Below, piece after piece: positions 1 to 36,651 of a stretch of 36,651 bases of DNA (the stretch's first letter is position 1; every line of letters starts with the position of its first letter). The notes beneath the pieces were generated by a model. That model worked only from the letters and a program-made list of their open reading frames with translations. It had not been told where the DNA came from and ran no database searches. Source of the DNA: a virus; the IMG/VR virus record IMGVR_UViG_3300030427_000104, positions 1-36,651 of that record; one strand, given 5' to 3'. Made by a program: the position numbers and the translations under genes.

Positions 1-267
1 CTAAGCCGTCCTCGTTTTTTTATCAACCTTTAATTCATTTTTACCATCCTGAAATCCCATCTTATAAACCTTTTCTAGTTGTATCATATTCGCTAATGAA
101 ATTAGCTCTTCACATTCTCCGAGCAGTTTACCGTTGCCAATTATTCTTATTATTTTGTTTTCCGTCACTCTGATTTTTTTAACGTAATTTCTGTATTCAT
201 GGTCATTCATAACCTCTTTAAAAGCGTCAATATTTATCCGTTCATCCATATTTTTCAGTTTTGTCAT
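1..267 (-). CDS. Hypothetical 88-residue protein
   Basis: I do not recognise a family. The protein is charged and mostly helical in appearance, with no signal peptide, membrane segment or cysteine pair. The frame stays open upstream to a TTG at 294, but an AGGAGAG ribosome site lies 8 bases before the ATG at 267, so that start (MTKLKNMDER) is preferred. The TAG stop is the first three bases of the window. It lies beyond the Spo0E-like operon in the same orientation, separated by about 370 bases that carry a plus-strand promoter, so it is probably a separate unit. It may be the first chromosomal or last phage gene. Confidence 0.6.
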   Translation of the reverse strand: MTKLKNMDERINIDAFKEVMNDHEYRNYVKKIRVTENKIIRIIGNGKLLGECEELISLANMIQLEKVYKMGFQDGKNELKVDKKTRTA

Positions 268-335
268 TAATTCATCTCTCCTCATTATTGCCAATTAATT
301 AATTGCATGAAACGCAACTTCTCAATATTTACCTC

Positions 336-364
336 TTGTTAGTGATTGCGCTACTGGATATAAT
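336..364 (+). promoter_or_regulatory. Candidate sigma-A promoter
   Basis: TTGTTA at 336-341 and a perfect TATAAT at 359-364 are separated by exactly 17 bases. Transcription would start near 371. A 7-bp inverted repeat (TTACAAA at 369-375, TTTGTAA at 383-389) sits right at the predicted start, so it could be an operator or a 5' hairpin just before the ribosome site at 388-394. It points away from the gene at 1-267 and towards the small reading frame at 399. Confidence 0.5.
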
Positions 365-398
365 TACATTACAAATATTCCCTTTGTAAGGGGGTTTT

Positions 399-473
399 GT
401 GAAGGAAGTCCGTGAACTCTTGTCAGGGGTTGGATCGGGCTTCCTTGCTTTTGTCCATATGATTCCCTATTAG
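399..473 (+). CDS. Candidate 24-residue peptide
   Basis: GTG start at 399 is preceded by AAGGGGG with a 4-base gap. The peptide begins MKEVRELLSGVGSGF and ends LAFVHMIPY before a TAG. It lies directly behind a good promoter (336-364). The coding bases also form an 11-bp hairpin (402-446), so this could instead be a small structured RNA. No family is recognised. The peptide is amphipathic rather than a clear membrane toxin. Low confidence, because short frames with fortuitous ribosome sites are common. Confidence 0.3.
   Translation: MKEVRELLSGVGSGFLAFVHMIPY
402..446 (+). other. 11-bp hairpin
   Basis: Bases 402-412 pair with 436-446 (AAGGAAG with CTTCCTT, one T-G pair, then CCG with CGG) around a 23-base loop, followed by GCTTTTG. 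It could be a weak terminator or the fold of a small RNA starting near 371. The remaining non-coding bases between 268 and 633 show only short palindromes such as GACCA-TC-TGGTC at 560-571. No tRNA or attachment site was recognised there. Confidence 0.4.
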
Positions 474-581
474 TAATATACGCACATGTTTCAAGCTTTC
501 AGGGGGCTTCAACTAAATCCTAAATTAACAAATTATTCACTACATTTTAAGCATACACTGACCATCTGGTCGAAATCTCTA

Positions 582-604
582 AAACAATGTCGATTAAATT
601 GTTT
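582..604 (-). terminator. Weak terminator after the Spo0E-like operon
   Basis: AAACAAT at 582-588 pairs with ATTGTTT at 598-604 around a 9-base loop. On the minus strand the stem is followed by a short T run. It lies 30 bases after the stop of the gene ending at 634. The stem is AT-rich, so termination would be weak. Confidence 0.35.
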
Positions 605-633
605 AGATGTTATGAAGATCCCCCGACTGTCTT

Positions 634-933
634 TCAATTCTGCATTCTTTGCCTAACCAGTTTCTTTTCTCTATATGGCTCCTTCTTGCCAATCGGCATT
701 AATGACTGAGCTATCAGTCCGTCTTCCCCTTCCAAAACCCTATATTTCTCGCCGTTAAACTGGAACATTTCACCGGCATTCAGCCCCGACTCGTCCAACC
801 CGGACACCATGCTTATTTTGCGCCTGTGCCATGTCTCCCCCTCATCGTCACTGACATTAACTTCAATCAGAACATTTGCGTCATCCATAAATTCATTCTT
901 GAATTGATCTTCTTCCTCCTTTATCTTTTTCAT
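634..933 (-). CDS. Hypothetical 99-residue protein, second gene of Spo0E-like operon
   Basis: No family recognised. The protein is acidic in its first half (KEEEDQFKNEF, VSDDEGETW) and basic at the end (KKEPYREKKLVRQRMQ), with no membrane segment or metal motif. It starts inside the last codons of the Spo0E-like gene: the ATG overlaps the upstream TGA (ATGA). A GGAGG lies about 9 bases before the ATG. Translational coupling and a shared promoter mean the two should be made together. A role linked to the phosphatase is a guess from position only. Confidence 0.65.
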   Translation of the reverse strand: MKKIKEEEDQFKNEFMDDANVLIEVNVSDDEGETWHRRKISMVSGLDESGLNAGEMFQFNGEKYRVLEGEDGLIAQSLMPIGKKEPYREKKLVRQRMQN

Positions 934-1091
934 ACTCCTAACCCTCCCATTTCGTGATACTGATTAAGCAGTTTATCCAAGCATTGGCTCAAATTAATTA
1001 GCTCCCTGTCCACAAAGCTTTTAGCACAAGAGTATGTGTTTAGCCCTTGACGTGGATCCTCGATTAGCCATAATAAATCTTTCTCCAACAT
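930..1091 (-). CDS. Spo0E-like aspartyl-phosphate phosphatase
   Basis: This 53-residue protein has the two-helix Spo0E pattern. The diagnostic segment is LINLSQCLDKLLNQYHE near residues 32-48, matching the family's 'SQELD' signature with Cys in place of Glu. Spo0E-family proteins remove phosphate from Spo0A~P and so block entry into sporulation. Length is typical of the small members. The ATG at 1091 has an AAGGGGG site about 8 bases upstream. The gene is first in a two-gene operon whose promoter is overlapped by a LexA-like palindrome at 1123-1150. The E-to-C change lies in the signature, and I cannot say whether activity is kept. The family call rests on the motif, length and spacing. Confidence 0.8.
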   Translation of the reverse strand: MLEKDLLWLIEDPRQGLNTYSCAKSFVDRELINLSQCLDKLLNQYHEMGGLGV

Positions 1092-1122
1092 AATTTCGCC
1101 CCCTTAAGAACATTCATTTGTC

Positions 1123-1150
1123 TTATAATAGAACCTGTGTTCTATTATAA
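1123..1150 (-). promoter_or_regulatory. LexA-type (SOS) box in a perfect 12-4-12 palindrome
   Basis: TTATAATAGAAC (1123-1134) and its exact complement GTTCTATTATAA (1139-1150) flank a 4-base spacer. The core reads GAAC-N4-GTTC, the Gram-positive LexA/DinR box. It sits on a minus-strand promoter: TTGTTA (complement of 1148-1153), 17 bases, TATTAT (complement of 1125-1130), so a bound protein would cover the promoter. The operon begins at 1091. The nearby XRE protein at 1201 could be the binder instead. Confidence 0.6.
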
Positions 1151-1200
1151 CAAGGGGTATCCTGTCGAAGGGTTATATTTATATTTTGTCGAATCGAACT

Positions 1201-1395
1201 TCATTCCAATTCATTAAGATTAACACCTAGTGCAAAGGCGATTCTGCTCAACGTTTTAAAATGCGGTTTCTTTAACTTCTCCTCTATACGACTGAGGTAA
1301 CTAACGCTTATTCCTGCCCTCTCTGCCAGTTCTTTTTGCGTCAGGTTTTGTGCCTGGCGCAATTTTGCTATGTTTTTGCCAATCAATGCTGTCAA
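1201..1395 (-). CDS. XRE-family (Cro/CI-type) regulator
   Basis: This 64-residue protein is essentially one helix-turn-helix domain: IAKLRQAQNLTQKELAERAG is helices 1-2 and ISVSYLSRIEEKLKKPHF the recognition helix and turn. There is no C-terminal peptidase or oligomerisation domain, so it is not a self-cleaving CI repressor. Starts are TTG only: 1395 lies too near its AGGAC site, while the TTG at 1386 has it about 9 bases upstream and is the likelier start. It faces a second small XRE gene at 1598, an arrangement like a miniature repressor/antirepressor switch. Confidence 0.85.
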   Translation of the reverse strand: MTALIGKNIAKLRQAQNLTQKELAERAGISVSYLSRIEEKLKKPHFKTLSRIAFALGVNLNELE

Positions 1396-1446
1396 GTCCT
1401 GTCTTTAAGAATACACCTGTTGCTAAGTCGAATTAGGTAAAATTAG

Positions 1447-1546
1447 GTATGTCACAACTATTCATTTCACTGCCTATTTATTCAATTTAACTTAAATAAC
1501 TCTTTATGTATGCACATACATTGATTATAACCTGATATGTGACATT
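1447..1546. promoter_or_regulatory. Divergent control region with inverted repeats
   Basis: The 200-base space between the two XRE genes holds a 7-2-7 palindrome (ATGTATG at 1506-1512, CATACAT at 1515-1521). An ATGTCACA element near 1449 has a complementary TGTGACAT near 1537. These are plausible operators for one or both regulators. Assignment of the protein to the site is inference. Confidence 0.4.
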
Positions 1547-1597
1547 ATTAATTTAGTAGTTTTTACCACAAGAAATAATGTCAGGCGGGTATAATCA

Positions 1598-1789
1598 GTG
1601 AATCGTATCAAGGAAATCTTAAAAGAACTAGATATGACCCAGGAGGAACTCTCTCACCGCTCCGGAGTTCCACAGCCAGAAATCAGCCGAATAGCCAATA
1701 ATAAGAAAATAAAGATCGAACTAGGAACCGGTATTAAGATTGCACGAGGGCTCGGTAAGCCGGTACAGTATGTTTTTCCTGACTATTAA
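1598..1789 (+). CDS. XRE-family regulator, 63 residues
   Basis: A single helix-turn-helix domain: MNRIKEILKELDMTQEELSH, then SGVPQPEISRIANNK as the recognition segment, ending GKPVQYVFPDY. The family ending (position of a conserved 'V..LF') is typical of YozG/Cro-like repressors. GTG start at 1598 with AGGCGGG 7 bases upstream. It is transcribed away from the XRE gene at 1201 and is followed within two bases by a terminator, so it forms a one-gene unit. Confidence 0.85.
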   Translation: MNRIKEILKELDMTQEELSHRSGVPQPEISRIANNKKIKIELGTGIKIARGLGKPVQYVFPDY

Positions 1790-1790
1790 G

Positions 1791-1819
1791 AAGACCCTAG
1801 CAACTTATGCCGGGGTCTT
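1791..1819 (+). terminator. Terminator after XRE gene
   Basis: AAGACCC at 1791-1797 pairs with GGGTCTT at 1813-1819, followed by ACTATTTTCTT. It begins immediately after the stop of the 1598 gene. Confidence 0.65.
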
Positions 1820-1927
1820 ACTATTTTCTTACATATTTGTCGCAGAAGAATTAAGAATGTCGCATGGCAGGAAATGCTAGTGATTTGCTGAAATGATTAC
1901 GGAGATAAAAATAAGGAGTGTGAAATT

Positions 1928-2647
1928 ATGTTTAAATTTTTAGGTATCGTGTGTTTCCTACTAACCTTTATTATGCTGATAATTTCTATTAATCCGAAAT
2001 GGATCGCCAGAGGCAAAGAGCCTTTAAAGAGGAAGCATACACTCTTGACAGCTTTGACCATGTTAGTACTATTCTTTATTTTTGCAGTTAATGACAGTGG
2101 TAATAGTAAAACGATACCGACTACTTCGCCAAGTATACCTACGGTTAGTACTCCAGCAAAGACTCCAGAACAAATAGCCCAGGAAAAAGCAGATGCCGAA
2201 TTAAAGACTAAGCAAGCTGAAGAAGCAAAGGTAGCAGCCGAGGCGAAGGCAAAAGCTGACGCAGAAGCTAAGGTTGCAGCAGAGAAAGCGGCAGCTGCGG
2301 CCAAAATAACAACATTAAAGAATGAAGCCCAATCCATCCCTTACAAAGATTTGGCGAGAAATCCTGATAACTATAAGGGTAAAAAGGTTAAATACACCGG
2401 AAAGGTTATACAGGTCCAAGAAGAAGGTAAAAATGTAGGACTTCGCGTTAATGTGACTAAGGGAGCCTATGGATATGATGACACTATGTTTGTTATGTAC
2501 GATAAAGGAATCGTTAACGGTAGAGTTTTAGAGGATGACATAATATCCTTTTGGGGGACATCGGCAGGATTGCTGACATATAAGACAGTTATGGGCGCAG
2601 AGATGACAATACCTCAGGCGATGGCTCAAATCGTGGAAGTGAATTAA
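1928..2647 (+). CDS. Membrane-anchored protein with Ala/Lys coiled coil
   Basis: This 239-residue protein has two N-terminal membrane segments (about 3-21 and 40-56), a Thr/Ser/Pro linker, an Ala-Lys-Glu-rich coiled coil (about 78-128), and a C-terminal beta-rich domain starting IPYKDLARNPDNYKGKKVKY (about 138 onward). That last domain recurs in Firmicute surface and membrane proteins and looks OB-like. Its function is not known to me. The start has AAGGAGTG 7 bases upstream. It lies on the strand opposite the lysis genes and has its own terminator, the usual setting of a lysogenic-conversion ('moron') gene expressed from the prophage. Confidence 0.75.
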   Translation: MFKFLGIVCFLLTFIMLIISINPKWIARGKEPLKRKHTLLTALTMLVLFFIFAVNDSGNSKTIPTTSPSIPTVSTPAKTPEQIAQEKADAELKTKQAEEAKVAAEAKAKADAEAKVAAEKAAAAAKITTLKNEAQSIPYKDLARNPDNYKGKKVKYTGKVIQVQEEGKNVGLRVNVTKGAYGYDDTMFVMYDKGIVNGRVLEDDIISFWGTSAGLLTYKTVMGAEMTIPQAMAQIVEVN

Positions 2648-2665
2648 TAGGATAAAATCGCAAAA

Positions 2666-2699
2666 AAAGCCCTCCCACCAATTAAGGCAGGAGGGCTTT
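2666..2699. terminator. Strong bidirectional terminator
   Basis: AAAGCCCTCC at 2666-2675 pairs with GGAGGGCTTT at 2690-2699 around a 14-base loop, with an A run before and T's after. It closes both the plus-strand gene ending at 2647 and the minus-strand late operon ending at 2714. Confidence 0.9.
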
Positions 2700-2713
2700 C
2701 ATCATGTCTAAGT

Positions 2714-2896
2714 TTAACCTTGTGGTGCATCACGATTAATTAGTATCCCGATGACCGTGGCCACGGCTGCCACGCCATTGGCGATAGCATTAATCGATTC
2801 ATCTGTCAAGATCTGCAGGCCAAAGGCCTCGGTGACGAGTTTTACGGCCCCCAAGACAGCAACTGCTAAAGCAGGTTTGCGTAGTTTTTCTAACAT
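2714..2896 (-). CDS. Phage holin
   Basis: The 61-residue product MLEKLRKPALAVAVL... has two hydrophobic stretches (about 9-28 and 38-56) separated by a short polar turn (TDESIN), and a short polar tail (NRDAPQG), the layout of small Firmicute phage holins. The frame is open to 2962, but the ATG at 2896 has AAAGGA 9 bases before it, so the longer form is rejected. It is the last gene of the late operon, after the amidase. It should permeabilise the membrane to let the amidase reach the wall. Confidence 0.75.
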   Translation of the reverse strand: MLEKLRKPALAVAVLGAVKLVTEAFGLQILTDESINAIANGVAAVATVIGILINRDAPQG

Positions 2897-2914
2897 AGAG
2901 ATCATTCCTTTCAT

Positions 2915-2934
2915 ATCAAATTGGCAAGCGCTTG
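2915..2934. repeat. Palindrome-centred repeat, copy A
   Basis: The 20 bases here (ATCAAATTGGCAAGCGCTTG) are identical to copy B at 31969-31988 and nearly so to copy C at 36591-36610. The centre CAAGCGCTTG is a perfect 10-bp palindrome. In this copy it is non-coding, 19-38 bases upstream of the holin start. Flanking bases on the far side also resemble the other copies, with small indels. Confidence 0.8.
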
Positions 2935-2968
2935 TGAATTTGCCGTTGTTCTTTAGGACCACAAAATA

Positions 2969-3730
2969 CTACAGCGTTTTCGCGTATTCGGCAGCCTTGA
3001 TAGCTGTATCTTCCGCATGAAGTCCGCAGCAATTTGTAGCCCCTGGGATGTCTAGTTCTGCACCGCCAACAATTATAGGATGTTTGCAATTCTCAATGTC
3101 CTTGTGAATATTGGCATTGTTTCCGTCGCGACAATACATAGCGCACCCGCCTAATTTCCTGGAAATGATCCGCGCACTAGAGAAATCTGTGTCAGTAAAG
3201 TAAACCACTGTATGATCCGTCATGTCGCTTCCTCCTTCTAAATCTTTAAATAATCGATCCCACGGAAATCCAGCACCCGGACAATTAGCTTTATTAACCG
3301 AGTCAATCCGATAATGCCCAATGATATTATCCTTGGTCACAGGTATGCCTAACGTCTCGATCAGCCACCGATGCAAAGCAAGTGTCGCCTGGTACTGCGC
3401 TTCAGACATTACGTCTCCGGTTTCTCCCTCGTGTTCAATACTGACCGTGTAATAGTTCGGATTAACACCGGATTTAAGCAAAGGCCAATCGGGTTTATTC
3501 ACTCCACCGTTGGCCCATGCAGGGTTGTCCAAGCTTACGTATTGGTGGATTTCCCCGTTCTTACCCACCCCGAAATGGGAACTAACTTTACTGATTGGAT
3601 TCTTAAACCACGAATCTGTACCGGCTAGTGATCCGCTCATGATGTGGTTGACGATGGCGAGAGTTTTTAGTTTTTTAAACTCTGCGCTGTAGTGTGGCGA
3701 TCCAATCCAAATGATAGTTGGTTTTTGCAT
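2969..3730 (-). CDS. N-acetylmuramoyl-L-alanine amidase (endolysin)
   Basis: The N-terminal 165 residues form an Amidase_2 (PGRP-like) domain: zinc ligands H29 (in LAIVNHIMSG), H139 (IIGHYRIDS) and C150 (KANCPGAGFPWD), with the IEHEG motif at 98-102. It cleaves the bond between MurNAc and L-Ala to release phage. After a short linker (LEGGSDM), about 85 residues beginning TDHTVVYFTD form a C-terminal domain that resembles wall-binding or accessory modules of clostridial amidases. There is no signal peptide, so export depends on the holin. Start ATG at 3730 with AAAGGGTG upstream. It lies between the XhlA-like gene and the holin. Confidence 0.9.
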   Translation of the reverse strand: MQKPTIIWIGSPHYSAEFKKLKTLAIVNHIMSGSLAGTDSWFKNPISKVSSHFGVGKNGEIHQYVSLDNPAWANGGVNKPDWPLLKSGVNPNYYTVSIEHEGETGDVMSEAQYQATLALHRWLIETLGIPVTKDNIIGHYRIDSVNKANCPGAGFPWDRLFKDLEGGSDMTDHTVVYFTDTDFSSARIISRKLGGCAMYCRDGNNANIHKDIENCKHPIIVGGAELDIPGATNCCGLHAEDTAIKAAEYAKTL

Positions 3731-3743
3731 AATCTCACCCTTT

Positions 3744-3995
3744 CTATTTAAACATCGCTACTGCCAAGCCTACGATCACTCCGGATACAATCGGTAAAAT
3801 AATGAGCAGCCACCCAGGCACTTGGCCTTTCGTAGCTGCTTTTAATTCGTCCATGGCTTTACAGTTTTCTTCTTTGTGCTTCAGAAGATCCTCTTTGGTG
3901 ACGTAGCTACCAGCAATTAAGACTCGCAGATCGTTAACCGCATCCCATATTTTACCGAGAGATACTATGATCTCATTGGTATCTTTATCCGACAT
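3744..3995 (-). CDS. XhlA-like lysis accessory protein
   Basis: The 83-residue protein has a soluble helical N-terminus (MSDKDTNEIIVSLGKIWDAV, typical 'hemolysin XhlA' amphipathic helix) and one C-terminal membrane segment (about 60-80, GWLLIILPIVSGVIVGLAVA). In PBSX-type phages XhlA works with a holin and amidase in lysis. Ribosome site AAGGAGGGGG is ideal. It is the first clear gene of the lysis set. Confidence 0.7.
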   Translation of the reverse strand: MSDKDTNEIIVSLGKIWDAVNDLRVLIAGSYVTKEDLLKHKEENCKAMDELKAATKGQVPGWLLIILPIVSGVIVGLAVAMFK

Positions 3996-4025
3996 TCCGC
4001 CCCCTCCTTGGTAACTGGCTTATCA

Positions 4026-4070
4026 TTACAGCACACTTGGTGGATTACGTCCCGAAACAATCATCGACAT
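4026..4070 (-). CDS. Candidate 14-residue leader peptide before lysis genes
   Basis: ATG at 4070 (or 4064) follows AAGGAGAGA and encodes MSMIVSGRNPPSVL before a TAA. The stop lies 31 bases upstream of the XhlA-like gene start. It could be a short translational leader for the lysis operon. It is too short to test by composition, so confidence is low. Confidence 0.25.
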   Translation of the reverse strand: MSMIVSGRNPPSVL

Positions 4071-4095
4071 TCTCTCCTTCTAGACAATAAAAATA

Positions 4096-4111
4096 ACCGT
4101 CGTTTGACGGT
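4096..4111 (-). terminator. Terminator after XRE gene
   Basis: ACCGTC at 4096-4101 pairs with GACGGT at 4106-4111 around a GTTT loop. On the minus strand it is followed by TTATTTTTATT. It lies 35 bases after the XRE gene ending at 4146 and separates it from the lysis genes. Confidence 0.6.
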
Positions 4112-4145
4112 AAAAATAAACTTTTTGAATTGATCAACGCCAGGG

Positions 4146-4358
4146 TTAACCCCCAGCGTCTTTTTTGTGTTCCAATAGTTCCCCCACTCCCACATCTAAA
4201 TAGTTACAAAGTTTATCCAGCGTCTCAAAGTTGGCCCCTTGCGCCCTTCCGTGGTATAACTCAGCCACCGTATTCCGGGCCAAACCCGTTCCTTCTAGAA
4301 CATCAGATATCTTCAATCGTTTGCGACCCATTATTTCGCTTAGTCTATTCTCAATCAC
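4146..4358 (-). CDS. XRE-family repressor of the integrase cassette
   Basis: The 70-residue helix-turn-helix protein (IMGRKRLKISDVLEGTGLAR, then NTVAELYHGRA) resembles the YozG/Cro-like family, with the usual ending TLDKLCNYLDVGVGELLEH. GTG start at 4358 with AAGGGGG 8 bases before. It is divergent from the plus-strand genes 4516-6159, and the space between holds two near-identical 14-bp palindromes. It most likely represses the integrase cassette and perhaps itself. Confidence 0.85.
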   Translation of the reverse strand: MIENRLSEIMGRKRLKISDVLEGTGLARNTVAELYHGRAQGANFETLDKLCNYLDVGVGELLEHKKDAGG

Positions 4359-4403
4359 ATTATCATCCCCCTTGTTTGGATAATAACATGTTTGATTATA
4401 AAC

Positions 4404-4492
4404 ATCAATGCACTGATTAAAATAGTTGACACATTGATTATTATGGTGTATATTATAATCATAAGGTTAATTAAAAACATCAGTGTATTGAT
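4404..4492 (+). promoter_or_regulatory. Promoter and paired operators for the integrase cassette
   Basis: Promoter: TTGACA at 4426-4431, 17 bases, TATATT at 4449-4454. Two 14-bp sites flank it: ATCAATGCACTGAT (4404-4417) and ATCAGTGTATTGAT (4479-4492), both close to the ideal palindrome ATCAGTGCACTGAT and both flanked by AAAC before and TAAAA after. A half site (CATTGAT) lies in the promoter spacer. A further palindrome (ATGTTT-N6-AAACAT, 4388-4405) abuts the first site. The sites are 75 bases apart, about seven helical turns, which would allow looping. Confidence 0.65.
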
Positions 4493-4515
4493 TAAAAACA
4501 GAGGAGGACGAAGCA

Positions 4516-4848
4516 ATGACAGCTAATGAAATCAGAAAAGAAGTAAGCCCAATGACAATATGGATGGCAAACGCGGCAATTATGGAGGCATGTAGATCGG
4601 CTCGCAAGGATGAGGTAAGCAATCCCAATCCCTATAACAGAGAAGGAGTAGGTGTCGCAGCCGAAGTGCTATTCTCAATGTTTCATACTTGTAGTGCATC
4701 CATTAAAATCGCGCTGTTGGCAGTGGCAAAATCATATGACGGTTTTAGAGGAGGTCACCATCTCTACTTTGATGCTTTTGTAGAAGCCCTTAAAGCTCAA
4801 GACGGTATGGTTAAGCTCCGTCAACCAGATTGGGTACTTGAGTCATAA
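4516..4848 (+). CDS. Hypothetical 110-residue protein
   Basis: No family recognised. The protein is soluble and probably helical (MTIWMANAAIMEACRSARKD, then VAAEVLFSMFHTCSASIKIA). Ribosome site GAGGAGG lies 8-9 bases upstream of the ATG. It is the first gene behind the TTGACA promoter at 4426 and is followed by a zinc-ribbon gene and the recombinase. In this position a Cro- or excisionase-like role is possible, but no DNA-binding motif is visible. Confidence 0.65.
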   Translation: MTANEIRKEVSPMTIWMANAAIMEACRSARKDEVSNPNPYNREGVGVAAEVLFSMFHTCSASIKIALLAVAKSYDGFRGGHHLYFDAFVEALKAQDGMVKLRQPDWVLES

Positions 4849-4901
4849 TCAAACACCACAAGGTCAGCCGGGGCCAATACCGGCGCAAGGAGGAGTAAGC
4901 C

Positions 4902-5063
4902 ATGAAACAACTAACCTGCACCTGCGGCCATACCCCCAAACAACCAAAACGCAATCAAAACGGTACCTGCCCGAAGTGCGGCAAAGAATACTACTACTCA
5001 GAGCCCTTAGGAAAATGGCTATTTACCCAAAGAATCCACGACATAGGAAGCACCCGTCCCTAG
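4902..5063 (+). CDS. 53-residue zinc-ribbon protein
   Basis: The product starts MKQLTCTCGHTPKQ and has four cysteines in two CxC/CxxC knuckles (LTCTCGH near residues 4-10 and GTCPKCGKEYYYSE near 22-35), a single zinc ribbon. The start has AAGGAGGAG upstream with ideal spacing. It lies between the 4516 gene and the recombinase in the same direction. Such small ribbons in phages often bind nucleic acid or partner proteins. The exact role here is unknown. Confidence 0.7.
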   Translation: MKQLTCTCGHTPKQPKRNQNGTCPKCGKEYYYSEPLGKWLFTQRIHDIGSTRP

Positions 5064-5091
5064 CCTGCCAGCCCGAACGAGTGCTTAAGAA

Positions 5092-5107
5092 TGACACCGG
5101 AGTGTCA
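5092..5107 (+). promoter_or_regulatory. Hairpin over the recombinase ribosome site
   Basis: TGACAC (5092-5097) pairs with GTGTCA (5102-5107) around CGGA. The stem contains the first base of the ATG at 5107, and the only nearby Shine-Dalgarno-like bases (GGAG) sit in the loop and stem. It could lower recombinase translation. Confidence 0.4.
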
Positions 5108-6159
5108 TGGTTATTATACCAGGCGCTCCGGTCCAAAGAAAGAGGAGTGAGGTTAATACGGCAGCACAAATACTTAGCTCAACCGCCGGGATCCTGCTTG
5201 AGCAGGTCATTAACTCCGTTTTTACATTTTGCCCAAAAGTGGACAAGCTAGAATTACTGTTATCCCTCACAGCGATCCTTACCCAGTACGATATTAAGCC
5301 AGCACTACTCCCTAATGGCCATCCGGATCTAGCCGCAAAAATTAAGTTATTCTTGGCAGGGAAAAAGCTCGAGGGCATTAGCCCATTAACTTTCGAAGCC
5401 TATAAGCTAGAACTCCGGATCTTCTCCGAGCACATTCACAAGGCCACAGACGAAATCACCACGTCGGATATCCGTCTTTTTCTTGGAGAGTTCGATTATC
5501 TCAAAACATCGTCAATCTCCAAGAAATTGTCTGTTTTGAAAAGTATGTTCGGGTGGCTCGCGAACGAAGGTGTAATCTCAAAGGACGTTACCAAGCAGAT
5601 CAAGCCGCCCAAGAAGGAAAAGCGGGTACCGAAGGCGCTAACGATAGAAGAACTTGAGATGATCAGGGAGGCCTGCATCTCTCCGCGTGAACGAGCACTC
5701 ATCGAGGTCTATTACGCGACAGGCGCCAGGCTCTCTGAGGTCCAATGCCTCAACCGCCAGGACATTGATTATCAAGCCATGTCAGTGTTGGTTGTCGGCG
5801 ATAAAGAGCGAACGGTTTACTTTAGCTTTAAGGCAATGTATCATTTAAAAAAATATCTAAAGAAACGTTCCGACACCGTGGAGGCTCTGTTTGTAACGGA
5901 GCGCAGGCCATATAGGCGGCTGTCGACGAAGGGTATCCAGAGAGCTGTTAAGGTCATTGCCGCCAGGTCCGAGGTCAAGAAAAACGTGCATACTCATGTG
6001 TTCAGACACACTTTCGCGACTTTGATGTTGAATAACGGGGCGGATCTGGTAGCTGTGCAGGGGCTACTGGGGCATGTAGATCCGGCCACCACATTAATAT
6101 ATTCAGTACTGTCCGATGAGAAACGTAAGCAATCACATAAACAATACCTTGTCCAGTAA
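5107..6159 (+). CDS. Tyrosine recombinase (integrase, XerC/D-like)
   Basis: The 350-residue protein has an N-terminal extension, a SAM-like core-binding domain (about 75-165) and a catalytic domain with the full set: R208 (ATGARLSE), K233 (GDKERTVYF), H297 and R300 (HTHVFRHTFAT), H323 (LLGHVDP) and nucleophile Y332 (TTLIYSVLS). It should catalyse site-specific strand exchange through a 3'-phosphotyrosine. The start is uncertain: the ATG at 5107 has a poor, hairpin-covered ribosome site and no better start is seen downstream. It ends in its own terminator. Its place between tail and lysis modules is unusual for a phage integrase, which normally lies at a prophage end. Confidence 0.9.
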   Translation: MVIIPGAPVQRKRSEVNTAAQILSSTAGILLEQVINSVFTFCPKVDKLELLLSLTAILTQYDIKPALLPNGHPDLAAKIKLFLAGKKLEGISPLTFEAYKLELRIFSEHIHKATDEITTSDIRLFLGEFDYLKTSSISKKLSVLKSMFGWLANEGVISKDVTKQIKPPKKEKRVPKALTIEELEMIREACISPRERALIEVYYATGARLSEVQCLNRQDIDYQAMSVLVVGDKERTVYFSFKAMYHLKKYLKKRSDTVEALFVTERRPYRRLSTKGIQRAVKVIAARSEVKKNVHTHVFRHTFATLMLNNGADLVAVQGLLGHVDPATTLIYSVLSDEKRKQSHKQYLVQ

Positions 6160-6183
6160 CGCCTTTCGGGGTGTTTCTTTTTT
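6158..6183 (+). terminator. Terminator after recombinase
   Basis: AACGCC at 6158-6163 pairs with GGTGTT at 6170-6175 (one G-T pair) around TTTCGG, followed by TCTTTTTTATTT. The stem overlaps the stop codon. Confidence 0.75.
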
Positions 6184-6266
6184 ATTTACAGGGTTTTCCT
6201 CCTTTGTGTCGAATTGGGTAAGTTGTCCAGACTCACCAATTCTACCTAGAGGGGAGGTGTAGAAAT

Positions 6267-6401
6267 ATGTCAGAAAGTAATAAGCCAGTAAGAAGACCAG
6301 CCAATGATTCATACGAAAAGCCGCCCGTAAGACAAGGCCAAGATCAACGATCCTTAGATAAGCCACCAGTTAGGACTCCTCAGGCCCCAAAGAAACCTTA
6401 A
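6267..6401 (+). CDS. 44-residue basic Pro-rich protein
   Basis: A GAGGGGAGGTG site precedes ATG 6267. The product is disordered and repetitive, with the unit KP(P)VR three times (NKPVRRP, EKPPVRQG, DKPPVRTP) and the ending QAPKKP. No family is recognised. It converges on the minus-strand gene 6370-7098, overlapping it by 32 bases at the 3' end. Repetition of the unit with codon differences supports real coding. A longer minus-strand frame through this region lacks a ribosome site. Confidence 0.5.
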   Translation: MSESNKPVRRPANDSYEKPPVRQGQDQRSLDKPPVRTPQAPKKP

Positions 6402-7098
6402 GCTTTTCCTCTTTTATAGGGATGTACTTACGTATCAAATCTATGTCATAGATCTTAATGTATAACCCAGCTTTAGTATCTACAAATACCTTATCTATGG
6501 GAATATCGTATTCCCTAACTAATTCGGTCATAAACCCAACGTCATTCAAGCATAAGCGTTCCGCCTCAAAAGTGCGGGACGCTTTTAATATTGTTCCGGT
6601 TATCGTTATGTTATCCGGTTTATCAAGACGCCCAATTTCAACTACTTGTGATTCGTGTTTTCCGAAAACTTCGTCCCATACAGATGTTGTGCTAGAAAAT
6701 TTTGCAATTCCTTGTTTAACTCGGACCCAATTAATTATTCCCTGTTGAAGTTTAAATCCCCATTTTACCCATATAGAACTCACCACGAAACTAACAATAA
6801 TACTTAAAAACAGAAACGCTAACAGAAAAGTAAAACTAGCAGAGGCATCCTTTAATTCAGCAATGGTCCAAATTCCGTTCGCCTTACCTACAAAATAGGG
6901 GATTTTAATGATGAGGTTGTACAAAGCAAGCGTAATAAACGATACGGGCAACCAAAACAAGGCTGCTATTGCTGTAAATTCTATAGGTGAATGTTTAGCG
7001 ACGGGGTTTAATCCAAACGATTGTAGCCAAAAGTAGACTAGTACGCCAGGGAGTAAAAACACTAATGTGCTTAGGAAATTATCCATTTTTTTGCTCAC
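6370..7098 (-). CDS. DUF6338-like membrane protein
   Basis: The 242-residue protein begins MDNFLSTLVFLLPGVLVYFW and matches my memory of the DUF6338 family opening. It has three membrane segments (about 8-26, 42-66, 88-113), followed by a soluble C-terminal half. Function is unknown; members occur beside phage and defence genes. The start is uncertain: GTG 7098 (SKKMDN) lies close to AAGGGG, while ATG 7085 has it 13 bases away. It is isolated by a hairpin upstream (7158-7184) and by the converging gene downstream, so it looks like an accessory insertion. Confidence 0.65.
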   Translation of the reverse strand: MSKKMDNFLSTLVFLLPGVLVYFWLQSFGLNPVAKHSPIEFTAIAALFWLPVSFITLALYNLIIKIPYFVGKANGIWTIAELKDASASFTFLLAFLFLSIIVSFVVSSIWVKWGFKLQQGIINWVRVKQGIAKFSSTTSVWDEVFGKHESQVVEIGRLDKPDNITITGTILKASRTFEAERLCLNDVGFMTELVREYDIPIDKVFVDTKAGLYIKIYDIDLIRKYIPIKEEKLKVSLGPEES

Positions 7099-7157
7099 AC
7101 CCCTTCTTTAGTTTATTTCGATGATAAGACTTCATTTCCTGCTTTCACCCACGAAAT

Positions 7158-7184
7158 AAGGACTAACCGAAGTGGTCAGCCCTT
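7158..7184 (-). terminator. Imperfect hairpin, possible terminator
   Basis: AAGG-CT-ACC (7158-7168) pairs with GGT-AG-CCTT (7174-7184), with two 1x1 mismatches. On the minus strand it is followed by ATTTCG. The 225-base gap 7099-7323 holds this and nothing else I can identify. Confidence 0.35.
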
Positions 7185-7323
7185 TCGTCGTTTAAGAACT
7201 CTTAGGGAAGGTCCTTGCTAGACATAATGAGTCAACAACCAAATATATCTACAAACCAGTGATACCAAGGGTTTAAGGGTATTTTTGATGGTTAGTATTT
7301 GATTATGCGCAGTAACTTTGCAT

Positions 7324-7653
7324 CTATTGTTTTTCAAGCTTACAAACTTTTTCGGTGATGCTGGCGATTTCATCAAAAAACAATTCACTGTCAATTTGCT
7401 GCAGAATTGTGATCGTATCTTTTAGCTCATTGATTTGCTGTTGCCCAGTATTACTCACAAAATCACCCTCTTTTCTGGTTTGTTTATTATCCTTCCAATA
7501 TCCAAATACATCTTTGAGATCGCAGCTGCCATCTAAATCTAAATGCGTACAATCAGTCGTAACAGTGCAGTCTACTAACCAAAGGGGTACAGGGGAACTA
7601 TGTTTTTCGGAAAATCTTTCACAATCATCTCCAAATATACATCTTTTAAACAT
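7324..7653 (-). CDS. Hypothetical Cys-containing protein, 109 residues
   Basis: No family recognised. The N-terminal half has five cysteines (MFKRCIFGDDCERF, VDCTVTTDCTHL, GSCDLKD), possibly a metal or disulfide site. The C-terminal half is a predicted coiled coil (QQQINELKDTITILQQIDSE). The frame is open to 7683, but AAGGAGGG lies 6 bases before the ATG at 7653. It is in the same direction as the ribbon-helix-helix gene just upstream and separated from it by a small hairpin. Confidence 0.6.
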   Translation of the reverse strand: MFKRCIFGDDCERFSEKHSSPVPLWLVDCTVTTDCTHLDLDGSCDLKDVFGYWKDNKQTRKEGDFVSNTGQQQINELKDTITILQQIDSELFFDEIASITEKVCKLEKQ

Positions 7654-7680
7654 TTTAGCCCTCCTTCCCATAAGTAAAGA

Positions 7681-7694
7681 CACCCCATAGGGTG
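7681..7694 (-). terminator. Short hairpin after ribbon-helix-helix gene
   Basis: CACCC (7681-7685) pairs with GGGTG (7690-7694). On the minus strand it is followed by TCTTTACTT, 3 bases past the stop of the gene at 7698. It is a weak terminator or attenuator. Confidence 0.4.
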
Positions 7695-7697
7695 CCC

Positions 7698-7874
7698 TTA
7701 CCTTTTCTTCTTAGCAGCCGCTTTTTCGGCCTCCGCTTCCTTCTCCTCTTCGATAAACTCTTTCATCTTTGCATTCACCCAAGGCGAAACTCTGATTCCC
7801 TTCTTGCCCGCATAATCACAAAATTCCTCGTAGATACCTGGTTCGATTGTGATGTTTAAGGATTTTCGAGTCAC
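7698..7874 (-). CDS. Ribbon-helix-helix (CopG/Arc-like) regulator
   Basis: The 58-residue product opens MTRKSLNITIEPGIYEEF: the alternating strand KSLNITI is the DNA-contacting ribbon, helix A is IYEEFCDYAGKKG, and RVSPWVNAKMKEFIEEE is helix B. A lysine/alanine-rich tail ends AAAKKKR. GTG start at 7874 with GGAGGTGG 6 bases upstream. The 100 bases upstream contain two palindromes 20 bp apart, good candidates for autoregulatory operators. It lies at the end of the tail operon, so it may regulate the accessory genes downstream. No toxin-like partner was recognised beside it. Confidence 0.75.
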   Translation of the reverse strand: MTRKSLNITIEPGIYEEFCDYAGKKGIRVSPWVNAKMKEFIEEEKEAEAEKAAAKKKR

Positions 7875-7938
7875 ACATAACCACCTCCAATAAGGTGATT
7901 ATATACCAAATTGTGGGGCTTGGGTTGCTTGCACATAC

Positions 7939-7970
7939 TTATGCGCATAACTGCGTGTTAATGTACATAA
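7939..7970 (-). promoter_or_regulatory. Two palindromes upstream of the RHH gene
   Basis: TTATGCGCATAA (7939-7950) is a perfect 12-bp palindrome. ATGTACAT (7961-7968) is a perfect 8-bp palindrome in a similar AT-flanked setting. Their centres are 20 bp apart, two helical turns, fitting cooperative binding of RHH dimers. A TATAAT for the minus strand lies near 7898-7903. Confidence 0.5.
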
Positions 7971-7985
7971 TAAGTCTACTGTTTA

Positions 7986-8156
7986 CTAAGCTAAGGCTGC
8001 AATTGTTCTTTCAGCAATAACAATTTCTACCTCAGAGCGTATCGGTAACTCAACTCCACCGATTAATTTTGTTTCAGGCACTTGCTCGGTAGTCATACGA
8101 TTTGCCATCACCAGTGTTGCGTAAGAGTTAACCAATTTCCCTTGTATAATCGTCAT
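7986..8156 (-). CDS. Small tail-operon protein, 56 residues (CD1375-like)
   Basis: The product MTIIQGKLVNSYATLVMANR continues with MTTEQVPETKL and ends VIAERTIAALA. The N-terminal 'SYA-LV-A-R-T-EQVP' pattern is shared with short proteins found just after tail fibres in clostridial phages (CD1375-like), of unknown role. It starts in a 4-base overlap (ATGA) with the upstream 85-residue gene, so it is translationally coupled. It is the last gene of the tail operon. Confidence 0.65.
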   Translation of the reverse strand: MTIIQGKLVNSYATLVMANRMTTEQVPETKLIGGVELPIRSEVEIVIAERTIAALA

Positions 8157-8410
8157 ATTAATCCAACCTCCATTAATAGATTTAGTGTTCTTAGCTCAAA
8201 TTCTGCTTGATCTATCTCGGCTCGTGTAGGCTCTAATAATGCTAGTTGTGCATCTAAAGCTATCTGTTCAAGGTCATCAATAAAACCACCCTCGGTTAAT
8301 ATCTGCCCTAATTCACCTTCATCTGATTGGGTAAATTCTTCCGGATCAAGAACCGTAGAGGTATCAACTACTTCGACGACTTTATTCAGTTTCAACTTTA
8401 TATATCTCAT
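8153..8410 (-). CDS. Hypothetical tail-operon protein, 85 residues
   Basis: Begins MRYIKLKLNKVVEVVDTSTV; the second half is acidic and helical. Comparable short genes lie after tail-fibre genes in Firmicute phages, and this one may assist fibre assembly, but I have no firm family. ATG 8410 overlaps the fibre stop as TAATG, with GGTGG 10 bases upstream, and is preferred to the ATG at 8428 that would overlap by 19 bases. Confidence 0.6.
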   Translation of the reverse strand: MRYIKLKLNKVVEVVDTSTVLDPEEFTQSDEGELGQILTEGGFIDDLEQIALDAQLALLEPTRAEIDQAEFELRTLNLLMEVGLI

Positions 8411-9714
8411 TATCCATTCGCCACCCATCTAAAGGCTTTACCAGAAGCGTTCATTCCATCAGTAACGTTAGAACCCGTAACAAAACCTGTTGATGTCATA
8501 CCCCCAAAGTTATCAGCAACATTTGGACTTGTACCTCTTACCCAGACTGATGCAGAACCATTGTCGTTTGCCTCGAACTGATTACTCCCACTTGTTTCAG
8601 TCGATTGTATACGTAAAAATTTAGATCTAAATCCCACCGTTATCGCCCTAGATGCCGTTCCATCCCCTGTATAGCTACCTACAGCAACAAGAGCCTTTTT
8701 ATCTAATTCCACTTTCGCTCCGGCAGGAGTGACCGCTGTTGTCGTACTGGTTCCCGCTGTAACTTCTGCGACTGTGGCATACTCTGTAACACCCGCTACC
8801 GTTTCGGATGCAGCATTTACTGTAACTTTAATTCCACTAGTTACCTGCCACCAATCATTTGCGGAATCCCATTTAACGGTGATGATTGCCCCTGCTTCAA
8901 TATCCCCCGTTTCTAAGGCATCGTTATAATATTTTCTTAAATCTTTCGCCCCACCACCAGCATCAAGCGTTGCCGCACCAGCATTGGCAGTCTTGCAGAA
9001 TATATCTAGCGTCATACCCTCTGTATAGGCAGTTATAACAGGATCAAGAGCAACAACATAAGCGTCTGTACTCCCTGCATCTTTTTTATAGTGATGCGCA
9101 TAATCTGCCTTATGTTCACCAAGGGCTTCGGCAACTACTCCCGCAGCTGTAACTCCTATTGCCGCCGCCGCATCGGCTTTTGTCTGTGCTCCAGCAGGTG
9201 TTTCCTTGGTTTCTAGGGCAGAATTGGTCTCGCTTCGTAAGTCATCTAGGTCCTGCGCAGTGGCATATACCAGGGATACGCTAATCACTGCTGACACATT
9301 CTCAGCGTTACCGATTATAGTATTAAGATTAAGCACCTCTTCTACCACGTCGGTACCCTCTGGAGGCAGATAATCAGCCAGGTCATCAGCATTAGCTACA
9401 CAGTAGAGTATCTCGCCTTCATCCGGATCCGTTGCAAATAATCCGACTTCGCGAACATACATCCCTACCAAAAGTCCCTGATTTGACAGCGATGTCCTTA
9501 CAGTAACTAAACCAAGATCGGAGGCTGAAATACTGGATATAGCCAGCGACATGGTTTCGTGTACTAAAGCGGTTAGGGTATTAAGTGTAGTCCCGTCCGG
9601 GAGGTAGCCGTCGCCAATGGCCGCCCGGGTATACACTATTGCGACACCAGTTTGACCTTTAGCCAATAAACTAAGCCCATCTTGAGTTAGTACCATTTTG
9701 TTATATTGAGCCAT
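8410..9714 (-). CDS. Tail fibre / collar protein
   Basis: 434 residues. The first 150 (MAQYNKMVLTQDGLSLLAKG, VYTRAAIGDGYLP) match the N-terminal baseplate-attachment domain of P2-type tail fibres (phage tail-collar fibre, DUF3751). The middle has fibre repeats (VNAASETVAGVTEYATVAEV, TTTAVTPAGAK), and the Gly/Ser/Thr-rich C-terminus (ending ASGKAFRWVANG) is the likely receptor-binding tip. It should set host range. It follows the gpI-type gene as in P2. The tip shows no sign of an invertible segment and no chaperone of the gpG type follows. Confidence 0.85.
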   Translation of the reverse strand: MAQYNKMVLTQDGLSLLAKGQTGVAIVYTRAAIGDGYLPDGTTLNTLTALVHETMSLAISSISASDLGLVTVRTSLSNQGLLVGMYVREVGLFATDPDEGEILYCVANADDLADYLPPEGTDVVEEVLNLNTIIGNAENVSAVISVSLVYATAQDLDDLRSETNSALETKETPAGAQTKADAAAAIGVTAAGVVAEALGEHKADYAHHYKKDAGSTDAYVVALDPVITAYTEGMTLDIFCKTANAGAATLDAGGGAKDLRKYYNDALETGDIEAGAIITVKWDSANDWWQVTSGIKVTVNAASETVAGVTEYATVAEVTAGTSTTTAVTPAGAKVELDKKALVAVGSYTGDGTASRAITVGFRSKFLRIQSTETSGSNQFEANDNGSASVWVRGTSPNVADNFGGMTSTGFVTGSNVTDGMNASGKAFRWVANG

Positions 9715-9719
9715 ATTTT

Positions 9720-10286
9720 TTAGACCCCCTCAGTAGTAAGGGTTATTGTTTTTCCAATGTGTAGAAACCCGCCAGAATACACTTCGTTCTGATTGTCACG
9801 CTGGATGGTGAATGACTCTAGCCAGGACCTGGTATTCTTAACGGAATTAATTGCCTTCTTTAGATTGTCAATGCTTATTTGACTGATTACCCTATCAGTA
9901 GTAACTACCTTAAACATGTATGGATCCCCGCCATAGTTGAACCACTCAGAGACCCAGGAATCATCAAAAATAGTGCTTAATGCCTGCTCCACTGCATAAG
10001 GCGTCCCCCTAGTTTTGTGAATTAGAGTCGACGTCTTTATGAGGTTACGCTTTTTCTCAACTGTTAGCGTAGCATCGTACCAATCAATGTGCATTTGCCA
10101 AGCTAAAAGATCAATTACCTCTTCGGGCAATTCGTCTATCCTAGACAGGAGAACACACTGGGCTATATCTGTCGAAACGGCCTGTAACTCAGGAGTTATG
10201 GCATCAGCTAATGCTTTGACTTGAGGGTCGCTTTTCAAGCTTTCTGGCAGGATACCTGCGAGACTAACTGAGTAGATATTAGTCAT
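9720..10286 (-). CDS. Tail protein I (P2 gpI-type baseplate protein)
   Basis: 188 residues with the gpI pattern: LAWQMHIDWYDATLTVEKKR and LIHKTRGTPYAVEQALSTIF. It is a baseplate edge component at the tail-fibre junction. The start overlaps the end of the gpJ gene by 8 bases. Order J-I-fibre is that of P2 and its relatives. Confidence 0.9.
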   Translation of the reverse strand: MTNIYSVSLAGILPESLKSDPQVKALADAITPELQAVSTDIAQCVLLSRIDELPEEVIDLLAWQMHIDWYDATLTVEKKRNLIKTSTLIHKTRGTPYAVEQALSTIFDDSWVSEWFNYGGDPYMFKVVTTDRVISQISIDNLKKAINSVKNTRSWLESFTIQRDNQNEVYSGGFLHIGKTITLTTEGV

Positions 10287-11397
10287 CTTCTAACCCTCCG
10301 TAGGTAACAGTCTCCATGTTATCACTCGCTACTTGGTATGATTCCACTGACTGGTATACCGGGAGAGTTGCCGCCGCCCTCTTGGCCCCGGCATTCTTTA
10401 CCCTAGTAATCAGTTCCGAAGGATCGATGGCTCGACCCAGTTTAGAATTCTGCCAAAGCTTGTAATCCTCCACGGCCTGCGTTACTTTGGTTTGTATGCT
10501 TGTGCTAATACTGGAATCTGCAGTATTTATCCAGTAAGTCAGTGCTATGTCATAGGTAACTTGCTCTGGCGCCAATACTTGCACATTATCCGTAAGCGGT
10601 CTTACTTTCTTATCACTGCAAACCGCAAACACTGCGTCAAGTATTTCCGTCCCTGGTATTTCTCCACCAACTAACAGTGGTCTGATCTCCACTACTCCCT
10701 CCGAAGGACTCCAAACTAATACATCAATAATCGTTTGGCTGGCCGTCTTGGCCCAGTATTGATACGCTCCACCTGGTCCAGCTACCGAAAAGCTTTCTGG
10801 TGCCTCGCGGATCCGCTCTGCATAAGGATCATCTGACTCAATGTCAGCTCCACCAGCGGATTCAGTGATATTTTCGATTGATGCCACCCAAGCTAGTGGC
10901 TTTACTAGCTTATTGATTTGACCTACGAGGTATCCGTTACCGATTGGACCAGTCACTGTGCATGTTGCCTCAATATCCGCTGTACTTTGACCTAGGGGGA
11001 CAGTGAACGCTGGTAATGCAAAGAATACATTATCGCCAGTGGTTACCAGAATGCCAGCATCCACTGCCTTCGCTTGGGATAATGCCTCTGTCAATGTTAA
11101 GCGCATGGTCGTTACGGCAGCATCTGGATTCAACCGTTCGGTGTCGCTAAAGGCTCCGAGATGGTTTAGAAAATCCCCCGCAGAATAGCCGAGTAAGTTT
11201 TGCTTTGCGGAAAAATCAATGAGTACCCGCTGCTGTGCAATAATTGGCACAATACTCTGTATGAATAAGCGACGGGGATCAGCGGCAGCAAGTTGTTGGC
11301 CAGTTGCTAAAGCGTACCTACTTAATATGTCTGCCTCTATCTGTGCCGCTGATTTCTCAGCAAAATTCACATCTGGGAGATTAAAGCGTGCTGTCAT
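10279..11397 (-). CDS. Baseplate J-like protein (gpJ)
   Basis: 372 residues with the Baseplate_J domain. Visible signatures include DILSRYALATGQQLAAADPR near the start and the ESAGGADIESDDPYAERIRE segment around residue 180. It forms the wedge of the contractile-tail baseplate. It overlaps the gpW gene by 17 bases and gpI by 8, indicating tight translational coupling. Confidence 0.92.
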   Translation of the reverse strand: MTARFNLPDVNFAEKSAAQIEADILSRYALATGQQLAAADPRRLFIQSIVPIIAQQRVLIDFSAKQNLLGYSAGDFLNHLGAFSDTERLNPDAAVTTMRLTLTEALSQAKAVDAGILVTTGDNVFFALPAFTVPLGQSTADIEATCTVTGPIGNGYLVGQINKLVKPLAWVASIENITESAGGADIESDDPYAERIREAPESFSVAGPGGAYQYWAKTASQTIIDVLVWSPSEGVVEIRPLLVGGEIPGTEILDAVFAVCSDKKVRPLTDNVQVLAPEQVTYDIALTYWINTADSSISTSIQTKVTQAVEDYKLWQNSKLGRAIDPSELITRVKNAGAKRAAATLPVYQSVESYQVASDNMETVTYGGLEDD

Positions 11398-11695
11398 TAA
11401 TCATCACCCTCACTACGGGTTTTAGTAGCCCGTTTTGATCGCCATGGAAGCTAACTTTAGTTACTTTTGCCCTGGGCTCATATTTACGTATGGCTACCAC
11501 TAAGCGAGCCGTAATTTTCGCCTGTGCAATATTTACTGGCGCATCCACAAGCGGATTCCAAGCAAATCCCCTGTTCATCGGTGCGGAAAACTCTGGAGTA
11601 TCCAAGATCATTCGGACATTCTGTAAAATCTCCTTTGCTCCAGAAGCCCCGAAGTCAATGGAATTGAATTCGGTAGTGACATCTACTTCGTTCAC
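11381..11695 (-). CDS. Baseplate wedge protein W (gp25-like)
   Basis: 104 residues of the GPW/gp25 family: EILQNVRMILDTPEFSAPMN then RGFAWNPLVD is the family core. In gp25-type proteins this region includes the EPR motif, here YEPRAKVTKV near residue 72. It begins sheath polymerisation at the baseplate. It lies directly between gpU/gpV and gpJ. Confidence 0.9.
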   Translation of the reverse strand: MNEVDVTTEFNSIDFGASGAKEILQNVRMILDTPEFSAPMNRGFAWNPLVDAPVNIAQAKITARLVVAIRKYEPRAKVTKVSFHGDQNGLLKPVVRVMINDSTL

Positions 11696-12103
11696 TTAAC
11701 CAGCCTCCCGTACATATTCCTTCAATGTCAGATCAACCACCGCTGTCAGTAGCTTGCCATCGCCAGTGAAGGTTTTATGCTCCTCATTCAGTGCCTCTAA
11801 GTACCATAGATTATCAGTCATTGGTTCCCCTCCGATAACTAATACTGATGCCTCTCCTGTGTCACGCATATCCCGCAAGGCTTGTAATTCCTCTTGCGGG
11901 TTCAGCCCACTGAATGCATCAAGGCGAATAGAAAAACTGATCTGTTCCTGTCCAGGTCCGGCAAACTCAGATAGCGGTTTTTTACCGATAATATCGTGTG
12001 TCTCCCAGCGTCCGGATCCGCCACGCTTAAAACTGTCGAAGGTGCGCACTCTATCCATGGACACTTCAAAAACAATACCTCCAAGACTACCAACTACCCC
12101 CAT
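11696..12103 (-). CDS. Tail protein U-like (P2 gpU family)
   Basis: 135 residues. MGVVGSLGGIVFEVSMDRVR and WETHDIIGKKPLSEFAGPGQ followed by the ISFSIRLDAF strand are typical of Phage_P2_GpU. The frame opens at TTG 12109, but GGAGG lies about 9 bases before ATG 12103, so that start is preferred. In P2, U is a tail terminator. Here the position inside the baseplate genes, between V and W, differs from P2's order and is common in Firmicute myophages. Confidence 0.8.
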   Translation of the reverse strand: MGVVGSLGGIVFEVSMDRVRTFDSFKRGGSGRWETHDIIGKKPLSEFAGPGQEQISFSIRLDAFSGLNPQEELQALRDMRDTGEASVLVIGGEPMTDNLWYLEALNEEHKTFTGDGKLLTAVVDLTLKEYVREAG

Positions 12104-12105
12104 TC

Positions 12106-12606
12106 TCAACTACCTCCATTCGGCGGACTTGTAACACCATCGGGTGCAGTGTGGGTATGACTTTTGAGGCTGATGCCATCCGCTATTACATCTCCGGTTA
12201 CATTCACATTACCTAAAGCAACTATGTTGATCGGTCCCGAGGCATCTATTGTAAGCGTATGAGTTTCGCGGTTGTACTCAATAAACGTTCCATCTCCAAA
12301 TTCAACATAACGAACGTTTCTCCGTGCATCGGTACTAACGGGTGACGCATCTTTTTCTTGGTAAATGGATCCTAGAATAAACCCTTGAGCATTCCCGCTC
12401 GGTAAAAATAAACAGACTACCAGTTCGCCTTTATCGGGCATCCAGTAGTCTTTATTTTGCAGTGTATTCATTACTATTATTGGTAACCAAAATGATTCCG
12501 TGGCTGTTTTATCCTCAAAAAGTACTCTAACTAGATGCTTTTTCGGATCTGGATGGTATTTTGTTACCCTACCAATACGGATAAGATTCTTCAAAATAGA
12601 ATCCAT
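12106..12606 (-). CDS. Baseplate spike protein V (gpV-like)
   Basis: 166 residues. An OB-fold N-terminus (IGRVTKYHPDPKKHLVRVLF) with the VCLFLPSG-AQGFILGSIY pattern is followed by the beta-helix stem (NIVALGNVNVTGDVIADGIS) and the metal-tip-like end SHTHTAPDGVTSPPNGGS. Its HTHT motif suggests metal binding at the spike tip. It pierces the cell envelope. ATG 12606 overlaps the upstream stop (TAATG), with GGAGGGG upstream; the ATG at 12624 is rejected. Confidence 0.85.
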   Translation of the reverse strand: MDSILKNLIRIGRVTKYHPDPKKHLVRVLFEDKTATESFWLPIIVMNTLQNKDYWMPDKGELVVCLFLPSGNAQGFILGSIYQEKDASPVSTDARRNVRYVEFGDGTFIEYNRETHTLTIDASGPINIVALGNVNVTGDVIADGISLKSHTHTAPDGVTSPPNGGS

Positions 12607-13622
12607 TAATACCCCTCCAGACATCTACGTAGTTGTAGTTTTACATCGTACTTGCCCTGCTGACTATGGGCTGCTTGTGTGATGATGTATTTTCCATCGA
12701 AAACACCCCAACCGACAATCATTACAGTTAGTGCAGCTAAAAATCGGGTATCACCGGGTAGAGTCAAACTGATGTCCGTTTCCTTTATGTTTTCCTTCCG
12801 GAGACTACGTTTGGCCAACGACTCAGCTTCAGCAACTGAAGTAACGCGCTGATTGACACGCAGTATCTTACCTGTTGCTGGGGCGTTAGGTGCGGAGAAT
12901 GTGTACTTAATCGTCTCATTTTGACTGGCATCTGTGTATTCAACCGTGCAAGCCGAATAAATCCCATTCAAGGTCGTCTTCGCTTGGAAGGATATGCGTG
13001 GAAATTCGCTCCTATTAATAGTCGCTATTGCTTCCTCTTCCTCATATTTCGCATCGTCAAAAATAAGGATTTTTCCTTCGCCGATCTTAAGAGATAACCC
13101 TGCGTCATCACATTGTTTCTGCAAGAACACCAGGTCAGTTTGCTCGGTTTGCTCTAATCTGTCGAAAAACGGATCATAGTCAGAATCAAAGAAGATGCTC
13201 ATGCCATTACTACCCGCTACATCTCCGGCAACTCCCGAAAGAGTGATATTTTCCCATGCTTTATTTTTTTCTTCTCCGCGCATAGAGCCGGATCCCTCAG
13301 GGATAGAGAGCGCCTTGATTGTTACGGCGAAATCATCCGTTTCTATCTCGTCGATCTCGAAAACTCCGAGATTAAGCGAGTCTCTTTGTCCATTTGCATC
13401 CCAATTCTCCCGTACCGCTGTCGCTGACAATGTTGTGCCCTTATCCGGAAACCAGTCGCTGATCCACAGATGTTCCTGATCCTCGAGTGTAATCTGGAGA
13501 TCATCGGCTTGTCCACTCATGTTATCGGTATATGACCATCCTTTAAGATGCGGCTTGAGGTCAGGCGTGATATTTGCGCCGTTATAGGTAACTTCAAGGT
13601 ACGCTCTTCTACCTAGTTCCAT
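12606..13622 (-). CDS. Late control protein D-like (baseplate hub, gpD/VgrG fold)
   Basis: 338 residues. LEVTYNGANITPDLKPHLKG, WSYTDNMSGQADDLQITLED and DLVFLQKQCDDAGLSLKI are characteristic of the Phage_GPD / contractile injection hub family (gp27-like). It forms the hub that carries the gpV spike. It lies between gpX and gpV and overlaps each at single-base to four-base junctions. Confidence 0.9.
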   Translation of the reverse strand: MELGRRAYLEVTYNGANITPDLKPHLKGWSYTDNMSGQADDLQITLEDQEHLWISDWFPDKGTTLSATAVRENWDANGQRDSLNLGVFEIDEIETDDFAVTIKALSIPEGSGSMRGEEKNKAWENITLSGVAGDVAGSNGMSIFFDSDYDPFFDRLEQTEQTDLVFLQKQCDDAGLSLKIGEGKILIFDDAKYEEEEAIATINRSEFPRISFQAKTTLNGIYSACTVEYTDASQNETIKYTFSAPNAPATGKILRVNQRVTSVAEAESLAKRSLRKENIKETDISLTLPGDTRFLAALTVMIVGWGVFDGKYIITQAAHSQQGKYDVKLQLRRCLEGY

Positions 13623-13834
13623 TAGCTATTCACCCGCTTCCATGGTGGCAAGTTTCGTGGCACTGGAGGCGACACTTCGGGGATTACCAAAACTACATTA
13701 GCAGGGAAAATAACCGTCTCTCGATATTGTGGGTTAGCCTCGATTAGGTCGGTCATGTAGTATTCACTTTGGTACACCTTGAACGATATACCATCCCACA
13801 TATCGCCTTGTTCAGTAGTGTAGGTATTAGCCAT
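13622..13834 (-). CDS. Tail protein X (LysM-like)
   Basis: 70 residues: MANTYTTEQGDMWDGISFKV then YYMTDLIEANPQYRE and IFPANVVLVIPEV, a LysM-like fold as in P2 gpX. In P2-type tails it links hub and tube or tape measure. Overlaps both neighbours by a few bases. Confidence 0.88.
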   Translation of the reverse strand: MANTYTTEQGDMWDGISFKVYQSEYYMTDLIEANPQYRETVIFPANVVLVIPEVSPPVPRNLPPWKRVNS

Positions 13835-15800
13835 ACGCTACGCGCCTCTTTTCCTGATCTCGCCGGTTCATTACGCGATCAACAATTCCTTCAAATTCAG
13901 ATTTTGCTTTTTCCAAGAGAGGTGCAATTTCTTCCTTGTTTCCCCCACTAATATGAAAGTGAAAGGTGAATTCATTTTTGGCAGCATTGTTCCCACTAGA
14001 ATCATTAAGTGCCCTTTTTTTTGCACCTAATAAAGAAATAGCACTGTTGTTAGGTATTATCTGACTTCCCCCTGGTGCATTGATAATCTCTGGGCCTTCT
14101 TCGCCGACCCACGTCAGGCCCCCACGCCAGTCATCAGTCCCGCCAGCGTTTTCACCTACAGCGTCATTGCTCTTTAAGGCGTTGTAAGAATCTCTATTGG
14201 CTGAGACTTCTTTATCTTCAGCATCGGTACCATTCCACTTCGTTAGCCATTTCCATGCTTTTTCGATTGCTCCTGTAACTGAATCCCAATTTTTCACAAG
14301 CGCATATATACCAGCTCCAAGAACTGCCAGGGCTATAATAACTACTCCAATTGGGTTTGCGGTCAGTGCTGCATTGAAAGCCCACTGAGCTGCCGCAATT
14401 ACTCCTAGTCCAACCGAACCGCTTTCCATTGCTACCAGATGTCCCCACTGTGCTGCCGTTGCAATTCCTACTATGATATTATGAGCAGTCATTGCTCCTG
14501 TGTGGATATTTTGGGCAATCGTTACTGCTGTTGTAGCCACTTTGGATGCCAATAGAGTCGCCTCATAAGTCACATAAACCGCTGCGATTGTCCCAACTGC
14601 CGCTACTACTAAGGGTGCATTATCCGTAACTACATTCATAGCATAACTAATCTCATTTTTTATTGCTGGCATATTGGTGTTAATCCATCCTGAGAATTCA
14701 TTCATTTTGGGCATTATCTGCTCACCTAATGGAAGAAGTATGCCTGTTTCAAGGTTTCGTTTTATGCCTTGCGCGGCTTCACCAAAAGTGTTGTATTTTA
14801 CGGAGTTTATTTTCCCGAGAGCATCCACAGACTTGCTTATTTCGCCTTCGGTATTCATTAGGGCCTTGACACCCTTTACACCAAGATCTTCCCACTGGGT
14901 ACCAAACAGAGCAACTCCAGCGGCATTCTGAGCTACTGGATCCTTCATTTCAAAAAGTGCCTTGGTTGTTTTATCGAAAGCCGCCTTTCCTGTTTCCCCA
15001 CCTGCTGCAAATGCTGCAGTCATTTTGCTAGCGTTCAGGCCTAACGCCTCGAATCCTTCTGCAGAAGTTTTACTTCCATCTTTAGATCGGATACCGAACT
15101 CCTTGATAGCATCGGCGGCGAGATCCAGGTCACGAATTCCTGATTGAGAGGCATTAGAAAGCATATTGAACATTTCTTCGGCACTAAACCCTTGGGCCGC
15201 GAACGTACCGCTATATTCATTAAGAGTGTCAAGGAGGTCTCCGTTAGAATCTAGGCCCCATTGGGCACCTTGGGCTATAAGGTTATATGCTGTGTCTCCG
15301 TCCATCCCAAACTGCTTCATGAGTTGATTGGCTGATTTAACACTGTCTGCAACCTCTAGGCCGAACGTGTCATTTAGTGCTAGACCATCTTCGGTGACTT
15401 TCTTGAGCGCATCCCCGGCAAGCCCTGTCTGTTGGCTAACAGTGGTCATGGCCGCTCCGATATCCGCAAAGTTCTCGCCAAAATTGTCATTGTAAATCGC
15501 AAGCATAGTGTCTTTCATGCTGCCCATCATTTCATCAGCTACACCCGTCGCAGATTGTACTCCATTAAGAGACTTTTGTAGATTGTCACTTAGGTTAACT
15601 GCTAATCCTCCAACAGCTAACCCGGTCGCTCCGGCTGCTAAAGCAGCCCCACCGAACGCCAATCCGATTTTAGTCCCTATTCTATCTGAGCGCTCTTGTA
15701 ATTGCTCAAGTCGTTGATTTGCATTCTGAAATGTTGAATTAAATGATGAGTTTACTTTACCTGCTAGCTGAAAGGCTATCTCGAACATTTTTCCGGCCAT
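13827..15800 (-). CDS. Tail tape measure protein
   Basis: 657 residues of the TP901/P2 gpT type: N-terminal coiled coil (NSSFNSTFQNANQRLEQLQE), Gly/Ala-rich hydrophobic segment (about 45-70), the conserved central region (AAGVALFGTQWEDLGVKGVK near 300), hydrophobic stretches around 395-500 and a Gly/Asn-rich C-terminus. It sets tail length and is ejected with DNA. It is short for the family, so the tail should be relatively short. It starts 5 bases after the frameshifted chaperone stop. Confidence 0.92.
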   Translation of the reverse strand: MAGKMFEIAFQLAGKVNSSFNSTFQNANQRLEQLQERSDRIGTKIGLAFGGAALAAGATGLAVGGLAVNLSDNLQKSLNGVQSATGVADEMMGSMKDTMLAIYNDNFGENFADIGAAMTTVSQQTGLAGDALKKVTEDGLALNDTFGLEVADSVKSANQLMKQFGMDGDTAYNLIAQGAQWGLDSNGDLLDTLNEYSGTFAAQGFSAEEMFNMLSNASQSGIRDLDLAADAIKEFGIRSKDGSKTSAEGFEALGLNASKMTAAFAAGGETGKAAFDKTTKALFEMKDPVAQNAAGVALFGTQWEDLGVKGVKALMNTEGEISKSVDALGKINSVKYNTFGEAAQGIKRNLETGILLPLGEQIMPKMNEFSGWINTNMPAIKNEISYAMNVVTDNAPLVVAAVGTIAAVYVTYEATLLASKVATTAVTIAQNIHTGAMTAHNIIVGIATAAQWGHLVAMESGSVGLGVIAAAQWAFNAALTANPIGVVIIALAVLGAGIYALVKNWDSVTGAIEKAWKWLTKWNGTDAEDKEVSANRDSYNALKSNDAVGENAGGTDDWRGGLTWVGEEGPEIINAPGGSQIIPNNSAISLLGAKKRALNDSSGNNAAKNEFTFHFHISGGNKEEIAPLLEKAKSEFEGIVDRVMNRRDQEKRRVAYG

Positions 15801-15804
15801 AATA

Positions 15805-16229
15805 TCACCTCTTGCAAATGCGCTCGACGGAATTGGACCAAGCGTTTAGTTCCTCAAGCGTTAATGATAGCCAATAAGTTACGGGTGTATATGTTTCAGT
15901 AGCCAATCTTATTGCAGCGTTACGGAGGGTGTCGTCGAAGTCTCCGCCGATCCCCCATCGAGTAAAAAATTTTGAGTATGCAAGGTTACCTGTGTGAAAT
16001 CCTTTGCTTTGAGTAACAAAATTAAGTCCACGGGGACCTTTGCTGCCTTAGCTGCTACCACAGCTTGATAGGTTTTCGAGAACTCGGCCACTGCAGATTT
16101 ATCACCGAGAGCCTTTGCTTCTTTTGTCGCATTAATTAGGTCTTGCCCTGATAGTTCTTCAAGATCGAGGACTAACTTTTTGTATTCCACGTCATCATAC
16201 GTGGTTGGTTTTAATAATTTAATTTCCAT
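15805..16229 (-). CDS. Tail assembly chaperone, -1 frameshift fusion product
   Basis: The 0 frame from 16229 changes frame at U-UUU-UUA (minus-strand bases 15969-15963), then reads 52 codons beginning TRWGIGGDFDDTLRNAAIRL, through TYWLSLTLEELNAWSNS, to a TGA at 15805. The heptamer is in register: AAT-TTT-TTA in the zero frame. This mirrors E/E+E' of P2 and G/GT of lambda, where the minor fusion recruits tail protein to the tape measure. The extension ends just before the tape measure ATG. Efficiency cannot be judged from sequence. Confidence 0.8.
15909..16229 (-). CDS. Tail assembly chaperone (gpE-like), zero-frame product
   Basis: 106 residues beginning MEIKLLKPTTYDDVEYKKLV and rich in short helices (LEELSGQDLINATKEAKALG), as in P2 gpE-type chaperones. 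ATG 16229 has AAAGG upstream; the longer frame from 16268 runs back into the terminator-like hairpin and is rejected. It lies between the tube gene and the tape measure, the fixed place of this gene in contractile and siphovirus tails. Overlaps the fusion product described separately. Confidence 0.85.
   Translation of the reverse strand: MEIKLLKPTTYDDVEYKKLVLDLEELSGQDLINATKEAKALGDKSAVAEFSKTYQAVVAAKAAKVPVDLILLLKAKDFTQVTLHTQNFLLDGGSAETSTTPSVTLQ
15963..15969 (-). other. Slippery site U-UUU-UUA
   Basis: On the minus strand the bases read TTTTTTA, with zero-frame codons AAT TTT TTA, the exact heptamer pattern for -1 slippage. The -1 frame then stays open for 52 codons. Downstream GC-rich bases (GGGGGATCGGCGGAG) might form a stimulating structure. 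Confidence 0.8.
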
Positions 16230-16249
16230 ATATAACAACCTTTCACAAT

Positions 16250-16286
16250 AAACAAACCCGTTGCACATATTACAACGAGTTTGTTT
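16250..16286 (-). terminator. 14-bp hairpin between tail tube and chaperone genes
   Basis: Bases 16250-16263 pair with 16273-16286 with one mismatch and a 9-base loop. There is little T run after it on the minus strand, so it may act as an attenuator or RNA-stability element that lets tube protein exceed chaperone. Confidence 0.6.
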
Positions 16287-16292
16287 AGTATT

Positions 16293-16820
16293 TTATAGTC
16301 CAAGTGCCTTCCTGATATCTTTGAGGTAGTCTACACCATCGATTATGCAGATATAATTGAGTTTGTCTAACTCAACAACTACATTGCCAGCGATGCTAAT
16401 CTTGATATACAGCACTTCGAGCGTGCTTTTCGACCCCGATGTTGCGCCTACTTCGAATTTCCCAAGCTCTGTTGAAACAGGGATTCCTTGAACCACTATT
16501 TTTACAGGGCGAATAACATATCCTCCTGTACCAGAGTCATAATCCTGAAAACCACCGCGAAGGTCTAACCGTTGTGCCTGTTGCCTCATTAATGATACAA
16601 CATTTTTTTCAATAGTTCGCCACGTTATTCCAACTTGCATTGCCCCGAAATGTCCTAACGTAGGACTATCATATTCGCCAGCCATCCCGGCACCCTTGAC
16701 AGTCTCTTTCATATTTTCGAATTTCGGCAACTCAATATCAACAGTGCCTTTCATATCAATGGAACCATCCAGATAAGCACGGAAACCGGTTAATCGCTCA
16801 GGTAATGTGTTAATACTCAA
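16293..16820 (-). CDS. Major tail tube protein (P2 FII-type)
   Basis: 175 residues: MSINTLPERLTGFRAYLDGS, DIELPKFENMKETVKGAGMA and LEVLYIKISIAGNVVVELDK are characteristic of the FII family. It polymerises into the inner tube under the sheath. It follows the sheath gene by 15 bases and is closed by a hairpin. Confidence 0.93.
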   Translation of the reverse strand: MSINTLPERLTGFRAYLDGSIDMKGTVDIELPKFENMKETVKGAGMAGEYDSPTLGHFGAMQVGITWRTIEKNVVSLMRQQAQRLDLRGGFQDYDSGTGGYVIRPVKIVVQGIPVSTELGKFEVGATSGSKSTLEVLYIKISIAGNVVVELDKLNYICIIDGVDYLKDIRKALGL

Positions 16821-16835
16821 TTATTTCACCCCCTC

Positions 16836-18296
16836 TTACGCAGCAAACAGCGCGCTAAAATAGTTAACGTCGAATTCGAGGACAAATTCCATGTCCTCAG
16901 CCGGTACCGGCGGCGTGAGGTGTACGTGGAATTTAACAATGCCATTGAGTAGGTTAGTGACAGGATTCTCTTCTTGCAGGAATTCCACTCGACCACCAAG
17001 CAAAGCTCCCCTGGCGGTTAATCCGTTTAGCCAAATGTTCAGGCTATCCACCACCGTATCAATGAGTCGATTATTCGTGGGGTCATCAACCTTCTGCCAG
17101 AACGTCAAGATAATCGTATTACCAACCCAGTTGAACATCCTGCGAACAGGAATAAAACTATCCTTAATGTCGGTATTACCTGGATAGGCTCCGGTCCTGT
17201 TCCCCCAGAGTTTCCAACCACCGACAAAGTTCAAGGCCGTCACGATGCCTTCGCCATTAAGGTAAGCCGCTTGATCAGGACCCAATGAAACCTCAGCACC
17301 GCCATCTATTACCGCTGCGTTTGCTTGCAGACTTTTGTTTGACGGACTCACATACGGTAGATCGTCATTAGCCGCATCAGTTTTGCAAATTATGCCTGCC
17401 ATTTGAGTAGAGAGGTGATAAACTTCACTTCCAAGTGCTACCCGAGGCCAGCAAACAATTTGCAAGGGGTCCGTATAGTTATTGGTATTCTTCCATGCTG
17501 CGACCTCACTATAAAGGTCAGCACCGGTGGAAGTATCATCCACATCTACAATCGAAATCGCCTTAAACAACGTATTAATACTGCTTGATTTTGCCTTCAT
17601 GACCGCTGCCACCGTTGGATCATGTGACCACCCTGGCGCTAGGATCTGACCCGGTACTAGTCGAAACAAAGGGAAAACCTTATTGACAAGCTCAAGACCG
17701 GTATACGCCCCGGTAGTTGCATCAATACCCCCTATAATGTCATCGCTGTCAACCAGAGACGGGTCAAGATGAGAATAAGCTACGTTTAACTTGGTTGTTC
17801 CTTCCACGATTCCTCCTCCATCGATCGGGGTAACGATAACCTGCCCGGCATCGTCAAAGGCTGCTGTGTAATCAGTACCCTTTACCAGTGGAGCCCCTTC
17901 TAATGTCAACTTGACCACGAGGGTACTCAACAAAACACCGTCTTGTGTAATCGTTACTACTCCTTCGACGATGTTAATGTCAGCAGCAGCAACAGCCGCT
18001 TTGTGAGTCGCTGGATCAAGTACATTGATGAACACAACCGGTGCGACATTGAAGAGTGCGAAGTGTGATTTGATGAACTCACAAAGCGTATAGCTTTCCC
18101 AATCGTCAGAATATCCAAGCCCTGCAACAGCCTCAGCATAGCTGTAGGCCAACAATGGCTTGTTTACATAGTCCAAGCTAGTAGCCAAGTTGATCGGAGC
18201 CGTACCAAACACCACTGGTAAGCCTGCAGCCACTTTGGCGGGAGGTATAACTGATGTCGGTACTTCGGAGATAAAAACACCATGTTTATAGGTCAT
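16836..18296 (-). CDS. Tail sheath protein (P2 FI-type)
   Basis: 486 residues. MTYKHGVFISEVPTSVIPPA and the late GGWKLWGNRTGAYPGNTDIK, FIPVRRMFNWVGNTIILTFW and VKFHVHLTPPVPAEDMEFVL segments are the signature of contractile phage sheath proteins. It proves a myovirus-type tail. It lies between a small hypothetical gene (TAATG overlap at 18296) and the tube gene. Confidence 0.95.
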   Translation of the reverse strand: MTYKHGVFISEVPTSVIPPAKVAAGLPVVFGTAPINLATSLDYVNKPLLAYSYAEAVAGLGYSDDWESYTLCEFIKSHFALFNVAPVVFINVLDPATHKAAVAAADINIVEGVVTITQDGVLLSTLVVKLTLEGAPLVKGTDYTAAFDDAGQVIVTPIDGGGIVEGTTKLNVAYSHLDPSLVDSDDIIGGIDATTGAYTGLELVNKVFPLFRLVPGQILAPGWSHDPTVAAVMKAKSSSINTLFKAISIVDVDDTSTGADLYSEVAAWKNTNNYTDPLQIVCWPRVALGSEVYHLSTQMAGIICKTDAANDDLPYVSPSNKSLQANAAVIDGGAEVSLGPDQAAYLNGEGIVTALNFVGGWKLWGNRTGAYPGNTDIKDSFIPVRRMFNWVGNTIILTFWQKVDDPTNNRLIDTVVDSLNIWLNGLTARGALLGGRVEFLQEENPVTNLLNGIVKFHVHLTPPVPAEDMEFVLEFDVNYFSALFAA

Positions 18297-18592
18297 TATT
18301 TAGCACCTCCCTGCGCATATACTTGGATCTCTTTAAACCACAAATTTTGGGGTGTACCAGTAGTATTTACCGCCCGATTCGTCTTGTTGAGTAGGTCGGG
18401 TGGTACAAACAACCGGCGGATCGATGGACAATCGGCAATGTGCTGATCCAAATGCTTTGGAAGACTATCGCCCCTAAATACTGTGTATTGGGTTAGGATT
18501 CCTCCCTGCAAATTTGGTCCGCAATAAATCAGTTGCGTCCGTTTTACGGATCCTTGGTCGTTTTTCTTACGTGCGTGTTTAATCAAGGACAT
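18296..18592 (-). CDS. Hypothetical tail protein, 98 residues
   Basis: No named family recalled. It is basic at the start (MSLIKHARKKNDQGSVKRTQ), then LIYCGPNLQGGILTQYTVFR. Proteins of this size occur just before the sheath gene in Firmicute phages with P2-like tails. It overlaps the upstream tail-completion gene by 14 bases and the sheath by one. Role in tail-head joining is inference from place. Confidence 0.7.
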   Translation of the reverse strand: MSLIKHARKKNDQGSVKRTQLIYCGPNLQGGILTQYTVFRGDSLPKHLDQHIADCPSIRRLFVPPDLLNKTNRAVNTTGTPQNLWFKEIQVYAQGGAK

Positions 18593-19058
18593 CTTTTAGG
18601 TACCCTCCTTCCTCAACTATGTGAGGTATTGTTACTGTTAAATGCAATATTGCCAACCATTCTGGGTATAATTGTTCTTCCGGAAGCTCGGTTTTTACAG
18701 GATATTCAACCTTAAAGGCCCCAAAGAAGCGTTGCTTCATCAGGGCCTTCTTGATTCTGGTAATAACGTTCATGGCATCACGCCAGCCGTCTTGTTCGTC
18801 CTCACTGTAGGTTCCGGCGAAGATCTTGACTTTTGCAGAATTACCATCATTTTCTGTGTCAGTATCCTCCAGATATCGGATAATGACGTAAGGGAAATCT
18901 GGTATTACCTGCTTTTCTTTAGGTTTTTTCTCTTTCAGGTATCCGCTGATAACCTGGGGAGACTTTTTTACTCCCTCGACGTTCGAATCGAGCTTAAAGT
19001 CTGCTATTACTGTCTTAATAAATTCTACTAGTTTATCGACTAAAACTATTGGCGTCAT
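18579..19058 (-). CDS. Putative tail terminator / completion protein
   Basis: 159 residues. The ending PEWLAILHLTVTIPHIVEEG and the middle PYVIIRYLEDTDTEN with KVKIFAGTYSEDEQDGWRD match the general pattern of phage tail terminator (gpU/gp17-like) proteins. It lies between the gpZ-like gene and the sheath, the expected place. The family is diverse, so the call is mostly by position and layout. Confidence 0.6.
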   Translation of the reverse strand: MTPIVLVDKLVEFIKTVIADFKLDSNVEGVKKSPQVISGYLKEKKPKEKQVIPDFPYVIIRYLEDTDTENDGNSAKVKIFAGTYSEDEQDGWRDAMNVITRIKKALMKQRFFGAFKVEYPVKTELPEEQLYPEWLAILHLTVTIPHIVEEGGYLKDVLD

Positions 19059-19618
19059 GTATTCGCCCCCAGTAAACGATTGATTTCATGGTCAAGGCGT
19101 TTTTCAAACGTTACTTTAGCCTCATTTTCCACATAAATTCTTATTTTAGGCTGCCCAATCATCTCAGGAATTGAGGGTCCATACTTTATGAGCAACGGGT
19201 AGCGCGCTTTTCTTGCCCGTTTCAGCACATGCACCTTTCCCGATGATGTTCCTGCAGCCAGAAATGCGCCCGGCAACTCCTTGAATCCATTCTTTTTGAC
19301 CGCCACCCTAATAACTGCGGGTGGTTTTTTAGAATTTGGTTTTCCTGGACGTACCTTAAAGCCGATTAGTTCCCTCCTAGTATCTCGGGCGTTAACTTTC
19401 GCCATTAGTCTACTCGAACTTGCCTTTTCAATGCGAATTGTACTCCTTACCTCAGAGGCCTTAACATAATAATCTTCCCTTGTCTTACTCACAACATTAG
19501 TTCTGGCGTTTTCCACAGCTCTATTCAAAGCACGAGCTATGACTGCGGGAGCTTTTTTATGATGCTGACCCATTCTGGCCTGGATTCTTCTCACACTGAA
19601 AACGTCGATGAGAATCAC
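19055..19618 (-). CDS. Minor tail protein Z-like
   Basis: 187 residues, basic. The segment KKAPAVIARALNRAVENART and the ending IRIYVENEAKVTFEKRLDHEIN match the prophage minor tail protein Z (GPZ) family. GTG 19618 has GGAGGCG about 9 bases upstream and overlaps the preceding stop (GTGA). The frame open to 19669 is rejected. Likely acts at tail completion or the head-tail joint. Confidence 0.75.
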   Translation of the reverse strand: MILIDVFSVRRIQARMGQHHKKAPAVIARALNRAVENARTNVVSKTREDYYVKASEVRSTIRIEKASSSRLMAKVNARDTRRELIGFKVRPGKPNSKKPPAVIRVAVKKNGFKELPGAFLAAGTSSGKVHVLKRARKARYPLLIKYGPSIPEMIGQPKIRIYVENEAKVTFEKRLDHEINRLLGANT

Positions 19619-19932
19619 GTTTCGTTCGCCTCCAAGGTGATTTCCAATATTCCCATATTCTCCCCGCATTTTAGCACAAGGTGAAGATCTCCATCAATTC
19701 GCATGTGTTGTTCTGGAACTGGTCGGTCTTGCAGCTCGGAAACCTTTACGTATAACACCGCAACGTTCTCATAAACACCGTCCTGTACCTTTTGACCCTT
19801 TTGCTGGTAAACGTCGTTAACATATACGCAATTGATTTGTTGACCATCTACTTCATGGGTTTCTGCGAATTCATCTGGGTTCATGAAGACTGCTAAGTCA
19901 CTCGCTATTTGATCTTTAAATGTACTGGCCAT
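19615..19932 (-). CDS. Head-tail connector-like protein, 105 residues
   Basis: MASTFKDQIASDLAVFMNPD then EFAETHEVDGQQINCVYVND resembles head-tail joining proteins of lambda-type heads (gpFII-like: 'F..P.EFA....ING'). Overlaps the upstream and downstream genes by one to four bases. The call rests on that short pattern and place. Confidence 0.65.
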   Translation of the reverse strand: MASTFKDQIASDLAVFMNPDEFAETHEVDGQQINCVYVNDVYQQKGQKVQDGVYENVAVLYVKVSELQDRPVPEQHMRIDGDLHLVLKCGENMGILEITLEANET

Positions 19933-20366
19933 TACTCAACTACCAGAGACGCGGCGTCAAGCACAGGAGGACCTTCCTCGCCCGGATTCTGATCATCGAA
20001 TGTACCCTTGGTCACTTCAATCATTTCAATGATATCGACCTTCTTGCGAGCATTTGAAGCGTCTACTCCGTAGGCTTTGGCGATTTCCTTCAGCTCGTCG
20101 AGTTTCATATCTCCATTGTACTCAGGTAGTCCGTCGAGGTCGCCACTGCCTGAGCTTGTGTCGATATCGGCAGGATCCTTCGAAGGCTCTTGATCTTTTG
20201 TCATATCGGGAGGTTCCTGTTGTATTCCTACATAGACAGCAACGCCCCGTTCAACGAGGCGTTGCTCTTTTTCGGCTGTAGTCTCAAACGATCCATCGGC
20301 TTTGGTTTTAGGCAAGATCCTGGTGCCAACGCGGTGGCCGTATGTTCCTTGAATGATCTTGATCAT
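19932..20366 (-). CDS. Head-region protein with HeH/SAP-like C-terminus
   Basis: 144 residues. The N-terminus (IKIIQGTYGHRVGTRILPKT) is a short beta domain often found in phage proteins beside the capsid gene. An acidic linker follows. The segment MKLDELKEIAKAYGVDASNA (about residues 86-105) is an HeH/SAP-like helix-extended loop-helix. It lies just after the capsid gene with AAAGGAG upstream. Role as head-closure or packaging accessory is inference. Confidence 0.6.
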   Translation of the reverse strand: MIKIIQGTYGHRVGTRILPKTKADGSFETTAEKEQRLVERGVAVYVGIQQEPPDMTKDQEPSKDPADIDTSSGSGDLDGLPEYNGDMKLDELKEIAKAYGVDASNARKKVDIIEMIEVTKGTFDDQNPGEEGPPVLDAASLVVE

Positions 20367-20389
20367 CTCGATGCTCCTTTCTTATTCAG

Positions 20390-21457
20390 TTAAGACCGAA
20401 CCGTCGCAGAGATCCATGGGCTCTTATTATTCGGGATCAGTAACGGACAGGATGTTACTGTCAATGTTCTGGTATTACCCTCAGCGCTGGACAGATACTT
20501 TGGCACACGTCTAGCAGAGTATGTGTGGAACTGTCCATCTATCTGCTCGACCTGAGTGACTGCACCATAAAGAGTTCGTCCAGCTGCTGGAGCTGTCAAA
20601 ATTACTTTACCTGCAGGGATATACTGAGTTGCCACTCCGTTGTCCGCCTCGTACGTATCCTCATAGCTGAGGATGTCGATCATCCTGCCATTTATGTTGA
20701 ACCGTCCGATCACAGCGGCTCCAGCCGGTAGAGTAGTTGGATCGATGCTTCCGGCATTGAAATTCTTTATGTCAAGAAGCTTCTGAATTGTTGCATCATT
20801 GATAATTGTATCAGCAACATCAGGTGCAACGATCAGCTCTGAGGCAGGTAACCCTCTGGATGTTAATAGGCGGGCCATAGCCGCAATGTCCGCAATGATT
20901 TTGGCGCCAGCGGCATCCCAATCAGTATCTGGAGTATAGATTGCTGGGTTAAGGGCTTCACTATAAAAGCGGATTTCCTTCTCTTCGTACAATGTCAGGT
21001 CATCAGCGTAGTGCTTCATGACACAGGCGTTATCGAGCATAGTCTCCGCAGCCATAAGTTCCTCACGTCTAGAGATCATTTCACCCATTTCGTCGGAATC
21101 TTTCAAGAGCATCATGCTTTCACGCTGTTGTGGCGTGAGTTTGTTGAATAGGGCTTCTCCGAATCCTTTCTTCTTGAGGTCATCGATCGTTAGTACTCTG
21201 CGAGGAGCGATGAATGGAGGGGTGTATCTCTCCGTACTGTACCCTTCGCGGGTAATGGTTACGCCCCCCTTAATTGGCGATACGAACGGAGCAAGCTTCT
21301 TGCTACCATCTTTGTACTCAACTAGCACGTCGTCCGTCGAAAAGATGTCGGTCGCGTCATTCGTAGGGAAATATCTATCACGCAAAAAAGTATGGAGAGG
21401 TGTGATTTGTTCTATTGCCATGAGTAGGGAATGGGTGCTGTAAATATCAAAAGCCAT
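20390..21457 (-). CDS. Major capsid protein (lambda gpE family)
   Basis: 355 residues. ITPLHTFLRDRYFPTNDATD near the start, AQ-like EYKDGSKKLAPFVSPIKGG, and the later VIGRFNINGRMIDILSYEDT are typical of the Phage_cap_E family. It forms the icosahedral shell and is stabilised by the decoration protein made from the next upstream gene. The order protease-decoration-capsid is lambda's. Confidence 0.92.
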   Translation of the reverse strand: MAFDIYSTHSLLMAIEQITPLHTFLRDRYFPTNDATDIFSTDDVLVEYKDGSKKLAPFVSPIKGGVTITREGYSTERYTPPFIAPRRVLTIDDLKKKGFGEALFNKLTPQQRESMMLLKDSDEMGEMISRREELMAAETMLDNACVMKHYADDLTLYEEKEIRFYSEALNPAIYTPDTDWDAAGAKIIADIAAMARLLTSRGLPASELIVAPDVADTIINDATIQKLLDIKNFNAGSIDPTTLPAGAAVIGRFNINGRMIDILSYEDTYEADNGVATQYIPAGKVILTAPAAGRTLYGAVTQVEQIDGQFHTYSARRVPKYLSSAEGNTRTLTVTSCPLLIPNNKSPWISATVRS

Positions 21458-21470
21458 GTTTCATTCCTCC

Positions 21471-22076
21471 TTATATCTCGTACGCGTCAGCGAGGAAAAT
21501 ACCGAGAGCTCTCAGTTCTTCTTCGTTGGCTGCCGTCATTGTATAGCCGGTCGCAATGATCAACTGGTTACCATTGAAATACCCTGTTTTATAAGCTGTG
21601 GCCACGACTGCGGTGCTCGTTCCTGTGTCAGCATCTTCTGCGAGGATGTACTTGGCCTTTGCCATAGCTGCTACAGTGATGTCACACTCGATATCGATGC
21701 TGGTCTCGTCTTTGAGTCCACCAGCTGCCTCCAACGTAATGGTCAAAGTGCCGTTGGCATATCCTATCGTGTAGTCAGTTGTTATTGTTGCTGGGGTTGC
21801 GCTACCGGCAGCGTATACCTTTAAGGTGCTTGTGACAAGATTCGCGTTTGCATAAGTTGAGACCAACGTCTCCACTGCAAGAGTGGCTGCCACGGTCTTA
21901 TCAGAGCCGAGCAAAATGCCGTCTCCGCCTGCCGCTGTCATAGCGATGACAGACCCACGGAGGATTTTACCTTGATTAGCAGCGAGTTTAATATGACCGC
22001 CCATTGCTGCGGGACCATTTTGATTAATCAAGTTATCAAAGCCAACGCTTCCAATGTTTTCGTCAAGTCTGCCCAT
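21471..22076 (-). CDS. Head decoration protein (lambda gpD-like)
   Basis: 201 residues, longer than lambda D (110). The conserved ending KTGYFNGNQLIIATGYTMTA and the start MGRLDENIGSVGFDNLINQN belong to the HDPD family. An inserted domain in the middle (ATPATITTDYTIGYANGTLT) may be exposed on the capsid surface, as in some enlarged Firmicute homologues. The ATG overlaps the protease stop as TAATG. Confidence 0.85.
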   Translation of the reverse strand: MGRLDENIGSVGFDNLINQNGPAAMGGHIKLAANQGKILRGSVIAMTAAGGDGILLGSDKTVAATLAVETLVSTYANANLVTSTLKVYAAGSATPATITTDYTIGYANGTLTITLEAAGGLKDETSIDIECDITVAAMAKAKYILAEDADTGTSTAVVATAYKTGYFNGNQLIIATGYTMTAANEEELRALGIFLADAYEI

Positions 22077-23296
22077 TATTTCTTACCTCCGTTCTTCATT
22101 TTGTTGTATACATCCACAATCGCGTTCACTTGCTGAGCCTCGTCAGGTTCGTCATCTTGGTTCCCTGCGTTTGGTGCAGCACCGATGCCCTTGGCTCCGG
22201 AGGCATTGAAGTCATTAGCACTATTGTCGAGGTGTTGCTTGCCAAGCTGAGCCTGTTTTTGCAGAGCTTTCAAAGATAACTCGGCGGCTGTACATGGGGC
22301 ATCTCCATACTTTGCTTCAGCTACAAGTTGAGGATCGCCCACTGCGGACTCAATACTTTCAATGTCCTTGATACGGGCTCTCTCTGCTGCAATAGCCTCG
22401 GCGCTTATGGTTCCTTTGCTTGCCGCTTCTATCTGAGCTACTAGCTCAGGGTGCTGTTTTTTGAGTTCTTCCATGTCCATCGTTTTTTTGCCTCCTCCAT
22501 TAGGTTTTTCTATTCCATCCACCAGGCCTTTTGGCGCTGCAGGTAGAACGCTATTAACTGGGATGCCTTTAGGTATATTGTGTAAACCTTTTATGCTGTG
22601 CTTGATACCATTCACAAGTAGTACGCTCTTGTCAGTGCTCATGATCATTTGCGGATCAGAGCCTTCAAGTAGTTTATTGGCGAAACCCTTGTCGACAGCC
22701 TCTTTGCCCGTCATCCATGTCTCTTTTGTCATCATGGAACGAAGGGTTTCGACATCAAGTCCAGTTTTTGCGGAATAGATTTCGGCAATTGCCCTTTCAG
22801 CTGCGTCGAAACCCTTGATTACTTGCTTAAGATCCGTGATGTTGTAGTAATTATAGAATAGGGCACTTACTCCATGAATCATCACGAGACTACCGGGGTA
22901 TGTTACAACTTCGTCACCACTACACATAATGACACTCGCTGCGCTGGCCGCAATGCCTTCGACTATGACTGTCTTTGATCCTGCAAGACCCTTGATCGCG
23001 TTGTGAATCGCGATACCGGTGTAAAGATCCCCACCCACGCTATTGAGTTTGACTGTGATCTTACTTTTGCCCTTGACTGCCTCTAGATCGTCGAGGAAGC
23101 CCTCAGGGGAGATATAGAGACCAGGGAGTGCTTCGCCAGTCCAAAAATCTATTGGTTGGCTACTTACCACTTCACCGTATAGGGTAATTTCTCCCTCGTC
23201 ATCCGATACGGATGCGATGTTCCAGAACTTCGTTGCTTTGGCATGAGATCCTGGTACTGACCCATTAACCAGTCTGGGTTCTTTTCTTTTTCCCAT
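22076..23296 (-). CDS. Head maturation protease, ClpP family
   Basis: 406 residues. A ClpP-like serine protease domain fills about 35-215, with nucleophile S118 in EGIAASAASVIMCSGDE and H141 in LVMIHGVSA. A Gly/Lys-rich linker leads to an Asp/Glu/Ala-rich C-terminus (ELKKQHPELVAQIEAASKGT) that probably acts as a scaffold. It processes capsid-assembly proteins. It overlaps the portal gene by 32 bases. The catalytic Asp could not be placed with confidence. Confidence 0.92.
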   Translation of the reverse strand: MGKRKEPRLVNGSVPGSHAKATKFWNIASVSDDEGEITLYGEVVSSQPIDFWTGEALPGLYISPEGFLDDLEAVKGKSKITVKLNSVGGDLYTGIAIHNAIKGLAGSKTVIVEGIAASAASVIMCSGDEVVTYPGSLVMIHGVSALFYNYYNITDLKQVIKGFDAAERAIAEIYSAKTGLDVETLRSMMTKETWMTGKEAVDKGFANKLLEGSDPQMIMSTDKSVLLVNGIKHSIKGLHNIPKGIPVNSVLPAAPKGLVDGIEKPNGGGKKTMDMEELKKQHPELVAQIEAASKGTISAEAIAAERARIKDIESIESAVGDPQLVAEAKYGDAPCTAAELSLKALQKQAQLGKQHLDNSANDFNASGAKGIGAAPNAGNQDDEPDEAQQVNAIVDVYNKMKNGGKK

Positions 23297-24878
23297 TGTC
23301 GTCTCCTTCCTTCAATGCTTCAAGTATTACGGCTTTGATGGTATTGGCGAGCTGTGTTCCTCCGCCTTCGTTTACACCATTTGCCTCTGCAAGCTTAGTG
23401 TTTTCGCGTGCGAGTTGCTCGACGTTTGTCTCCCATTGGCCACCGTTGAGCCTGATGGTCGATTGTTCGTGAGTAGTAAAGCCCTCGCTGACTGCGAGAA
23501 TCTCAGCCGATATTTCTTTGACTGGGTCGAGTTGCCCCTGGCTTGGCCCTATCCATTCGCTACCGAGGTATGCCTTGCGCATGGTGGGGTTAGTAAAAAA
23601 ACCCGGTGCTAGTATCCGACCACGGGCAACAGCTTCAGCCATCCATACCTCGTAGATAGGACGACAGAAGTCATTAGTGAACCAAACACGCCGCATTTTG
23701 AAAGCTTTCCACGCCTCCAGCAACGCAGCACGGCTCGCCGAGTAGCTAGCATTAAACGCCTTGAGAAGCAGATCGGCCGGTACTTCAAGGGCTGCACCAA
23801 TTTGTTCACATATTGAGCGAATAAATATGTCAAATCCACCGCTCGGTCGCTTTGGATCTGCAAAGGTTACTTCCTCACCTGGCTTCATGATGTTTATCTG
23901 ACCAGGCCCCATTTCATATTCATTCGGATCATCCGAGACTTCCGAATTTCCCACTTCATTGAATGGGTTATCACCAGTTGATGCTTCTGTCTTAATGAAC
24001 GCAGTAAAGAAGCTCTCGACCACAGCTGCAGTGAGCTCACTTTCTGTATACCTCCGGAGTTGAAGCAAGGGTTCAATGACCTGTGCTAAATAACTAACGC
24101 CACGATATTGATCAGGGCGTTCCGTATCCATAATCTGCAGGATGTTTGGCAATCCGGTGAGATTCCCGTATGCCTCCACACGCTGCCACTCTGTTTTTCT
24201 GGACCAGGTTTGAAACGGATAGGTGTTGCGAATGTGATACGCGACGATCGCGCCATTAGTGTCGACCTCGACACCGTCATAGATGCTGTTGCCATTTTCA
24301 GCCTTTCCGTCTGTCATGATGGACAACATGTAGCCCCCTGGCGTACTTACTCGATCAGCTTCGATGACGTGTAGTCGCAAGTTATACGGCATAAGTTGCG
24401 TGGCTTCATATTGCTTGAATACGACGAAGGAGTCTCCGCTTAAAAGCCAGGATACAAACGCGAGCTGCTGAATGGCATAAAAGTCATTGACGCCGGTGGC
24501 ATCGCAAGCTCGTTTACTATCAGCCCATAAAGCAAACTCGGCTTCGACGTTTTTTTGCCATACTTCAGTTGCTTCAGGCGTCATTCCCAGCGCGTCACGA
24601 TTTATACGACTTTTCAGCTGAAGTCCGACACCTATGACATTGGTGCGATTGGTTTTGATTGCAGAGGTTGCCACTGGGGCGGCCATATAAAGCATCCTGG
24701 CCCGCTGGCGAAGCGTAAAGTTGTTATAATCAATGTCCTCCCGAGCGCTACCACTTTGTGCATTGAAACCTTTAGTTGCTTTCTTTTTCCAGCTCGCTCC
24801 AGCCTCTCCGTATCCTTTATTTTCCGGACGTGTTGGTACTCTTGCGTTTGGTTTTTGGTCCCTGTTGATCGATCTCAC
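23265..24878 (-). CDS. Portal protein (lambda gpB family)
   Basis: 537 residues. EDIDYNNFTLRQRARMLYMA, KTNRTNVIGVGLQLKSRIN and ALEVPADLLLKAFNASYSAS are typical of lambda-type portals. It is the dodecamer through which DNA enters. The start is odd: the only canonical start, GTG 24878, lies inside the AGGAGG ribosome site, while an in-frame ATC at 24869 sits at ideal spacing. About 60 residues of basic, flexible N-terminus precede the conserved core, so either start gives a working protein. Confidence 0.92.
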   Translation of the reverse strand: MRSINRDQKPNARVPTRPENKGYGEAGASWKKKATKGFNAQSGSAREDIDYNNFTLRQRARMLYMAAPVATSAIKTNRTNVIGVGLQLKSRINRDALGMTPEATEVWQKNVEAEFALWADSKRACDATGVNDFYAIQQLAFVSWLLSGDSFVVFKQYEATQLMPYNLRLHVIEADRVSTPGGYMLSIMTDGKAENGNSIYDGVEVDTNGAIVAYHIRNTYPFQTWSRKTEWQRVEAYGNLTGLPNILQIMDTERPDQYRGVSYLAQVIEPLLQLRRYTESELTAAVVESFFTAFIKTEASTGDNPFNEVGNSEVSDDPNEYEMGPGQINIMKPGEEVTFADPKRPSGGFDIFIRSICEQIGAALEVPADLLLKAFNASYSASRAALLEAWKAFKMRRVWFTNDFCRPIYEVWMAEAVARGRILAPGFFTNPTMRKAYLGSEWIGPSQGQLDPVKEISAEILAVSEGFTTHEQSTIRLNGGQWETNVEQLARENTKLAEANGVNEGGGTQLANTIKAVILEALKEGDDNGKKKRTQTG

Positions 24879-24883
24879 CTCCT

Positions 24884-25147
24884 TTACCAGTCGCGGAGCA
24901 CGACTCCGACTGCTCGACGCGGTTTGCCACCGATAAGTTCTGATTCCAACTCTGTGATCTCTTGCTTGAGTTCCTTGATAGCTGTTCTGATCACACTAAG
25001 ATCGGTATTGTATCTGGCCAGATTACGGGGACCGATGCCGTAACTTTGGACTCCACCGCTGAGCATTTCTTTTTCGCGGTTTCGGTAAAGGGTGTTCCTC
25101 TCCTTTGCATCTACAAGATCAGCAGTGATGACCTCTTTGGTTCGCAT
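24884..25147 (-). CDS. Head-tail joining protein gpW-like
   Basis: 87 residues. MRTKEVITADLVDAKERNTL and the Tyr/Ile-rich region GGVQSYGIGPRNLARYNTDL followed by a long helix (IRTAIKELKQEITELESELI) place it in the gpW-like group that lies between terminase and portal. ATG 25147 has AAGGAGGTG upstream; the frame open to 25171 is rejected. Confidence 0.75.
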   Translation of the reverse strand: MRTKEVITADLVDAKERNTLYRNREKEMLSGGVQSYGIGPRNLARYNTDLSVIRTAIKELKQEITELESELIGGKPRRAVGVVLRDW

Positions 25148-25167
25148 TATCGTCACCTCCTTGGCTT

Positions 25168-27060
25168 TCACCAGTCATCAGAATCACGCTGTCGACGCTT
25201 CCTTGGTTGCTGTACTGGTTTCTGTTTGGGTGTTTCCGGTACCCCTTTAATCCTCCGCTCCACAGCGTCCATATCTGGATCGATTATTTTCAGACCGGCG
25301 AGCGCATAGTTGCGGCAGTCGAGAGCTTCGTTTCTTGTATGCCCAGGAAGCTTTTCCCACGCCCAACTATTTCCAGTTTTACTTTTCTTCAGGACGAGCT
25401 TCTCCGAGAGCAGCCCATTGAAGTAATTGATATCATAGCCACGATCCTCTCCTCGAGGGAAATGACAAAATTTCGCTCCTGCCTCCTGCACCTTAAGAGC
25501 ACTCATAATTGATGACTTTCCGGCATCTACACCCAATGTATAGAGCCAACAAGTGATCTTCTTATTGTCTTTAATTGGGATCTTGGATGGTGGCCTGACG
25601 AAAGGAACACCGTCGCCACCTTTACCTTTAATAGCAAAAACACGTTTACTTTGTCTATTGCGACAAGCTTTGTAAACTTCCTGAGTATAATGACCTCCGG
25701 AGTCAACACAGGTGATCGATAGTTTAAGACCGCGTCCATTCTTGAATTTGTAGACGCGGTCAATGACATCATCCAGCCTTTCCCATACTTCTGGAGTGTC
25801 TGGCTTTCCCATGATATAACCTTTCTTAATGCCCCACGTCTCACCATATTGGCCATGGCCAATAACCTCGTACTCCAAGCGATTGTCTTGAGTATCAACG
25901 CCACAGGTGAGTACAAGTACACCGTCAGGTAATTCGGCTGGGTATTCCTCACGACGGGAAAGCATCGAATCTTCATCTTCGAGGTCTCCGCGATCTTCCC
26001 ATAGTTCTCCAAGCAAAGTGTTAAATACTACCTTTAAACGCTCCGGATCGCGTTGAGCTTCAAGGAACTTGCGGGCAATTTTGCTCCACGGCATCCAAGG
26101 TGAAGAGAAGGCATTGAGCCAGAATGACCGAACTCCATTAATGTAGGCCTCCGGGTTGTCTGCAATCCACTTAGTTGGTTGCTTGCGCATGACCCTTTCG
26201 GTTGATAAGCAGCCGCACGAGGGACAGGCCCACCCCGTTATTGTCACATAGAAGGTCTTTTTACTCTTTACCTTAACGACCTGATGGTCATATTTCACCT
26301 GATCGAATACAATACTATGCCAATCCCCACATTCAGGGCATTGGTGACACCATCGTTCTTGGGTACCCTGGTAGAATGACGTCTCAATGTTGCTGCTTCC
26401 CTTGATAGTCGGCGTCGATACCTCAATCGCCTTCGCGTTATAGAACGTTGCCTGCCTTGCCTCGGCAAGAGACCACGGGTCTCCCTCGGTTCCAGCACTC
26501 AATGCCCATCTGTCACGTTCGTCGCCGAGTATATATCGGGCCGGAGTGGATGCGAGAGCCGATGCGCTGTTCGAACCCGCAATTGTGAGCATACCACCGG
26601 GGAATGATTTCTGTAATATCGTGTTGCCACTGTCGCGCGTTTTGACATCAGCGACCTTGGCTTTTAGTGGCTTACTATCCCTGATCATTGGAGCAATACG
26701 TAACCGACTGAACTTCCTGGCATCCTCGAGCGTTGGCTGGACGAACAGGATCGAGCCGGGATCTTGATCAATGATGTACCCTATTATGTTAAGTTCGAGT
26801 TCGGACTTTCCGACTTGTGAAGCGGCCACCATTACAATCTTGTGGATATGTGGGTCAGAGAACGCCTCCATTGGCGCTTTCAGATAAGGGGTTCTTGAGG
26901 TTCTCCACGGCCCAGCCTCTGCCGAGTTTTCGGGGGAGAGGCGGCGGCTCCTGTCGGCCCATTCTGCCACGGTGAGGTCCTCGGGCGGCTTAAAGTTTTT
27001 AAGCGCACCCGAAACGGCTGTGTTCAGCCTCTCGATTTCCGGCTTATTCTTCCGGGCCAT
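25168..27060 (-). CDS. Terminase large subunit (GpA family)
   Basis: 630 residues. Walker A-like VMVAASQVGKSELE (about residues 77-90), Walker B with catalytic Glu in YILGDERDRW (about 175), a four-Cys zinc knuckle (CHQCPECGDW and CPSCG), and a C-terminal nuclease domain beginning GVDTQDNRLEYEVIGHG. It packages DNA with ATP and cuts concatemers. GpA-type terminases usually act at cos sites. No cos sequence could be identified. It overlaps the small subunit gene by 17 bases. Confidence 0.94.
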   Translation of the reverse strand: MARKNKPEIERLNTAVSGALKNFKPPEDLTVAEWADRSRRLSPENSAEAGPWRTSRTPYLKAPMEAFSDPHIHKIVMVAASQVGKSELELNIIGYIIDQDPGSILFVQPTLEDARKFSRLRIAPMIRDSKPLKAKVADVKTRDSGNTILQKSFPGGMLTIAGSNSASALASTPARYILGDERDRWALSAGTEGDPWSLAEARQATFYNAKAIEVSTPTIKGSSNIETSFYQGTQERWCHQCPECGDWHSIVFDQVKYDHQVVKVKSKKTFYVTITGWACPSCGCLSTERVMRKQPTKWIADNPEAYINGVRSFWLNAFSSPWMPWSKIARKFLEAQRDPERLKVVFNTLLGELWEDRGDLEDEDSMLSRREEYPAELPDGVLVLTCGVDTQDNRLEYEVIGHGQYGETWGIKKGYIMGKPDTPEVWERLDDVIDRVYKFKNGRGLKLSITCVDSGGHYTQEVYKACRNRQSKRVFAIKGKGGDGVPFVRPPSKIPIKDNKKITCWLYTLGVDAGKSSIMSALKVQEAGAKFCHFPRGEDRGYDINYFNGLLSEKLVLKKSKTGNSWAWEKLPGHTRNEALDCRNYALAGLKIIDPDMDAVERRIKGVPETPKQKPVQQPRKRRQRDSDDW

Positions 27061-27625
27061 CTTCCTCCAACCCTCGCCAACCTTGACGATCCCTTACCCG
27101 CCGTTTGTATTCCTCGGGATCGTAGCGATAATTAGAAAGGTCATTGAGGATGCCGTGACATTCCTGTTTGATACGACTCGATGCTTCGGCTGCAGTTGTT
27201 GTGTTAGCCATATCTATTGCAAGCCGCCCAGGCAAAGCCATGATCATGCCTCTGACCGCAAAAACAAGATCTGTCGTCATTGACTCAACGTCCTCGCTGC
27301 GGTGCATTTTACCCTCGAGCTCATTCAGCTCCAGCGCTGCCATGCCTGCTTTGCTTTCCTTTAGGTTAGCCTCAGCCTTTATTTTGCGGACTTCGATGTC
27401 AATAACTTCACCGCTCTTGGTCCCTCGATTATTGGCCTTATCGCCCAGGTACTTAATGTACCGCTGTATCGTCGTCATAAGGTCGTAGCGATTGGCACCT
27501 TTTATCTTTGTCGAGACGATGACTCCATCCTTGGTGAGCTGCTGAATCCTACGCGTCGTCACTCCAAAAAGCGGGGCGAGGATGTCGCTGCCGACCAGCT
27601 TGGGGTTTGGTTTGTTGTCCGGCAT
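27044..27625 (-). CDS. Terminase small subunit (Nu1-like)
   Basis: 193 residues. An N-terminal winged helix-turn-helix (GSDILAPLFGVTTRRIQQLT) like lambda gpNu1 binds the packaging site. A long helical region (ANLKESKAGMAALELNELEG) and the C-terminus that contacts the large subunit follow. ATG 27625 has GGAGGAGGG upstream, so the longer frame to 27646 is rejected. It is the first gene of the late head operon. Confidence 0.85.
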   Translation of the reverse strand: MPDNKPNPKLVGSDILAPLFGVTTRRIQQLTKDGVIVSTKIKGANRYDLMTTIQRYIKYLGDKANNRGTKSGEVIDIEVRKIKAEANLKESKAGMAALELNELEGKMHRSEDVESMTTDLVFAVRGMIMALPGRLAIDMANTTTAAEASSRIKQECHGILNDLSNYRYDPEEYKRRVRDRQGWRGLEEDGPEE

Positions 27626-27691
27626 CGTATCCCTCCTCCCGGACATTTGGCGAAACGAAACGCCCTAAAAAAAATTTTCTGAGTCTACACG

Positions 27692-27721
27692 TTTATCGGG
27701 GTCATTTAGCCCCGCAGTCAA
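27692..27721 (-). promoter_or_regulatory. Candidate late promoter
   Basis: On the minus strand TTGACT (27721-27716) and GATAAA (27697-27692) are 18 bases apart. A 5-bp hairpin (CGGGG 27697-27701, CCCCG 27710-27714) lies in the spacer. It sits about 70-100 bases before the small terminase and is a fair target for the RinA-like activator. Confidence 0.35.
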
Positions 27722-27767
27722 GAATCTTTGCCGGAAGTACCTTTTCTTCATTAAGGGCATTAAAAAA

Positions 27768-27792
27768 AGCCCTGGCTCTTTGTCCGGGCTTG
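27768..27792 (-). terminator. Terminator between early and late operons
   Basis: AAGCCC (27768-27773) pairs with GGGCTT (27787-27792). On the minus strand the stem is followed by TTTTTAAT. The gap 27626-27918 holds this, the promoter candidate and no gene. Confidence 0.75.
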
Positions 27793-27918
27793 TTGGGTTT
27801 GTCTAAATATTAAACTAATATGGTCTGCTACATCTCAATCTCCCCCCTATATAAGATCAAATACATTGTAATAAATATAACAGATCATAAAGGTATAGTC
27901 GAGGTCATGAAAAGGACA

Positions 27919-28551
27919 TCATTCGGACATTTTCCCTTGCGGTTTTCTTCTTGTCAAGCTATTAGACAAGGCTGCGGATATCCCGAAAAGGGCGACCGAT
28001 ATATCGCCAACAATTTGAGATCTCCACCTCCTGACCGTCTTTACCTCAGGATGATTCCCGTCTTCTTTAATGATTTGTTCCGCTATCTGCTCAAATGACA
28101 ACTGCTTAGAGTCATCGTTCCTTCGTTCTCCATTCGCATCTCGATTGAAGTAATACATCTCAATAATCTTAAAACGCGAGTCAGTCCTAAATTGGTTTAG
28201 GATCCTATCTATGCTCTCAAGCTGTGCCTTTGTTCTGTTGTACGACTTTTGGCGTTCTTTCCCTTTCTCCTCACTTGGATCTGTATAGCCAGCATTCGGA
28301 GAAAAACGCGTGATGCTTTTACTTCTTTGCTTGAATATGCCTTCCATGTAAGCATATTCATCGGCAACTATATCAATAAGCTTAGGGTAATTGTATAATA
28401 TTTTTTCTGTTGCCTTGTAATAATCGAAGGTTCTTGCGTCCTTTTCATCGTCCTTTTTTTCTATAGCCACGATACTTTTCTGTACTGCTCGCTCTATTAT
28501 TTTGTCAATCTCTGGAGTCAGTGTTTGTGTTAAGCTCTTTGATTTATTCAT
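27919..28551 (-). CDS. RinA-like late transcription activator
   Basis: 210 residues. The C-terminal half carries a sigma-70 region 4-type helix-turn-helix (KQLSFEQIAEQIIKEDGN, then EVKTVRRWRSQIVGDI), preceded by IDRILNQFRTDSRFKIIEMY, the pattern of the RinA/ArpU family that switches on Firmicute phage packaging and late genes. ATG 28551 has AGGAG about 9 bases before. It lies just before the terminase genes, the standard place. The N-terminal 90 residues are helical and of unknown role. Confidence 0.75.
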   Translation of the reverse strand: MNKSKSLTQTLTPEIDKIIERAVQKSIVAIEKKDDEKDARTFDYYKATEKILYNYPKLIDIVADEYAYMEGIFKQRSKSITRFSPNAGYTDPSEEKGKERQKSYNRTKAQLESIDRILNQFRTDSRFKIIEMYYFNRDANGERRNDDSKQLSFEQIAEQIIKEDGNHPEVKTVRRWRSQIVGDISVALFGISAALSNSLTRRKPQGKMSE

Positions 28552-29473
28552 CTTGCCGTTCTCCTCCCTCGACGCCAGTCCCAAACATTCCTTGTATGGC
28601 TTCAAAGGGTAGCTCTTTTCCCTTCCTAATACATCGGATTTCTTCGTCACCTATGGCCCGTATGAAACGTTTAACAATGATGTCAGTGGATTCTGGCGTC
28701 AGTTCCATGATGTATGCTACCTCTTTCACTGAATCATAGGACACCAGTGTGGTACCCGCTCCACCCACTAGCAATTTCTCAATCAGCTCGGGCAGTATTT
28801 TTGACTCAGCACCATCAAATAGCCGGTCCCGATCTTCTGGAATGGAGCAGTCTCCACATATTACACGGTGTTTACCGAGAATCCAAAGATCTCCGTTCTT
28901 GGTTATAGGTTTATCTGGCTCGGTGGCTGTTTCCGGGTCCTTAGTTTGATCCTGCAACGCTTCAGCGAGGGCGTTCACGATATCGCTGTATTCCTCTTCA
29001 GAGTATCCAGACAACGTGAATGGTATCTCTCCAGTGTTGATGTCAGCGAATACTTCGGCCAGCATCTTGGCATCTGCATCGCTTAGTTCCGCAATTCTGT
29101 TGTCGGCCACTAGGTCGGCCATTTCCTCGGCATCACTTGAATAATTCTGATAGTCAACTGGTACTTCAATCAGCTCTTCTAGCTGCGCTGCCATGAGCCT
29201 GCCGTGTCCTCGAACAATCAGTCCACTACGATTGCTAATGGTGATTGGTCCGCGCCATCCTTGTGCTCGGATGATTGCCCCGAGGAGCTTCACTTGTTCA
29301 AGCGGGTGCTGGTTAGGGTTCTTTGGATTCGGTTTGAGATCCGATGTCATAATAATGGCATCGTGTGCACAGAACACGGGTATCTCGTCTGCCCATGCTT
29401 TAGGGTCTGCAGCTGTTCTATAGTCGTATAGTTTTGGCGCTTCGTGCTTCGGGGCAGGTTTTTTCCTTGCCAT
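28544..29473 (-). CDS. ParB-like protein with internally deleted methyltransferase
   Basis: 309 residues. Residues 45-130 form a ParB/Srx domain (HPLEQVKLLGAIIRAQGWRG, then GLIVRGHGRLMAAQ). Residues 194-222 (NGDLWILGKHRVICGDCS) are the entry segment of a phage N4/N6 DNA methyltransferase. Residues 235-270 (LLVGGAGTTL, AYIMELTPESTDIIVKRF) match that enzyme's last part. The normal middle of roughly 150 residues or more, including the DPPY catalytic motif, is missing without loss of frame. The product should bind but not methylate DNA. The ATG at 29473 has AGGAGG 10 bases upstream; TTG 29476 is an alternative. Confidence 0.85.
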   Translation of the reverse strand: MARKKPAPKHEAPKLYDYRTAADPKAWADEIPVFCAHDAIIMTSDLKPNPKNPNQHPLEQVKLLGAIIRAQGWRGPITISNRSGLIVRGHGRLMAAQLEELIEVPVDYQNYSSDAEEMADLVADNRIAELSDADAKMLAEVFADINTGEIPFTLSGYSEEEYSDIVNALAEALQDQTKDPETATEPDKPITKNGDLWILGKHRVICGDCSIPEDRDRLFDGAESKILPELIEKLLVGGAGTTLVSYDSVKEVAYIMELTPESTDIIVKRFIRAIGDEEIRCIRKGKELPFEAIQGMFGTGVEGGERQDE

Positions 29474-29518
29474 CAATACTTCGCCTCCTATCCATTCTAA
29501 TCCTTATCCACCCTTTAA

Positions 29519-29920
29519 TCAGACCTTGATTCTGCATTCTTTCCACTTCAGCCACTTTTCTTCTAGTTCATCAAGCCTTTGCTTTACTTTGGCATCAGCA
29601 AAGCGTTTCAGTCTCAACCGCTCCATTTCGTTCTGTTCAATCTTTGACATGTAGTAGGGATACGTCTTAATTTGCCACTGCTTCCAATATTCACGCCAGC
29701 GGGCAGACTCATGGGGCCCTTCGCTCCCGTGATGATGTTTCCAACATAAAGTGACCACATTCTCGACACATGCTACCCGGTCTTTTGCTTGAGAACGTGA
29801 CTCGCAGTGATGATGGTCCGTGTTATAACTGCTTCCACACCCGGGATGAAGGCAAACTCCTCCATCCCGCTCGTCAACCTTTTTATAAGCATATTGGAGT
29901 AAACTGCTGAGCTTTGCCAA
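29519..29920 (-). CDS. HNH endonuclease-like protein
   Basis: 133 residues. GGVCLHPGCGSSYNTDHHHC (about 21-40) then NVVTLCWKHHHGSEG (about 54-68) form a zinc-bound HNH (beta-beta-alpha) fold with paired CxxxxC and CxxH ligands. A basic helical tail (RLRLKRFADAKVKQRLDELE) follows. Phages often carry an HNH protein near the terminase, where it aids DNA cutting during packaging. TTG start at 29920 with GGGGGTG upstream. Confidence 0.75.
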   Translation of the reverse strand: MAKLSSLLQYAYKKVDERDGGVCLHPGCGSSYNTDHHHCESRSQAKDRVACVENVVTLCWKHHHGSEGPHESARWREYWKQWQIKTYPYYMSKIEQNEMERLRLKRFADAKVKQRLDELEEKWLKWKECRIKV

Positions 29921-29961
29921 CGATTCACCCCCGCTTTATTCACAAATAATTGAAATGTGTA

Positions 29962-30510
29962 TTAACTAGACATTGTCTTTAATGCTTTAACGTACCATAC
30001 GTTATCAATATCAGCCTGGGTTATCTCTTTTAGTTCTTCCTCGGTTTCGATAACACCCCACCAACTTTCTGCACCAAAAACAATTTCATTGAGATCAAAA
30101 ACAAAGATGGCTGGATTTGCCCGATAACCAAGATTTAATTCTTTGCTTGTGGAGTTATGAGATACAGTAATATCTAATGGCAAATCACCCAGGAAGAGTC
30201 CTAAGTAAGTCTTGCCTCTATATTCCTCCGCACAGGGAGCAATCTTTACAAACTTACCTATATTGCTCTTCTCAAGACAATATAGTTCGGTATTACGGTT
30301 TATTTTGGAAACCTCAATCGGATACTCGATATACCTACATTTATACCCATCACAGATAAATTTCTCTTTGAACTTATGAGCATCCAGCATTGAATCCATT
30401 CTGTGAGGATTCCATATGGCCTGATATTCCTCGTTATTCTTCAATGTGTCACACTCGGCGAATAAGCCGAACTTACAAGCATTGCAATTTCTTTTGGTTC
30501 CATTTGACAT
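29962..30510 (-). CDS. Hypothetical Cys-rich N-terminus protein, 182 residues
   Basis: MSNGTKRNCNACKFGLFAEC gives a CxxC plus further cysteines (up to residue 58, ICDGYKCRYIEY), a likely zinc site. The C-terminal half (AIFVFDLNEIVFGAESWWGV, ADIDNVWYVKALKTM) looks like a recurring Firmicute phage domain of unknown function. Good ribosome site AAGGAGG. The upstream gap 30511-30577 holds only a 5-bp palindrome. Confidence 0.65.
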   Translation of the reverse strand: MSNGTKRNCNACKFGLFAECDTLKNNEEYQAIWNPHRMDSMLDAHKFKEKFICDGYKCRYIEYPIEVSKINRNTELYCLEKSNIGKFVKIAPCAEEYRGKTYLGLFLGDLPLDITVSHNSTSKELNLGYRANPAIFVFDLNEIVFGAESWWGVIETEEELKEITQADIDNVWYVKALKTMSS

Positions 30511-30577
30511 TAATTAGTCCTCCTTATGCTTCGCTTAAAGAACATTATTGTTCACTAACTTAAATTAACAGGTTACT

Positions 30578-30796
30578 TTATCCACACTTACTCCAACCAC
30601 AAACTAAACAATGCATACAAGCGCTGGCCCTGACGGTTTTACCTCCGCACTCCTCGCACCCAAGACCTTCTCGGTGGTAGAAGCAAGCTCCCTTCCAGTC
30701 CGGATGGTTCGCCTGTTTTGTAGCTATACAATTTCGCACGTCGAAGTCGAGTTTGATTTCTTGGTTAGAGCAGAATTTACCGTTGCACTTTTGCAT
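30578..30796 (-). CDS. 72-residue zinc-ribbon protein resembling the NrdJ tail
   Basis: Begins MQKCNGKFCSNQEIKLDFDV; the C-terminus GCEECGGKTVRASACMHCLV then CGWSKCG has the CxxC...CxxC and final 'CG-SKCG' seen at the end of class II ribonucleotide reductases, but no catalytic part is present. ATG 30796 has GGGGG upstream and is chosen over the ATG at 30829. It overlaps the Cys-rich 45-residue gene by 20 bases in another frame. It may be a free zinc adaptor; this is inference from motif likeness only. Confidence 0.6.
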   Translation of the reverse strand: MQKCNGKFCSNQEIKLDFDVRNCIATKQANHPDWKGACFYHREGLGCEECGGKTVRASACMHCLVCGWSKCG

Positions 30797-30914
30797 TTTG
30801 GCCCCCGATCCGCACCCATCGGCACTCATCGATTCGAACGTAATCGCATTTACCCTTTTCTACACAAGTCTCGCATTGACAAGCTTGTCCTTTGCATTTG
30901 CGACATTTACACAT
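30777..30914 (-). CDS. 45-residue Cys-rich (metallothionein-like) protein
   Basis: MCKCRKCKGQACQCETC holds six cysteines within the first 17 residues, with two more at 23 and 31. AAAGGAG lies 6 bases before the ATG, a strong site, and the codons stay open to a TAA at 30777. It overlaps both neighbours (55 and 20 bases) in other frames. The cysteine density suggests metal binding. No family recognised. Confidence 0.5.
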   Translation of the reverse strand: MCKCRKCKGQACQCETCVEKGKCDYVRIDECRWVRIGGQNAKVQR

Positions 30915-31120
30915 GTTTTCTCCTTTACGTCGATTATTTCAAGTCTCTGGAGCTTGATTTCCCTGTACCTATACCAACCATAAATATTGTGGACAATATA
31001 CCTAACTCGCCTTTCATCAACCTCAATTGCCTTGGATCTATCTGGGTCAAACATAAGTTTGTTATCCTCTTTGTTTTCTCCGCAGTAGAATTGGCCATTT
31101 AATACGATGAGTTGCTTCAT
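30860..31120 (-). CDS. Hypothetical 86-residue protein
   Basis: Begins MKQLIVLNGQFYCGENKEDN; mixed charge, a beta-rich start and the aromatic segment YIVHNIYGWYRYREIKL. No family recognised. ATG 31120 overlaps the upstream stop (TAATG), with GGTGGAG upstream, so the longer frame to 31156 is rejected. Its last 55 bases overlap the 45-residue Cys-rich gene. Confidence 0.55.
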   Translation of the reverse strand: MKQLIVLNGQFYCGENKEDNKLMFDPDRSKAIEVDERRVRYIVHNIYGWYRYREIKLQRLEIIDVKEKTCVNVANAKDKLVNARLV

Positions 31121-31344
31121 TATCTCCACCCCGCTCGCAGTGCGCAGGTCGTACAAGCTGCAGCTAACCCTTCAGCCTTAACAATCTCGCGTATAAGATT
31201 TGATTCCCAACATTCAACCCCGCACGTTGGGCAGGTAACTAGATTCCAGTCAGGTCTATTACCGGCATCCGGGATATTACTCTTTAACGGCATACATACA
31301 ATGCCTCCGTCCCCCGGCTTATGTGCAGTTATCTTTACGTTCAT
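31120..31344 (-). CDS. 74-residue zinc-ribbon protein
   Basis: MNVKITAHKPGDGGIVCMPL, then TCPTCGVECWESNLI and AACTTCALRAGW give two CxxC knuckles 25 residues apart, a treble-clef or zinc-ribbon. The start overlaps the upstream ASCH gene stop (31341-31344) and its own stop overlaps the next start. Likely a nucleic-acid or protein adaptor; no named family. Confidence 0.6.
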   Translation of the reverse strand: MNVKITAHKPGDGGIVCMPLKSNIPDAGNRPDWNLVTCPTCGVECWESNLIREIVKAEGLAAACTTCALRAGWR

Positions 31345-31778
31345 AGCACTACCTCAATTCCAGGCGGCATTTTCCAGTTCCAAAAGCCCTGGTCTCCCCG
31401 GGCTTGAATAGGAGATTTGAAGGGTCTTATATCTTTCCATATCCAAGCGTAACGACCTAGGGTGTAGTCACCAAGTAGCAGCTCTTCTGGGCTCAATGTT
31501 TCAATATACTGCTCAGTAATAAGTTTGCAATCCACCAGATTTCCAAACGCAAGTATATAGCCGAATGGGAGTCTCTCGAGTGAGAACGGGAATAAAAGAT
31601 TACTGATAGTCTTAATGGAATTTGGATGCATGACTTTCATGACCTCTTTAAATGGCTTCTTTGCTGCATGTATTGCAACGTCCCCTCTGACTTTGGTTGG
31701 CCAACTCCGTGTCTCATTTTTCTTGTGTTTCTCCGCTATCAATGTCGCCCATGGTTGCCATACGGTTAGCGCTCTCAC
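31341..31778 (-). CDS. ASCH-domain protein
   Basis: 145 residues. VRALTVWQPWATLIAEKHKK then NETRSWPTKVRGDVAIHAAK is the typical opening of ASCH (PUA-like, RNA-binding) proteins, and FGNLVDCKLI and PIQARGDQGFWNW follow. ASCH proteins bind or process RNA or modified bases. GTG 31778 has AGGAGG 9 bases upstream and starts exactly at the domain; the upstream extension to 31859 would run through another gene's frame. Overlaps the preceding gene by 65 bases. Confidence 0.75.
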   Translation of the reverse strand: MRALTVWQPWATLIAEKHKKNETRSWPTKVRGDVAIHAAKKPFKEVMKVMHPNSIKTISNLLFPFSLERLPFGYILAFGNLVDCKLITEQYIETLSPEELLLGDYTLGRYAWIWKDIRPFKSPIQARGDQGFWNWKMPPGIEVVL

Positions 31779-31944
31779 TGTCCATTGCCTCCTGTCCTGC
31801 ATACATAGGGCTAATGCCCTCCTCAAACGTCTCGCAAAATCCCTCTGCGTTAATTTCAATACGTTCCTCGTTGATATTCTTCATGCAATTATCTTCCCAG
31901 TAATTTACACAATTACTGTTCGTACACATCATATTTATGGCCAT
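31714..31944 (-). CDS. Hypothetical 76-residue protein
   Basis: MAINMMCTNSNCVNYWEDNC has CxxxxC and a further Cys, then the acidic tail EAMDSESANRMATMGDIDSG. No family recognised, but the C-N-Y-W-E-x-x-C start recalls short Cys-cluster proteins of clostridial phages. ATG 31944 overlaps the upstream TAA and has GGGGTGATTG upstream. Its 3' end overlaps the ASCH gene in another frame. Confidence 0.55.
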   Translation of the reverse strand: MAINMMCTNSNCVNYWEDNCMKNINEERIEINAEGFCETFEEGISPMYAGQEAMDSESANRMATMGDIDSGETQEK

Positions 31945-32342
31945 TATTCAATCACCCCTTGCATGTAGATCAAATTGGCAAGCGCTTGCGATTTTGCGTT
32001 GTCACATAACCTCGACTTTATTCTTAACTCTGCACTTTCTTCTCCAGTTCTTAATAAAGAAGCAAGCTCACAATCATTTTCATGTCCATGAATAGTTGCA
32101 TTTCCGCAAATAGGACAAAACTTATATATGGCTCCGCCTATCCTTCCTCCGTCTTTGACAAATTGAATGTCCATAAGCATTTTTCGATACATAGCGAGCT
32201 CTTCGGCCAGGCATACATATTGGATAGAACATGCTTTACAGCAATCCCCGTTTTCGTCATTGGTTCTTCTTTGGCTGCAGCTCTCGACTTCATTCCATTG
32301 ATGCTTATTTAGCACGGCCACCACCCCCTGATTTTTAGACAA
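31944..32342 (-). CDS. 132-residue Cys-rich protein ending in a DUF3102-like peptide
   Basis: Cysteines cluster at CCKACSIQYVC (about 34-44) and FCPICGNATIHGHENDC (about 75-91), suggesting two zinc sites. The last 20 residues, CDNAKSQALANLIYMQGVIE, closely match the start region of the DUF3102-like protein at the right edge (ENNAKSQALASLSYTQ), also at DNA level. The segment looks like an acquired or shared cassette. It overlaps recU by 8 bases. Confidence 0.65.
   Translation of the reverse strand: MSKNQGVVAVLNKHQWNEVESCSQRRTNDENGDCCKACSIQYVCLAEELAMYRKMLMDIQFVKDGGRIGGAIYKFCPICGNATIHGHENDCELASLLRTGEESAELRIKSRLCDNAKSQALANLIYMQGVIE
31969..31997. repeat. Palindrome-centred repeat, copy B
   Basis: Bases 31969-31988 equal copy A. 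Bases 31977-31997 equal copy C at 36598-36618 (21 of 21). Here the element codes for the NAKSQALANL peptide at the C-terminus of the 132-residue protein. Confidence 0.85.
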
Positions 32343-32919
32343 TCCCGCTCAATAACTTGATTACGCCACCTAGTGCAGGTAGTCGATAGCTTTCCAGTTC
32401 ATCAGCCTTTACATATTTCCGACCATAAAGATCTTTCATGTCACGCCAGACTGTCCAAGGGATTCGATAAAAGGCCTGGAACCCGAAGGATACAAACACA
32501 AAGGCCAATGCTCCTAATTTGTGATGCTTTTCAAGACCGTCAAGCTGCTCCTGTGTTACTCTGCCCCGCTCAATTCGATCATGGTCTGTATGCTTGGCCT
32601 CAAATACTATTGACAGGCCTCCCTTGAGGGTGCCCTTATAGTCCGGCTGAGCTGCCTTTTCAAAGCAAGCGATAAACTTTCCAGGCTGTCTGGGTATTGG
32701 AGTGAGCACCTTCATCGGCTCCGGTGTCTTTTCAATGTGTGCGAGGTCCTTTTCGTAGTAGAAGGAACAGGCCCCGGTGATCATGTTCTCAAAATATTCT
32801 CCGACTATCTTTGACCGCTTGCCCTGAAGCTGTCGTTGTGGATCCTTGCAGCGTTTAATAGCCTCAAAAGCAGTAAGATCTTGGTATCCCTCGGCATTCT
32901 TTCGATGGTCTTTATTCAC
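32335..32919 (-). CDS. recU: RecU-like Holliday junction resolvase
   Basis: 194 residues. PDYKGTLKGGLSIVFEAKHT (catalytic D and E-x-K), RVTQEQLDGLEKHHKLGALA and FVFVSFGFQAFYRIPW follow the RecU order. It cuts four-way junctions in phage recombination or before packaging. GTG 32919 is chosen because GGAGG lies 8 bases upstream, while the earlier GTG 32928 sits inside that site. The upstream stop of the DUF4406 gene overlaps the ribosome site. The gene name is by family; host RecU is distinct. Confidence 0.85.
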   Translation of the reverse strand: MNKDHRKNAEGYQDLTAFEAIKRCKDPQRQLQGKRSKIVGEYFENMITGACSFYYEKDLAHIEKTPEPMKVLTPIPRQPGKFIACFEKAAQPDYKGTLKGGLSIVFEAKHTDHDRIERGRVTQEQLDGLEKHHKLGALAFVFVSFGFQAFYRIPWTVWRDMKDLYGRKYVKADELESYRLPALGGVIKLLSGIV

Positions 32920-32924
32920 TCGGC

Positions 32925-33276
32925 TCACCTCCGGGAATTACTATGTTTTAACATCATCTCTCCATATATCTCCACGGCATCTCGGACAGATATTCCTAAC
33001 TTTTTGGCTAACTCCATCTTGGCCTTCATTCCTTCGCTTGGATTTTGAATGCCATAAACCCATACTTCTTTACATTTTTTTAGAATCTCTGTATCTAGCT
33101 CCATTCCAAGCTTGCGTTCATGCGGTATACGATCATCGAGAAATTGAGTAAAGTAAATATGTGTGGCGAGCGGTACGACTCCGAATTCTACGGCCTCTCG
33201 GCAGTACGCCTGTGCCTTCCGGATATTCCGCTCGAGATCTCCTCTGAGCGGGCTGCATATATATAAGTCGCTTCAT
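32925..33276 (-). pseudogene. DUF4406 / deoxyribosyltransferase-like gene broken near its start
   Basis: ATG 33276 has a perfect AGGAGG site and starts MKRLIYM in a frame that then goes astray. The other frame reads ICSPLRGDLERNIRKAQAY, THIYFTQFLDDRIP, EVWVYGIQNPSEGMKAKMEL, the DUF4406 family core, open to a TGA at 32925 but with no start codon (a TGA precedes it by five codons). The break lies in an AT run at 33257-33265: one more TA would restore MKRLIYICSP. Products of this family act on nucleosides. The rest looks intact, so the change is recent, reversible, bypassed by frameshifting, or a sequencing error. Confidence 0.8.
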
Positions 33277-33301
33277 GGCTGGTTCCTCCTCGATTAGTAA
33301 A

Positions 33302-33736
33302 TTAAGTTGAGCTGTCACCGTTATCATGGATATTTCCAATGACCTCAAGCCATCCTTCATCACCGAAACTATTTACATAGTGCCAAAGTGTTGTTGCCGT
33401 ATCTGTGGATTCATCCTCCCCAACTACCAAAAACATACTATCGGCAAATGTCACAACTAACGTGCTGTTTCCATATTCTCCTGGCAATATGTCTCCCTCA
33501 AAGATCTTTGTGCCATCATTTAATTCTCGTCCAGCAAATTCCCCAACAGTTTCAGGGACAACCTCCCACTCTTCCACTGGCTCTCCATTTGCATAAGCAG
33601 TTTGGTTTATTGGTGATATAAAACACCTAACAGGCTTTGATGGATTGCTCTCGTGGTTAAAATAATACAAGCAACCAACCACCCACTCGCCATTGTCGAT
33701 CCGTTTGCCACGGAACTCAATCTTTCTACTGCTCAT
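33302..33736 (-). CDS. YopX-family protein
   Basis: 144 residues. KIEFRGKRIDNGEWVVGCLY, TVGEFAGRELNDGTKIFEGD and EGWLEVIGNIHDN follow the YopX pattern common in Firmicute phages. Function unknown. The ATG overlaps the upstream TGA (ATGA). Confidence 0.88.
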   Translation of the reverse strand: MSSRKIEFRGKRIDNGEWVVGCLYYFNHESNPSKPVRCFISPINQTAYANGEPVEEWEVVPETVGEFAGRELNDGTKIFEGDILPGEYGNSTLVVTFADSMFLVVGEDESTDTATTLWHYVNSFGDEGWLEVIGNIHDNGDSST

Positions 33737-33990
33737 TCAATCGCCCCCAGCATCTCTAGCGCTGCCTCTCTGTAAAAATCATCATCTAGGGATTCCACTG
33801 CTTCTACGATTTCTTCTAAGTTTTCGTCATCTGGATATGCTTCTTCCATTTGGCTAACGAGGTTCTTTTCCTTACTGATACAAGGCCCGTTTTTCTTCCA
33901 TACGCCCATAGTCAACGTAAAATCTTGTCCTCTGAAATTTAAGGTTGATGTCTCAATTCCGTTTCCCCAAACCTTTGAATATTTAGCCAT
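33733..33990 (-). CDS. Hypothetical 85-residue protein
   Basis: Begins MAKYSKVWGNGIETSTLNFR and is acidic at the end (DDENLEEIVEAVESLDDDFY). No family recognised. It overlaps both neighbours (8 and 4 bases), so it is part of the coupled early operon. Confidence 0.65.
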   Translation of the reverse strand: MAKYSKVWGNGIETSTLNFRGQDFTLTMGVWKKNGPCISKEKNLVSQMEEAYPDDENLEEIVEAVESLDDDFYREAALEMLGAIE

Positions 33991-34387
33991 CCCGCTTCCT
34001 CCTTAGCTCCTCCATCCTCCGGTTAGTCCAGCTGTTTACATGCTCGAAATAGAACGCTTTCCCGCACTCTGGACAACATGGCAACATTTCTTTTCCACGG
34101 TAATGACTTTCTAAATTGCGAAACACAAGCAGCCATGGCTTATAGTCAGCTATTTCCCTTCGTTGCCTAAGAAGTCTCTCCACTTCATCTTGGAGTCGTT
34201 CGTAATGTCGTGCTAAGCCGTATATTGCGTCATATGGGTCAACTCTCGAACCGCATTTAGTACAATGAACTTCCCGATTATCGGTATCAATAACGTAATT
34301 AGGTGTCCCACATTTGCATCGTTTGCCGATGTTACGGTTGATGCGTAGGACCTCAAGCTGGACTACTTTTTCAGGAAGTTCATTCAT
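33983..34387 (-). CDS. 134-residue protein with two zinc ribbons
   Basis: CKCGTPNYVIDTDNREVHC with CTKCGS (about 24-47) and CCPECGKAFYFEHVNSW (about 108-124) give two zinc knuckles joined by a helix rich in Arg and Glu (ARHYERLQDEVERLLRQRRE). Found in other Firmicute phage early regions; function unknown. ATG 34387 is preceded by AGGTGG; it follows SSB by 15 bases. Confidence 0.65.
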   Translation of the reverse strand: MNELPEKVVQLEVLRINRNIGKRCKCGTPNYVIDTDNREVHCTKCGSRVDPYDAIYGLARHYERLQDEVERLLRQRREIADYKPWLLVFRNLESHYRGKEMLPCCPECGKAFYFEHVNSWTNRRMEELRRKRDG

Positions 34388-34402
34388 TTAGTCCACCTCC
34401 AC

Positions 34403-34801
34403 CTAGAATGGGATATCGTCGTCAGCAATATTAACTTCATGCCCATATGAACTAGCTCCACCAGTGCTTCCGCTTCCACTGTCCTTCGGGCTTAAGAAAC
34501 GGACGTTTTCTGCAATAACCTCTGTAACCCAACGCTTTTGATCGTCTTGAGCGGTATATGATCGTACCTGAATCCGTCCATCAACCGCAGCCAGTTTACC
34601 CTTAGCCAGATAATTGGCACAGAGCTCGGCAAGCTGTCGATAGACTACACAATTAATAAAGTCGGTATCTCTTTCTCCCTGAGCATTTTTGAAATTGCGA
34701 TCAATGGCCAAGGTGAAATTACAAACCGCAATCCCGTTCGGAGTGTAGCGTAACTCAGGATCCTTCGTTAGCCGACCAATTAAAACGACTCGATTTAACA
34801 T
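34403..34801 (-). CDS. ssb: Single-stranded DNA-binding protein
   Basis: 132 residues. [20 protein letters not shown] (OB-fold start), [20 protein letters not shown] and the acidic C-terminal tip DDDIPF. It protects single strands and recruits partners at replication. GAGGTG site upstream of the ATG. It follows the replisome organiser gene with 11 bases between. Confidence 0.95.
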
Positions 34802-34812
34802 GCATTTTCACC

Positions 34813-35766
34813 TCATAGATAAAAATCATCGTAATTCGTATTTTTTCTAGGCACTAGGTTTTTAGGCATATTCCCCGGATCCTTATTTCGTTTGTGCTCT
34901 TTTTGGCTTTTACGTTCAGCCTCTCGAGCTTCAATATTGGCCACGGTCAGGACTCCTGCTTCTCTCCAGTCAGTCAAAACCCTGCGAAGGTAGAACATGT
35001 TCCGGACATCTGCATCAAGGCAGCGCTTTAGTCCCTCGATGACTACTGCATCCGGATCTGGACTTCCTCGTGAAAAGAACTCGTCACACCAGGCAAGAAT
35101 TGCGTCAGACTCACCCTTTGGTATCAATCTCCCCCAATTCTTTTGAGCCCAGTCGACTGCTTTGGTGCCGATAGCCATGGATACGGCTTTGCTCGATTCG
35201 TTCACGGTATGAGGCGTTTCGTTCGCGGTTTGTGGTATTTCTGGTACAGCATCCTCGGTATCGTTCACAGTTATCACGATTTCCTCGCGCGCGTTGTCGT
35301 TGTTGTTAATATCTAATTCTGTATCTGTATCTCCTTCTTTCTCTTTATCTTCTTCTATAGCGTTTCCCTTGTGTTTAACTGGCGTTACATCGGCGTTACT
35401 CTTTTTGCTCCGACATTTACTTACTCGTTTTGCGACCTCTTCTGGCTTATCGGATGGTTTTTCATATTGCCTGTCATCAAAATGCGTTACAGTGATAATT
35501 CCGTCCTGATCAACGTCAATCATGCGAAGTTTTTCGAACTTATTAATACAGGAAGTAAAATCTTCGATACTAATAAACAGAGCCCTGGCTATTCCTTCAA
35601 CTGGATAAGCTAGTCCTACGTCGATACATATAACGCCCCTAACTTTTGACTCAGCTGATAAACAAAGAATGTTTATCCAAGTCCTAAATTCCAAATCGCT
35701 TAGGGCCTGCATCTTTGGATCGGTTCGTATTTCGGTATGGAGTTTAAGCCAGGGCAGTCTTGCCAT
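34813..35766 (-). CDS. Phage replisome organiser (DnaD-like)
   Basis: 317 residues. The N-terminus MARLPWLKLHTEIRTDPKMQ with RVSKCRSKKSNAD linker is the phage replisome-organiser winged helix. A long acidic Asn/Glu-rich linker follows, and the C-terminal segment FYLRRVLTDWREAGVLTVAN resembles the DnaB2/DnaD domain. It probably opens the origin and loads helicase. ATG 35766 has GGAGG upstream; the longer frame to 35808 is rejected. No helicase loader is visible in the window. Confidence 0.8.
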   Translation of the reverse strand: MARLPWLKLHTEIRTDPKMQALSDLEFRTWINILCLSAESKVRGVICIDVGLAYPVEGIARALFISIEDFTSCINKFEKLRMIDVDQDGIITVTHFDDRQYEKPSDKPEEVAKRVSKCRSKKSNADVTPVKHKGNAIEEDKEKEGDTDTELDINNNDNAREEIVITVNDTEDAVPEIPQTANETPHTVNESSKAVSMAIGTKAVDWAQKNWGRLIPKGESDAILAWCDEFFSRGSPDPDAVVIEGLKRCLDADVRNMFYLRRVLTDWREAGVLTVANIEAREAERKSQKEHKRNKDPGNMPKNLVPRKNTNYDDFYL

Positions 35767-35808
35767 CCTTATTCCTCCTGACAGGAAAACTAAATTGAAA
35801 TGCAACAA

Positions 35809-36651
35809 TCACAGCCGCTCAGACATTTTACCGATTAGCCCAACTACTGCATTTTTGTACTTCCCGCGCGCTTCGGCATCGATCTCCTCTAATACACTGA
35901 GAATATCCTTGAATCCATTTACTAACGAGTCGAAATGAAGTTTAAATCGAATAGTCGAAGTATCAACTGGTTGAGATCCCTTAGCCTTGAGTTCCTTGTT
36001 TTTCTCCCTCAACTCGTGAAGTTCTCGTTCTACCTCTTCAGGCACTTTATCGACGGCTGGTGCAGCTGTGACTTCAATAGGATCCTTGAGTTGTCCCTCT
36101 AACTCTGCGATTCTTTCAAGTGAAAATGCGAGCTCGCTATTCGCTTTTACAAGCGAGTTACTTAGGAGTTCAATATCCTCGGTATTCCCGGAATACTCCG
36201 CTTCATCTAGCGACTTTTTAGTTTCGGAAATAGATAATTCCAACCGCTCGATCTCTTTCTTAGATTTCTCCTTTTCCTCTTTGAGATCATCCCGGAGCTT
36301 CTCAGTTGCAGCTTCAGCGACCTGCTTCTCCGACTCTGCTTTTTGCTTTTCATCAAGATATTTCTGGGCTTCTTTAAACCGTGTCTTCGCTAATCCCTGG
36401 GCTTCATCGACAAGCTTCTTATCCTTTTCCCAACCTGCCTCGACTTCCTTAAGCTTAGCCTCGAGTTCTTGCTTGTCCTTGATCACCTGCTGCAGTTCCC
36501 GAGTAGACTTGCTATGAATGTCGTGCTCCTCAATAAACGCTTCCCGCTCTTCCATGGGAATCCCCATCATCAAAACGGCCTGAGTGTAACTCAAACTGGC
36601 AAGCGCTTGCGATTTTGCATTGTTCTCACAGAACATGTTCAGTTGGCTCGT
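35809..36651 (-). CDS. DUF3102-like protein, 5' part beyond the window
   Basis: The frame is open to the right edge, so the true start is outside. The visible part begins TSQLNMFCENNAKSQALASL and continues SYTQAVLMMGIPMEEREAFI, matching the C-terminal part of the DUF3102 family, then a 170-residue coiled coil. DUF3102 proteins occur in early regions of Firmicute phages, function unknown. An internal ATG (36636) lies in the family core and is not a real start. It contains repeat copy C. Confidence 0.75.
   Translation of the reverse strand, partial: TSQLNMFCENNAKSQALASLSYTQAVLMMGIPMEEREAFIEEHDIHSKSTRELQQVIKDKQELEAKLKEVEAGWEKDKKLVDEAQGLAKTRFKEAQKYLDEKQKAESEKQVAEAATEKLRDDLKEEKEKSKKEIERLELSISETKKSLDEAEYSGNTEDIELLSNSLVKANSELAFSLERIAELEGQLKDPIEVTAAPAVDKVPEEVERELHELREKNKELKAKGSQPVDTSTIRFKLHFDSLVNGFKDILSVLEEIDAEARGKYKNAVVGLIGKMSERL
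36590..36622. repeat. Palindrome-centred repeat, copy C
   Basis: CTCAAACTGGCAAGCGCTTG (36590-36609) then CGATTTTGCATTG. Matches copy B over 36598-36618 exactly and copy A over most of its length. Here it codes for the NAKSQALASL peptide of the DUF3102-like protein. Confidence 0.85.

Follow-up and report, generated by a model that had tools for sequence, protein, structure and literature searches.

A candidate promoter with SOS-type and Spo0A-type boxes ahead of a Spo0E-family gene at the attachment-site end of a Desulfosporosinus prophage

On balance, our analyses favor the view that a prophage of Desulfosporosinus, a spore-forming soil bacterium, has at its attachment-site end a small accessory operon that carries a predicted Spo0A~P phosphatase of the Spo0E family, would be derepressed by the SOS response, and would probably respond to Spo0A as well. 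The operon lies near the start of the 36,651-nucleotide IMG/VR virus record IMGVR_UViG_3300030427_000104, a provirus fragment that is referred to below as the window. Its promoter combines a candidate LexA-type box with the heptamer core of a Spo0A box, an arrangement conserved across related prophages. The wider claim, that this is a family of prophage promoters in the Desulfosporosinus family integrating LexA and Spo0A~P, some members of which would drive a Spo0E protein that quenches the Spo0A~P signal, is one we put forward tentatively.

Results

The element, its host, and its integration site

The window encodes a terminase with 100% identity to one from a MAG, Desulfosporosinus sp. BRH_c37. 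The terminase-bearing contig of this MAG matches window positions 15171-29455 at 100%, and another of its contigs (G001:C145) matches positions 1-1309 with a single mismatch. In this second contig, a tRNA-Trp is found 93 nt past the window edge and is followed by chromosomal genes resembling PHP-domain, TrkA-type, and FtsK-type proteins. A related prophage of Desulfosporosinus fructosivorans is located at the same tRNA-Trp and is flanked on both sides by repeats of the tRNA end (145077 and 191417). Judging from the neighborhood of the tRNA-Trp in the two genomes, the operon has the lysis genes on one side and the attachment site on the other, and the window is without the far end of the prophage. 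In both prophages, the tRNA-Trp site is next to a PHP-domain-like gene (G001:C145 (L172) 1402-1475; G002:C35 145077 and 191417). Elsewhere in the window, an open reading frame at 28544-29476 on the minus strand begins like a phage ParB/DNA-methylase protein and has an unrelated-looking tail; it may be the product of a fusion or a deletion. The hosts have both LexA and Spo0A, the latter as implied by the first-pass annotation.

The features of the operon and its control region are as follows.

1-294, minus strand: 97-aa open reading frame, the third gene, which ends at the window edge and has a 73-aa counterpart in the G042 operon described below
634-933, minus strand: 99-aa protein of unknown function, conserved behind the promoter in related prophages (open reading frame and homolog comparison)
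930-1091, minus strand: 53-aa Spo0E-family protein with an ATG start and an intact S-Q-x-L-D signature, containing LINLSQCLD
1100-1104, minus strand: GGGGG, part of the ribosome-binding site AAGGGGG that precedes the ATG of the Spo0E gene, read from the sequence
1123-1150, no strand: perfect 12-4-12 palindrome with the core GAAC-N4-GTTC at 1131-1142, candidate SOS (LexA-type) box
1125-1153, minus strand: predicted promoter of sigma-70 type, TTGTTA-17-TATTAT, whose spacer contains the SOS box (promoter scan and conservation in relatives)
1151-1159, minus strand: conserved TACCCCTTG block (CAAGGGGTA on the plus strand), from the promoter alignment
1163-1169, plus strand: Spo0A-box heptamer TGTCGAA, the copy conserved among relatives (coding strand TTCGACA)
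1187-1193, plus strand: second Spo0A-box heptamer TGTCGAA (TTTTGTCGAA), found only in the window lineage
1201-1395, minus strand: 64-aa Cro/CI-type HTH protein immediately upstream of the promoter (open reading frame and profile search)
1598-1789, plus strand: 63-aa HTH_3 protein, divergent (open reading frame and profile search)

A Spo0E-family gene coupled to a conserved 99-aa gene

The 53-aa protein belongs to the Spo0E family. The first-pass annotation had called it Spo0E-like on its LINLSQCLD motif, and the profile search agrees, with a PF09388 match of 37 bits (curated cut-off 23, E=3.5e-9) that spans residues 6-46, i.e. profile positions 1-41 of 42, and that is also returned by a six-frame search. 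In an alignment of the window protein with 13 Desulfosporosinus Spo0E proteins (14 sequences), Arg-14 (R14), Ser-35 (S35), Leu-38 (L38), and Asp-39 (D39) are invariant, the signature reading SQCLD in the window, and a profile built from this alignment retrieves 2c0s and 2bzb, which we take to be solved Spo0E-family structures, their depositors naming them only conserved domain proteins. A single-sequence AlphaFold2 model (mean pLDDT 78) is helical, mostly one long helix, and thereby differs from the two-helix hairpin of the family, which has an antiparallel two-helix fold; a proline falls within helix 1. Within the MAG, the PF09388 score of the protein ranks toward the low end, and the hosts have many Spo0E paralogues. 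Close relatives were found neither in IMG/VR nor in phage GenBank records, and the sole PHROGs match, to phrog_35355 (function unknown), is weak. Taken together, family membership and the retained signature make the protein a likely Spo0A~P phosphatase. A different Spo0E-like architecture was observed in a phage with a related integrase (L089 2537-2894, minus strand), where a 118-aa protein resembles Spo0E in its N-terminal part and is extended at the C terminus, and where the gene is not preceded by an SOS box.

The stop codon of the Spo0E gene and the start codon of the 99-aa gene overlap as ATGA at 930-933, which couples the genes tightly, and the 97-aa open reading frame follows after a gap of 339 nt. 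The 99-aa protein has no Pfam match over the cut-off and no NCBIfam match; AlphaFold2 predicts a five-strand beta protein (pLDDT 69), for which a Foldseek comparison with the PDB and viral models returned nothing with E<=0.001.

A candidate LexA-type box of the same class as host SOS boxes

The palindrome described over the promoter by the first-pass annotation is exact: its sequence, TTATAATAGAAC-CTGT-GTTCTATTATAA, has 12-nt arms that are 100% complementary and 4 nt apart. The bare 12-nt core GAAC-N4-GTTC was rejected as evidence by itself, as its one match in the window compares with 0.49 expected and 38% of shuffles (38/100) contain one. On the other hand, the 26-nt extended palindrome, also with one match in the window, was found in 0 of 100 shuffles even when 3 mismatches were allowed. 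Boxes of this class stand before SOS genes in three Desulfosporosinus genomes, where the box before lexA reads CGAACATTTGTTTG, those before recA are CGAACAG-N3-GTTTT-like, and those before umuC-type cassettes are AATAAGAAC-N4-GTTCTTATTATA and similar sequences, two of the umuC-type genes being confirmed as IMS-family polymerases. With a matrix built from 14 such host boxes (recA, lexA, and umuC), the window box scores 16.1 bits, within the leave-one-out range of the host boxes themselves (12.1-20.3), and ranks first in the window, with 0.018 such scores expected by chance. The pattern AATAGAAC-N4-GTTCTATT is present in 55 viral contigs. These data support the palindrome as a candidate LexA-type box of the same class as the host SOS boxes, which is how it had been read at first pass. 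Across the 1309 bases compared with the MAG copy, the window differs at one base only, which belongs to the 4-nt box spacer (window position 1135; L131 171-174), the coding strand reading ACAG in the window versus ACAC in the MAG. A further observation concerns the umuC-type SOS cassettes, four of which (L185, L186, L177, L184) carry directly behind the SOS box a cysteine-rich open reading frame of 55-60 aa with C-x2-C motifs and an end in GDWA[KR]CG.

A composite promoter shared by related prophages

An alignment of promoters revealed a further block upstream of the box, TTCGACA-N3-TACCCCTTG, which includes TACCCC, and the resulting composite promoter, TTCGACA-N3-TACCCCTTG-N8-GAAC-N4-GTTC, is common to 16 related prophage operons, whose shared ancestry means that counts among these promoters are not independent. 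The promoter elements TTGTTA-17-TATTAT do not rise above shuffles in a scan by themselves; their arrangement is conserved in the relatives. TTCGACA is the reverse complement of TGTCGAA, the Spo0A-box core recognized by Spo0A of Bacillus and Clostridium. It occurs in 15/16 of the prophage promoters, in one orientation throughout. When the final 160 nt of each of 18 upstream regions were counted, they contained 16 sites against 0.5 expected, an excess inflated by shared ancestry; these regions were chosen via the homologs of the 99-aa protein and not via the motif. The one-mismatch variant TACGACA is found in the promoter of D. fructosivorans, a species with a cultivated lysogen (63.6F) whose prophage has the box and lacks spo0E, and a pattern search that did not require TTCGACA recovered two loci (L258, L260) with ACCCCTTG and the box and without the heptamer, so that TTCGACA is frequent in these promoters and not universal. 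Across 46 host-family genomes, TTCGACA-N3-TACCCCTTG has 10 matches, against 0 for the reversed-pattern control, all ten being the same composite promoter in various prophages.

The heptamer also lies upstream of 10/10 host spo0A genes examined, at a distance from the start of 49-50 nt (four genes) or 92-104 nt (six genes), and likely marks Spo0A targets in these hosts. Each host-family genome has two to five Spo0A-type matches, and the Spo0A-type genes (L268-L277) fall into two classes, one with TGTCGAA about 49 nt before the start and the other with TTCGACA 92-104 nt before it, the latter mostly trailed by AACGTATAAT. Because a conserved Spo0A box stands just upstream of the -35 element, Spo0A~P probably acts on the prophage promoter too. 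The earlier reading of this promoter thus stands for the LexA-type box and had missed the conserved Spo0A-box heptamer, which is doubled in the window.

Gene content behind the promoter

Five related viruses, found via the 99-aa protein, have the HTH gene, then the box, and then directly a 99-aa homolog, and their records contain no match to the Spo0E profile. A search with the 99-aa alignment found homologs in 12/46 host-family genomes. The box is kept in 15/16 of the related operons, whereas the neighboring sequence and the HTH genes diverge; in the operon of G016, the box at the usual position is degraded (GAACAAGTGATC) and a perfect one (GAACGCACGTTC) is found 23 nt downstream, as expected if LexA control and not the exact position were under selection. 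A spo0E gene stands between the box and the 99-aa gene in only 2/16 operons, those of the window lineage and of G042. The latter (G042:C1:1144619-1145747) is a divergent element with the gene order of the window, namely HTH gene, box, Spo0E gene (PF09388, 50 bits), a homolog of 98 aa, and a third gene of 73 aa. No SOS box was found upstream of chromosomal spo0E (0/23 loci).

The window Spo0E shares 53% identity with L145 and that of G042 shares 52% with L142, compared with 38% between the two, so that the nearest relatives of the two phage copies are different chromosomal Spo0E proteins. In a tree of these short proteins, the window and G042 copies are united in only 5% of bootstrap trees, and the tree does not separate single from double capture. 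The association of the box with spo0E proposed at first pass thus holds here and in G042; the box is more widespread, and what is conserved behind it, by comparison of gene orders, is not spo0E but the neighbor listed as unknown, the 99-aa gene, which is the constant gene of the operon. Other prophages (L205, L213, L216, L231, L278, L279) have the full composite promoter behind a holin-like gene, with the 99-aa gene gone and no long open reading frame for about 250 nt after the promoter; these promoters are possibly relics or may serve a small RNA.

Discussion

In the mechanism that we favor, host LexA bound to the SOS box between the -35 and -10 elements would hold the operon off, and DNA damage would free it. 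Spo0A~P, rising on starvation, would bind the box just upstream of -35, most simply as an activator as the cell heads for sporulation; the position of the box fits this role, from which we infer the sign of the control. The Spo0E product would then dephosphorylate Spo0A~P, which would prevent sporulation and complete a negative feedback circuit. The product of the next gene, the conserved 99-aa protein, is perhaps an SOS-controlled antirepressor or another host-takeover factor. The antirepressor idea comes from the search for a Peptidase_S24 domain, the mark of a self-cleaving repressor, which was not found in the 36.6-kb record, an incomplete provirus; nor was the domain found in 4/5 relatives, whose records may be incomplete as well. 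Since the incomplete record yielded no self-cleaving repressor, we did not adopt the earlier claim that damage would at the same time induce the prophage. As to the benefit for the phage, the suggestion of the first-pass annotation that the operon would keep the host in a state able to support lysis may apply, and a delay of host sporulation as a moron function would be an equally simple alternative.

In the main alternative, the palindrome would be the operator of a phage Cro/CI-type HTH protein (1201-1395 or 1598-1789) and not a LexA site, and spo0E would belong to the early or lysogenic genes of the phage switch. An HTH gene does immediately precede the promoter in the window, as it does in most relatives, perfect palindromes close to HTH genes are typical phage operators, and TTCGACA is also found before the HTH gene in several relatives, so that a nearby HTH protein could bind some of the promoter sites. 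However, the box stays the same across relatives whose HTH proteins vary, even in the region of the recognition helix. This explanation is further weakened by the boxes that have no adjacent HTH gene (L205, L216, L234, L239, L246) and by the same box class occurring at host SOS genes, among them umuC-type genes far from these phages, and we regard it as unlikely.

Other explanations accept the promoter and concern what the Spo0E protein does. It could be the product of a moron (lysogenic conversion) gene that delays sporulation of the lysogen during growth, to the advantage of both host and prophage, and has no special role in lytic induction. The location of the operon between the lysis genes and the attachment site is a usual one for morons, the downstream genes differ among relatives, and DevI of ICEBs1 offers a precedent (PMC8032392); yet an SOS box should leave the operon largely silent in an undamaged lysogen, which makes this improbable. 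That the protein is degenerate or has a partner other than Spo0A, the operon being a passenger without a role in sporulation, could be argued from the proline in helix 1, from the low standing of its PF09388 score in the MAG, and from the many Spo0E paralogues of the hosts. We consider this very improbable, as the invariant residues are all retained, the frame is open with a strong ribosome-binding site and ATGA coupling, and a second case occupies the same place in a divergent element. An operon controlled by LexA, probably also by Spo0A~P, and encoding a likely Spo0A~P phosphatase thus remains the reading that we prefer.

Phage spo0E genes and LexA-controlled phage genes are each known. In the open-licence literature, we came across neither an account of the two combined, with a phage spo0E under SOS control, nor one of a phage promoter that has both boxes. 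In temperate Firmicutes phages, homologs of spo0E, rap, or abrB adjoin RRNPP quorum-sensing genes (PMC10075063), and Spo0E-like genes have been described in Geobacillus phage TP-84 (PMC10969951) and Brevibacillus phage SecTim467 (PMC4909266). As in the window, a Spo0E-family gene presumably steers host sporulation in these phages, but the control is proposed to be quorum sensing or is not described, as opposed to the host SOS box and Spo0A box seen here. The LexA-controlled antirepressors of the Gifsy prophages (PMC3121763) and Tum of coliphage 186 are, like the 99-aa gene product, encoded by small non-core prophage genes; no self-cleaving repressor was detected in the incomplete window record. 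In those systems, control by LexA is direct whereas here it is predicted; the window operon also has spo0E and a spore-forming host, and repressor binding by the 99-aa protein is only hypothetical. The Bacillus thuringiensis phage GIL01, which uses host LexA as a repressor (PMC4551915), shares with the window SOS boxes in a phage promoter and a spore-forming host but differs in that LexA acts with gp7 at the lysogenic promoter and that the switch as described includes no spo0E. Spo0A-binding sites at phage promoters are a feature of phi29 and its relatives (summarized in PMC9437464); in phi29, Spo0A puts the lytic cycle on hold and the phage genome becomes trapped in the spore, whereas the window operon would counter Spo0A and has an SOS box. 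ICEBs1 is likewise a mobile element with a small inhibitor of the Spo0A pathway, DevI, in an operon induced after DNA damage (PMC8032392). This RecA/DNA-damage induction is a feature of ICEBs1, which relies on its own repressor and not on a LexA box, and DevI is not described as a Spo0E protein. On the host side, a link between LexA and sporulation has been reported in Clostridium difficile (PMC4689574).

Sporulation offers bacteria an escape from phages. Catalogues of the phage genes that act against it are growing, but for most entries the timing of expression is not given. Here, the control region can be read: boxes for a DNA-damage regulator and a sporulation regulator stand in one promoter that is conserved across prophages, and the gene for a likely Spo0A~P phosphatase lies behind it in at least two divergent elements. 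The composite promoter and Spo0E together make a directly testable circuit, in which LexA would switch the operon off, Spo0A would switch it on, and Spo0E would feed back. The virus may in this way keep a troubled host from becoming a spore and, if true, the operon would act as a coincidence detector carried by the phage, with feedback of its own on whether the host lyses or sporulates.
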